A stretch of DNA of 64,000 bases from Carallia brachiata (lineage: Eukaryota; Streptophyta; Magnoliopsida; Malpighiales; Rhizophoraceae), in NCBI GenBank assembly GCA_021464245.1, contig JADCRB010000160.1:558001-622000 (forward strand), given 5' to 3'. Every line of letters starts with the position of its first letter. The stretch's first letter is position 1. A program made the position numbers and the translations under genes. The notes beneath the pieces were generated by a model. That model saw nothing but the letters and a program-made list of their open reading frames with translations. It did not search any database and had not been told where the DNA came from. Of this stretch, positions 1 through 64,000 are shown piece after piece.

Positions 1-559
1 ATGTAGATATTGTAACTTCGACAATTGTTGTAGGGGCTTGATCTCAATTGGAATAGCTTGATTCAGGTGAGAGTCATAGGGAGTTTGATCTCAAGCGGAT
101 TAGTTAGACTCCATTGAGTGCCGTAGTGGATTGATCTCAGACAGATATTTAATATTTTAAATTTTTCGCCTGGCAAATCTAACTTATTGGCGAACAGAGA
201 GCATATACCAAAAATTATTTGGAAATAAGTATATTTAATATTTTGGACTTTTAATCTAAAATATCCACTTCAGTGGCTTCAAAAGAGTATACACTCAAAA
301 TACAAAAACGAGTTGAGGAGGAATTTGTTTTCAATGAATTTCTTTTTTTCCTTTGGGGATGCCCTAGGAGAAACCCGCTCCATGTGCCACTAACTGACCA
401 ATTGCCGACTATTTGCGCTTTCTCTCTTTTTTAATTTTTTTTTTATTTTTACAATTTTGACAAGCAATACTTGGCTTTTTTTTAGCAAGAAACTGTAAAG
501 GATCTATAAGAAGTAGTGCTTAATTATAAAAAAATCATTTTACATTGCAATTGAGTTCT
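1..559. other. Unassigned AT-rich flank
   Basis: I see no coding region here. The first 150 bases repeat the short phrase TTGATCTCA several times with diverged spacing, which suggests old repeat DNA. The rest is T-rich. It ends where the foldback element begins. Confidence 0.4.
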
Positions 560-722
560 ACCACATAGATACGAATTTTTATACTCATCCACAAATTTGT
601 GATTGAGATTGTCAATTGTACAAATATAAGACCATAAGCACATAATTCCAAGGCCATGATTGTGGTTTTATGGTCTTATTTTTCTGTAACTAATGATCCT
701 AATTACACATTTGTGGGCGAAC
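560..722. mobile_element. Foldback (MITE-like) element interrupted by the Tat element
   Basis: The stretch from about 588 to 637 is an imperfect reverse complement of 669-722, with a hairpin loop near 650; ATAAGACCATAA pairs with TTATGGTCTTAT. The left arm continues outward as ACGAATTTTTA (571-581). Its partner is missing next to 722 but reappears beyond the LTR element as TAAAAATTCGTGTCTAT at about 11412-11428. The right arm therefore seems to have been split by insertion of the 10.7-kb retrotransposon. Outer ends and target duplication are not resolved. Confidence 0.45.
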
Positions 723-796
723 TGTAAACAATTAAAAAAAAATAAGAAGAAAAGGTTGAAAAGTAAACCCACGTGTTGCATGACATTGAGCATCTT

Positions 797-915
797 CAAA
801 TTTGGTTGACAAAATTCTTGCATTTCCTTCAAACTTGGCTAGCAGATTTGTGCATTTTCAAACTAGGTTGGCAAATCCATGCACCTGCTAAATTTTCTTC
901 AAGATTGGCTGGGTA
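797..915 (+). repeat. U3 tandem repeats, about 30 bp unit
   Basis: Four diverged units follow one another, each of the form TTCAAAcTtGGcTgGCAaA followed by TGCA. They lie just upstream of the LTR TATA box, the usual place for LTR enhancer repeats. The same array is in the 3' LTR (about 10478-10600). The related - strand element has a quite different repeat at this position. Confidence 0.65.
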
Positions 916-945
916 AGTTAGGTGGAATAATAAATTCCCTTGGCT

Positions 946-954
946 TATAAATAG
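946..954 (+). promoter_or_regulatory. LTR TATA box
   Basis: TATAAATAG lies at the end of U3, about 225 bases into the LTR. The 3' LTR has a weaker version, TATAATAG, at 10629-10636. The - strand element has TATAAATAG at the matching place in both of its LTRs. Confidence 0.65.
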
Positions 955-1751
955 ATCGATCCAAGATCTTACAAAGGCATTGGTAAAAAAAAAAAAAGGG
1001 GCAATTACAGAAAGTTGCAAAAATTTCAATTCCATTTGTATTACCACCTTTCTCTTACATTTTTATACTCTGAGTGTACCTTCCCCCGATCATTCAGCAA
1101 ATCTATAAACAAAAAAAAAAAAAAGAAAATTTGAGAGAAAAAAAAAATTTGAAAAATCTCTGAAGAATTTTTTTTTTCTTACGTGTTTTTATTTGAGAGA
1201 AAAAAAAAATTTTAAAAATCTCTCAAGAAAATTTTTCTTTTTCCTACGTGTTTTTATTTTGCGGTATACTCTCCTAACTTCTTTTTGAGAGATATTTCAG
1301 GTATAAACTCCAAAAAATTTACTGTATCCATTTCTAAATTTATTTTTGTGAGAATATATCTAAAAATATCAAAATATTACAGATCCGGTTGAGATCAAGT
1401 ATCATACGGCGCTCAGTAAAGTCCAGACACCTCATCCGAGAACAAACCCCTTCAACCCTAGGTGAAATCAAGCCAGATCGAGTCAAATCAAATCTCAGCG
1501 GTTCTTAACCGTAGTCCAAACGTCCAAATCAGATTCAGTTTCAGTCTACCCAATTCAAGATAAAACTGTGGAAATTATTTCTGTCAAGATGAAGCTCGTG
1601 CAGCCTTGACGGAGTCACCAAGGAGCACTAATCGGAGGATATACGAAGATCGACCCCACACAAATTTTCTTTTCTTTTAAATTTTTATTTGTAATTTGTA
1701 TTTTTAAGTCTAACTGTTGCAGACTCGAGATTTACGCCCGTTACAAATTTC

Positions 1752-1769
1752 TGGCACGCTCGATGGGAC
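1752..1769 (+). other. Putative primer binding site
   Basis: TGGCACGCTCGATGGGACC starts six bases after the LTR end, the usual place for a tRNA primer site, and begins with the required TGG. The - strand element has TGGTACGCTCGGTGGACC at the same place. I do not assign the primer tRNA. Confidence 0.55.
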
Positions 1770-1790
1770 CTTTTCACCTATCATCTCTTG

Positions 1791-1950
1791 TTCCTTAAAA
1801 AAAAAAGAAAACAAAAGGTAAAAAGGGAGCCGACAGGAAAAAAGAAAAGAAAAACAAGGCAAAAGGGGAGCCAAGAAAAAAAAAAGAAAAAGAGAAAGAA
1901 AAGAGAAAAAGACAAAACACAAAAAAGACAAAAAAAAAAAGGGATTTTTT
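1791..1950 (+). repeat. Purine-rich leader
   Basis: A run of A with short G interruptions fills the space between primer site and gag. A matching A/G-rich tract, read on the - strand, is in the sister element (22972-23155). A T-rich stretch ending in ACAG or AACAG just before gag looks like a splice acceptor in both, but no donor is identified. Confidence 0.5.
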
Positions 1951-1970
1951 TAACAGGTATCTAACACATC

Positions 1971-3660
1971 GAATGACACTAAAAAGGAGTACAACCGCTG
2001 CCGCAAAAAAGAAGGCGACTACTCCACTGCCTATGCCAACTACCCTACCTGGGTACGCAGACCCAGAAACCCGCGGACAGACACAATTCCTTACATTCCA
2101 AATCCGAAAAAATATTGAAATGGAGAGTCTACGGCTCGCACAATAACAGGATCTCTCCCTTGACTTTCTTGCTGTATGGAAGAGTTGATCACCCACCCTG
2201 ATCGAAGTTAGGGGCAACACGACGAAGCCTGCTCAACAGAATTTGACTCATTTTGTAGAGATCTACACAGAGGAATCAGAAGAGCCCTTTACCCCAGTCT
2301 TTCGTGGAGCTTCGTCTACCAACACCGGCGTTGTTGCAATCATGATGACCAATACAACCAGCACAGAATAAAGGATAACAAAATTGGAGAACAAGATTTT
2401 GCAGCTCATCAGAGTAGTAGAGGAAAAAATCAATAGATCGCCACTCTCAAAGGAAAAGCCTCGATCCAAGTTGACCCCGAGATCCGCATCGACCAACCAT
2501 ATCCACCTGGTTTCACTCCAGAAGCCACACCAGCCGACGTCTTCACTGCAGAAAAGTAACTAGGTAGTTCTACACAACTGCCACCCTCAAATTCTATAAC
2601 TTCGATATCTGTTCAATAATTGCAGGAAATGATAGCTAATACGATCTGCCTGCAACAAGTTACATCCTTCTAAGGATCACAGAGGTACGTCAAACCGTAT
2701 ACCAAACGGATCGAAAATCTCAACATGTCTTTGGGCTACCAGCCGCCCAAGTTTCAACAATTCGACAGATAAGACGATCCTAAACAATAGATCGCCCACT
2801 TCATTGAAACCTGTAATAACGCAGGGACTTACGGAGATCTCTTGGTGAAGCAGTTTGTTCGTTCATTCAGGGAGACCGCTTTTACCTAGTTCATAAATCT
2901 TGAACCAGAATCAATTGACAGTTGGGAATAACTACAACGAGAGTTCCTGAACATATTTTTCAGCACTCGAAGGACGGTAAGTATGATGGAGCTTACCAGC
3001 ACCAAACAAAGGAAATGAAAGGCCATTGTGGAATACATCAACAGATGGCGTGCCCTTAGCTTGGACTGCAAAGATCGTCTGATGGAGTCTTCTGCTGTAG
3101 AGATGTGCATCCAGGGAATGTATTGAGAACTGTTATACATCCTGCAGGGCATCAAACCCCGAACCTTCGAAGAACTGTCAACCCGCGCACATGATATGGA
3201 GATAAGCATCCAGACTTCTGGAGGCACGGTTCCCATCCAACTAGACCAGCAAGGAGGCAGAAGGGAGACTAAGAAACTCAACAGCTTAGGAAAAGGCAAA
3301 GAAGTGATGACTGTTGAAACTGCACCAGTAAAAGTGGGAGCTAAAGCTAAGGTAAATCCAACCCAAATAACTCAGCCAAAACAACAGGAAAGGCGGAAGG
3401 TGACATTGCGAGAGCTGGAGCAGAAACAATATCTATTTCTCGACTAAACGTTCCAGACATTCTTGACCAACTCTTGGAGGCAAAGCTGATCGAACTCCCA
3501 GAGTGCAAGCGGCCAAATGAAAAGGATCGAGTCAGCGATCCAAGATTTTCAAAATATCACTACATAGTAAGTCATCCAACCGATAAATATTTTATCCTGA
3601 AAGAGCTAATCATGAAGTTCAAGAGCCAGAATAAAATCATTCTAGACTAGGAAAGCGTGA
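1971..3660 (+). pseudogene. gag remnant of the + strand Tat element
   Basis: The ATG at 1971 opens the same N-terminal region as in the sister element (MTLKRSTT here, MTPKRITA there). The retrotransposon gag domain (about 2640-3240) is recognisable by segments such as ETAF(T)W, FINLEPESI and [13 protein letters not shown]. A KYHxxVSHPT segment near 3555, probably a modified zinc-knuckle region, ends the recognisable part. Many stops and frame changes break the frame, for instance TAG in place of tryptophan at about 2887. The protein would have formed the virus-like particle. Confidence 0.8.
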
Positions 3661-3954
3661 CCTCAGCAAACCAAACCACCATCACTTCAAATCCATCAGA
3701 AGAGGCGACACACCGTAAGGGGGAGCCGCTCGACGATAAAGTCGACAATGGAGAAGGTATATGAAGCTCTTCAAACTCTTCTCGCTAACCCTCAGCTGTT
3801 TGCAACTTTGCAATCTACAGAAGTGTGACAGAATCAAGTCAGCAATACTCTCCACACCTCAGTTGGATCTCTGCCATCAGGTGATTCCAACTCGACGGAG
3901 CATCAAGCGATCCAAAATCACGTCGGATGTTACTTCGCTATCTCATTTTCAGAT

Positions 3955-4302
3955 AAGGATCTCCTGCTGGGGTCGAAGCCCCACAATTGGCCACTGTATG
4001 TATCGGGCTATGTGAGAGAACAGAAGGTCCGATGTATTCTGATCGAAAATGGCTCTGCAATCAATATTATCCCAAAATTCACTATAAAGGAGCTCAGCAT
4101 CGGCATTGATGAGTTATCAGACAGTCGCTTGATGATTCATGACTTTAATCAAGGAGGACAGAAAGTAATTGGGATGATTCGATTAGAGCTGACTATCGAT
4201 AATTTCACTTTTAGCATTTTGTTTCACATTATTGATGCACGTACTACATATAAGATGCTACTAGGACGACCGCGGATTCATGAAATGGAGTTGTGCTCTT
4301 AA
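3955..4302 (+). pseudogene. Retroviral-type aspartic protease remnant
   Basis: The open stretch 4012-4302 reads through the protease active-site region, where IENGSAINIIP stands for the IDDGSAVNIIP of the sister copy. The catalytic aspartate is replaced by asparagine here. The flap and C-terminal part follow (LMIHDFNQGGQ, KMLLGRP). It would have cut the gag-pol polyprotein. The region 4303-5320 is a poorly conserved linker before RT and is full of stops. Confidence 0.75.
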
Positions 4303-5320
4303 GTCTGCATCACTACTTCAAGTGCTACAAGGATGGCATTCAAAAGGTCAATGCTGAATTAAAGCTGTTTGATGATGTTGAATCACATTTGGTAGATGTA
4401 GTCTTCTACACCGACATAGACAATCCGGAGATCGTTCCATAAAAAGATACTTGGACTGGGGGCATCCACAAAGAAGGAAAAGTTGTTGAAAACCCTGCCA
4501 ATGCTCAACCTTAGGCTCCAACAATTGAAAAGCTGCCACAGCCTGCTGAATTTCGTCCGAAGGATGTTGCATCTTTGAGCTCCACTCCAGTCTTATGCTA
4601 CGTGCCAAAGTGACGACGTCCAGAAGGTCAGCCCCCTTTCTCTTATTGCATAAATCCTAAACAGGAGGAAGGATACAATCAATCCAAGACAAAAGAACTG
4701 CACAACTTCAAGAGACTTACACTCTGTCAATACCAAAGATTGAGCCGATTTTGTCCTCAAAACCATTAAAGGTCTTGTTCAGACCCCTCACGGGGGTAGT
4801 TGAAGGCGGCTCACTTTCAGAAAGAAGAACACATGAAGGATTCGATCCTAATGCACAAGCTCTTTGCCAAGGCGGGCTATAACTTCTCAAACCCGAGCAC
4901 AATGGGTATGCTGCCATCGACGCATGGCACCACTTCTCAATCATCACAGTCCTGACCCGGCTTAGGCTATTAAGAGAAGTCACCTATGCAGATCACGCTA
5001 AAGAGCCAAAGTAGAGCAACTAATGTACATGCCATCACCGTCACCACCAAACAGGACAGGCCTGTCCAATTAAACAGAGAAGATGAAGTCAAAATCTCTG
5101 CATTACACGTCACAATTAGTAAGGAGGCTGATTCTGACTCATCGAACAGCGAAGTAAAGAGGCTCCCCCGAAACTCGAGGATGGTGGCCAGGCAACTGTT
5201 GATGAACTCAAAGAGGTCAATCTTAGCTCCTCAAAAGATCCCCGACCTACATTTGTAAGTGCTTTACTTACTGCAGAAGAAGAGCAAGAATATGTTCAGG
5301 TATTAAGTCAATACAGGGTC

Positions 5321-6050
5321 GTGTTCGCATGGAGTTACAAAAAAATGCCCGGACATGACCCGAAGATCGCGGTGCATCGTCTAGCAACAAAGAAGGGTGT
5401 TCGTTATGTCAAGCAGCCACAACGATGGTTCTGCCCAGAACTGATTCCACAAATCGAGGAGGAAGTCAACAAGCTGATCAATGCTGGTTTCATCCGAGAG
5501 GTCACCTACCCAACGTGGATTGCCAATATAGTCCCAGTAAGAAAGAAGAATGGACAGCTAAGGGTATGTGTTGACTTTTGAGATCTTAATAGGGCCTGTC
5601 CGAAAGATGACTTTCCGTTGCCCATAACAGAGATCATAGTTGATGCAACAACAGGCCACAAAGCATTGTCCTTCATGGATGGTTCTTCAGGCTATAACCA
5701 GATCAAGATGGCACCAGAAGATGAGGAGTTGACAGCATTTCGCACCCCAAAAGGTATATATTGCTACAAAGTTATGTCATTCGGATTAAAAAATGCTAGC
5801 GCCACTTATCAGTGTGCCATACAAAAAATTTTTGATGACATGCCGCACAAGATTGTAGCTATGCCGATGACTTAGTAGTAAACACTAAGGAGCGCAAAGA
5901 TCACCTCGAGGATCTCAAAATAGTGTTTGAAAGGTTTCGTAGGCATCAGCTCAAAAGGAACCCTCTCAAGTGTACATTCGGTGTCACATCAGGAAAGTTT
6001 CTTGGGTTCGTGGTGCGCCATCGTGGAATCGAAATTGATCAGTCAAAGGT
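5321..6050 (+). pseudogene. Reverse transcriptase remnant
   Basis: Fragments read VFAWSYKKMPG, the primer grip region NGQLRVCVDF, LSFMDGSSGYNQIKM and FGLKNASATYQ, all standard Ty3/gypsy RT blocks. The catalytic box is YADDLVV near 5850-5873, but a small deletion just before it shifts the frame. A TGA replaces the arginine after CVDF at 5579. RT continues to about 6050 (FLGFVVRHRGIEI). Confidence 0.85.
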
Positions 6051-6680
6051 TGAGACAATTCAAAAGATGCCTGAACCTAAAAACCTACACGAGCTGTGAA
6101 GTCTACAAGGAAGTTGGCCTACATTTGCCGTTTCATCTCCAACTCAGCTAGGAGGTGTCAACCTTTCCATCGGCTGATGAAGAAGGATGTCAACTTCGAG
6201 TGGGATGAAATTTGTAGCAAAGCTTTCGAGAGCATAAAGAAGTACCTTTCCAATCCACCTGTCCTAGGAGCTCCAATTCAAGGAAAGCAGTTGATTCTCT
6301 ACATTGCAGTGCATGAAAGATCTTTGGGAGTGCTACTTGCATAGGAAAATAAGTAAGGAAAAGAGGTTGCCCTATACTACTTGAGCAGAACCTTGAATGG
6401 TCCAGAGATGAACTACTCACTTATCGAGAAGACGTGTCTAGCGCTATTTTTTGTTGTTGATAAGCTAAAGCACTACATGCAAGCTCATACGATACATCTC
6501 ATTACCATAGGTGATCCTATCAAATATATCTTATCTAGACCAGTCTTGTCAGGACGACTTGCCAAGTGAGCAGTAATTCTACAGAGCTACAACATTGTCT
6601 TCATGCCCCAGAAAGTAGTCAAAAGACAAGCTCTAGCAGATTTCCTTGCAGATCACCCTGTCCCGTCCAATGTAAGTTCA
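6051..6680 (+). pseudogene. First RNase H (degenerate, Ty3-type) remnant
   Basis: It follows RT directly and includes a connection segment (MPEPKNLHEL), FEWDEICSKAFESIKKYL, and LILYIAVHERSLGVLLA where an active Ty3 RNase H would have a catalytic Asp-Ala-Ser. The aspartate is absent, as I would expect when a second RNase H has taken over. Frame shifts near 6100 and stop codons at 6342 and 6567 break it. Confidence 0.75.
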
Positions 6681-6689
6681 CAGATGATC

Positions 6690-7130
6690 TTCTGGATGAA
6701 GAGGTCTTTTACATTGAGACACTACCGCCATGGACGATGTTGTTCGATGGTGCAGCAAGGCGTGAAGGTGTTGGTGTCGGCATGGTGTATGTCACTCCTC
6801 AACGACAAATACTACTATATGCTATCATTCTCGGTGAGTTATGTTCAAATAATATTGCTGAATACCATGATTTAATCATTGGTCTTCAAATGGCTGTCGA
6901 TATGAAGATTCCAACTATAGAAGTCCAGAGATTCCCAGCTCGTCATCAACCAACTTAGAGGGTTGTATGATGTGAAGAAAGAGAACTTTGCGCCTTACCA
7001 TCAGCGTGCTCGACAGCTAATGAAAGAATTTGAAAGCATTACCTTGGAGCACGTGCCTCGACGAGAAAACACTCAGACTGACGCGTTGGCTAAACTGGCC
7101 ACTTCTCTTGCAAAGTCAGAATCCAGGCTA
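6690..7130 (+). pseudogene. Second RNase H remnant (Tat hallmark)
   Basis: MLFDGAARREGVGVG and SNNIAEYHDLIIGLQMA give the first aspartate and the glutamate of the DEDD active site. The third box (GDSQLVINQL in the sister copy) is frame-shifted here near 6930. The fourth is present as ENTQTDALAKLA. This domain removes RNA from the RNA-DNA hybrid in Tat elements. Confidence 0.8.
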
Positions 7131-8472
7131 CAGTTGTTGCCGTATGCCATAAATGGATCGTACCGCAGAAGGATGATTAAAAAACTACAGCAACCAACGT
7201 TGTATCTGTACGTCTTACGGAGGGCGAGGATTGGCGCCAACCAATCATTGACTACCTAAAGCACAAGAAACTACCTGAAGATCGCCGTCATAAGACAGAA
7301 ATTCAACGATGAACTCTCCACTTCATATATCTAAAAGATGCTCTGTATCGAAGGTCTTTTGATGGAGTTTTACTTCGCTGCCTTGGCAATGAAGAGGCAA
7401 AACAAGTTCTCGCTGAAGTACATTCTAGTGTTTGTGGCGGACATCAATCAGGGCCGAAATTGCACTTTCAACTCAGAAGAATGGGATATTACTGACCAAC
7501 CATGGTACGTGATTCCATTGAATTTGCTGAAACCTGTCAAGATTGTTAAATTCATGCCAATTACATACATCAACCATCAGAGCCACTGCATCCAACTGTC
7601 TCGTCTTGGCCCTTTGAAGTTTGGGGTCTCGACTTAGTGGGGCCCTTGCCAATGTCGTCCCTAGGCCACCTCTACATCCTGGCAGCAACAGACTATTTCT
7701 CGAAATGGGTCGAAGCAATTCCACTTAGAGAAGTAAAGAATGACCGTGTTGTCAATTTCATTCGGACTCATCTGATCTATCGCTATAGAGTCCCTCGGTT
7801 CATCATCACTAATAACAGCAAGCAGTTCTACAACAGCTTGGTGGACAAGTTCTGTGAAAAGTTCAAATTCAAGCAGGACAAGTCATCAATGCACAATGCC
7901 CCGGCTAATGGTTTGGCTAAAGTATTCAACAAGAACTTTGCACCTATTGCGGAAGGTAGTCTTTAAATCCAAAAGAAATTGGCATGACAGAATTCTGAAG
8001 GCATTATGGGCGTATCGTACAACTTACCGGACTCCAACATAGGCAACGTCATACTCACTTGTCTACGATGTCGAAGCAATACTGCCGTTAGAAACACATA
8101 TTTCATCTCTACACATGGCTGTTATGGAAAGACTCACACAAGAAGAGAATGCTCACCTACGTTTGGATGAGTTAGAAGCCCTCGATGAATGGAGACTTGA
8201 AGCACAATAGCAACTTGAGTGCTACCAAGCCCAGCTCACCAACACGCTCAACTGCAGGGTCCGCCCTCGATCTTCAAGTTGAGAACCTTGTTCTTATAGT
8301 ACGACAACCCATCAACTTGAAGCACTGGCCTGGTGACAAGCTTACTTCCAAATGGGACGGGCCATACTTAGTGCAGGAGGCCTATTCTCACAACACTTAC
8401 ATGCTATTAGACCAAAAAGGCATCCTAATTGGCCCGATCAATGATAAATTTCTGAAGCAGTATTATGTGTAA
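7131..8472 (+). pseudogene. Integrase remnant, end of pol
   Basis: The core reads LDLVGPLPMSSLGHLYILAATDYFSKWVEAIPL, with the first catalytic aspartate kept (shown here as separate blocks LDLVGP and TDYFSKWVEAIPL). The second is lost (ITNNS for ITDNG), and the catalytic glutamate is replaced by lysine (NGLAKVF). The C-terminal end KHWPGDKLTSKWDGPYLV is the usual post-core tail. The frame ends at TAA 8470-8472. The zinc-binding N-terminus (about 7131-7600) is in fragments. Confidence 0.85.
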
Positions 8473-8745
8473 ATATGTTAAAAAAAATCAAAAAAATCAA
8501 AAAAATAAAAAAAACCAAAAAAGAAAAAAAAAAGTCTGTAAGTCCCGATTTGAAAGCCCAAGCGAAAGTCTAAACTCGAAAGTCCAAGCCCAAATCAAGA
8601 AAGCCCAAAAACTCAAGTTCAATTCAAGACCCAAACACAAAACCTAAGCCCAAAAACCCAAATCCAATCCAAAATCCGAAACCCAAATATCCCAAGTTCC
8701 AGACACAGTCCAGAACCCAAGTTCAAAATCCAATCTAACTCCTGA
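8473..8745 (+). repeat. A-rich tract and CCCAAA minisatellite after pol
   Basis: An A-rich tract (8475-8535) is followed by diverged repeats built on CCCAAAxxCAAxTC. The sister element has both in the same order (16130-16510, read on the - strand), with a longer homopolymer and a clearer repeat. This block separates pol from the captured homeobox unit. Confidence 0.6.
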
Positions 8746-8755
8746 CCCACATGAG

Positions 8756-8762
8756 TATAAAT
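8756..8762 (+). promoter_or_regulatory. TATA-like box ahead of the WOX-like ORF
   Basis: TATAAAT lies 119 bases before the ATG at 8875. The sister element has TACAAAC here but a better TATAAAAG closer in (16071-16078). This suggests the captured unit brought a promoter and 5' leader. It is a sequence match only. Confidence 0.4.
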
Positions 8763-8874
8763 TGTGAACGGCCCAAAAATACAAAAGCAATCGTGAGTTT
8801 GAGTCTGAGTATCTGCTTTAGTCTCGCTTCAGTCTTCCCTGAATATCAAACCTTTGCTCCTGTACAGCAGAAAA

Positions 8875-9502
8875 ATGGAACCATCTGCAGAACAACAGGT
8901 TAAGGAAGAAGAAAGGTCACCCCAAAAAAGATGACACCCAATTATGGCGTAACTGCAAATTTTAGAGGAGTTCTTCTACAACAATGAAGGTATTATCCCT
9001 AACTCATCATAGATTCTCCAACTTGTTTCACGATTACGCCCGCTAGGGGCAGTCGAAGGAAAAAATGTATATTTTTTTGTTCCAGAATCGGAAAAACATA
9101 GAGAGAGCGGCGTTGCGAGATGCTATTTCCAAAGTACAGCCTATCGTTCCAATAGTAGATTTCACCGGTACAGCTTCACCCTGAAATGAAGCAGGTCCGA
9201 GCTCTACCACTACAATGGTCTCTCCAGGCTATATTGATCAAAGTCGTAGCCTGTGGAAGCGTACGTACTGGTCTTGGTGGTCTTACGGAGTTAGCCAAGG
9301 GTTCATCCCTCCTAAATACTTAAGTCTAGGAGGAACTTTTCTAGCAGAAAGAAGTAATTCCGGCGAAACTTTACCTCTCTTTCCAGAATATTCCGGCAGC
9401 ATCAACCAGCCTAAAAGCTTTAGCAACGTCAACATCATCGGCCCACCGGACGAGGACGGACTTGACTTGGAGCTGCGCCATGGGCCCCGTCAGGACGGCT
9501 GA
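8875..9502 (+). pseudogene. Captured WUSCHEL/WOX-like homeobox ORF (copy 1, broken)
   Basis: From ATG 8875 the reading goes through a homeodomain: SPxxR-stop-HP, then LQILEEFF, GIIPNSS, QLVSRLRPL and VEGKNV. One extra T in the run at about 9070-9077 shifts the frame inside helix 3, after which it reads FQNRK with the homeodomain asparagine. The rest is open apart from a TGA at 9181-9183: TGA 9500 closes a frame holding the WUS-box ETLPLFP (9365-9385) and an EAR-like LDLELRH. WOX proteins are plant transcription factors that control stem-cell identity; the WUS-box and EAR motif mediate repression. Lesions are W to TGA at about codon 20, TAA at codon 26 (shared with copy 2), CAG to TAG in helix 2, the frameshift and the TGA. 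It lies sense to pol, between integrase and the 3' LTR. Confidence 0.85.
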
Positions 9503-10404
9503 CAAGATAAGGTGCAACGACTTCTGCGGCACACGGTAACGACTTTCGTGACGCGCGTCAGCCACTGCCTCTCTTATCTCTTATACGGGACAGGGACGTG
9601 GAGGACCCTACTAGACTCTGCGTACCTTCTTTTAACTTTTCAAAAAGAAAAGAAAATCTTTGGTGTATATTTATATATCCTACATTCTCGAGTTATAACA
9701 CTTACCCTTCAACTCTTCTTTTTCTAAAAAAAAAAAAAAAAAGGCTAGTCTCTATACTTGTCTCAGAAAGTTCTTTGATCAAGAAGTTGGAGGTGCACGA
9801 GCTAAAAAAAGAAGGAGTAGTCCTCCTCGAGGAAACCCTAAAAGATCTCGAAACTCAGTCTCCAATAACAATGGTGTCATGGAGTTTCAACCACTCTCCT
9901 TAGTTCACATCTACCACAGAGGGACGAGAAACTGCAATTATCCTCATTTTCCTTCAGATGCGGCGACGTACAAGGAAGTTTCAACTACTCTCCTTTCGTC
10001 AGAGCAGACTCAAGAATCTTCACTACAGCCCGTCTCCCTATGTGCAGGCCTTGAAGTTCTGTAGTCCTGGACCTTCCTAATGGGAAGGTTCAAGTTCTTT
10101 ACCTACCGGATTATCCTCACCGGAGTTATGGAACTTCAAGACATATAAAAAATCCTTTGCGAATTATGGAAGCTCGACGTCACCTGGAGGCAAAATGTCA
10201 ATTTCTATATTGGCTGGAAGGCTGACTTCCTCAAGATCATATTGGTTTCCATTGCAATCCAACAACAGTTAGGCACAGTCGAAGTCAAAAGACTTCAACA
10301 TTCAGTGTTCATCAAAACATCTCAAGTTTCAAACTGGACTTCAAGATTCGGTTCGGATCACGACCGCAACGTTCTTCCTCACCGAATCTTGCAGTGAGAG
10401 CATT
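9503..10404 (+). other. Conserved block between WOX-like ORF and 3' LTR
   Basis: It matches 14421-15362 of the sister element nearly end to end. It contains a TATA-like stretch TATATTTATATATCC (about 9666-9680), then a conserved reading frame KKLEVHELKKEG (about 9780-9815) and a short ORF at 9879-10064. The last bases before the LTR, GCAGTGAGAGCATT (10391-10404), sit where the polypurine tract should be. I do not recognise a gene family here. It could be the 3' end of the captured gene or a second captured unit. Confidence 0.5.
9879..10064 (+). CDS. Short conserved ORF of unknown function (copy 1)
   Basis: The 61-codon frame starts MEFQPLSLVHIYHRG and ends VSLCAGLEVL. The sister element keeps the same start, nearly the same stop and about three quarters of the residues (14756-14947). 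No domain, signal peptide or membrane segment is apparent. Conservation may simply reflect shared descent of the DNA, so coding status is open. Confidence 0.3.
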   Translation: MEFQPLSLVHIYHRGTRNCNYPHFPSDAATYKEVSTTLLSSEQTQESSLQPVSLCAGLEVL

Positions 10405-11400
10405 TGTAAACAATTAAAAAAAAAAAAAGAAGAAAAGGTTGAAAAGTAAACCCACATGTTGCATGACATTGAGCATCTTCAAATTTGGTTGACAAAATCC
10501 ATGCATTTCCTTCAAACTTGGCCGGCAGATTTGTGCATTTTCAAACTAGGATGGCAAATCCAAGCACCTGCTACATTTTCTTCAAGATTGGCTGGCTAAG
10601 TTAGGTGGAATAGTAAATTCTCTTAGCCTATAATAGATCAATCCAGGATCTTGCAAAGGCAGTGGTAAAAAAAAAGGGCAATTATAGAAAGTTGCAAAAA
10701 TTTAATTCCCATTTGCATTACCACATTTCTCTTACATTTTTATACTCTTAGTGTATCATTCCCCCGATCATTTAGCAAATCTATAAACAGAAAAATACAG
10801 AGATTTGAGAGAGAAAAAAAATTTTGAAAATCTCTAAAGAAAATTTATCTTTTCCTACGTGTTTTTACTCTGCAGTATACTCTCCTAACTTTTTTTTAGA
10901 GATATTTCAGGTATAAACTCTAAAAAATTTGTTGTATCCATTTCTAAATTTATTTTTGGGTTTATATTTTCTAATCACTATAGATCTGGATTTGTGAGAA
11001 TATAGATCTAAAAATATCAAAATATTACAGATCTAGTTAAGATCAAGTCTCATGCGGCCCTCAGTAAAGTCCAGACACCTCGTCTGAGAACAAGTCCCTT
11101 CGACCCTCGATGAAATCAAGCTAGATCAAGTCAGATTAGATCTCTGCGGTTCTTAACCGTAGTCCAAACATTTACATTAGATTCAGTTTCAGTCTATTTA
11201 ATTCAAGATAAAGCTGTGTAAATTATTTCTGTCAAGATCAAATTTGTGTAACCCTTGACGGAGTCACCAAAGAACAGTAATAAGAGATTTATGAAAATCG
11301 ACCCCACGTAAATTTTTTTTTTATTAAATTTTTATTTATAAATTATAATTTATATTTTTTAGTCTAATTATTATAAGTTTGAGATTGACTTTGTACTTTT
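10405..11400 (+). repeat. 3' LTR of the + strand Tat element
   Basis: It starts TGTAAACAATT at 10405 and matches 723-1745 in order: U3 repeats, TATA-like TATAATAG (10629), the ACTCTCCTAAC block, GATCAAGT, and CGACCCCAC near 11296. Its exact right end is uncertain (about 11394-11400) because the terminal bases have diverged to TTGTACTTTT. Confidence 0.8.
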
Positions 11401-12293
11401 GTAAGTTTACTTAAAAATTCGTGTCTATTTTTCACATTAGAAATGATTCAGGCTGTTTTACAATACCTTTTATATTTCACCACTAAATCATTCGGAAACA
11501 TTTTGTGTGGGGTAGGTACGAAGCACATCGCTTCGTCGTGCAAATATCTTCTTTGGTCTTTAAATGGTATAGTATCCTGCGGCGGTTAATTGTGCAAATG
11601 ATTTATCAGCATCTGGGCTCCTGTTTGCTCTTATCAGCATCTTAGCTGCTGTTTGCTTTTTAAAAGTTGAGGAATAAGAGAGGTGTTTTTATTGTAAAAT
11701 TAGAAAATACTTACTCGTTTAAAGATTTAAAGTAGGAATTACATATCATCCATTTATAAAGGATTCCAACAATAGCCTATATAAAATTTGAATTCAAGAT
11801 AAATCACATTAAAAATCAAATTCATAACCGCTGAGTTCACGATGGAAAGGATCTTAGATCCTAATTGTCATAGGTAGTGGATCACAATCCGTAGTTGATC
11901 TAATTAATTTCTCAAATAATAATGATCCACTTAGGGCTATTGGAACGGTCATATGAATTTTATCATTTCATTGTAGCTGCCACACTGAAGGTAATGCTCA
12001 AAATTTTTGTCCAAGAATTGGGAGATGCTTTAACTAAGTTCTGCAAGTCCAGTCATGTCTTCCTACTAGACAATCCATTCATCAATAACCCACAAATTGC
12101 GATGCATTAACCACTACAGGCATCCAATCCTCCACGCCTAAACAATTATTCCTCCAAAGAAAATAGATAGCCAAATATTATAAAATCCTCCACAGACAAT
12201 GATGACCTACATTTGGGATATGCTGTTGTATAGGACAGTTATTCTATAAGTCCTTTTTAATTGAAACGAAATACGGCTTTTATTATTATTATT

Positions 12294-12324
<31 letters not shown>

Positions 12325-13520
12325 GATTAATATGTAGCAGCCAAACTAGCTAGTGATTAACAATTAGTAATTAATAACATTTAATTAGTTTTATAAAAAA
12401 AAAACATTTAATTAGTGAGTATGATATCTATCATTTATGACACAAGTTTGAACCCATTAGAACGTTCTAAGAAATAAACGTATGAACTTCATAAACTTAA
12501 AATATACTTCCTATTTTTAAGAAAGTATCTCACATCAGCAAAAATAGCCTCAAGAATTAAGGAGAGTAAAGCTTCACTTATTTATCACTTAAGCAAATAT
12601 TATGTGGTGTATAGCAATTTGCGGATTTTTTAATTGATGTCATAACATGAAGACTAAAATTTTAACTTAAAAAAATTAGAGAAATATTTTTTTTATATTA
12701 ATCCTATATTAATAGAATTAATTATGCACACAAAAATTAGTTACATGCGTCACTAAAATTAATTACATTAATTCTTTTTTGTGCCAATAAATAATGTTTG
12801 TTTTTGAGTGCTCAAATACCCAACGTCGCAACATCACAATTTTTTCGTCATAACCAAATTTGACTTTGTGTGAAAGACTACAGGTGTTAAATAAAGCTTA
12901 GTGATCAACTAAATAATTTATGTAGTTCTTGGAGAAAGCGAATTGTGAGTCAAATAGATCACAGTAATTTAATGGCATGATGGCCTCTGTGCAATGAAAC
13001 AACAATTAGAAAGAATATACATATATAATGAACAAAAGGATATATATATATATGAATGAGTTTAATTTTTAATAAATAATTAAAATTTATTTTTTAAAAA
13101 ATTAAATTATAAACTTACTTATTATTATTTCAAATATATTTAGTATTATTTTAAATTTTAATTTTAAAAAAATTTTATATTTATAATTATTCTATAACTA
13201 TTTTTTTTATATCTTTCTAACTTTTTCTTAATTTTTATTGGTATTGAGATAGTTTTTAAGACTTGATGACTCGAATTCAGATTTCAATTGAAATCGACAG
13301 TGATTAAAATTTTTTTTTCTAGATCTGCAATTGATTGAACCAGGCTCTGCTTAGTGCCCATTTGTCGTCTTACCTTCTTCGGTTACGCCTATTAGCAAAA
13401 GAAGTCATTAATCCACTGAACGTCCTATGATCAGAAAAATATTATTCTTGATATATCACTTGTGGTTTTCTTTTTTTTTTTTTTTTTTTTTGTGGTTCTT
13501 TTTTTTTTTACTCACTTGTA
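11401..13520. other. AT-rich intergenic spacer between the two Tat elements
   Basis: The first 40 bases hold the displaced right arm of the foldback element that was split at 722. A trinucleotide repeat lies at 12279-12324. Long AT-rich runs follow at 13030-13260. From about 13440 the sequence resembles 26025-26075, the left half of the target repeat into which the second Tat element inserted. I see no gene. Confidence 0.5.
12279..12324. repeat. (TTA)n(TTG)n microsatellite
   Basis: About six TTA-type units run directly into about nine TTG units. Confidence 0.9.
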
Positions 13521-13525
13521 GCTCT
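13521..13525. repeat. Target-site duplication, left copy
   Basis: AGCTC here and GGCTC at 24247-24251 flank the - strand element exactly, matching in four of five bases. Joining the flanks restores a sequence matching the unfilled paralogue at about 26068-26110. Confidence 0.75.
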
Positions 13526-14185
13526 GAAACGGGATAAATTTCGAGACTAAAACAATTAAATTCAAAAATACAAAAATAAATTACAAATAAAAATATAAAA
13601 TAAAAGGAAATTTATGTGGGGTCGATCTCCGTAGATCTTCCGATTAGTGTTCTTTTTTTTTTTGACTCCGTCAAGGGCTGCACGATCTTGATCTTGACAG
13701 AAATAATTTCCACAGCTTTATCTTGAACTGAGTAGACTGAAACTGGATCTGTTTGGACGTTTAGACTACGGTTAAGAATTGTAGAGATCTGATCTAAGCC
13801 GATATGACTTAATTTCACCGAGGGTCGAATGGACTTATTCCCGGATGAGCTGTCTAGATTTTGCTGAAGGCCGTATGAGGCTTCATCCCAGCCGGATTTG
13901 TAGTAATTTGATATTTTTATATCTATATTCCATAAATTCAGATCTAGAGCGATCCGAGAATATAAACCTAAAAATAATTTTAGAAATGGAAACAGCAAAT
14001 TTTTTGGGTTTACCCTTGAAATATCTCTAAAAAAAGAGTTAGGAGAGTATACTGCAGAGTAAAAGCACGTAGCAAAAGGAGAAATTTTTTCGATAGATTT
14101 TTCAAAATTTTCTTTTTCTCTTAAATTCTCTAAATTTTTCTATTTACAGATTTGCTGAATCTGTTTTGAACTGGGGGGCAAGGGC

Positions 14186-14194
14186 CTATTTATA
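14186..14194 (-). promoter_or_regulatory. LTR TATA box (3' LTR)
   Basis: TATAAATAG on the - strand, just downstream of the 27-bp repeats. The same box is at 23859-23867 in the 5' LTR. Confidence 0.65.
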
Positions 14195-14217
14195 GGGTTT
14201 CCCCTCTCATGTGAAAA

Positions 14218-14397
14218 CATGCGTGTGAAAGGAATAAGTCGACTTTTCCGTGCGAAAGGAATAAGTCGACCTTTCCGTGTGAAAGCAGGCGTGCGAAAGG
14301 AATAAGTCGACTTTTCCGTGTGAAAGCAGGCGTGCGAAAGGAATAAGTCGACTTTTCCGTGTGAAAGCATGCGTGCGAAAGGAATAAGTCGACTGTT
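14218..14397 (-). repeat. U3 tandem repeats, 27-bp class with GTCGAC (about 5 units)
   Basis: Units have the form GAAAGGAATAAGTCGACTTT followed by TCCGTGT, some with an added GCAGGCGTGC-type spacer. There are about five GTCGAC cores here and about ten in the other LTR. They fill the enhancer position of U3. Confidence 0.85.
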
Positions 14398-14420
14398 GAC
14401 TTTTTTTTTTAATGTTTACA

Positions 14421-14434
14421 AATGCCCCCACTTC
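14421..14434 (-). other. Polypurine tract
   Basis: On the - strand GAAGTGGGGGCATT immediately precedes the 3' LTR start. This is the expected place for the plus-strand primer of reverse transcription. Confidence 0.65.
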
Positions 14435-14755
14435 AAGGGTCGGTAAGGAAGAACTTTTGCAGACGTGATCCGCACCGAGTCTTAAAGTACAGTTTGAAAC
14501 TTGAGATGTCCTGATGAACATTGAATGTTGAAGTCTTCTAACTCTGACTATGCCTACTGTTGTTGGATCGCAATAAGAATCTGATACGATCTTGAGAAAG
14601 TTAGCACCCCAGCCAATATAAAAATTGACATTCTGACTCCAGGTGCGGTCGAGCTTCCATAGCTCGCAAAGGCTAGCAACGGTTCTTTGAAGTTCCAAAG
14701 CTCTGGTAAGGATGATCCGGTAGGCAAAGAACTTGAACCTCCCCAAGAGGAAGGC

Positions 14756-14947
14756 TCAGCACCTCGAAACTTCAAGACCGGCACACAGAGAGACTGACTG
14801 TAGTGATGATTCCCGAGTCTGCTCCAACGTAAGGAGAGTAGTTGGAACTTTCCTGTACGTCGCCGCATCCAAAGGAAGATTAGGATGATTGCAGCTTCTC
14901 ATTCCTCTGTGGTACATGTGAACTAAGGAGAGTAGTTGGAACTCCAT
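14756..14947 (-). CDS. Short conserved ORF of unknown function (copy 2)
   Basis: The 63-codon frame starts MEFQLLSLVHMYHRG and ends VSLCAGLEVSRC. It keeps the start and frame of the ORF at 9879-10064. I recognise no family. Confidence 0.3.
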   Translation of the reverse strand: MEFQLLSLVHMYHRGMRSCNHPNLPLDAATYRKVPTTLLTLEQTRESSLQSVSLCAGLEVSRC

Positions 14948-15289
14948 GACACCGATGGCGTTGGAGGCTGAGTTTCGAGAGCTTTTAGGGATCCCTCGAG
15001 GAAGACTACTCCTTCTTTTCTTAGCTTGTGCGCCTCCAACTTCTTGAGCAAAGAACTTCCTGAGACAAGTGCAGAGACTAGTTATTCTCTTTTGAGAAGA
15101 AGAAGAGCTAAGAGAGGAGTATTATGGCTCGGACATGCAGGATATATATACATAACATAAGAGTTTTTTTTTTTTTTTGAAAAGTTAAAAAGGAGGTACG
15201 CAGAATCGAGTAGGGTCATCCACGTCCCTTTCCCGCATAAGAGACAAAAAAGACAGCAGCTGACGCGCGTCACGAAAGTCGTTACTGTG

Positions 15290-15352
15290 TGTTGCAGAAG
15301 TCGTTGCCGTGTGCTGCAGAAGTCGTTGCCGTGTGCTGCCAAAGTCGTTGAA
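15290..15352 (-). repeat. Short tandem repeat next to the WOX-like 3' end
   Basis: Three units of about 21 bp (on the - strand AACGACTTCTGCAGCACACGG with small changes) stand immediately after the WOX-like stop. The + strand element has one unit at the same place (about 9511-9540), so the array expanded after the copies separated. Confidence 0.7.
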
Positions 15353-15362
15353 CCTTATCTTG

Positions 15363-15983
15363 TCAGCCATCCTAGCGGGGCCCGAGGCGCAGCTCCAAGT
15401 CAAGCTCGACCTCGTTTCGTGGGCCAATGATGTTGACGTCGCTTTCCGGCTGGTTGATACTGCCAGAGTATTTTGGAAAGAGAGGCAAAGTTTCGCCGGA
15501 ATGACTATTTTCTGTTAGAAAAATTCCTCCTAAACTTAAGTACCTAGGAGGGATGAACCCTTAGCTGACTCCGTAAGACTACCAGGACCAGTACGCATGC
15601 TCCCACAGGCTACGGCTTTGATCGTTATAGCCTGAAGAGACCATTACCGTGGTAGAACTCGGACCTGCTTCATTTGAGGGCGAAGTTGTACCGGTGGGAT
15701 CTATTATCGGAACGGCAGACTGTTCTTTGAAAAAAGCAGCTCTCAGTGTTGGTTTCTTCCTGCTTCTCCAACTCTGGAACCAATAAAACACATTTTTTCC
15801 TTTGATTGCCCTGAACGGGCGCAATCGTGAGACAAGTTGGTAAATCTGAGATGCATTAGGCATAATACCTCCATTGTTGTGGAAGACTTCCTCCAAAATT
15901 TGCAGTTATGCCATGGTTGGTTGCCATCTTGTGCGGGGTGACTTTTCTTCTCCTTTGTCTTGAGGTTCTGCAACTGGTTCCAT
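15363..15983 (-). pseudogene. Captured WUSCHEL/WOX-like homeobox ORF (copy 2, no frameshift)
   Basis: ATG 15983 to TGA 15365-15363 is exactly 207 codons in one frame, interrupted by four stops (codons 26, 135, 141, 204). Codons about 17-77 are a WOX homeodomain: RTRWQPT at 17-23, LQILEE at 27-32, PNASQI at 42-47, and the family signature GKNVFYWFQ at 62-70. The next residue is Ser where homeodomains have Asn; copy 1 keeps Asn. Codons 164-170 are a WUS-box, ETLPLFP, and 194-200 an EAR-like LDLELRL. WUS-clade proteins have these parts in this order. All four stops are one transition from CAA, CAG or TGG. It lies sense to pol and just before the 3' block, with no introns, so capture through RNA is likely. 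Confidence 0.88.
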
Positions 15984-16070
15984 CTTTCTTGTGGCAGAAG
16001 AGCAAAGGTCTGGTAGGTGGTGAAGATCGATTGAGACTGATGCTGAGTTTCAGACTCAAACCCTCCGTCG

Positions 16071-16078
16071 CTTTTATA
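16071..16078 (-). promoter_or_regulatory. TATA box ahead of the WOX-like ORF
   Basis: TATAAAAG on the - strand lies about 90 bases before ATG 15983, a normal plant TATA-to-start spacing. It follows a leader shared with copy 1. It would allow expression separate from the LTR promoter. Confidence 0.5.
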
Positions 16079-16129
16079 TTTTTTAGCCGTTCACAGTTTG
16101 TACTCATGCGGGTCAGGAGTTGGATTGAA

Positions 16130-16460
16130 TTTTGAATTTGGGTTCTGGACTGTGGTTGGAACTTGGAATTTTTGGGGTTTAGGCTTTGGATTGGATTTGG
16201 GTCGAGTGTTTGGGCTTCTAGACTTGGATTTTTGGATTTGGGTCGAGTGTTTGGATTTGGACTTTTGGATTTGGGTTGAGTGTTTGGATTTGGACTTTTG
16301 GATTTGGGTTTTTTGGACTTAGGTTTTGTGTTTTCTGAATTGGGCTCAAGTGTTTGGGTTTGGATTTTCGGGTTTGGATTTTCGCTTGAACTTTCAGATC
16401 GGGACTTCCGAACTTTTTTTTTTCGATTTTTTTTCTATTTTTTTTTTTGATTTTTTTTTT

Positions 16461-16494
<34 letters not shown>

Positions 16495-16510
16495 ATTTTT
16501 TTAAACATAT
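16130..16510 (-). repeat. Minisatellite and homopolymer between pol and WOX-like ORF
   Basis: On the + strand it reads as repeats of TTTGGATTTGGACTTTTGGA with TTGGGTCGAGTG variants (about 16180-16310), then a long T run with scattered GA (16420-16500). It is a longer version of the block at 8473-8745. Confidence 0.8.
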
Positions 16511-16535
16511 TTACACATAATACTGTTTCAGAAAT

Positions 16536-17600
16536 TTACCATTGATTGGGCCGATTCGGACGCCTTCTTGGTCTGACAGCATGTAAGCGTTGTGAGTAGG
16601 CCTCCTGCACTAATGGCCCGTCCCATTTGGAAGTAAGCTTGTCACCAGGCCGATGCTTCATGTTGATGGGCCGTCGCACTGCAAGAACAAGGTCTCCAAC
16701 TTGAAAAGATCGAGGGCGGACCCTGCGGTTGAACGTGTTGGTGAGCCGGGCTTGGTAGCACTCAAGTTGCTGTTGTGCTTCGAGCCCTTTCATCGAGAGC
16801 TTCTAACTCATCCAGACGTAGGCGAGCATTCTCCTCCTGTGTGAGTCCTTCCAGAACAGCCATGCGCAGAGATGGAATCTGTGTTTCCAACGGCAGTATT
16901 GCTTCGACACCGTAGACAAGTGAGTATGGCGTCGCCTGTGTTGGAGTCCGGTAAGTTGTACGATACGCCCATAATGCCTCCGGAATTCTGTCATGCCAAT
17001 CTCTTTTGGATTTAGAGACTACCTTCCGCAACAGGTTGCATAAGGTCTTGTTGAATGCTTCGCCAAGCCATTTGCTGGGGCATTGTACATGGATGACTTG
17101 TACTGCTTGAACTTGAACTTCTCGCAGAGCTTGTCAATTAAGCTGTTGTAAAACTGCTTGCCATTATCAGTGATGATGAATCGAGGGACTCCATAGCGAT
17201 AGATCAGCTGAGTCCGGATGAAATTGGCAACATGCTCCTTCTTTACCTCTCTAAGTGGAATGGCTTCGCCCATTTTGAGAAGTAGTCGTTGCTGCGAGGA
17301 TGTACAGGTGACCCAGGGATGACTTTGGCAAGGGCCCCACTAAGTCGAGACCCCAAGCTTCAAAGGGCCAGGATGAGACAGTTGGATGCAGTGGCTCCGG
17401 TGGTTGATGTATGTAATTGCATGAAATTGACAAGCTTGACAAGTTTTAGCAAACTCAATGAATCACGTACCATGGTTGGCCAGTAGTATCCCATCCTTCT
17501 GAGTTGAAGTGCAACTTAGGCCCTATTGATGTCCGCCACAAACACCAGAATGTGCTTCAGTGAGAGCCTGTTTTGCCTCTTCATTGCTAGGCAGCGAAGT
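16536..17600 (-). pseudogene. Integrase, frame-shifted
   Basis: The core reads WGLDLVGPLPKSSLGHLYIL with the first aspartate, then VPRFIITDNGKQFYNSL with the second. A one-base deletion at about 17064 falls at the catalytic glutamate, turning NGLAEAF-type sequence into NGLAKHS. Another break lies near 17265 (AATDYFSKW region). The tail RDWHDRIPEALWAYRTTYRT and KHRPGDKLTSKWDGP follows. Integrase inserts the cDNA into the host genome; this copy cannot do so. Confidence 0.9.
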
Positions 17601-18964
17601 AAAACTCCATCAAAAGACCTTCGATACAGAGCATCCTTGAGATATATGAAGCGGGGAGCTCGTCGTTGAATTTCTGTCTTATGACGACGATCTTCGGGCA
17701 GCTTCCCGTGCTGTAGGTAGTCAATGATTGGTTGGCGCCAATCCTCGTCCTCCATGAGACGTACAGATACAGCGTTGGCTGCTGTAGTTTCTTCATCATC
17801 CTTCTGTGGCACTATCCATTTCTGGCATACGGCAACAACTGTAGCCTGGATTTCTGACTTTGCAAGAGAAGTGGCCAGGTTAGCCAACGCGTCTGCCTGA
17901 GTGTTTTCTCGTCGAGGCACATGCTCCAAGGTGATGCTTTCAAATTCATCCATTAGCTGTCGAGCACGTTGATGGTAAGGCGCAAGGTCCTCTTTCTTCA
18001 CGTCATACAATCCTGTAAGTTGGTTGATGACGAGCTGGGAATCTCCATGGACTTCTATAGTTGGAATCTTCATATCGACAGCCATTTGAAGACCAATGAT
18101 CAAAGCCTGGTATTCAGCAACATTATTTGAACATAACTCACCGAGAATGATAGCATATGGTAGTATTTGTCGTTGAGGAGTGACAAACACTATGCCGGCA
18201 CCAGCACCATCACGCCTTGCTGCACCATCAAAGAACATCGTCCATGGTGGTGTCTCAATGTAAAAGACCTCTTCATCTGGAAGATCATCTGTGAACTCCC
18301 AATCTGACGGAACAGGGTGATCTGCAAGGAAGTCTGCTAGAGCTTGTCCTTTGACTGCTTTTTGAGGCACGTAGACAATGTCGTAGCTTTGTAGGATTAC
18401 TGCCCACTTGGCAAGTCGTCCTGACAAGATTGGTCTAGATAAGATATATTTGACAGGATCAGCTCTGGCAATGAGACGTACCGTGTGAGCTTGCATGTAG
18501 TGCCTCAGCTTGTCAATGGCAAAGAACAGTGCTAGACATGTCTTTTCAATGGGCGAATAACTCAGCTCCGGACCGTTTAGTGTTCTGCTCAAGTAATACA
18601 GGGCAACTTCCTTTCCCTGCTCGTTTTCCTGTGCAAGCAAGGCTCCCAAAGATCTTTCCTGCGCTGCAATGTAGAGAATCAACGACTTTCCTTGAATTGG
18701 AGCTCCCAGGACTGGTGGATTGGAAAGGTACTTCTTTATGCTCTCAAAGGCTTTGCTGCAAGCTTCGTCCCACTCGAAGTTGACATCCTTCTTCATCAAC
18801 CGATGGAAAGGTTGACATCTCCCAGCTAAATTGGAGATGAAACGGCGAATGTAGGCCAGCTTTCCTTGTAGACTTCGCAGCTCGTGCAGGTTTTTAGGTT
18901 CAGGCATCTTTTGAATTGCCTCAACCTTTGACTGATCAACTTCGATTCCACGATGGCGCACCAC
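17516..18964 (-). CDS. pol fragment: degenerate RNase H plus second RNase H (482 codons)
   Basis: This is the longest open frame in the window. Residues about 1-60 are the RT end and connection (MPEPKNLHELRSLQGKLAYI). About 75-205 is the Ty3-type RNase H, in which LYIAAQERSLGALLA lacks the catalytic aspartate. About 240-380 is a second RNase H with all four DEDD residues: FFDGAARRDGAGAG, NNVAEYQALIIGLQ, VHGDSQLVINQL and NTQADALANLA. The end (RRAPRFIYLKDALYRR) enters the integrase N-terminus. In Tat elements the second domain is thought to supply the RNase H activity. The frame is a piece of a longer polyprotein, broken upstream at about 19010 and downstream at about 17520-17600. Confidence 0.9.
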   Translation of the reverse strand: MVRHRGIEVDQSKVEAIQKMPEPKNLHELRSLQGKLAYIRRFISNLAGRCQPFHRLMKKDVNFEWDEACSKAFESIKKYLSNPPVLGAPIQGKSLILYIAAQERSLGALLAQENEQGKEVALYYLSRTLNGPELSYSPIEKTCLALFFAIDKLRHYMQAHTVRLIARADPVKYILSRPILSGRLAKWAVILQSYDIVYVPQKAVKGQALADFLADHPVPSDWEFTDDLPDEEVFYIETPPWTMFFDGAARRDGAGAGIVFVTPQRQILPYAIILGELCSNNVAEYQALIIGLQMAVDMKIPTIEVHGDSQLVINQLTGLYDVKKEDLAPYHQRARQLMDEFESITLEHVPRRENTQADALANLATSLAKSEIQATVVAVCQKWIVPQKDDEETTAANAVSVRLMEDEDWRQPIIDYLQHGKLPEDRRHKTEIQRRAPRFIYLKDALYRRSFDGVLLRCLAMKRQNRLSLKHILVFVADINRA

Positions 18965-19946
18965 GAACCCAAGAAACTTTCCTGATGTGACACCGAATGC
19001 ACTTGAGAGGGTTCATTTTAGCTGATGCCTGAAGTCTTTCGAAACATGTCTTGAGATCCTCGAGGTGGTCTTTGCGCTTCTTAGTCTTTACAACTAAGTC
19101 ATCAACATAACATTCTACAATCTTGTGCAGCATGTCATCAAAAATTTTTTGCATAGCACGTTGATAAGTGGCGCCAGCATTTTTTAATCCAAACGGCATA
19201 ACTTTGTAGCAGTATATACCTTTTGGGGTGCGGAATGCTGTCAACTCCTCGTCTTCTGGTGCCATTCTGATTTGGTTATAGCCTGAAGAACCATCCATGA
19301 AAGACAATGCTTCGTGACCCGTTGTTGCATCGACTGTGATCTCCGTTATGGGCAACGGAAAGTCATCTTTCGGGCAGGCTCTGTTAAGATCTCGAAAATC
19401 AACACATACCCTCAACTGTCCATTCTTCTTTCTTACCGGGACAATTGGCAATCCACGTTGGGTAGGTGACCTCTCGGATGAAGCCAGCATTGATCAGCTT
19501 GTTACCTCCTCCTCGATTTGTGGAATGAGTTCCGGGCGGAACCGTCGTTGTGGCTGCTTGACAGAACGAACACCCTTCTTTACTGCTAGACGATGCACCG
19601 CAATTTTTGGGTCAAGTCCAGGCATTTCTTTGTAACTCCATGCGAACACGTCCCTGTATTGACTTAATACCTGAACATATTCTTGCTCTTCTTCTGCAGT
19701 AAGTAAAGCACTTACAAATGTAGGTCGAGGATCTTCCGGAGAGCCAAGATTGACCTCCTTGAGTTCATCAACAGTTGCTTGGCCACCATCTTCAAGTTCC
19801 GGGGGAGCCTCCTTACACTTCACCTGATGAGTCGGACTCAGCCTCCTCGCTAATTGTGACATGAAATGCAGAACCTCTGACTTCACCTTCTTTGTTTGAC
19901 TGGATAAGCCTGTCTTGTTTGGTGGTGGTGGTGATGGCACGTGCAT
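18936..19946 (-). pseudogene. Reverse transcriptase, two frames
   Basis: The first frame (19946-19494) carries VFAWSYKEMPGLDPKIAVHR and FRPELIPQIEEEV. A 1-base loss at about 19497 and a compensating 2-base loss at about 19444 change the frame for the stretch between. The second frame (19490-18936) has NGQLRVCVDFRDLNRACPKD, LSFMDGSSGYNQIRM, FGLKNAGATYQ and the catalytic YVDD (19098-19109). Another shift near 19015 ends it in the thumb. Only small indels separate it from a full RT. Confidence 0.92.
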
Positions 19947-20257
19947 CAGCTGCTCGGCTTCGGCTCTTTAGCGTGATCCGCACAGGTGACTTCTCCTGAT
20001 AGCCTAAGCCAGGTCGGGACTGTGATGTTTGAGAAGCGGCCCATGTGTGGACGGCAGCGTACCCATTGTGCTCGGGTTTGAGAAGTCATAGCCCGCCTTG
20101 CCAAAGCTTGTATGCATTAGGATCAAATCCTTCATGTGTTCTTCTTTCTGGAAGTGAGCCGCCTTCGACTGCCCCCGTGTGTGGTTTGACGAAGCCTTTT
20201 AATGGTTTTGAAGACAAACCGGCTCAATCTTTGGTATCGGCAGAGTGTAAGTCTCCT

Positions 20258-21150
20258 TCAGGTTGTGCAGCTCCTTTTTTTTGGGTTGGCTATGTCCTTG
20301 CTCCTGTTTAGATCAATACAATAAGAGAAAGGGGGTTGACCTTCTGAGCGTCGTGACTTCGGCACATAGCGTAGGACTGGAGTGGAGCTTGAAGATGCAA
20401 CATCCTTCGGACGAAGTTCAGCAGGCTGTGGCAGCTTTTCATTTGTTGGAGCCTGGGTTGGCATTGGCAGGTTCTTCGACAGCTTTTCCCTTTTTTGGAT
20501 GCCCCCAGTCCAAGTAGCTTTTGATGGAATGATCTCCGGATTGTCTGTGTCGGTGTAGAAGACTGCATCCGCCAAATGTGATTCAGCATCATCGAACGGC
20601 TTTAAGTCAGCATTGACCTTTTGAACGCCACCATTGTAGTACTTGAAGCACTGATGCAGGCTTGAGAGCACAACTCCATTTCCATGAATCCACGGTCGTC
20701 CTAGCAACATCTTATATGTGGTACGTGCATCATCACGTGAAATAGAGTGCTAGAAGTGAGATTACCGATAGTTAGCTCCAAGCGAATCATCCCAATTGCT
20801 TTCTGTCCTCCTTGATTAAAGCCATGAATCATCAAGCGGCTGTCTGATAATTCATCAACACCGATGCCGAGCTCCTTTATGGTGGATTTTGGGATAATAT
20901 TGACTGCTGAGCCATCGTCGATCAGAATACGTCGGACCTTCTGTTCTCTCACATAGCCTGATACATACAGCGGCCGATTGTGGGGTTTGGACCCCAGCAG
21001 GAGATCCTCATCTGAAAATGAGATAGCAGAGTAACATCCGACGTGATTTTGGTCCGTGATGCTCCGTCGAGTGGAATTACTTGATGGCAGAGGTTCAGCT
21101 GAGGTCTGAAGAGTATTGCCGACTTGCCACCTTTTTCTTTGATTGCGCAA
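20258..21150 (-). pseudogene. Protease and linker, one frameshift
   Basis: The frame 21150-20701 has the active-site box ILIDDGSAVNIIP and the flap region DSRLMIHGFNQGGQ. An extra base near 20735 moves the frame; the remaining part KMLLGRPWIHGNGVV is in the ORF 20710-20258, followed by a low-conservation linker. Cleaves the gag-pol polyprotein. Confidence 0.85.
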
Positions 21151-21169
21151 ACAGCTGAGGGTTAGCGAG

Positions 21170-22948
21170 AAGGGTTTGAGAGCTTCATATACCTTCTCTT
21201 GTCGACTTTTTGTCGAGCGGCTCCTCCTTACGGTGTGTCACTCTTCTGATGGTTTGAAGTGATGGTGGTCTGGTTTGCCGAGGTTACGCCTTCCTGGTCC
21301 AGAATGATTTTATTCTCTTGAGCTTCATGATTAGCTCCTTCAGGACGAAACACTTCTCGGTTGGATGACTTACTATCCGGTGATATTTGCAGAATCTCGG
21401 ATCGCTGACTCGATCCTTTTCATTCGGCCGCTTGCACTCTGGGAGTTCGATCAGCTTCGCCTCCAAGAGTTGTCAAGAATGTCGGGGACGTCTGAGTCGG
21501 GGAATGGATACTGCTTCTGCTCCAACTCTCGCAATGTCACCTTCCGCCTTTCCTGTTGTTTTGGCTGAGTTATTTGAGTCGGAGGATTTACCTTAGCTTT
21601 AGCTCCCACTTTTACTGGTGCGGCTTCAACAGTCATCACTTCTTTCCTTTTCCGAGCTGGGTTTCTTAATCTCCCTTCTTGCCCCTTGCTGGTCCAACTG
21701 GATGGGAACCGTGCCTCCGGAAGTCTGGATGCTTATCTCCATATCATGTGCGCGGGTCGCCAGTTCTTCGAAGGTTCGGGGTTTGACACCCTGCAGGATG
21801 TATAACAGCTCCCAATGCATTCCCTGGATGCACATCTCCACGGCAGAAGTCTCCGTCAGGCGATCTTTGCAGTCCAAGCTGAGGGCACGCCATCTGTTGA
21901 TGTATTCGACAACGGGCTCTCCTTTCCTTTGTTTGGTGCTGGTAAGCTCCATCATACTTACCGTCCTTCGAGTGCTGAAAAATCTGTTGAGGAACTCTCG
22001 TTGTAGCTGTTCCCAACTGTCGATCGATTCTGGTTCAAGATTTATGAACCAGGTGAAAGCGGTCTCCCTGAGTGAACGAACAAACTGCTTCACCAAGAGA
22101 TCTCCGTAAGTCCCTGCGTTGTTGCAGGTTTCAACGAAGTGGGCGATGTGCTGTTTGGGATCGCCTCGTCCGTCGAATTGTTGAAATTTGGGCGGCTGGT
22201 AGCCCAAAGGCATGTTGAGACTTTCGATCCGTCTGGTGTACGGTTTGACGTACATCTGTGATCCTTGGAAGGATGTAGCTTGTTGTAGGCGGATCGTATT
22301 AGCTATCATTTCCTGCAATTGTTGAATAGATAGCGAAACTATAGAATTTGAGGGTGGCAGCTGTGTAGAACTACCTGGTCGCTTTTCTACAGTGAAGACG
22401 TCGGCTGGTGTGGCTTCTAGAGTGAAACTGGGCCGATATGGTTGCTCATCGCGGATTTCGGGATCAATTTGGATCGGGGCTTTTACTTTGAGAGCGATGA
22501 TCTATTGATCTTTTTTCTCCACGACTCTGATTAACTACAAAATCTTGTTCTCCAATTCCGAAATTCTTTCTTCTGTACTGGTTGTGTTGGTCATCATGAC
22601 GGCAACAGATGAGGCTCCGCGAAAGACTGAGGGAGAGAACTCTTCTGATTCCTCTGTGTGGATCTCTACAGAATGAGTTGGATTCTGCTGAACGAGCTTC
22701 GTCATGTTGCCCCCGACTTCGATCGGAGTGGGTGATTGACTCCTCCATGCGGCAAGAGAGTCAGAGGAGAGATCCTATTGTGCGAGCTGTGGACTTTCCG
22801 TTTCGATATTTTGTTGGGTTTGGACGGCAAGAAATTGTGTCCGTCCCTGGGTTTCTGGACCTGTGTACCCAAGTAGGGCAGTTGATGCAGGTAATGGAGT
22901 CATTGTCTTCTTGTTGATACCAGCGGCTGTAATTCTCTTTGGTGTCAT
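21170..22948 (-). pseudogene. gag, interrupted
   Basis: ATG 22948 opens MTPKRITAAGINKK, matching the start in the + strand copy. An in-frame TAG follows in the N-terminal part. The retrotransposon gag domain is open at 22318-21626 (QFDGRGDPKQHIAHFVE, ETAFTWFINLEPESIDSW, FFSTRRTVSMMEL). A KYHRIVSHPTEKCFVLKEL segment near 21380 is the zinc-knuckle-like end. It would form the particle that packages element RNA. Confidence 0.85.
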
Positions 22949-22971
22949 TTGATGTACTGAACACCTGTAAA

Positions 22972-23155
22972 TTTTTTTTTTTTACTTTTTTACCTTTTTC
23001 GTCTTTTTCTCTATTTTTTCTTTTTGTCTTTCTTTTTTCTTTTTCTTTTTTCTTTCGGTTCCTCTTTTTTTTCCTTTTTTCTTTTTTTTCTTTTCTTTTT
23101 TTTCTTTTTTTCTTTTCTCTACTGCTTCTTTTGCCTTTTTTTTTTTAAGGAACAA
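22972..23155 (-). repeat. Purine-rich leader
   Basis: The + strand is a T/C run, so the element RNA is A/G-rich here. This matches 1791-1950. Apparent ORFs of lysine, phenylalanine and leucine in this run are composition artefacts. Confidence 0.7.
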
Positions 23156-23172
23156 GAGATGGGAGGCGAAGA

Positions 23173-23190
23173 GGTCCACCGAGCGTACCA
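23173..23190 (-). other. Putative primer binding site
   Basis: TGGTACGCTCGGTGGACC on the - strand begins six bases after the 5' LTR end, in the same place as in the + strand element. The primer tRNA is not assigned. Confidence 0.55.
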
Positions 23191-23196
23191 AAAATT

Positions 23197-24246
23197 TGAA
23201 TCGGGATAAATTTCGAGTCTAAAACAATTAAGCTCAAAATAAAAAATAAATTACAAATAAAAATATAAAATAAAAGAAAATTTACGTGGGGTCGATCTCC
23301 GTAGATCCTCCGATTAGTGTTCATTTTTTTTTTTTGACTCTGCCAAGGGCTGCACGAGCTTGATCTTGACAGAAATAATTTTCACAACTTTATCTTGAAC
23401 TGGGTAGACTGAAACTGGATCTGTTTGGACGTTTAGACTACAGTTAAAAACCGCAGAAACCTGATCTGAGCCGATCTGGTTTAATTTCACCGAGGGTCGA
23501 ATGGACTTGTTCCCGGATGAGCTGTTTGAATTTTGCTGAGGGCCGTATGAGGTTTAATTCCAGCCAGATTTGTAGTAATTTGATATTTTTATATCTATAT
23601 TATCATAAATTCAGATCTATAGCGATCCGAGAATATAAACCTAAAAGTAATTTTAGAAATGGAAATAACAAATTTTTTTAGGCTTACCCCTGAAAAATCT
23701 CTCAAAAAGGAGTTAGGAGAGTATACTGCAGAGTAAAAGCACGTAGAAAATGAGAAATTTTCTTGAGAGATTTTTCAAAATTTTCTTTTTCTCTCAAATT
23801 CTCTGAATTTTTCTGTTTACAGATTTGTTGAATCTGTTTTGAACTGGGGGGCAATGACCTATTTATAGGGTTTCCCCTCTCGTTTGAAAACATGCGTGTG
23901 AAATGAATAAGTCGACTTTTCTGTGTGAAAGCAATAAGTCGACTTTTCTGCATGAAAGCACGCGTGCGAAAGGAATAAGTTGACTTTTCCGTGTGAAAGC
24001 ACGCGTGCAAAAGAAATAAGTCGACTTTTCCGTGTGAAAGGAATAAGTCGACTTTTCCGTGTGAAAGCACGCGTGCGAAAGAAATAAGTCGACTTTTCCG
24101 TGTGAAAGGAATAAGTCGACTTTTCCGTGTGAAAGGAATAAGTCGACTTTTCCGTGTGAAAGGAATAAGTCGACTTTTCCGTGTGAAAGTACACATGCGA
24201 AAGGAATAAGTCGACTATTGACTCTTTTTTTTTTTTAATGTTTACA
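23197..24246 (-). repeat. 5' LTR of the - strand Tat element
   Basis: It starts TGTAAACATT at 24246 and ends CCCGATTCA at 23197. It contains about ten 27-bp U3 repeats, TATAAATAG at 23867-23859 and the shared R/U5 part. Apart from the repeat number it matches 13526-14420 closely. Confidence 0.92.
23890..24220 (-). repeat. U3 tandem repeats, 27-bp class with GTCGAC (about 10 units)
   Basis: The units are the same as at 14218-14397 but about twice as many. The last four or five are nearly identical, which points to recent expansion. Confidence 0.9.
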
Positions 24247-26067
24247 GGCTCTTTGAGGGCTGAGATTGAAGTCCCTCTAATTTGTTTTCAAAGAGTTTCA
24301 CCACATAATTATCTTTAATGTAATATCTAATTAATCACATAATTCATCTGATGATATCTAAAAAAAGTATCTATTTTCTTTTTAAATTTAATGATTAAAC
24401 TATTTATATTACTTAAACCTTATTCCGATTTGAATTAAAGACCCTCACCAAACATTATTTTTTTCCAAATATTGAAAGGATATCCGACGTGTTCGTAAAA
24501 CTTGACTGCCCACTCAAGTGACGTAACATGTTTCAGTTGCCATTTTATACACACACACACACATATCAAATATATAAAATAATATATATTTTATGTAAAA
24601 TTAAATGTTTTTACAATCTTATGTATATAAAAAATAAAACTAAATGATTTTATGAAGTAAATATTATAGTATTAATATGAAATAATTAAATGTACATAAT
24701 AAATCAAAAAATATGTTAATTAAAAGTAATATATTTTTTATTATATGTAAAAATAAAGTAATTTACATGCGTGATTTGTATCTATATAAATAATTCATGA
24801 GTAAGAATATAAAAAATATTAAATAATAAATTTGCTTTTCGTATATAAATAAATATTTGAAATATTTATAATTAAAATAGTACAAAAAAAAATTTTCTAA
24901 CATAAAATCCATGGTTCATTTGTTATGATCTTTTTTTTTCTTTCGTTCACTTGAGAAGAAAAAAATTTATTCGTAAATTATTGCTAGTCAAATAGAGTTT
25001 GACTTTCAATTTTAAAATCTAAGTCAAGTTATTTTCAACTTGACCTATCAAATTGAGTCAAAATTTGCCGGCTCTAATAAAGTAGACTGCATAAAAAGTA
25101 GAATTAGATATTGTTACATGGATAAGATATTTTTATGGATGACACTTGACATTTGTTTCCAGGCCACCAGTTTTGAATTTTGACCCAGAGACACTATAAT
25201 AGTGGCAATGATGTTGAAAAGGATGCGTAAGTCGTGTTACACAATGCAGTGTCATATGATCAAAGATGGTGTGTGAAAGTTCAGCTGTCATATAAGTCGT
25301 ACCAATCAACCTGCAAATATAAGAGGGCAATGGCTGTAGTGGATTCTTGGCGTAAATACTTTAACGTTCAAGTTAGTGATAATACGATAAGATGGAGAGA
25401 GTTCCAATGGTTCTCTCAGAGGATTTGGGAGGCAAAGCTTTCTAAAGAGGAAGGGGTGGTCCTCCATGGAAGTTCTTAAGTGTGTGAATGTTTTTATGAA
25501 AAGTGTTGAAGAGTATAATATCTCGTATTGATAAAAAATGAGTTTATAATATAATTTATAATAATTGTAACCATCTTCTACTTTTAACTTGAGTAAGATT
25601 TGAAGTTTATAAACATTTATTAATATGGTACCAGAATTTAATTTATCTTACTCGTCTATATTGATTAATTTGATACATTTCTATAAATTTAACCTGTTTC
25701 AGTTTAAATTTTTCATAGCAGGTACTAATCAGATCTAATAAATATTAAACAGTCTTATTAAAAAATATAATATTTTATATTAATAAAAAAATAAGTCTAA
25801 AAGATTGTTGATAAGACCTATCAAATCCTACTTGTAGGCAAGGAACTGGAAGTCGGAAGCTCGGGAGCTTCGGATGGCATGCTGTCGTGCATTTAGTCCT
25901 TGGTTTGGGTCCTTAGGCTGGACCTATAGTGGGCCTTTTCGTGGACGTTTCTAGGCAATTCATTTTGAATCTTGGACCTGTGTCATGTAGTCAAAGACTA
26001 TTTGAGGATCCCGTCAACCAGAAAAATATTATTCTTTTTAACAAAAAAAAAAAACATTATTATTGTT

Positions 26068-26110
26068 TATCACTTGTCGTTCTTTAAGGGCTGAGATTTG
26101 AGTCTCTCTA
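26068..26110. other. Unfilled paralogue of the Tat insertion site
   Basis: TATCACTTGTCGTTCTTTAA and the following GGGCTGAGATTTGAGTC align with the joined flanks of the - strand Tat element (CACTTGT|AGCTC|TTTGAGGGCTGAGATTGAAGTC). The five duplicated bases fall at CGTTC here. The site belongs to a repeat present in at least two copies. Confidence 0.75.
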
Positions 26111-26326
26111 TGCTTTCCAATTGTTGAAAGGGAAGTGACATGACACCTACGACGCGTTTATCTCGACTAGAAATTCGAGCGATCATCCTTGCGAAAGAAA
26201 TTGACCCACTTTCTTTTTTTTGAACCAAATTGACTTCGAACTTGAGTGATGAAAATATGTTTCATTGTCATTTGAAATTTCAAACGAATGATTAAATTCG
26301 TAAACGAGCCGTCTTGCTCTATATGT

Positions 26327-26328
<2 letters not shown>

Positions 26329-26390
<62 letters not shown>
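26329..26390. repeat. (AC)n(AT)n microsatellite
   Basis: About 16 AC units run into about 15 AT units. Apparent cysteine/valine and isoleucine/tyrosine ORFs here are artefacts. Confidence 0.95.
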
Positions 26391-26392
<2 letters not shown>

Positions 26393-29160
26393 GTGTACTC
26401 GCACACACACATGTATGCATATGAATCAATCTATTAGTTAGTGTTTTTCATGAGCATTGAAATCTTGGACGTGAGTTGTATTATAAATATTATATGTTAC
26501 CTTTTTTTCATAAATATCTTCTTTTTCATGTAAGAATGTTAATTTGAATTTGAGACCAACTAAGGTTTTATTTCAATAAATTATTAATTATTGTTATTAA
26601 TTACTGTTATTGATAATTAAAATAAAATTATAGTATTTAATTAAATTGATATTTACTTCTTACTTTTAATATTGAAATGATGATTTGGTATATAGAGGTA
26701 TTTTTCTACCAAAAAAAGAGTAAGAATAATATAAGGGTATTCATGCTAAAAATATTCATAAGAAACTCATTGATCGAAAAAGTAGTTCTAAATTACTTTT
26801 TAAAATAACAACCCACTATGTCACTTTTCAACAAAAAGCAACCCTTATTAAATATTAATTGAAATACTCATTATTTATTTTTTAAAAATGAATAAATATA
26901 TTATTTTAAAAAGTAACCAAACACCTACTAAAATGGATGTTTATATTCTTAAAGAGTACGAGATATCTAGAAGATTTTCATTCGATTGACATATCAAAAT
27001 ATAACAGATTTTTTTTTCATAATCACATTAATAAAATATAAAATAAAAATTTTGTTACTTTTTTTACCATTTTCCGATTTTTTAATTCTTGCTAGAATTT
27101 TGAATTTTCCGAAGGTAGCTGTTGCCGGAGGCATCCTTTTCAAGCCACGTGCTGAGTCGAAGATTTTAAGGGACAGGTTGCTTACACGTGGTTTGACTCT
27201 CTTGAAGTGTTCATACGTGAAGGGAAAAAAATAGAGAGATGTGGTAGGAGACGGGAGGGTATTTTGTATTTTTTTTTTAAAGAAAAAATTTATAATGTGT
27301 ATATAAATAAGGTAATCTGTATATAATTATAACAAAAAATTGTTTGCAAATTTTACTTGTTTCTATGCACATTTTACTTTAATACATGCACGTTATAAAT
27401 TTTTTAAAAATGAAAAATACGGAGCATGTACAGAACCCACTTTAATTATATCTGAGCTCTTTACCCATTTTATTTCTGTGACATTATAACTTCACCCTTA
27501 TTTTAACGGGCAAACAAGAGCACATTGTTTTATTAAGGCATATGCCAGCAATAACTTATTCGTTTCTTGAGTGGGAACGTCACTGCTGATGGTCGTTTCT
27601 GGGGAATGAAACTGGGGAAAGTGGGCGAGCGAGGTAAAGGAAATCTATGAAGGTTCCTAGTAATTTTGTGCAAGCAAATGCACCTTTAAACTCGCGCCAA
27701 GTTGATGAATTAGTTATTTGTAGAGTGTTTGTTTCTAGTAAAGAGTATACATTTTTATATTGATAAAATATAATATTCTACATGACTTATAAGATTTATA
27801 AATTTTATCACCACAAAGTTCAAGTTTTTTTCGGTGTATTTTAAATTTTACAAATTAATTTATTATCATATTAGAGTTTAATTTATCCTCTTTTTAGCAA
27901 AAGTCGCTCGACAATTTGATCTACAGGTGTTTGGCCCATTTGAATACAGTTTCATTGTGTCACGTATTAGTCAGGTCTAACACGTGTTAAGATAATGTAT
28001 TAAAAATAAAAAGTGAATTTGACCCTTTTTAGTTCAATTTTATTGTGACATATGCTTGTTAGGCCTAATTCGTATCAAAAGAGTGTTAAAGAATATAAAG
28101 TCCTTTGTTAATAAAATATATTTTGATATAACTTATAATATTTTTAAACTTTTTTTACAAACTGAAACTCTTTAGTGAATTTAAAATTTCAAAATTTCAT
28201 ATCAAGTTTTTTTTATCGAGGGATACCCTTAGTATCCAACTAGAAAAAAGTAAGGGGTTAGATTACTTGTTGCATTACTAATAAACCTTCTTATTAATAA
28301 ATCTTTGGTCATTTACTTAATAACTAATCTATAATTACTTAAATATCCCCATCCACTCCAACTCTTTACTATTTTATTTATTAGAGGGCGAATACATAGC
28401 TTAACCTTATATGGGACTAATTTGGATACAAATCTATAGATGGCTGGGATGAGATGAGTCATATGAGGTTAATTTTGTAATTTGGAATCTAACAAAACGA
28501 AATTGAATATTAAAGAGAAAAAAAGGGAAATGTAAATTCTCCATTAATAATAACTAAAATTTTACGTCGAAACACTAGGTGACATCTGATAACTCACAGT
28601 AACGTAAGAATAAAGTGATATCAATTGTTAGATAGAAGAATTGAAAAATTTTAAAAATAGATAAATTGTTAGAAAACGTTTGATGAACCGTGTGATATTT
28701 TAGTGCGACTTAAAGTAAAACTTGTGAAGTGAAACAAAATAAATTTTACTGTTAAAATTAAATAAAAGAATTTTTAATTGTAGGATTCATCAGTTTGTTT
28801 CATTCAATGTGCGATAACAAAGTAGTCTACTTTACTACTTCTTAGATAATAATAAAGTAGTTTTCATTTAACTGTAGCAATTTGTTAATTTTCTCCTTCA
28901 TTCAATTTTAATTATAGAACAGCTGATATTAATTTGTAGCTTTTTTATTACCTAATGTTCTAACCTAGTATTTCTCAAAAATAATATACCAGACACAAGT
29001 ACTCTCTTTTCAGTAACAACTAAACTTTATTTCTTATACTATTCATTTCGGACTAAGAAATGAATATAAAATTACAAGATTTTAAAATTATCATAATGAA
29101 TTTGATAGATATAGATGACACTTAATAGTACAATAAATCAAAGTGATCTTTATACTAAAA

Positions 29161-29320
29161 TAATTACTGCTCTCAAATACAATATGTTCTTTCGGCCATT
29201 ATTTTTACTTTTCATCATTTATTACAAATTTCTATCTATCATAAAACTTAAAGCAACTTGTTGTAATTGTATTATAAAAGAGTTGTAAATTGTAGTTGAA
29301 TGTATCATATAAAAAAGTTC
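29161..29320. repeat. Direct repeat, copy 1
   Basis: It matches 29623-29785: both share ATTACAAATTTCTAT, TAAAGCAAC, AAAAGAGT and AAATTGTAGTTGAA in the same order and spacing. Both copies are clearly diverged. Confidence 0.65.
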
Positions 29321-29622
29321 ACATTATCAGTGACTCTTAAAACTTCACGTGACTACTGACTACTATCGATTCATTCACTAAAGGTCAAACTTCATTTATT
29401 GTCAAACATCGTGTCATACCTGACATCGAGAATAATTCTGTAAGATTTCTTTTTATGTGCTCAAGAACTCCTATGTCTTTCACCATGTGGGGTAATATTT
29501 TGGAGATTGTTACACATTTTCACACCAAAGTAAGACCGTGATGCTCACATGATCACAATGACTTAGATGGATCTAAATGTAATTGTGGTTGTACAATATA
29601 GTAAGGTAATATCCACATTGAA

Positions 29623-29785
29623 ATAATTATTGTTCTAAAAAATACAATATTTTTTCAACTACTATTTTTACTTTTTATCATGTATTACAAATTTCTATTT
29701 GTTGTAAAATTTAAAGCAACACGCTGTAAATGTATTCCAAAAGAGTCATAAATTGTAGTTGAAGGTATTGTACAAATCAGTCATA
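29623..29785. repeat. Direct repeat, copy 2
   Basis: Second copy of the 29161-29320 segment, offset about 460 bp. Nature unknown; probably an old tandem duplication or two copies of one short element. Confidence 0.65.
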
Positions 29786-31259
29786 AGTTTCATGTAAATG
29801 TTGTAATCTTTTAGGCTCATACGAAATAAAGAGTACTCATAATGAACGTGTAAAATGAGACTCATTATAATTTTAACAAACACTTACAAACTTTTCCTTA
29901 TAATATATGGGGACAAAAAATTTTATGATAGATTTCTAAATATACTACAACTTCTTTTGAGAATTATATGCCGCATTTTTAATTAGACTACGATACATAT
30001 AATCAATTTAACGATATAATATCTACCTGTGTATTCTACTTTGCGTAAAAAATTTATGAGTCAGTAATGATTATTTATTTCACTTTACCTAATGTGACAT
30101 ACCATTTAGTTATTATTTCATGGTTTTTACCTTTGGTCAATACTAATGAAATTATTAGGTGAGACGAAAGTGGAATCAACTAATATACTGTTGGACTCTT
30201 TGAATAAAATTGTTTAACTACTTGTTGCAATTTATTTGTTGCCACATATCGTTACTCAATTAATTTACTATCATTAACTTTTTTTGTCGTATATGAACAA
30301 TTATTTGTTTACTAAAATATACAAAAATTAGATCTATGTATAGATGGATAAAACTATAAAATAAGTTTAAGACATTTTTACTTTTTTGCCCATCATTGCA
30401 TTTCAATCTTACCTTGAATTAATTAAAAAAATAAAAAACCAACTCAATTTTCCATTGGCTAGCGAGAGAGGCACGTTGCGGGTGCCCACTTTGGTCCCAT
30501 TCAAGGGTTAGCCACCGAATATTTGTCTATTTATTATATAAAATTTCTTTTTAATTAATAAAAAATTAAAATTTCATGCCTTGTTTAAATCTTTCTGTAT
30601 CGATTTTCAATTATTATAAATATAAAATAAGTTAACATTTTTATCAGTTATATAATTCTTTCCAAATATGTAATCTCTATGCAAAACAATTTAACCCTTC
30701 AATGTTTTCTCCTTTCTAACTTTTGGAGTGCCTCATTAAAAAGGGTAAAAGAGAAAGAATCAAAATTGTATACTTGTACTGTCTCATTTGAAATATAACA
30801 ATTGTTCTAAATTGTTATTTTAATATTTAATGACAATAAATTATGCTAGTCTAATTAAAGATTGTAATTTTATTTTATTCATTAATAACAATAATCAATA
30901 GGAGTGAATAACAACAGCAAACTAAACTGGCCCCTTAGTTCAATGGAAAAATCACATAGACATTGTGAATTAAACGAGTCTGAGACACATACTCACACAT
31001 TGTATTACAATGACCATTAGATGCACATTTTTAGATTTTCGATGCATGATCATAGTTAATAATGTGTAACTATCCTGTGATAAATTAATATTGATCTTCT
31101 CCATTTAAATCTTGCCATATAAGACTTATCCTGTGATAAATTTATAATGAATTTTCATGTATTTTGTCCCCACCTGGAACATTGGATTATCATTAAATTG
31201 TGTAGTTAGTTAATTATTACAGTGTAATGGTATTGCATAGCAAATTTGTTCATGAAAAA

Positions 31260-31727
31260 TGTGAGAATATTTAGTAAAACCGAATCCAATGTAGATCAAT
31301 TATGGACTTAGATTTTATAAAGCGATCTAACGATTTATATTTATCTCTTCTAAGTGATAAATAAATTATAAGAATGTGTTTGCGGTTTGGGCTTAGCCTA
31401 ATGTGTTATTTGTGTACAGCCTGTTGTTGAACCCATGATGAGTAGACTTAATTAGAGTTTTATTATAAATAAAGAGGCAAGTCCTCTTTCCACATATTTT
31501 TTGTTACAGTCAGTTCTCTCCGTTAGATCGTATGTTAACAACAGATTGTGTAGGAGAGGAAGACTATGATTTCTAACGTTCTTATTAGTGCGTGTAATAT
31601 CGCAGACCATATTCATCATCAATCTCCACGATATGGTGACAAAATGTACACCTAATCCTTATTTGTATTCAATTACTTATGTGGTTCTAGTATTGATATA
31701 AGATCTTAGATTAGAAAATTTCTTACA
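31260..31727 (+). repeat. 5' LTR of the + strand copia element
   Basis: It begins TGTGAGAAT and ends TTTCTTACA, with short inverted ends TGTGAGAA/TTCTTACA. A TATA-like TTATAAATAAAG is near 31461. A copia-type primer site follows two bases later. No second copy is in the window. Confidence 0.7.
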
Positions 31728-31729
31728 CG

Positions 31730-31740
31730 TGGTATCAAAG
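31730..31740 (+). other. Primer binding site (initiator Met-tRNA type)
   Basis: TGGTATCAAAG differs by one base from the TGGTATCAGAG used by most plant copia elements (complement of the initiator methionine tRNA 3' end). Confidence 0.75.
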
Positions 31741-33765
31741 TCGTCATATCAATCTAAAATCCTTAGTTGATTTTATGGGCTTACGCATATAATCTCTGAT
31801 TGTTTATAAAACAAAAGATAATTATTTTATCGAATCTTCGAGAAGCCGTTCATGGTGGAATATGAAATTATATTATTTATGTGTGTAGGTTACAACAATG
31901 ATAAAAGAGAAGTTAAACCAAAATTAAACTAATAATTCTCACATCTTGACATTGCAAACAAGATGTCATTTGCTTTTGTGGGACATTGAACGTTAGCATT
32001 TTGTTATATCTTTTAGGATTTTGCTTAAAAAACAATATTGATTGTCCCATCCTCAACGTGCTGTTGTTGTTTGTGTCAATGGCATATTGGCAATTATCAT
32101 GGAACATGAATATTCATTGTTGCATGCAAGGATGCTGTTACTTTTTTATTATTATTATTATTATGCAGTGTTTTGCTATTGTCAACAATTTTGCCGAGAT
32201 CACAAAAGAGGGGAAATAAATTTTTACTCACGTCGTAAGTAGGTAGGCTATGGTTATATGACAAAAAAAAATAATTGTTTGTCGCAAAATGCAGTAAAGG
32301 AGCAAAGTCGAGAGGTCTCAGCTGTGGTACCAACGGCACATTGGTAGATAGATAAATACCCATGTGCCATTCCATTGATAATTATTCATGTGCTGTCGGG
32401 TGGGTAGTCTTGTTGAGCTGATTTTATCAAACCAAATTGACAATCTCGTATTTTTTGTTGAAATAATATACAAGGAAACTTGTATGGTGTTATTAATTTA
32501 TCTATTCAACAAAATGATTCCTATTTAGAATAGAGTTTGGTAATTAAATATTTATCACTACAGTGGTCATTTAATAAACCAATAATGCTCTTATGTGATA
32601 TTGGGACGTTCTTATTGTTTAAATTAGTGCATATAATCACCTACACATAAGAGGTCATTATGTGTATTAACTTAAATGACTTGGAGTTATATTAATAGTG
32701 AACATATTGAGAATCCTTCAACCCGTTAGTGTTGGATTTTTCAATTCTGTTCATTGTTATTGTAGCTTGTTATTTTGGGGATAATTTCAGAGTTTATTAC
32801 ATTTTCTACCTACAAGGGAGTTTGTAATGATACTTTGAGATTCCTAATGATTAAATATGAATTATTATTGTTGCCCAAAATATTTGTTAAATTTTACTAT
32901 TATTGCTTTTCATTTCTATGTACTATTTTTTATGAATGATTAGTTCTTTGTAATTAAATCTCTAACTAGTGAAAATTATTAGAGATGGAAAAAGAGTATA
33001 ATGAAACATAAGGTTTTAGAGAGTATGAATTTAGTTAATTAGTCACGCTCAAATAAGTTTTTTTTTGTAAAAGAAAATTTGAGTCCCAAAAAAAAGGTGG
33101 TCCTGATAAAAATCCCAGTTAGTAGCACATGAGTCCTAAACTTGTGATATTGAAAGATGAATGTTGGTTCTGTTAAAAAAAAGAAAAAGTTTGTCACAAG
33201 AAAAATGCTTGTTTTACTTATGAGAATTACTTCAAACAGAAAATAAAAATTATTAATCAAATAATTCTTTTACTTTGGTTTGCTTTGAATTTCTATTTTT
33301 CCATATTGTTAATAATTTAAAAGAGTTCAAGAGCAAGCAAAATGCCAAGTAGGGATAAAGCCAATCTATGTGTAGAGAATTGATAACGATTGGAAATAAA
33401 GTTTACTATAATAGTTGAATTAAAATTAAATTTAGGATTTGTTTTGATTTTAAAAGGCACTATTTTTATTCCATTCATGGGATGCAATTAATTTATTTGT
33501 CAAAACTTCAAGATATCAGTGCTTATTTGAGTTTTAATAAATGATGTTATAATTTGTTTTTAATTATGTTGTCATTGGAGACATTTCTAGATCAGACAGC
33601 TTATATAGATTGAATATTGATCTTAAACAATTTGATACACTTTATGTTGTTAATCTTGGCATTAAAGTGCTTTTGTTTAGTGAAAATTTTATTCTCTTTG
33701 GTAAAATGTTTGAGTCACATTTCAAACGAAAATGTTAAATAGACTAGTAAAAGAAAATGTTATCC
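31741..33765 (+). pseudogene. Copia leader, gag and protease remnants
   Basis: Most of this region has no readable frame. A CCHC-type zinc knuckle can be seen at 33162-33212 (CWFC, then CHKKNAC with an internal stop and extra bases). Farther on, GDISRSDSLYRL near 33570-33605 is the segment before integrase. Several T-rich stretches may be later insertions. Confidence 0.55.
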
Positions 33766-34360
33766 CATGTCTTGAAAACTTTGAGAATGACTGTATTAAT
33801 TGTCTTAGAGGAAAGACATCAAATAAAACTAATAGGAATTTCACTTGTTGCTAAAAGATCTTGGAACTAATTCACACTAACATAAGTGGTCCTCTTAAGA
33901 ACACTATATGCGGAAACAAATATTTTATAACTTTCATAGATGACTTCTCTTGTTAAGACTATCTCTGTCTTAAAAGTGATGAGTCACAATCACTTAAGGA
34001 ATTTAAAATCTTTAAGGTTAAGGTAGAAAAACAATGTGACAAAGAGATTAAAATTCTACAATTCGATCGTGGTGGTGAATACTATGACAGAACTTGCGAC
34101 ACAAGCCAATTCATGGAGCACAAGTCAATTCATGGGATCTTTTGCCATGTACTTGCAAGACTGTGAGATTGTTTCTCAATTTATTATGCTTAGGACTCCT
34201 AAACAAAATGGGGTGGCTGAGAGGCAAAATCGCACCCTTATGGATATGGTAAGGTCCATGATGAGTAGAACTAATTTACTAATGTATATCATAAATAAAG
34301 TTCCCACTAAATTTGTGCGCAAAGGACCTTTTAAACTCTTGAAGGGTTAAAATCTCAGTT
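33766..34360 (+). pseudogene. Copia integrase remnant
   Basis: It starts with the pre-integrase motif ENDCINCLRGK. The core has ELIHTNISGPL, where the first catalytic aspartate is now Asn, then LQFDRGGEY with the second, and PKQNGVAERQNRT with the catalytic glutamate. Frame changes occur near 34070 and 34150, and part of the core is repeated or rearranged (CAATTCATGGAGCACA and CAATTCATGGGATC). Confidence 0.8.
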
Positions 34361-34899
34361 TAAACCATCTAAGAGTATGGAGATGTCCTGTTGAGGTAAA
34401 AGTTTTTGATTCAATAGTATCCAGATTATAAGATAAAACCATAAGGTGTTATTTTATTAGATATCCCAGTGGCTCTAAAGGTTACAGATTCTATTATCCT
34501 ATCCGAAGAATAATAATTATTGAGGAATTGGTAATAAAATTTCTTAAGATGATGTTTGTGATCTTGATGGATTGTGTGACAGTGGAATTATTTTCAAAGA
34601 GGCACATAACAATTTTTCTCATACATTTTGTGCATGAGAAAGTGGTATATCAGCTTATTACTATAATACCTAGTATGCAACATCATGAGAATGTTGTAAA
34701 TGATCTACCTGAGCCTGTAGAGTTACTATAACCACTCTTATCCTTGTTAGTCATTCTAAAAGGGTGAGACATCTTGAAATTTCAAATGATGTTGTATACT
34801 TGAGTGAGATAGATTATGATATTGAATAAACTGTTGATCTAATAACTTATAATAAGATATTATTCTATGAACAATACTAAGTAGATAGAGACCATGCAT

Positions 34900-35455
34900 G
34901 AGAAAAATCAATAAATACATTCTAATGGAATATGGAAGCTTGTAGAAATGTCAAATAGTTTCAAATCCATAGGTTGTAAATGGGTGATTAAAACCAAATA
35001 GATTCTAAGGACAATATAGAGCGGTTCAAGGTTAGATTGGCAGCCAATGAATTCACACAAAAAGAGGGAATAGATTTTAAAGAAACCTTTTCGCCAAATT
35101 TCCTCAATCTATTCCTTTAGAATTATTATGGCTCTAGTAACTTATTATAATTTAGAGTTTCATCAAATGAATATTAAAAGACTTTCTGGAATGGAGATGT
35201 CTATAGAGAGATCTACATACAACAACCTAAGAGTTTTGTTGAAAGTAAAAATGAGCATTTGGTCTGCTAGTTAAGAAACTCCATTTATGACCTTAAGTAT
35301 GCATATAGCTAGTGGTATTTGAAGTTTGATAATGTTATATCTTCTTTGGGTTTTGTTGAGAACGGTGTGGATCAATACATTTATCTCAAGGTTAGTGGCA
35401 GCAATTTTATTATGTTTGTTCTAAATGTAAATGATATATTACTTTGCTAGTAGTA
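34900..35455 (+). pseudogene. Copia RT remnant, ends at the catalytic box
   Basis: FKSIGCKWVIKTK opens the domain; FHQMNIKRLSG stands for the LxQMDVKTAFLNG block. LNVNDILL (35426-35449) is the YVDDILL catalytic box with the first aspartate lost. The element stops here. Confidence 0.75.
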
Positions 35456-36300
35456 ATATCGATCTACTTCACGAGCCTAAGTCTACCTTGTTTAATCACT
35501 GCTTTAGGCCATAAATAGCTTTTTGAAGTTTGTAAACATAAGTTGGATTCTCAGAATGAACAAACCCTAGAAGTTGCTCTATAAAAACTAATTCTAGAAG
35601 AATTCCATATAAGAAAGAATTTTAACATCTAATTGACGAATTGACGAATCTTTTATTGTTACGACTGCAAGTATTGATCTAAATGTTGTAGGCTGAACAA
35701 TAGGTGAAAAAGTCTCCACAAAAATCTATTCCTTCAATTTGTGTATACCTCTTCACCACTAGTCGAGCTTTAAACCATTCTAATGTCTTATCAGACTTGA
35801 GTTTAGTCTTAAATAGCCATTTGCTACTAACAGCATTTATCATAGGAGTTCGAGGAATAAACCCATGTCTTATTTTCTTGCTAGGCTTACAACTCTTCAT
35901 ACATTGCTTGTAGTCAACCAAAGTGAGAAAGAGCAGCTTTTATAATTTTTGGTCCACTTGGAATGTACGAATTAGAGACTACAAGGGCTGCATATTTGCA
36001 ATATGGCTTATAGATACTGCACATTGATTTTGTGATTGGTTGCATGATACTGACTAAGTTTTGGTCAGTGTCCAAAGCATTCGCTACTCGAGTTTTTGTA
36101 TCATCCACTCGACAAGTAGAAAAAGAAGATTGATAGTCTGGTGAAGCAGTTCAAAAGTCTCTACCCTATGTTGAGTTGATTGAATTGGCTCTGAAGTAAT
36201 AGAAGCTGAGTTGTTAATTTGATGTTCAGACAAATAAAAAGTGGATATTTCTTGTGTAGGATCAACATTATTAAATAATGTATCGACTGCATTATTTATA
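35456..36300 (-). pseudogene. Copia RT remnant
   Basis: ISSKWLFKTKLKSDKTLEW-type sequence (SSKWLFKTK, KARLVVKRYTQIEGIDF) opens the domain at about 35840-35690. After a frame change it continues SENPTYVYKLQKAIYGLKQ (about 35560-35500). It then breaks off before the catalytic box. The stretch 35900-36300 is the variable linker between integrase and RT. Confidence 0.8.
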
Positions 36301-36404
36301 GCATCAACTCTTGTTGATCCAATTGTCATCAAATTTGTGAGTAAAATGCTATTATGCTCAGGTTCAACATTATCGATGTCTTGTGCTTTAGCAAGTGAAC
36401 CATC

Positions 36405-37330
36405 TTATTCTTGAAAATTTAAAATTTCACCCACATAATCAACTTTTCTATACAGCGAAGTAGGATCTACAAAAGGAAAAATATTTTCATCAAAAACAAT
36501 ATGTGTTGAAATATAAAAACGTTTCATTGGTGGATGATGACACCAATGTCCTTTATATTTATTGATGTATCCCAAGAATACACAGGATAACAACTTCAGA
36601 TCCAATTTTATTTTGGGACCACCACCAACATACAAAAAGCAACGACATCCAACCACCTGAAAAATTGAATAATCTAGAGTTTTGCCATATAGTTGGAAGA
36701 ATGGAGATTGCATTCTCAAGGACGGTGTAGGCAACCTGTTTATTGAAAACATAGCAGTGCTACAATAGTCAACCTAAAGTCGTTTTAGAATTTGGGTGTG
36801 TAGCATCATAGTAAGGTCCACTTCCTTAATATTTTGATGTTTTCTATCTTTAAAACCATTGTGTGCTAAAGTATATAGACATGAAGCTTGATGTATAATC
36901 CCATGATTATTAAAATAAGAAAGAAACCGCTTATCACAAAACTCTATACCATCATCATTTTGAAAAACTTTGAAAAATTTTTATCTTTCGAGTAAACTTG
37001 CACTACTTCATTTTATGAAAACTGACATAGAAAGGAAGAGCTTCAAACATAGTTTGCAATGGATAAAACCAAGTGAATCTCATGCAATCATTAACAAAAA
37101 TCATATAATATCGAAAATTATCGGTAGAACATATAGGAGCATATCCCCATAAATCTGAATGTATATTCACAAATAGAGTCTCACATTTTTTGAATGTGAA
37201 ATAAAATGGAGTCGACATGACTTCCCAAGTTAACCGCTTTCACAAATATTTTGAGGCTTAGCAAAACTACTAAATGTAATCAAATTATTCTTTTGAAGAT
37301 AGTCAAGAACCCATTGATGAGGGTGTCCCA
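36405..37330 (-). pseudogene. Copia integrase remnant
   Basis: IHSDLWGYAPICSTDNFRYY holds the first catalytic aspartate (ORF 37218-37003). QNDDGIEF near 36960 holds the second. HNGFKDRKHQN stands where NGVAERKHR is usual, with Glu replaced by Asp. The C-terminal part (INRLPTPSLRMQSPFFQLYG, VVGCRCFLYV, SCVFLGY) is open at 36752-36405. Confidence 0.85.
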
Positions 37331-37514
37331 GTCACCTCTACCAAACTTCTTCAATAGTCCTCTGAAATCTAAGAAAATAGTGCTAGTCCACTGTCTTCAC
37401 CCATGTCATAAACACCATTTCTTTTAACTCCTACTATTATTCTTTGACCTATTATCCTGTCCTTAATTACACAACTAGCAACATCACAAGAAATTATGTA
37501 TGAAAAATCAGAGG

Positions 37515-37720
37515 TCAATGACTAGTAGAAAGCAAATCCCTCTTAATGTTGGGAACCAAAAAACCATCTCGAAAAATTAAAGAGTGTGGCTTAGATTTTA
37601 TTTCTACTTCTCCAATATGTGTAATTTTAATAGAATCACCATTACCTACCATGATAACATCACCTCCAATATAATGTTTTACATTGAATAGTTTATCTAG
37701 ATCACTAGTCATGTCCGACG
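37515..37720 (-). pseudogene. Copia protease-region remnant
   Basis: MTSDLDKLFNVKHYIGGDVI, then VGNGDSIKITHIG and VPNIKRDLLSTS are the conserved stretch after the protease active site in copia polyproteins. The active-site part upstream is frame-shifted (about 37720-37800). Confidence 0.8.
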
Positions 37721-37799
37721 TTGTCCCAAAATTTGGTAACCATTCAGATGTTTGTGCATCAGAGATTGCAAGAGCTGTATGGCATAAGACCTACTCTGT

Positions 37800-38708
37800 T
37801 CCTCATAAGCATTGCTATACCTATGGATACATTTAATAGTTGTATGCTCATTTTTACCACAAATTTGATAAATCATGTCGCTATTTGGCCTAAAGGGCCG
37901 TCGGACATCAGTACCTTGTCCATGGGGAATAAATTGATATCTCCCATAATTACCTCCTTTTCGATTGGCTTCCTCACAACGCTTAGCCTGATTATTTCCA
38001 GCAAATTAATTACCTCAATATGAAAACCCTCTTCCTCTGGAGTTGAAGTACTAATAACCTCTTGGGATTGTTCCACGCCCACACTATTGCTAGCCAAAAA
38101 AAGGTAACCTCCAGAGGGTGTTCTGTACTAGAGGCTTTAATATAGTCATTACAAAGAATTCATAGTCTGATTATCATAGATATTTATGATCTAGAACAGG
38201 CTTTCTAATAGTAGTAAGATTATCACAAAGATATTTAAATTTGCATAAATAAGTATCAAGTGCATTGGTGCCTTTTAAAAGTTGAGTAAGATCAAAATTT
38301 AAATTCAATTCTCTTTGAAGAGATTATGGGCAAAAGTTTTATCAACAGATTTCCAAACCTCTTCAGAAGTATCAAAACTAACAATCAGACACAACATTTT
38401 TTTGCTCAAGGTACAGGTGATCCATCCTTTAAGCAGCTGATCCGTCATTTTCCATTCAGTGAAATCAAGATTTGTGATGGTCTGTGTGGAGTGGCTTCTG
38501 AGCTACCTGCAGGATTGTTAACTAACTGATATGGTGCAGGAGTCTCACCAATTAAAAAACCTTGTAAATCCTGACTTTCCACCAAGGCCATCATCTGTGT
38601 TTTTCATAGAAGATAGTTTGATGAATTTAATCAAGTAGAAATGAAGTTTGCAACATTTAGTGTTGTTGGATAAGGATATTTAGGGGTGGATTGAGTTATA
38701 GTGGCCAT
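37800..38708 (-). pseudogene. Copia gag remnant
   Basis: ATG 38708 lies just after the primer site and reads MATITQSTPKYPYPTT, then SNYLL and MMALVESQDLQGFLIG, typical of the copia gag N-terminal domain (SNYxLWKxQ, with the Trp now a stop). A zinc-knuckle trace is near 37850. Several stops and shifts follow. Confidence 0.75.
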
Positions 38709-38716
38709 TGCCTATA

Positions 38717-38728
38717 GTTCTGATACCA
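38717..38728 (-). other. Primer binding site (initiator Met-tRNA type)
   Basis: TGGTATCAGAAC on the - strand, ten bases before the gag ATG context and next to the LTR end. Confidence 0.7.
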
Positions 38729-39178
38729 TAAAGACTTTTAGAAACCAAAAGGCAAGAAATAAGTGTATCATTGTATTGTAGAGAGTCAAGCCTTAAGGAT
38801 CTTTAATAAGGCTAAAGAATAACCATACAGAACTATATACGCATAAGGGAATAAAAAAACAAATTATAATTCTCAGCAATCTTCTTGTAATCTACCAGCT
38901 GGCATTGACAATGTAGATGGACTGGGAAGACAATTTTGTGGACAAGGCAGATGATTATTCTTAGAAGGAATATATGTGGCACGATTTAGTTCCTCATCAA
39001 TATTGTCTCCATCAATAGTTAGAATTCTGTGAGATATTGTATACAATCTTGTAACTAGTCTAGATTCAATATGTATGATATGAACAAACCATATCTTAAT
39101 CATATTATTGATTATATATAATCTTATTAATATTATTTGCTCCATCTATCTTGATTTACCTTCCTTATTTCCTATACA
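38729..39178 (-). repeat. Probable 5' LTR of the - strand copia element
   Basis: It runs from the primer site rightward. The start TGTATAGG at 39178 is a guess based on the TG rule and usual copia LTR composition; the inner end is AAGTCTTTA rather than a CA end. There is no second copy to check against. Confidence 0.4.
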
Positions 39179-40163
39179 GTTTATTGTATAAATTCTTGTT
39201 ACCTGTTCAAGTTTAATGCACAAAAATTATTACTATTCTCCCACCCACTTTTATCACCTAGCAATTGAAATTTCTAAGCTCACATCTTTACATATTTTCT
39301 CGAATGTCTGCCATGTAATGAAAGTAGATCAATAGGGTTTTGATTGAAACCTGAATACCTGATTCATTAAGAGAATGCTGCTTTGTGGCTGTGGCAGCTG
39401 TAGGCATTAATTTATATAAAAATTACGATAATATTCGCACACATTTATAATACAAGAATAACAAGGTAAATACGTAATTGGGATGGGACGAGGCAATAGC
39501 AATATATATCCTTTTCATTTTTGTCCCCGCTAAAAAGAGAGACAGAGAGAGCAAGAGAGAATCGAGGATTTCTACCCTGATCTCCGATCTATTTTCTTTT
39601 ACTCTGTTCTTGTCGAACAAGGCCAGGAGGATTCCTGCGGGGGCCAAGAACTTTGCAAGCGCTATTTATTTTTCTCAAAGCTTGATAGCCTAAGCATTTT
39701 TCTAGTAGAAACCTTGAAAAAACCATATTAGATTTCAATAAAGTGTCTAGAGAAACAGAGTTTATTTAAACGTGGAAGCTTTCTGAAAACTAAAGTACAT
39801 CTAATAGTAGTTGTGAACTTTTCCAGGCCATAGAACGCGTTTTGTTGCTCTTTTGATGAATGATCTACTTTTGCCGTTCCAACAAAAATTGATCACACCC
39901 TTGTTCTTTAACTAACAAGCACGCTTTTTGTAAGACTGGTAGCAATAAGTCACTAGCAAATAGAGGAAGATCTAAAGGTGAAACATATGCTTTATTCATA
40001 TCGGACCGTTTTAACGTAAAATAAAACGTACGACAGGATCAATTCACGGTGCAAGATTACATTCAACATCAATACTACAAACACATGACATCCACATGAC
40101 AAAGGGATTTTATGCTTATTTTTAAATGTCTCCTTTCTTGATAGCTAGGGATACCAACTGCCA
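39179..40163. other. Spacer downstream of the first oxygenase gene
   Basis: No gene seen. From about 40010 the sequence (AAAATAAAACGTACGACAGGA onward) matches 56300-56446, so the duplication that contains the oxygenase genes reaches at least this far downstream of the stop codon. Confidence 0.6.
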
Positions 40164-42339
40164 TCACGGACTGTTTGCTCCTCCTGGTATTTTGATTTTC
40201 ATTTGGTCTAGATATGATTTGCCGTCGAGGTTACGGGCGAAGAAGCCCTTCACATATTCTTCCATTCTTATTCTTCTATATTTTGGTGGGTTTTGTGGGT
40301 TGATTAGAACGTTTGCTGGTCCAACGTCTGCCTCAAACTTGGGGTTGATGAAGAAAGCAATAGAGATCCTTTTTATCTCAGAATTTACCATTGCCCTGTG
40401 CTCGATGCTCTCATACACTCCATTGCTCAAAATCTACGGAAAACTTGCAAAATACAATCAAGTTTAACATACTCAAATTATGATGCATTTAGTAGAACTC
40501 GATGCAATATGAAAAAAACTAAATTTCTGGAAAGATTCCTTATAAAAAAAATGTCTGATTAGCTTCAATTTCTTCGTTTATACTGCAAATATTCTTTTAA
40601 AATCCTTGTTGAAATTTAGACAACGAAACATATATAATCAAAGTGTACCCACATTTTTATGAACACCTCGGGTCTATAGGAATCTATTACAAGGCTTGAA
40701 CTCCAAAATTGATTGTTAATCAATCTCTACCCCAAAGGTATAAAAATAATAATATACATTTGCTGTTGCCACGTTTGGTATAGTTGTATACTGACTTTTG
40801 AAGTTAACTAGATTAAATAAGGCTACTTACTTTGTTTATTCTTATTTTTTCTTTTATGTTCCTTTCAGAGGAAAGGGGATGAGATAGAAAATGTTGACCA
40901 ACCTCCAGAATGTCTCCTACATTGACAACAACGGCATTTGGCAGGAAGTGTACAGGAAGCCAAACCCCATCCTTCTTAATCTGTAGGCCATCAATTCCAT
41001 TGAGCTGACTGAGAATGGTGATTCCAGTTCCATCTGAGTGAGGCGGTATGCCTAAAACTAGCTCTGGCTGTGGGCATGGTGGATAATATGTCATCCTTAC
41101 TGATTGCATCCCATTGTCAAACATCTCCATGTCCTTTAGCTCTATGTTTAGAGCCTTAGCCATGAAACCAAGAAGTCTCTTGCCAAGATTTTGAAGTTCC
41201 AGTATGTAGCATTCCAAGTTATTCCTACAGCAACAAAATTAACAATAACCAATATGCGTGTTGGTTTCAGCGCTGTGCAGATTGGTTTCAGGTTATAAAC
41301 TTTCCACTTTCTACTGCACTTAAGGGCAAACATATATAGCCACAAAATTCTAAACAGCAAAGTGACAAGATATTGTTTGTTTAAATCATTTTATGAGATT
41401 TTCCAGTTTGAATCCGCAAAGTAAGGATGAAAAAAAAATTAAGAGCGATGGTGTTAAAAAAAATTTACTAGTTCCTAGTTTGTGGGACTAATTAATAAAC
41501 TTGATTACAAATATCGTTGTATACAATTTTGTGGCAAAAACAATGTTGCAAAATCGCTAACCAAAACAGAAACTGGAAGAGAGAGAGAGCGAGAGAGGAG
41601 AGAGTACCTAAGGGATGAAGGGAGCTCTGGGAATAAATGTGATTTCCTTTTGTGAACAGGATTGGTAATCATATAAAACCTATCACCCCAGTCACCTTTT
41701 GCTCCTGGTCTGGCTATGGACCCATAACCTTCAACGTCCCCTTGCCTTAACTTGTATTTCATTTTCTGTTCCAAGGGAAGCTTATAAAATTCTTCAATTT
41801 CATATCTCAGCTGTCCAACAATGAAGATCTAACTCCATGGTTCACCAACTGTGTAAATATTTGCCATTACTATTAGCTGTCGTTTTATTATGTCAAATAG
41901 AGTATTACACACACACACACACGCACAAATATTATTTACACAAATATACACATCAATTTGTTACTTTGTATATTCATGTACCATTAGAATGATCCAAATG
42001 AAATCCATTAGTTAGGCTAAATCTTTAAGGATTTATAACTTCCCTTGTAATTAGGACATCATCTAATTTAAAGGTAAATACAACCTGGAAGAAGCCCCAT
42101 TCCTTGCAAGCAGAGTGCAGCTGTTCTAGTTCCAAATCTGTGGTTTCCACTGAATCCAACTGACTGAAGTCAATAATGGGGATCTTGGTGAAGGTATTAG
42201 TGTTCAAACGAGTCGAGGTTTTCTGATCCGGACGAATATAGTGTTTTGGAATTGAGATCATGGGCTCTTTGATGAGCTCTTGCACGCTAAGAAATGAATC
42301 TAAATTTTCATCTAAACTAGCTGGTTTTGAAGATGCCAT
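40164..42339 (-). pseudogene. SRG1-like 2-oxoglutarate/Fe(II) dioxygenase, copy 1 (one frameshift)
   Basis: Four exons on the - strand: 42339-42085, 41848-41608, 41224-40903 and 40433-40164, all with GT donors and AG acceptors. With one lost base allowed for, the product is about 362 residues, normal for this family. Exon 1 (MASSKPASLDENLDSFLSVQ) is the N-terminal domain, with IPIIDFSQLDS near its end. Exon 3 has PPHSDGTG with iron ligands H228 and D230; exon 4 has SIEHRAMVN with H285 and KRISIA with the 2OG-binding Arg295 and Ser297. The family oxidises small molecules such as flavonoids, alkaloids and hormones; the substrate cannot be told. A 1-bp deletion at about 41812 breaks exon 2 after SSLLD. 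Everything else looks intact, so a sequencing error or very recent loss is possible. Confidence 0.85.
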
Positions 42340-42396
42340 TGCTTTGTACTTAGGGAGGTAGGGCAGCTATACGCCTTCAAGCATACAAGGGAGATG

Positions 42397-42404
42397 CTTA
42401 TATA
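42397..42404 (-). promoter_or_regulatory. TATA box of oxygenase copy 1
   Basis: TATATAAG on the - strand, about 58 bases before the ATG. The same box stands at 58711-58718 before copy 2. Confidence 0.65.
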
Positions 42405-45400
42405 GGCACACAAATTTCTAAATTTTATAAATTGTAAGTATTAAAGTAAAGAAGAAATTATGTGAGAAGACAAGTAAAAAAGAGAAGAATTAAGAATACA
42501 AAAACATATGTAGTTTAGTCGTATTGTTAAATTTTGTAAATTATATCGTAGAGATTGTCTTGTATATAAGGCAATTATGTTGCTGTAATATTAGGACTCT
42601 AAATTGATATTGATCGTTTACTAGAATCATAGGTCGATTATATCCAAATATACAGATCTCCAATTAATCAATAAATGGCTAGTGAGACTTGATCACATTC
42701 ATATTTCTCTATAATGACATAATTCTATGACAATGAGTTTAATTTGGTGCATTTGAATTCGGCTTATCTGTTCAACTTGACTAAGACCAAATCGAAATTG
42801 CTAAAACAGTTGAGAACGGCTTGGATATAATTTGTTATTTAGGTCAATTGCATATGATGGTTTGATTACTTTTTCTAGTCATATATTTTCAATTATTTAT
42901 CCTTTATCTCTTTTTGATAATCTACTTCCTCGTTTTTATGTTTGGGTACTGATGGTTTCGCTATCTGGAAAGAAAAAACAAGACGTAAAAAAATTTTTTT
43001 AGTTCAAATAAATATAGTTCAAACCATCAAATCGACTGCATTACTTATAGCCGCTAATGACAATTTGACTTGTTTCACTTTTCTATTGGTTTGATCACAA
43101 TTTTAAAAATTTTCAAATCACTACTACCAATTAAATTTAAATGTAAAGATCAAATTGAAACTAACCAACGCACACCCTCACTTTAAATATCAACAATATT
43201 CTTACACTTAAGATTTGGCGCCATGACCAATAATTGAAAATATTACTACGAATGGCATTTTAACTTAATGGCTGTTGGCTACGATTGAACTAAGAAGTTT
43301 CTAGTTCTAAAGGTACCTTTTTTTTACCTCAGTTCTAAAGATACCTTTCACTTATTCCAAAAGGGGAAAAAAAAAAGGAAATAATTTCACAAGGGCTGTT
43401 TCAGTTAGTAACACCTTGCTTGGAAAAAAAAAAGGGTAATTGACAAATGGAGGTAAGGAAAATTAGAAGAGGAAAATTTTCTATTCTCTATGTGTTTAGA
43501 AAAGGGTAATGTAAGGATTGAAAATTATGAGACTTCGATTTGGAATGACTAAAAAGTAGGAGAAATATATGGAATATGTGTTATAATATCAATTTTGCAT
43601 TCTCAAAAATTAAAGTAAAAAAAACTATGAATAAAGTCATCAAAGTAATTATAACAGTCAATAAAATTAAAAAAGAAAAAATGGAAATGACTTGGTGCAG
43701 CCTTCTTTCCGCCATTTTTAGGGGGAAAGGTTTTTCCTCCCCACCTCCAAATCCTTCCATACAAACAAAAAAATTTCTCCTTTCCACCGACAAATCTTCT
43801 CCCTTAACACTAGATTCCTCCGTCTAAGTCAAGGCCAAAGGAGATGATTGTCTTCTCTTCTTCAAAGAGAATCACTCCTCAAATTAATGAGAAAGTTATT
43901 TGACTATGGGTTAAATTTATCGATGCAAACTGATAAATGAAGGTGCGCCTTTAAACTCTCCAAGAAAAAGTAATTAATTTTTTTAATATTTTTCAGAAAA
44001 ATGGGAAATAGGAGCTTGGATTTTGAATGGACCCCTAGGGGATGGTTTTCTGGTGATCTTTAAGGGATATCTAGACTCGTTTTGTTTGTAACTATGATGT
44101 TTAGGGGGTGTATTCATTTGATGATGAGGGTAAGGATTTTTATCATGTACTAATTTGGGCCACTTCTTGTATAGTATCTTTGAGAAAATATTGATGTGCT
44201 GAATTTTAGTGTTTCAATTGATATCTCGATTGACAAGAAGACTAATAATTTTGAAATAAAACTGATAATTTTTAAAATAGAAATTAACAGTTATTATTTT
44301 TACATTTCAAAAACTATCAGTTTTATTTTAAAATTATCAATTTTAGTTTCAATGGGACATCAATTGAAATACTAAAATTCAGGATTTGTATTAGTTCTCT
44401 ATCATCTTTTTAGGAACTTCTTAGCTTCAGGGGCCTTTGAATTAAATGACTTGCAGTTTAAAAAAATTAAAAAAAAAATAAAGACAAAGAAGATTGTGTT
44501 GGTCGCCTCATAAAGTATGCTAGGCCACTACATTTAATTCACCGTAGAGTAAACTTCATGATACTTAGTAAGAATCATTATTTTTCTCTTAAAGCTATAT
44601 AAGATCAACGTATGTTTAACCCTATCAAACACTATATTAACATATTAACTATTCAAACCTATGAATTGTATAATACAAATGAAATCCCTAAGTATAAGGT
44701 CTAATGGCAGAGCGCACAAAGTGATTTTGAGGAATTTCATCTATGTAAACTTTTGGTTATTAGCATGGTTCTAGTTGTTGCAATTCCTACTTCGAACTTA
44801 GTAATTCAATTGATACCATACACTCAATTCACATAAAATACTAAGTTTGCACTTACCTATGGCTAGTTTAGTGGTACGGGCGAACTTGCGATTGTATGAG
44901 TTTGGTGTGTAGTATTTAACTTCAGTTCTCCTAGAAATATTTCATGTTTTAACCTGCAATTGTAAATTATCATGCCAGCGACTTTAAGATTTGCTGGAAG
45001 AGATTATTCATCAAAAAAAAAAAAAAACTAAGGTGATCAATGACCAAGCATAAATTAGGATTTACACATCTTATAATTTTATATAAGTCACAGGCGGCAT
45101 ATTTTTTGGTGAAGTGGGCATACTCTCTCACACCCGTCCAGCGCCCGCGCTCGCGCCCGCGCCCCCCACCCTCGACCCCCACCAGGGCAATAAAAACCCC
45201 TTCAAAGGGTTTAATCCACCATGCTAAAGCGTGATAGCTAACTCTAACGCGATCGCAATTTAATCAGTTATATCACTAATAAGTAAATGTGTCAATTTTC
45301 AACCCAACCCAACAAGTGACTCCAAATTTGTCCAAAAAACTTTTGGCCTAAATTCATTCCAAAAATTGTTTGACTCAAAATGATCTAAAATTTTAAGCTG

Positions 45401-46310
45401 AAATCTGACACGACCCACGACTCCACTTTTTTTGGCCTTAAAAGAACAAAAAAAAAAGTAAAATAAATTATTATAACATTTGAATTATATATTTTATTTT
45501 AGAAGAACATAGATTCTACTATGTTTATTACACATCTTATGCATTGATATTGGTATTTTAAGTTTAAGTTGTGTAGTTAAGCAATTTCACATTCGAAGTA
45601 AGAGAGGGAAGTAAGTAACATATAAATAGCAAGAATTATAAATCTAATATTTTTTGATTGAGATGTGATATTAAACTTATTTATCTATTGTTTGCTTGTA
45701 AGTTGAGATGTGGTGTAAAGTTTTTGTTTTACATCTTAATCATCGATGTTGGTATGTTAAGTATAAGTTATGTAGTTAAGCAATCTTATATTCGAAGTGA
45801 GAGAGGGAACTAAGTAACATGTAAGTGACAAAAACTATAAATCTAATGTTTTAAAATTTTTTGTTGAGATGTGACATGTGGTGTCAAATCCACTTATATG
45901 TTGTTTACTTGGACTTAAATCAGACTTTTATTCAAAATATTTTTATATTTTTATTTTGAATATATATATATATATATTTAAAATTCTTGAATTATTTTTC
46001 GATATTATAATTTTTTTGTTGGATTTTAAAAATTTTTTACAACTTTCTTCAAATTTTCTAAATAATCAAAATTTTATATAAAGGTGTGCCACGTTATCAA
46101 AAATAATGACGGGGTCAAATCGAGGGTAAATCTAGAACTGACTGGAGCAAGAAGTGATCCAAAAAAAAGTTAGCCCCAAAATAACTTGAATTCAGAATGA
46201 TCTTATCAAGTGACTCATTTTGACACCTCTACAAATATAAATCGATAATGGCCCACATGAACTTGCAAAACTTGAAAAAAATAGATTGCACATTAACGAT
46301 CAATTGTCCA
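42405..46310. other. Duplicated upstream flank of oxygenase copy 1
   Basis: No gene. Much of it aligns with 58719-61070: for example GATTTGGCGCCATGACCAATAATTGAAA (43214-43241, counterpart near 59457), the segment near 43870-43960 (59640-59710) and 44740-44950 (60670-60990). It is longer than its counterpart because of insertions, including about 400 bp at 43420-43830 and the MITE at 44199. Confidence 0.6.
44199..44382. mobile_element. MITE-like inverted-repeat element
   Basis: The left end CTGAATTTTAGTGTTTCAAT is repeated in inverse at the right end (ATTGAAATACTAAAATTCAG). The arms keep pairing inward for about 80 bp. It has no coding capacity. Related but less regular sequence is near 52560-52720. 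Confidence 0.75.
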
Positions 46311-46324
46311 ATCCTCGCTATGGT

Positions 46325-47165
46325 TGTGTATTAATATGAAATATGATGATAACTAATAAGATGTCTATTAGACAACCACATTGGAAAGCACATACGCCGA
46401 AAACCAGAGAAGCACTTACGGCATGAGTGACATAATATATATTATCCAATTACGTATAAGACAGGCATGTGTAACAGGCCTAGGGATATCTTCCTTTAAA
46501 CCATACGTTCTCTTGGTTTCTTGATGAGATTGCACACAATTATTTAGCCAATCAACATATATTTTTCTATCAATTTAGGCAATGAATGTAGCGAATCAAT
46601 TATTGGATAAGTTTGGTCTACTCTGTATGTATACACTGAACCAAAAAAAAAAAAAAAAAAAAAGATAGATTGACACTCTCTTCGACAATCTCTTCGACAA
46701 GTTTAATTCTTTAATAAATAACAAATGGCATCTTTCTAATAATTTTTCTTTAATTAATGCCTACTTGCTTCCTCAGGCATCGATGTTTTAAGCCACGTGC
46801 ATAGTGGAAAATTTTATGTAGTAAGTTGATAAGTGTGGGGGTTGACAATCCGATTTTTTATGTGTCCTTTTATTTCTTATATGCAATAAGAACACGTTTT
46901 GGAATATGACATCCAAATAACTTAATAAAAAATCCTTTGTATGAAAACGTCATCAATGATGACAACCTTCCGCAAACTGAAACTCCAGGTAATTAAGTGC
47001 ATGAACAATACTTGAACTAGAAGGACAATTGGTGACTCTTCAAATAGTGGAAACTATAATACGATTTTGGACGTGGGAACATTCATGGTTCTCAATCATG
47101 TAAATTTCTTGTGTTTTTTCTTTTTCTTTGCTTTTGTCTTTTTTTTTTTTTTTAATATTCTGTTT
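46325..47165. repeat. G-box segment repeat, copy 1
   Basis: This segment occurs four times. Shared marks are GATAACTAATAAGATGTC, ACGGCATGAGTGACATAATAT, TTAGCCAATCAA, GAGGCATCGAT, AAGCCACGTG (G-box 46794-46799), AATAAGAACACGTTTT and AAAACGTCATCAATGATGAC. It lies about 4 kb upstream of oxygenase copy 1. I cannot tell whether it is an upstream regulatory region or a piece of an old transposon. Confidence 0.75.
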
Positions 47166-47557
47166 TCCAACATCTGGTATTAAAACTTTGGTTCTAAAGG
47201 GCCAAACAGATAGTATAATCTATTCAACCATAAGTTATAGTTTATAATAGTCTTACTAACAATTGTTGGTCCGAGTAAAAAAAGATACATTTTCTTTAAA
47301 TAAAATCTCAAGTTCAAGTTTTGTGGAAGAAAAAAACAACGCGGAGAGAGCTTTTTTCTACAAAAGGTCCGACAGAAATTCAAACTGAATTAATCGGAAT
47401 CTAATATAATTTTTAAATATTGAGATATGCAACAAAAAAAAAAACTGTTAAAATAGCCTTTTATTTATTATACTTCTATGGGTCTTCATTTGAGAAGATT
47501 GAGAGTTACAACTTTCAAGTTAAGTTTACAAGCTTTCATCTTTTATGGCTTGTTTAC

Positions 47558-47656
47558 AACTTTTTTTTTTTTTGAAACAACAAAAAACTATATCGCTGGT
47601 ATGTGGGTTATCGCATTTATAAGCCGAAACCGGGGGTTACCCGTTGGCTTGTTTAC
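47558..47656 (-). mobile_element. Short retroposon (SINE-like) with target duplication
   Basis: A T run (47561-47573) followed by about 70 bp is flanked by TGGCTTGTTTAC on both sides (47546-47557 and 47645-47656). The homologous segment at 55332-55343 has the single site TGGCTTGGTTAC and no insert. The poly-T means the element is inserted with its A-tail on the - strand. A related sequence is at 53041-53120. Confidence 0.75.
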
Positions 47657-48060
47657 GATTTCAAACAAATAACTTAATTAAATTCTGTGAGGAAGCCGGA
47701 TGATCAAATTAATTCAAAACATTCAATTTAAGGTCCTATCCAAAATAGTAGGCGTGACTCAAGGAGAATCTCCCACTCGAGGTAAGTAAGACTGTCTAAA
47801 GTGATATGCTGGTGCATAATCCCTCTCACGTTCATTGGCAAGCACCTTCTAAACCACCCCATTCATATAAAAGAGAAGGGAAGGTGCTTATGTATTCTCA
47901 TAACCCCTGCAAAATTTACCCATCTATACCCCAGAGTTAATCTCCTATCGTGCCATCACGCCGCAGAACGAGAACTCGTGTGGAACTTTTTATTTCTATT
48001 TTTGGTATAACGGCGGTGGAACATAAAAAAAGTACGGTCGGGTAACATAAGGGCCGGAAG

Positions 48061-48275
48061 TGTCAATGGAATAATGGAATAACCTCAATATCATTCTTTC
48101 TATAATCTATCCAGTTGTTGTTTTCTATTGTTATTAGGTTGTTGTGAATTCTTGTTAGCCAATTCCGCTCTTTTCCTACAATTGAGCATATGGCCGTGTG
48201 TATAATAATTGGACAGCAAGTGTATTATTTGACGTATATGAATGAATAAAGCTTCTCCCTTTTTAAACTTTAACA
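48061..48275 (+). repeat. 5' LTR of miniature copia element
   Basis: It starts TGTCAATGG and ends TTTAACA. It matches 49081-49287 throughout except for an extra TGGAATAA-type repeat near its start. Confidence 0.9.
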
Positions 48276-48315
48276 TGGTATCAGAGCTTTTAAGGCCTTA
48301 ACATGGTATCAGAGT
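48276..48315 (+). other. Primer binding site, duplicated
   Basis: TGGTATCAGAGC (48276-48287) directly follows the LTR. TAACATGGTATCAGAGTG repeats the LTR end plus primer site about 27 bases later. Confidence 0.85.
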
Positions 48316-48441
48316 GAGTAAAAATCAACAATCACTAAGTCTGATCCACTAAAATCATCCCCTCTTCAAAAGGCAGCCGGTGCCCTTTTTCCAAATGTAG
48401 AATTGTATCGTTGAGTAGTGGGGGCCTAACAATATATAACG

Positions 48442-49075
48442 ATGACTCGTCTAGATATCGCCTTTAGTGTTAACTGGCTTTGTCAGTTTATGCACCAACC
48501 TAGTGATGAGCATTGGAAGGCTGTGAAATGTCTTCTACGGTATCTGAAAGGTACCATAACTTATGGACTACTTTTCTCTGAAGAGTCTTCTATTTCTTTG
48601 CGTTGCTTTAGCGACAATGATTGGGATGGTTTTCCTGATGATTGACGCTCTACCAATGGCTATGCTATTTATCTTGGGTCATCTCTTATTTCTTGGATAT
48701 CTCGGAAATAATCCACTGTTGCTAGATTGTCGACTGAAAGTGAATATAAAGCTCTTGCTAATGCTACTTCTAAGCTTTTGTGGTTACAATCTTTATTATA
48801 GGAGCTCAGGGTCTCCTTGGTAACATGTCTAGTTTTGTGGTGTGACAATATTGGAGCAATATATCTCACTACTAACCTGGTTTTTCATGCTCGGACAAAG
48901 CATATAGAGATTGATTTTCACTTTTTCCGCGAGCAGGTTTCTGCAAGCATTTTGCACGTGCGTTTTGTTTCTACTACTGATCAACTTGCAGATATTTTCA
49001 CTAAGCCGCTGTCCACTCCTCGTTCTGTTTTTCTGTGTGACAAGCTTCGACTTCTTCCTTGTCCATCGGCTTGCA
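48442..49075 (+). pseudogene. Copia RNase H fragment
   Basis: MTRLDIAFSVNWLCQFMHQP is the end of RT. CFSDNDWDGFPDD holds the first RNase H aspartate, STESEYKALANATSKLLWLQ the glutamate, [14 protein letters not shown] the next aspartate, and [14 protein letters not shown] the end block. The tail [13 protein letters not shown] is typical of the copia pol C-terminus. One frameshift near 48630 and a stop at 48799 interrupt it. Confidence 0.9.
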
Positions 49076-49080
49076 GGGGG

Positions 49081-49287
49081 TGTGAACGGAATAACCTCAA
49101 TCTCATTCTTTCTATAATCTATCCGGTTGTTGTTTTCTATTGTTATCAGGTTGTCGTGAATTTTTGTTAGCCAGTTCTGCTCTTCTCCTACAATTGAGCA
49201 TATAGCCGTGTATATAATAATTGGACAGCATGTGTATTATGTGACATATATGAATGAATAAAGCTTCTCCTTCTTTAAACTTTAAAA
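49081..49287 (+). repeat. 3' LTR of miniature copia element
   Basis: It starts TGTGAACGGAATAACC just after the polypurine tract and ends TTTAAAA. 207 bp. Confidence 0.9.
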
Positions 49288-49292
49288 GGAAG

Positions 49293-51164
49293 TACGGTAA
49301 ACCCGGCCAAAATATGACACCCGAAGTGTAATTTTCGTTTTCTATGAATGGTATCATAAAGTTAAATTGGCTAATTGGCTGATTGGCAATTAATATGTAT
49401 TATGAAAATGAATTATTATAATTTGACTGTTACGGTGGCAATACTGATAATTATTTAGCAATAATGGCATAAGGAATGACAATTTTTTAGAGGAACTGAA
49501 GTAATTTTTGTTTCAATTATAATAGTTATTTGCCATAGTTCTTTACAAATGATGATCACTGATCAACCGATATGAGTTTTTATCCTTCCTTTTTTTGGCC
49601 TTTTTTTTTCTTCTTGACTTTTTCACATTGTTTGAAAGAAACAAAACAATCGGAAACTCAATTATAATAGGTAAGGATTCAATTTCAGGCAATTATTATT
49701 TAATAAACAGCAAATATTATTACAAATCGTTGGTAAGAATAGTTGCTGCTTCACATTTTAGACTTGAGTGTAATTTTCAAACAATACAACCAGAAACTCA
49801 TTTAAATGAGAAGAGTTAAATAAGATTAATGGGATTGTCGGTTACTCATATGCAAAAAAGCCAAGTGCTTGGAATACCGTAAATACCCAATTCATACTGT
49901 TAAGGCAAATTAGTTCATTGGCTAATTGTCAATTAATAGGTATTATGTGGAGGAAATATCATAATTCGACTATTATCCCAGTAATAATGGTCATTATTTA
50001 GCAATAATGACATAAATATGGAGAGGAATGTACTTAATATTTTAATTAACGTTGATAGTTATTTGTCATGGTAATCATTATTATTTTTTGACTTGAAATC
50101 AAAAAATAACCCAATCAACTAAGTAGACTCCCTTGCTTTATTCTATTTGACATTAATTTATTAGTTAATTTATAATTTTCTCAATACTTTAATAGAATTA
50201 AGATTTTAACGTTTATCTTATTTACGTCATTACGATCTAACATTTATAGTAATTTACTAAATTCATGTTAATAATTATTCATATATATCTAAAATTTGTG
50301 CAACGCGAATACTCATATATATATATAATACTCATAAATTACCATTATCACTTTGTATAACACGTGGGATGAAAAAACAATAGAACTTGACAGATGATGC
50401 CTGCACATCCTCCACAATTTGACCCAAAGTCGAACCCTCTCTGTTGTGAAAGGAACAACTTAATTGTATGACGATAAAAATTTCAGACTCGACAAGAACG
50501 AAAAAGTTAGCTAGATGAGGAAGGACGTGCGGGGGGGGAGAAAAAGAGAGAATGGGAAGAGAGGATTCTATGGTAGGATTCATGATACGTCTCGCTCACT
50601 TTTTATTATTTTTTTAAATATATACTTTGTGTATAATGGGTAATTTTGATGTAGGATAGGGATTCCTTAAATGTTAAGTGTATAAGAGTTAAATTTAATG
50701 TGCATTAAGTGTCATGTCTATAATTATTAAGATTATTGTTCAACGAACTTAAACATGATGTATAATAAAAATGAATTAAAAAAATAATAAAAAATAAAAA
50801 GACTGGGATACCTTCGGTCCCAATACCCCGTCTATGTATCAAGGCTCCGACACAAATACACGAAAAAGCTAACTTGATTGCCTTTCGTAACAGCATCCGG
50901 ATTGCTATTAATTAGCTCCCAGATATCAACACAAAATACACCTAGATAACAAGTTGATCGTAAAGAAATACATGCCGGCATGTCCGAATAATCCCAGAAA
51001 ATACAGCCTGCCGTGTCAATAATGCCCCTAAAAAATGCTGCACTTTGACAATTCCTTCTGCTAGTGGCCATCAGCGCTTGCTTCGGCTCATAACTTTGAT
51101 CTAAAGAGATTAGAGGCAGCAGTTGTGCGTTGTAGTCGTGATAAAGCGGTGGTGCCTTGTAGTC
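49293..51164. other. AT-rich spacer
   Basis: No gene seen. A pair of related segments (49370-49560 and 49910-50080: GCTAATTG, CAATTAATA, GGTATTATG, TAGCAATAATG) suggests a local duplication. A short ORF at 50832-51197 has no recognisable domain. Confidence 0.45.
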
Positions 51165-52160
51165 ATGCTCTCTTGGTTTCTTGATAATAATCCACACAAT
51201 AATTTAGCCAATCAATTTATATGTTTCTATCTTTGTACTATATAAGAGGAATTACTGGGTAAATTTGTTCTTCTCTGTATGCGTACACTGGAACCTATTA
51301 AACTGTATATATAATACGTCAATATTCAATGTTATAAGTTAGCTATCACATAACTTGTTGGGTTATAAAAAAAAAAAAGATAGAATAACAGTCTCTTCTT
51401 CGATAAGTTCAATTTATTAATATGTAATAAATTGGACTAATCTAATAATTTCTCTTCAATTAATGATGACTTGTTTCATGAGGCATCGAGTTTTAAGCCA
51501 CGTGCATGGTGGAAAAGTTCGTGTAGCAACTAGCAAGTTGATAAATGTGGGGTTGGACAACTTGATTTTTTTTTTTAACTACAAAAAAAATCTATCGTAA
51601 ATATTATCAAATCTGTGAGTTGAAATTACAGTAATTCTTATTTATTGTGTCTCATTTAACTATTTTTAAATGATAGACCTAACACTCGAATATTGTTAAG
51701 TCTAATAGATATTTTTTATGTCTGACTACGGTATTAATAAATTATGAATCTCAAACTGTACTTCTGCATAAATCCTATTTTTTTGGGATGGGCGACAGCA
51801 CAATGACTTAAACTCGAGTCGTTGTGAAAAAAAATTTGTAAAAGTACTATTAAAATATCACTTTAAGTGGTAACAACATAATTTTAGAGGTTCTTTTTAT
51901 TATTTCTTTATATATATATATATATATAAAGCACAGCTGGTTTAAACATTGTCGACCGTTAATCCTGCATTGACTTTGCCACTAAACTACAAGCAAGGTG
52001 GCTTTTTATTATTTCTTGCATGCAATAAGAACACGTTTTTGAATAAGACATGCAAATAACTTTAAGAAAAGTCCTTTGCAAGAAAACGTCAACAATGATG
52101 ACGACCTTCGAAACTAATTGAAACTCCGGCTAAATTAAGTGGATGAGCAATGCTTCAGGG
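51165..52160. repeat. G-box segment repeat, copy 2
   Basis: It shares the marks of copy 1, with G-box at 51499-51504 (GAGGCATCGAGTTTTAAGCC, then CACGTG). About 350 bp of extra sequence (51580-51990) separates the G-box half from the AACACGTTTTTGAATAAGAC half. No oxygenase gene lies next to it. Confidence 0.7.
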
Positions 52161-54394
52161 AGTGTTTGGTTTTGCATTTGCATTTGAGAGTTCTTGTCAT
52201 TGTTATTCTTTTAAAAAATATGACATTAAGCGTTTGATTAAATTTTATAAAAATTGTTGATTGTTGATAAATATTTTAAAAAATAATAAATATAATAAAT
52301 AAATATTATTGACAGTATGTTAACAAATATAAAATCAAGAATTTGAATTATTAATTTTTTTTAACTGCTTCTTCTTCTACAATCAGTTGATTTAGTTATA
52401 AAAAAGTTAAAAAAAGAAAAAAAATTCTCTAGGCTATTTTTACCTTTAAAATATACAATTACAAATTTACCCATACTGCAGCCCAAAAACGAGAAGCACT
52501 AACACCGCACGGCATATGCAAATGGGGAGGCGGCAGTCATAATTTTTCTAAGAATGCAATTAGGTATCTCAGGGATTATATATCGGGATTTTATCTCGAG
52601 TGAAATTATAACTGTTATTTTTAAAATTGTGACTAATATTTTTGAAATGTAAAAAAAAAATAACTGTTTCAAAATAATAATTTTAATTCCATTCGAAACA
52701 AAAATTGACATACCAAATGCTGGTACACCAACATTTACTTTTTTTGTAACTTTAGTTCTTCTACGTGAACACTAAAATAATTAATTAAGTAATATTAATT
52801 TATTTATAATTAAAAACATACAGGGCAATAATAAAACATTATTTGCCAAAAAAATATTTATTAGAAGTTACAGTTCATCTTCAAATTACGTATTTAATAA
52901 ACTTTTATTTATAAAAATATAAGATATATTTTTATAAAACTAATTTAGATTAATTAGAAAAAAAAATCATTTGTTATAATAAAATAGTAATTGAATGTTT
53001 AAAATTGTCATTTTATTATTTAACCAGTAACAATTAATTTCTTTTTTTTGAACAAAAAAAATGTATCACAGTATGTTGGTCATCGCACCGGTAAGTCAAA
53101 ATTAGGAGTCATTGATTGATATTCTCATTCAATCTCCCATGTAAGAAGGACTCATCACCACAGTACTGTTGATCCTGAATGAGTCTCTCCCAAGCTCGAT
53201 TGTAGTGTTAACGAGTTTGAAATTTAACATTATGTTCACACTTAAATCGTTTTTAATTTGGAAGACACACTAATACAAAAATTCGAATCTATGTCAAACA
53301 CAATCCTTAAACCAATGAAGGTTTGCTCTTTTTTTTGATCTTTAATCCCATGGTTGCTAATCGATTCATGATTTTTGAGCGCTACATGTTCAGATGTGTT
53401 TATAAACCTGTACATAGCATCTATTATAGGATAATTTATACTAGAAAAGCATCCATTAGATAGAATACAAATATATGTCCTGATGTTTAATATTTTGATT
53501 AGTATTATGAATATAATAAAATTTATAATTTTTTCAACAAATTTGATAGTTCTCATAATAAAAGTAAAAATTTTTTATTATAAAAATTATCAATATTTTC
53601 ATAAAATTTATCAATCTTATTTTCATTTAAAACAATAATCAAGATTCTAAAAAACGGCACCCAAGCATTTTCTCTATCAAACAAGCATCAATAGGTCTAC
53701 TCTAGCGGTCTACGTTCGTGCTGTTTTGCCCACTGGAAACAGGTGCAAAAAGAAGTTAGTCCCAGTCTGTCTCTTTTCTATTTACTAAGGTTATATAGGG
53801 ACCTCGATATAGGACAGGTACAGGTTGTTTTCTTATTCTTCCACTGAGCTCCACAAGGTATAACAGAACTCATTCCCGCACCTACACGAATCTCCTCCAA
53901 CATGATTGAGTCTAGGGAAGGATTTTTAAAAAGCAATTGTTCCTAATACTCCAGCCTGTGATGTATAGGTCGAAATAGAGTAACTCTTATTGGTCCACCC
54001 AAGCTTGCCTCTTAAATCACTTCTCTTTATTATTTTTGACTAATCACACACAATATGTCCTTTGTTCTCACCTAGAAGAAAATACAAAATAAAATAACAT
54101 ACAAAATAAGATAATAGAAAAGATAGGTGGACGGATTTGGTGGACGAGGAATAGAAAGAAAAATTTATTTGTGCAACCAGTTAGTTTATTTATATAACAA
54201 AACATTAAATTATTGAAACAAAATTTGAAAATATTTTTTCCTATATTTTTTCGTTGTAGAAATTAAGTATCTTATTACACAAATAAATGAGCTGATTGCA
54301 CAAAAAAAATTTCTCCATCTATTCTCCATTCACCAAATCCCGTCCACGTAACAGTGCTCGCTAAGGTCGTGTATGAATAAGAAGTTTGATGAAA
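52161..54394. other. AT-rich spacer with short retroposon relative
   Basis: No gene seen. 53041-53120 resembles the short retroposon at 47558 (T run, GAACAAAAAAAATGTAT, ATGTTGGTCATCGCA). 52560-52720 is partly self-complementary. Confidence 0.45.
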
Positions 54395-55160
54395 AACAAT
54401 AAGATGTCTATTACACAACCAAGTGGGCATCAATTCAAAAACCAAAGAGGTACTGACGGCATAAGTGACATAATATGGTCCAATTACATCTAAGACAGGC
54501 ATTTGTTGAAGGATACATATCTTGTAAGAATACATCTTCCTTTAAACCTTACGTTCCCTCAGTTTCTTGATAATAATGAGAACAATAATTTAGCCAATCA
54601 ATTTATATTGTTCTATCAATTTAACCAATCAATTACTGGATAAATTTGGTCGACTCTGTATGCAAGCACTAAACCTACCAACTGTAAGGAAAAAAAAAGG
54701 ATGGATTAAAACTCTCTTTGATAAGTCCAATTCATAATAAGTAATAAATGGGATCTATCAGATATTTTCTCTTTAATTAATGCTTACGTGCTTCTTGAGG
54801 CATCGATTTTTAAGCCACGTGAATAGTGGAAAATTTTATGCAGCAAGTTGTCAAATATGGGGTTTGATAGCATAGTTGGTAGATGTGTCTTTTTACTTGT
54901 TATATGCAATAAGAACACGTTTTTGAGTAAGACGTGCAAATAGCTTAATCAAAATGAAAACGTCATCAATGTTGAAAACCTTCGACAAACTAAAATTCTT
55001 GCTAATAAAGTGGATGAGGACTTAAACCAATTATATAATTTGCAACTCTTAAAATAGTAAAATTCTAGTGCGATTGTAGATGTAGAAATATTCAGGTTCC
55101 TGAGCAATGTAAATTTACTTGTTTTCTTGTAATTTTTTGTTTTTTTTTCGAATATGTTGT
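54395..55160. repeat. G-box segment repeat, copy 3
   Basis: It shares the marks of copy 1, with G-box at 54816-54821. The homology with copy 1 continues beyond 55160 to about 55450 (counterpart 47170-47760), where copy 1 has the retroposon insertion. Confidence 0.75.
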
Positions 55161-55905
55161 TTTCTAACATTAGTACCAGAGCTCTAGTTGTGAGGGGGCA
55201 AAAAAGGTAGTATGATCGACTAGACGCTAAGTTATATCATTAAAATAGCATTTTGTTTCTTCTATAATTCTGTCGGTCTTCATTTGAGATTGAAAGTCGC
55301 AAAATTTTGCAGTTCAAGTTTTCATCTTTTATGGCTTGGTTACATTTTTAAACAAATAATCCCTACCCAGTACTACAAAGAAGCTGGATGATGAATTAAA
55401 TTCAAAACGTTTAATTCAAGCTCTTGGCCCCAAATAGCGGGTGCGACTAAAATTGTTTTGTTCCTTTTTTTTTTTTTTAAGCACAAAAGTACAATCTTAC
55501 CTCTTGAGGAATCTTGAATAAGATTACTGTCTTAGGGCAAATCCCTTGAATTACCTATATATTTGGCTCACAGAGTAGACATATCTATTTTCATATCATC
55601 TTTTCTGTTAAGTAGGGCCACGTGGCATATGCAATATACACTATGTTAAATTACACTTGCCACGTCAGATTAAAATGCTGATGTGGCAAGTCAATAATTT
55701 AAAAATAAATAAAAATTTTGTCTAAATTTTTTTTTTTTTCAAATGCTTTAGAAATTTCATAAAACAAATAATAATTTCTATATCAGAAAACCCAAAAATC
55801 TCCCATTGTCTACCCAAAAGCCCAAAAATATTATCCTTTCCTTTCTTCCGTCCATTTTCCGCGGAGTATTTCAGAAAACCCAGTTGAGATTGGCTTGTGG
55901 CGTAG

Positions 55906-56201
55906 ATGCAACGACGTGATAAAGACGAGAAAGTTTTGAGGCACATATGCGAACTGGACAGTAAAGCTGTTTTGTTGGAGGAACAAATCGATATTGGCTT
56001 GGTTGTTAATGTACGGAGTTCAAGTGTTCCGAAAACAACTTGAGGTAAAATTCCAAGATGGGCGGCTAAAAATAAGTTTGTCGCAAGGGAAATGAAAGCA
56101 GCAATTGCGATGAGATTCTATAATGGTGGTGGTTCTAGCTTTTCGTCATCGACCCAGGTACAGAAGGGATTAAAGCAAATAAAAACAGCGGCGGACGTCG
56201 T
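55906..56201 (+). pseudogene. Unassigned coding-like remnant
   Basis: From ATG 55906 the frame reads MQRRDKDEKVLRHICELDSK, then a TGA near 56040, then AREMKAAIAMRFYNGGGSS up to about 56200. Base composition is less AT-rich than the surroundings and the charged, helix-like residues look protein-like. I recognise no family. It could be an exon captured by a transposon or the end of a lost gene. Confidence 0.3.
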
Positions 56202-56446
56202 CTGAGCGGTGAAGGTGTATTGTAAAAAAAAAAAAAAAGACATTGCAGGTGCGGACAGAAAAAGAGCCAAACGTACAAGGGCAAACCTTGTCTTTTTGCC
56301 AAAATAAAACGTACGACAGGACTCATTCACGGTCCAAGACAACATGAATACATCAATATTACAAACACGAGGCATCCACATGACAGATAGATTGGATACT
56401 TATTTTAAAGGTCTGCTTTCTTGATAGCTAGGGATACCAACTGTCG

Positions 56447-57882
56447 TCATGGACTTTTTGGTCCCCCTGGGATTTTGATTTTCAGTTCGTCTAGGTATGA
56501 TTTGCCGTCCAGGTTACGGGCGAAGAATCCCTTGACATATTCTTTCATTCTTATTCTTCTATATTTTGGTGGGTTTTGCGGGTTGATTAGAACGTTTGCT
56601 GGTCCAACCTCTGCCTCAAACTTGGGGCTGATGAAGAAAGCAATAGAGATCCTTTTCTCTCAGAATTTACTGTTGCCCTGTGCTCGATGCTCTTATAGAC
56701 TCCATTGCTCAAAATCTACAGAAAATTTGCAAATTACAGTTAAGTTGAACATGCTCAAATTATAATGCATTTGGTAGACCATTATAGACCCAAAATGCAA
56801 TATGAGAAAATTAAATTTCTTGCAAGATTCCTGCTAAAATAATGTCCCATTAGCTTCAATTTTATCGGTTTACTACAAAAATATTCTTTGAAAATCCATG
56901 TTGAAATTTAATTGGTCTCGATTTAGGAAAGCTAAAAAAAAAAAAAAAATCCATGTTGAAATTTAGACCACAAAACATACATATAATCAAAGTGTACCCA
57001 CATTTTTATACACACCTAGGCTCTACTGGAATCTATCATGAGAGTTGAACTCCAAAATTAATTGTAATTAATCTGTGCTTGCCGTTGCTATGTTTGGTAT
57101 AGTTATATACTAGACCAGATTAATTACCTTTGAAGTTAAACTAGATTAAATAAGGCTACTTGCTTTGTTTGTTCTTATTTTTCCTTTATGTATAGAGAAA
57201 ATGTTGACCAACCTCAAGAATGTCTCCCACATTGACAACAAGGGCATCTGGCAGGAAGTGTACAGGAAGCCAAACCCCATCCTTGTTAATCTGTAGGCCA
57301 TCAATTCGATTGAGCTGATTGAGGATGGTGATGCCACTTCCATCTGAGTGAGGCGGTATGCCTAAAACTAGCTCCGGCTGTGGGCATGGTGGATAATATG
57401 TCATCCTGATTGCTTGCATCCCGTTATCAAACATTTCCTCTATCTCCATCAGCTCTATGTTTAGACCCTTTGCCATAAAATTCAGAAGTTTCTTGGCAAG
57501 GTTTTGCAGTTCCAATATGTAATATTCCAAGTCATTCCTGCATGCACATTTGAATGATAACAGCAAGATTTTTTTTTTTGAGAAAAAAAACAAAGAAAGA
57601 AAAATATGACTGTTAGAGTATAAGTACAACTAATTGAGCAGAACTCGGTGATCCTCCTTCTTCAAGGACCTGAGCCCTTTCAGGATGGCCTGCTCCACCT
57701 TAGGCTTCGTAGCTCGCACAGAGCGATCATCCAACAGGGTCCCAATCTAATCATCCGTCGTATCGACATTTAAAACATACTCAAGACTCCGTCAGTGCCC
57801 ATAAACGAGTCATTGGACTCATCTCTCAGGTAAGTTCACTAATCCTCGTGAAAAAACTCAAATGAATAATAAAGAAAAAAAA

Positions 57883-57917
<35 letters not shown>

Positions 57918-58654
57918 CCTAAGGGATGAAGGGAGCTCTGGGAATAAATGCGATTTCCTTTTGCGAACAGGATTGGTCATAATATAAAACCTATCACCCC
58001 AGTCACCTTTTGCTCCTGGTATGGCTATAAACCCATAACCTTCAACGTCCCCTTGCCTTAACTTGTACTTCATTTTCTGTTCCAAGGGAAGCTTATAAAA
58101 TTCTTCTATTTCATATCTCAGCTTGTCCAACAATGAAGATCTAACTCCATGGTTCACCAACTGTGAAAACATTTGCCATTACTGTTAACTTTCGTTTATA
58201 TTATGTCAAATAGAGTATTATACACACACACACACACGCACAAATATATATTTACACAAATATACACATCAATTTTGTTACTTTGTATATTCAGGTACCA
58301 TTAGAATGATCCAAATGAAATCCATGAGTTAGGCTAAATCTTTAAGGATTTATAACTTCACATGCAATCAGGTCATCATCTAATTTAAAGGTAAATACAA
58401 TCTGGAAGAAGGCCCATTCCTTCCAAGCAGAGTGCAGCTTTTCTAGTTCCAAATTTGCGGTTCCACTGAATCCAACCGACTGAAGTCAATAATGGGGATC
58501 ATAGTGAAGGTATTAGCGTTCAAACAAGTTGGGTTTTTTGATCCGGACGAAGATAGTGTTTTGGAATTGGGATCATGGGCTCTTTGAAGAGCTCTTGAAC
58601 ACTGAGAAACGAATCTAAATTTTCATCAAAACTAGTTGGTTTTGAGGATGCCAT
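56447..58654 (-). pseudogene. SRG1-like 2-oxoglutarate/Fe(II) dioxygenase, copy 2 (several lesions)
   Basis: Exons correspond one to one with copy 1: 58654-58402, 58160-57919, 57537-57213 and 56715-56447. Exon 1 has two 1-bp deletions (after RPDQKT and after DSVE) and its donor is AT instead of GT at 58401-58400. Exon 2 is intact and shows what copy 1 lost (SSLLDKLRYEIEEF). Exon 3 has one more codon than copy 1 and keeps PPHSDGSG with the His and Asp iron ligands. Exon 4 has a 1-bp deletion at about 56660, just before the 2OG-binding Arg-x-Ser. It ends KIKIPGGPKSP. Clearly non-functional as a whole. About 16 kb from copy 1, same strand. Confidence 0.88.
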
Positions 58655-58710
58655 TGCTTAGTACTTTGAGAGTTAGTGTAGCCATACCCCTCCAGCATAT
58701 AAGGCAGATG

Positions 58711-58718
58711 CTTATATA
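58711..58718 (-). promoter_or_regulatory. TATA box of oxygenase copy 2
   Basis: TATATAAG on the - strand in the same context as copy 1, about 57 bases before the ATG. Confidence 0.6.
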
Positions 58719-61074
58719 GGCACAAAAATTGCCAATCCATTCAATTTGATTAAAATTAAACCAAAATCGCTAAAACAGTTGAGAATGGTTTGGATATGAT
58801 TTGTAATTTAGGTAAAGTGCATTTGATACTTCGGTTACTATTTTAGGAATTCAAAAATACGCAAAATCAAACCCAATTGCCTTCTAGTACCAAAGTCTAA
58901 TATTGTGTTTGGGAAAGGGGAAAAGAGGAGGAGGGAAAGAAAAGTGAGAGGATTATAATAAATTATTGTGTTTGGGAAATATTTGAAAAGTGGGGAAAAA
59001 AAATATTTTTAATTTCTCTAATCTTTTTTGTCCCTTCAAAACTAATCCTCTCACAAATAAAAAGAAAGTTGTTGGTTCCTTTTATATATATATATATATA
59101 TATTATTGACATAGTTTTTTTTGTCATACTTTTAATTATTTGTCCTTTATCTTTTTATAAATTTACTTTCTCGTTTTTGATACTTGAAAAATCCATGTTT
59201 GGGTATAGAAATTGTTTTGTTATCAGACAAGAAAATAGAAGTCATGAAAAGAAAATTTTAATTCAAATAAATCAACTACATCAACTTCCAACTGTTAATG
59301 ACAGTTTGAGTTGTTTCCCTTTTATATTAGTTTAATTACAATTTTGAAAATCTCCAAATCTTTACTACCGATTGAATTCAAATATAATGATCAAACTGAT
59401 GCAAACTAACCAAGGCACACCTTAACTTTAAATATCAACATTATCCTTACACGTGAGATTTGGCGCCGTGACCAACAATTGAAAGTATTATTACAAATGG
59501 CATTTTAGCTTAATGGTTACGATTGAATTAAGAGGTTTCTAGTTCTAAACGAACCTTTCACTTATTTCAAAAGGAAAAAAAAAAAAAATTCACAATGATT
59601 ATTCCAGTTAGTAAGGAAAGGATTGTCTTCTCGTCATCAACCAGCATTAATTCAATTAATGAGAAAGTTATTTGATTGTGGGTAAAAATTTCGATGCAAA
59701 GTGATACTTAATATTTTATGTTAGAAAAATAAAAAATTAGGATTGATACTTCATAGTTTCGCCAGTAAAGATTACGCTGATCATATTACATAGTAGGTTG
59801 AATCACTATAATAAACTCATGGTAAAACAAACTTCATGGTACCTAAATAAGGGTCACTAATCTCTTTCATAACTATTAGCCTCTCTTAAAATTTTGTAAG
59901 GTTAGATGTATATTTAATCTCACCAAACGCATTAGCAAGAATTTAAACCAATAACTTGCATGGTACAAATAAAACCTCAATCACAGGATCTAGTGATACA
60001 GTTATTTGAATCCTTAAATTAAAATACAAGATTTCCGTCTCGAGTCGCTAGAAACCAAACATAAATAGCACATGGCCACCAGCCACGTGGGCTGAATGCA
60101 GAGCAACTGGACTCTTATTATCAATCTTTCCGCCCATTTTTAGCTCAAATCTACATACATGCTCCAATTGAAGATGATAATTAAGAATTTGAGGTTGAAA
60201 TTAAAGGTGATATCTTTATTGATGAGTGAATGAAACAATTTATAATGCTCAAGCGAGGGATAAAAAACATTACAAGTTTTTCGCCTCAAATTCCTAGCAC
60301 ACCACAGTTGAGATCTTGTAACCATGCAAAAATTAAATATTTCTTTATTCCTTTTTTCCAAAATATGAGTAGATTTTAATATTTGGTTTTTTTAGTGAAA
60401 CTTCTACTGTCATTCAAAATTAAATAACGTCTCTATGCTCTTCCCATGCGTAATAGTACGAAGTTTACGGTAATTTCCTTACACTCTCCAGAATAGTAGC
60501 TACCTTACCATATTCCAAATTTAATGATTTCAATAAATTCCCTAGAACAGTTCGTTTTGGACCATACCTAAAACTACCTTCAACACTTTGTGTAGTCATA
60601 AATACTAATTTATATTAATTGGGATATGTTGACTTTGTATACCATTCCGTTGTAAGTGGAATTTCATTTATGTAAATTCCCGGTTACTAGCAAGGTTCTC
60701 ACGGTCGCAGCTCCTACTCAAAGCATAGAATAGGCAATCGAACTTGATATTGTACATCTAACTCGCACAATATATTAAGAGCATCAGAAGTTAATATTGT
60801 ACACTTAATCCCCAAAATTGATATTGTACACTTAAACCACGTAATATACCAAATTCACCCTTACCGCCTCACGATATGAACAAGATAATTAATTACCCAT
60901 GATTGGCCTACTGGTAAAGACGAACCTGTGATTGTATGAGTTATGTGCCTGGCATTAGATTTAAATTCTCCTAGATATATTTTATGTTTTGACTGGAGAG
61001 CTTTGATGGTGGAGTATCGTGCACACTTAGGAGCAGTTGTCCAATCCTTGCTATGGTTGGGTATGAATATGAAA
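58719..61074. other. Duplicated upstream flank of oxygenase copy 2
   Basis: No gene. It aligns with 42405-46310 in several blocks and is shorter. A (TA)n run is at 59085-59103. The ORF at 60140-60361 has no recognisable domain. Confidence 0.55.
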
Positions 61075-61990
61075 TATGATGATAACTAATAACATGTCCA
61101 TTACACAGCCAAGTAGCATCAATTCAAAATTACTTACACCAAAAACCAAAGAAGTATTGACGGCATGAGTGACATAATATGGTCCAATTACATCTAAGAC
61201 AGGCGTGTGTTAAATGGATATCTTGCTTTAAACCATGCGTTCTCTCGGTCTCTTGATAATAATGCAAACAATAATTTAGCCAATCAAATTATATTTTTCT
61301 ATCAATATTAACTTTGGAATATATAAGAGAAATTATTGGATAAATTTGCTATCCTTTGTGTTAGAATTAATAAATGATCTATATTCTGAGAATTTTCTAA
61401 CAACTTAAATGTTTAAAAGGAATATTTTTCTTAATATGGTATCAGAGTTTTATACTCAAATGGTCTTGTGTTTGAATTCCGTTATCCTCGTATTTAATTG
61501 TGAATTTCTACAGGTACGATGAGTTTGTCTTTGATTCACGCTTTCAATCCAAGGGGCTTTCACGTTAGGAAATGTGTTTGAATTAATATATCATCTATAT
61601 TCTAAGCCTCTTCAACAGTTTGTATTTTTGGAAGGAATAGTTTCTTAATACTTTGTAGGCATGCATTGAAACCAACCAACCTATAGGGGGAAAAAATGGG
61701 TAGATTAACATTCTTTGACAAGTTCAATTCTTTAATAAGTAATAAACGGGGTCTATCTAATAATTTCTCTTTAGTTAATGCTGCCTCCTACGACATCGAT
61801 GTTTTGAGCCACGTGAATGGTGAAAATTCCATGGAGCAAGTCATGAAATATGATATTTGACAACATGATTGTAGATGTGTCTTTTTATTTCTTATATGCG
61901 GTAACACGTTTTTGGAGAGGACATGCAAATAGCTTAATCAAAAGTCCTTTTTTAAAAACGCCATCAATGATGACAACTCTGGACCATGGT
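61075..61990. repeat. G-box segment repeat, copy 4
   Basis: It shares the marks of copy 1, with G-box at 61810-61815. About 300 bp near 61340-61680 is extra. It lies 2.4 kb upstream of oxygenase copy 2, the counterpart of copy 1. Confidence 0.75.
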
Positions 61991-61994
61991 TAAT

Positions 61995-62012
61995 CACTAC
62001 AACAGAAAAAAG
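61995..62012. mobile_element. CACTA-like terminus
   Basis: CACTACAACAGAAAAAAG resembles the terminal CACTACAA(G)AAAA of CACTA transposons, and the following CAACGTTTTTACAATGACGT is in keeping with their subterminal repeats. No second end or transposase is seen, so this may be a broken piece. Confidence 0.35.
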
Positions 62013-62149
62013 ATCTTTTGCAACGTTTTTACAATGACGTTTTTGACAAATGTAGCTAACAAGAATTAAAATGACCTTCTATTAAACGTGTCATGTCTTT
62101 ATTTTAAAAATTATTCCATAAACATCGCTATAAATCAATGATTTTTTTA

Positions 62150-63388
62150 GGGCTAATAAAAAAATAAAAAATCACCAACTTTGCATCAAATAACAAATCT
62201 GACACAAATTTTAAAAAATAATAAATCTAGCACTGTTGAATTATTTTGTAATAAATTTAACGCACTATCAATTTAACTTAACGAAATCTGTTAGCATGCA
62301 CACGTGGCACGCCTACGTGTAAAAATTTGATCACGCGACATGCCATGTGTCATTTAAATTATAATTAATAAAATAAAAGATAATTAAATAAAAAATACAA
62401 AAAAATTTACAAAAAAAAAACCTCTCATCTTTCCTTCTCTCTCCTCTCTCCTTCTCTCTTACTCATTGACTTTCTCAACAATTTTCTCCACTTTTCTCGC
62501 CTACCAAACAAATCGTAAACCCCTAAATATCATTATTTGAATTCTTGTCCACAATGATAGAACCAGAGTCACCAATAGTCAATCAACAGATTTTTCTTTA
62601 TGCTCCCTCAACTGCTCTTGTGAATCACTTGCCTTCTCAAAAACCAACAATCAACAGACCAATCATATAACAAAACCCAAACCCAGTCAAGGAATTAAAC
62701 CCAAAAATGCAGCTACTGAATTTTGTTTCCCACTTGGAAAAAAAAAGAAGAAGAAAAAATTTCCACCCACAGCCACGCACCTGAAGAGAGAGAGAGAGAG
62801 GAGGTGGTGGTGGCGAAGGATGTGACGGCGAGTGAGAGAAGCTGTCATGAAATAGGAATTAATAAGCAATTGTTTATAACAGTTCATCATGTGCATCATC
62901 GGGCCAAAAATTAGAGAAAACGGAACAAAATACCAAATCTTTGTGCAAAACATTAAACCTACTTAAACAAAATTTTCAAATAAAAAAAAAAAAACTGGGC
63001 CAGAAGACCCCAAATTTGGGGTTTAAGATTGTTTGGTAGGCGATAAAGTCAGAAAACGTCGAGAAAATCAATGAGAAAGAGAGAGAAGGAGAGAGGAGAT
63101 AGAGAAAGAAGGGGGTGGAGAGAGAGAGAAAGAGATGAGAGTTTTTAAAATTTTTTATTTAATTATCTTTTTTTTATTAATTATAAATTAGATTACATGT
63201 GGCATACCATATGACCAAATTTTTACACGTAGGCACATGTGTATAGTAATGGTTTTTGTTAAGTTAAATTGACAGTGTGTTAAATTTATTAAAAAAAATT
63301 TAATTGTGTTAAATTTATTATTTTTTAAAAATAATGTTAGATTTGTTATTTAATGTAAAACTAGTTTTTTTTTTTAAATGTTAACCCT
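62150..63388. mobile_element. Element with long terminal inverted repeats (foldback/MULE-like)
   Basis: The left arm (62150 to about 62535) is the inverse complement of the right arm (about 63010-63388). Matching blocks include AAATAACAAATCT, TCAATTTAACTTAAC, CCTACGTGTAAAAATTT, ATAATTAATAAAA, and the pyrimidine-rich run ending CTCGCCTACCAAACAA. The ends read GGGCTAA and TTAACCC. The 475-bp middle has no transposase. Flanks share TTTTTTTA but a clear target duplication is not proved. Confidence 0.85.
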
Positions 63389-64000
63389 TTTTTTATGTAT
63401 AACTAATTTAAAATATTTAAAAGAAGCGGCAATTTTTTTTTGGTGGAAGAAAAGAATTTGTAATTTTGTATTTTTCATCTAATTGTGCAACCATCTTAAA
63501 AGAAAAAAAAAAGGATAAAGTTATCTCTTTTCTTTTACAACTTCTTTCATTGATATATTGAAAAGTCCAAGTATCCAACTTGAATTTAAACTCAACTTTT
63601 TTTTTTCTTTTTCTTTTTCCGTTTTCTTTTATTCTTTTATACTTCACCGTCCCCCTTCCCCTTTCCCTTTCTTTAATTCTTCAGTTTCTAGATCTAAAAC
63701 TCAAGTTTCGTGTGTGTTTCTTTTTTTTTTTTTATAATAAATTTCGTCTCTTTCCCTGTCTTATTTTGGTGATTTTCTGCTATTCAAGTAACTAGATTTT
63801 TTTTTTTTTTCTGAAATGTATGTATGTGTGTGTACGGCCTCCTCAAACCTCCCCAAGAACCACCTAAGGTTTCAGAGCAATTGCCACGGGTGATTTCACG
63901 CTTAAGACAAAACAAGAGTTATTTAACTCTAAAACAATGGTGCACTTTTACTGTCAAGGAGGGAACAAGACAATTAAAGTTTCAAGGGCGAAGAATATTG
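63389..64000. other. Right edge of window, T-rich
   Basis: Pyrimidine-rich runs at 63590-63690 (CTTTTTCTTTTTCCG, CCCTTTCCC). From 63840 the sequence is less biased (CCTCAAACCTCCCCAAGAAC) and might be the edge of a gene, but there is no frame long enough to support that here. Confidence 0.35.

What the first reader, a model, noticed from the sequence alone, without database searches (positions are those of the whole stretch)
15363..15983. A Tat LTR retrotransposon family carries a captured WUSCHEL-type homeobox gene
In the - strand element, a single 207-codon frame sense to pol holds RTRWQPT, PNASQI and GKNVFYWFQ in homeodomain order and spacing, then a WUS-box (ETLPLFP) and an EAR-like LDLELRL near the C-terminus. 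WOX proteins of the WUS clade are known to have exactly these parts. The ORF sits between integrase and the polypurine tract and therefore travels with the element. The second copy (8875-9502) shows that it moved as part of the family. A mobile element spreading a stem-cell regulator, or a dominant or decoy version of one, would be unusual. The lack of introns suggests capture through RNA.
Basis: partly seen in the sequence, partly recalled or inferred. Interest (0 to 1): 0.96.

Follow-up and report, generated by a model that had tools for sequence, protein, structure and literature searches.

The report
Jumping gene carrying a stem-cell regulator
A family of plant jumping genes with hundreds of copies carries a gene derived from the plant stem-cell switch WUSCHEL, and its protein sequence shows signs of having been kept by selection, also in copies that lost their own replication genes.

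Summary
Confirmed and extended. The minus-strand frame at 15363-15983 is a decayed copy (3 internal stops, homeodomain Asn lost) of a 203-codon gene in WUSCHEL order: homeodomain, WUS-box, C-terminal LELRL. It lies between integrase and polypurine tract of a Tat-type LTR element (13525-24246). The host genome (337.5 Mb) holds 832 places with a 30-base homeodomain signature (control 0). Of 72 distinct places fetched, 56 have integrase just upstream. Of the other 16, 15 share a leader without integrase; two read in full are LTR elements with 5-bp target duplications, no gag-pol match, and the WUS-derived frame as longest. WUSCHEL's four base-reading residues are kept in 48-50 of 50 stop-free copies and in 4 of 4 copies of a second subfamily. 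dN/dS is 0.44 (homeodomain 0.17) in stop-free copies and 0.48 (0.42) in 7 copies picked by integrase; near-identical copies give about 1. The host's two WUS genes show two introns; the element ORF none. Likely a processed WUS captured long ago and kept as an element gene. What it does to host stem cells is inference; no expression data. Nearest kin of the host by WUS: Erythroxylum (Malpighiales).

The parts
13525..24246 (-). Tat-type Ty3/gypsy element B (5' LTR 24246-23197, 3' LTR 14420-13525; flanks GAGCC / GAGCT, 4 of 5 target-duplication bases alike)
   Evidence: LTR pair 91.0% identical over 847 columns; ends, PBS and PPT read
15363..15983 (-). WUSCHEL-derived ORF, decayed copy (subfamily 1); 3 internal stops, homeodomain Asn to Ser
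14421..14434 (-). polypurine tract next to 3' LTR
   Evidence: GAAGTGGGGGCATT directly before TGTAAACA
23181..23194 (-). primer-binding-site-like stretch after 5' LTR
   Evidence: within 2 mismatches of the same stretch in L041/L043; no tRNA was matched to it
21626..22318 (-). gag fragment
   Evidence: Pfam Retrotrans_gag 3.2e-15
20701..21150 (-). protease fragment
   Evidence: Pfam Asp_protease_2 0.0033, below its cut-off
18936..19490 (-). reverse transcriptase fragment
   Evidence: Pfam RVT_1 2.5e-28
17516..18964 (-). RNase H and second (Tat-type) RNase H
   Evidence: Pfam RT_RNaseH 3.3e-23 and RVT_3 8.4e-25 in one frame
723..11390 (+). second element A (5' LTR 723-1744, 3' LTR from 10405; PBS-like stretch at 1748; outer end approximate)
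   Evidence: 83.8% identical to B over 9509 columns
8875..9502 (+). WUSCHEL-derived ORF of element A (subfamily 2), stops and a frameshift in the homeodomain
7637..7966 (+). integrase fragment of element A
   Evidence: Pfam rve 3.4e-6, below its cut-off

Best explanation
A Tat-type LTR retrotransposon captured a processed, intronless transcript of a WUSCHEL gene, and the family has since used it as its own gene downstream of pol. Shown: the WUS-type protein, its fixed place in the element, hundreds of signature places, stop-free copies, dN/dS below 1 that is lowest in the homeodomain, and LTR elements without gag-pol that keep it as longest frame. Inferred: the protein enters the nucleus, binds WUS-type TGAA sites through the conserved contacts and recruits TOPLESS-type co-repressors (recalled partner) through WUS-box and LELRL. 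It would thereby tune host stem-cell or germ-lineage programmes to favour inheritance of new copies. I put capture plus constraint at about 0.93 and this particular mechanism at about 0.4; the score below is for the whole.
For: Homeodomain and motifs. Base contacts of WUS (roles from passages of PMC7203112): R38 49 of 50, Q89 49, N90 50, R94 48 in stop-free copies, and 4 of 4 for each in subfamily-2 copies L086-L089. WUS-only extra position 54 is filled: H in 49 of 50, Y in 4 of 4. Host WUS1 and WUS2 each show two introns, the element ORF none. 832 places, control 0. Integrase upstream at 56 of 72 distinct places, gap 511-783 bp. Leader of L041 shared over 664-1450 bp by 15 of 16 integrase-less places, over only 128-131 bp by the 56 others. 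L041 and L043: LTRs 99.1% and 98.2% identical, TSDs GTTAA and GTGAC, no gag-pol match inside. dN/dS: 50 stop-free copies 0.44, homeodomain 0.17; 15 copies with the gag-pol-less leader 0.475, bootstrap 0.35-0.71; 7 copies picked by integrase 0.48, homeodomain 0.42; these plus 4 picked by the 30-mer 0.53, bootstrap 0.45-0.71, homeodomain 0.37; pair L024-L087 of the two subfamilies 0.35, Fisher 4.5e-5.
Against: No expression, binding or protein data. TGAATGAA is not enriched in LTRs or leaders. Of 4 copies taken from the pattern list, 0 are fully open, although scattered one-base indels in near-identical copies may be assembly errors. The rows were picked by similarity to the ORF, which favours low dN. 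At dS 0.05-0.15 the ORF is less constrained than integrase in stop-free rows (0.42-0.53 against 0.17-0.21; at dS 0.2-0.3 the order turns, 0.38 against 0.47). Tree placement beside WUS rests on a branch of 4.97 with support 85/70. Shifted frames also give values below 1 (0.54-0.69 in three of five), and one antisense frame nearly equals the homeodomain value (0.172 against 0.167), so part of the low ratio may be composition.
Confidence: 0.72

Rival explanations
1. Passenger: one capture hitch-hiked through the family and is retained by copying alone; the protein does nothing for the element.
For: Many copies are broken, including the two in the window and 4 of 4 taken from the pattern list; gene capture by plant LTR elements is known (PMC7264820, passages).
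Against: Ratios below 1 in three overlapping samples, falling in stop-free rows from about 1.0 at dS under 0.02 to 0.38 at dS 0.2-0.3; base contacts kept in both subfamilies; elements without gag-pol kept this gene.
Confidence: 0.15
2. Decoy or dominant-negative: the short protein (203 against about 300 residues) occupies WUS sites or co-repressors and weakens host WUS, for instance its reported antiviral role in stem cells (that role is recalled, no call).
For: By my reading of the alignment it lacks the acidic stretch of WUS before the WUS-box and the dimer residue F101, but keeps base contacts, WUS-box and LELRL.
Against: No functional data; such shortening is also compatible with a simple repressor.
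Confidence: 0.25
3. Self-regulator: the protein acts on the element's own LTR promoter, as retroviral trans-activators do.
For: Common logic of accessory genes in retroviruses; the elements without gag-pol keep LTRs and this gene. Mild uncorrected excesses: single TGAA in one window LTR (25 against 18.6, 13 of 200 shuffles) and in the L041 leader (19 against 13.7, 14 of 200), CACGTG in another window LTR (2 against 0.08, 8 of 200).
Against: TGAATGAA (up to one mismatch) is at or below the shuffled mean in 10 of 10 LTR, leader or 3' stretches tested, and TAAT too.
Confidence: 0.12
4. Integration tether: the homeodomain guides the pre-integration complex to WUS-type sites.
For: DNA-binding residues conserved; other Ty3/gypsy elements target integration through an accessory domain (stated in a PMC9289625 passage).
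Against: It is a separate frame from integrase, downstream of it; target sites were not analysed here.
Confidence: 0.08

Closest known systems
WUSCHEL (WUS) of flowering plants
   Same: Homeodomain with the WUS-only extra position, base contacts R38/Q89/N90/R94, ETLPLFP WUS-box, C-terminal LELRL
   Different: 203 residues, 33-39% identical to 13 WUS proteins in the alignment, intronless, in hundreds of mobile-element places, end of recognition helix and F101 changed
Orchid Gypsy_Pa_2799 elements with a captured 2-ODD m6A demethylase ORF (PMC9289625, passages seen)
   Same: Ty3/gypsy with dual RNase H carrying a host-type additional ORF kept across subfamilies
   Different: There an RNA demethylase in Phalaenopsis; here a homeodomain regulator in a genome nearest Erythroxylum, also in derivatives without gag-pol
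Retand lineage elements with antisense TRP28 ORFs (PMC11963269, parts 1 and 2 of 5 read)
   Same: Non-chromovirus Ty3/gypsy with extra coding between pol and 3' LTR, possibly DNA-binding
   Different: Here the ORF is sense to pol and WUS-derived; Table 1 of that paper lists no homeodomain
Maize Bs1 and other gene-transducing plant LTR elements (named in a PMC7264820 passage)
   Same: Host gene sequence carried inside an LTR element
   Different: [quoted passage not shown] here hundreds of places, with signs of constraint

Membership tests
WUS-type WOX homeodomain protein | Homeodomain profile match | tested here: met
   PF00046 2e-7 for window copy, 2.2e-12 for L024; WUSCHEL 6ry3 2.7e-18 for L024
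WUS-type WOX homeodomain protein | Extra residue at WUS position 54, absent in other WOX | tested here: met
   67 against 67 residues without gap; H in 49 of 50, Y in 4 of 4 subfamily-2 copies, whereas WUS has Y (criterion)
WUS-type WOX homeodomain protein | Base-contact residues R38, Q89, N90, R94 | tested here: met
   49, 49, 50 and 48 of 50 stop-free copies; 4 of 4 in subfamily 2. Window copy B lacks N90
WUS-type WOX homeodomain protein | WUS-box and EAR-like C-terminus | tested here: met
   TLPLFP and LELRL align with WUS; the Pfam EAR match is below its cut-off
WUS-type WOX homeodomain protein | Grouping with WUS in a tree | tested here: inconclusive
   On the WUS side, 85/70, stem length 4.97; outgroup rows were homeodomain pieces only
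Tat clade of Ty3/gypsy | gag, PR, RT, RNase H, second RNase H, integrase in this order | tested here: met
   (PR and integrase matches below Pfam cut-offs); no RT tree was made
Tat clade of Ty3/gypsy | LTRs with PBS, PPT and 5-bp target duplication | tested here: met
   L041 GTTAA, L043 GTGAC; window B 4 of 5; PBS not matched to a tRNA
Retand lineage | Long pol-3'LTR region (2.9-6.6 kb) with antisense TRP28 ORF | tested here: inconclusive
   About 2.1 kb, and no plus-strand frame of 90 aa or more between 14421 and 16786, but the copies are decayed and no TRP28 profile was run
Capture through RNA | Donor introns absent from the captured gene | tested here: met
   Two introns in host WUS1 and WUS2 by interrupted protein matches, none in the ORF; the donor gene itself is not known

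The most novel reading that the evidence does not exclude
A retrotransposon lineage maintains its own WUSCHEL variant to manipulate the plant stem-cell niche or its defence, and streamlined elements now spread with that regulator as their only substantial gene: a selfish DNA counterpart of a viral oncogene in plants.
Probability: 0.35. Interest if true: 0.96.

Novelty: new variant of a known kind. Interest (0 to 1): 0.87.

Why it matters
Additional ORFs of plant Ty3/gypsy elements most often lack known domains (PMC9289625 passage). A captured master regulator of stem cells under constraint would show that plant retrotransposons can evolve tools aimed at the cells that give rise to the germ line. 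It also warns that 'WUSCHEL-like' gene models in such genomes may belong to mobile DNA. Five literature searches listed no paper on a WUS- or homeobox-bearing LTR element. I saw titles and starts of abstracts of the listed ones only (20 of 70, 15 of 70, 15 of 55, 1 of 1, 0), and the library holds open-licence PMC papers.

Tried and rejected
Considered L042 as an element without gag-pol; rejected because its upstream repeat runs into an integrase tail at a junction holding an N. Considered the ORF a chance frame; rejected on E-values and recurrence. Tested LTR self-regulation by TGAA/TAAT/G-box counts; no support from TGAATGAA or TAAT, mild uncorrected excesses of other words. Searched viral contigs for close relatives: none. 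Protein database search with a stop-free copy: 419 of 495 candidates at E<=1e-3; the best 120 are listed, 33-53% identical, each with a precomputed homeodomain; no close element ORF from another species is among them. Search for a published host genome gave no match I could use. A count of subfamily 2 by its own 30-mer did not complete.

Rows dropped: WOX rows were kept only if one in-frame piece covered 180 residues or more, and L041 and L043 were dropped as repeats of L003 and L011 (69 WOX rows, 50 stop-free; 41 integrase rows, 15 stop-free). In one search, 11 copies (7 picked by integrase, 4 by the 30-mer) went into the ratio; pieces under 70% identity were left out, L092 and window copy A then gave no codons, so 10 contributed. 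L084-L088 were chosen from integrase copies lacking the exact 30-mer, so that sample leans to diverged copies.

Full report
What is there. The minus-strand stretch 15363-15983 reads, with stops, as MEPVAEP...RTRWQPT...GKNVFYWFQ...ETLPLFP...LDLELRLGPR. Pfam gives a homeodomain at 2e-7 and the solved WUSCHEL homeodomain matches at 8.7e-16. In the protein database 9 of 39 candidates pass E<=1e-3, named WUSCHEL or homeobox/hypothetical plant proteins. The copy is dead: three internal stops and the homeodomain Asn changed to Ser. The stop after GPR is the usual end in other copies.

The elements. Two copies of one family lie on opposite strands. Element B runs 24246-13525 on the minus strand, with LTRs 91.0% identical; element A runs from 723 to about 11390 on the plus strand. 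Gag, protease, reverse transcriptase, RNase H, a second RNase H (RVT_3) and integrase lie in order (the protease and integrase matches are below Pfam cut-offs). Dual RNase H is described as a Tat feature in a passage of PMC9289625. The WUS-like frame lies between integrase and the 3' LTR in both.

A genome-wide family. The window lies in a held genome of 337.5 Mb in 164 contigs. A search with the window ORF gave 151 matches from 150 scored of 2221 first-look candidates (not all listed), many without stops. A 30-base homeodomain signature with up to 3 mismatches occurs 832 times (392 + 440), and the reversed control 0 times; 100 places are listed and I did not check the rest one by one. I fetched 74 stretches from the matches, standing for 72 distinct places (L003 and L041, and L011 and L043, are the same places; L001 is window copy B). 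Integrase lies upstream on the same strand in 56 of 72, with gaps of 511-783 bp. From the other side, of 40 high-scoring integrase copies on the contigs covered by the pattern list, 20 have the exact signature 753-988 bp downstream. Of the remaining 20 I fetched the stretch downstream of 5 (L084-L088), and 5 of 5 carry a WOX sequence with a changed signature, two of them clearly broken (L084 with 5 stops, L085 frameshifted); L089 and L090, integrase copies on other contigs, carry one too.

Elements without gag-pol. Of the 16 places without integrase, 15 share 664-1450 bp of the L041 leader, while the 56 integrase-bearing stretches share only 128-131 bp next to the ORF. L041 and L043, read in full, begin TGTAAACACC, carry a primer-binding-site-like sequence and a polypurine tract, and have target duplications GTTAA and GTGAC. 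Their LTRs are 99.1% and 98.2% identical. No window gag, protease, RT or RNase H frame matches their interiors at E<=0.01, the integrase probe does not either, and the longest Met-started frame is the WUS-derived one (203 aa in L043; 180 aa from an inner Met in L041, which has an N-terminal frameshift). The other 13 places of this class were seen only 1.4-1.5 kb upstream. With recalled rates of 7e-9 and 1.3e-8 per site per year, L041 dates to about 0.6 or 0.3 My and window B to about 6.8 or 3.7 My.

Is the protein kept? Pairwise dN/dS among 50 stop-free copies is 0.44 and 0.17 in the homeodomain; codon bootstraps on 150 sampled pairs give 0.33-0.63 and 0.09-0.39. In the same rows the ratio is about 1.0 for pairs with dS under 0.02 and falls to 0.38 at dS 0.2-0.3, as expected if copies drift after insertion but were constrained before. 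These rows were picked by similarity to the ORF, which favours low values. Seven copies picked by integrase give 0.48 overall and 0.42 in the homeodomain; with 4 more picked by the 30-mer (11 given, 10 contributing) 0.53 (0.45-0.71) and 0.37. The 15 copies with the gag-pol-less leader give 0.475 (0.35-0.71). Against this: shifted frames of the same rows give 0.54-1.37, and one antisense frame gives 0.172 in the homeodomain. Integrase is tighter at dS 0.05-0.15, though not at 0.2-0.3. Of 4 copies from the pattern list 0 are fully open. One-base indels scattered differently among otherwise near-identical copies suggest that part of the breakage is assembly error.

What kind of WOX. The base-reading residues of WUS (R38, Q89, N90, R94; PMC7203112 passages) are present in 49, 49, 50 and 48 of 50 stop-free copies and in 4 of 4 subfamily-2 copies, and the WUS-only position 54 is filled, by H in 49 of 50 and Y in 4 of 4. 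F101, a dimer contact, is not kept, and subfamily 2 swaps F85/Y86. The tree places the ORF on the WUS side of the host WOX genes at 85/70 on a stem of 4.97, so the donor cannot be named. The host WUS pair groups with the Erythroxylum pair at 98/91; Erythroxylum belongs to Malpighiales. Host WUS1 (L031) and WUS2 (L032) show two introns by interrupted protein matches; the element ORF is continuous.

Mechanism. Shown: structure, spread, retention, dN/dS below 1. Inferred: nuclear action at WUS-type sites with a repressor tail. Most likely (about 0.4) it tunes host meristem or germ-lineage programmes in favour of the element; a decoy of host WUS is next. The self-regulation idea found little support in LTR motif counts. 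No expression data were available.

Known or new. LTR elements with extra or captured ORFs are known (PMC7264820, PMC9289625 and PMC11963269, seen in passages or parts). Word searches of these three main texts for WUSCHEL and homeobox gave 0. Five library searches listed no such element. I file it as a new variant of a known kind.

Noticed in passing
window 40018-43331 and 56301-59569: A duplicated stretch about 16.3 kb apart (73.9% over 3447 columns) with similar frames at 40813-41217 and 57186-57629; Pfam was run on the second only (2OG-FeII_Oxy PF03171, 5.1e-20).
   Followed up: no
L086-L088 against the 50 stop-free rows: Two WOX subfamilies (FYWFQNRRSRKK and YFWFQNRRHRET). Between them dS is 0.41 in the homeodomain but 0.10 in the C-terminal part, which suggests exchange between subfamilies.
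   Followed up: partly
L085-L090: Single-base indels scattered differently among near-identical copies, perhaps long-read assembly errors; counts of broken frames in this genome may be too high.
   Followed up: no
L016 3109-2508: A second, opposite-strand WOX-like copy (66% identical over 180 residues) directly after the first.
   Followed up: no
window 15906-15908 (-) and 8950-8952 (+): The stop at codon 26 (MA*LQ) is shared by window copies A and B and by L095; a repeated C-to-T change at a methylated site is my guess.
   Followed up: no
L041 1854-2080 and 5807-6031: A 47-bp tandem repeat inside both LTRs of an element without gag-pol.
   Followed up: no
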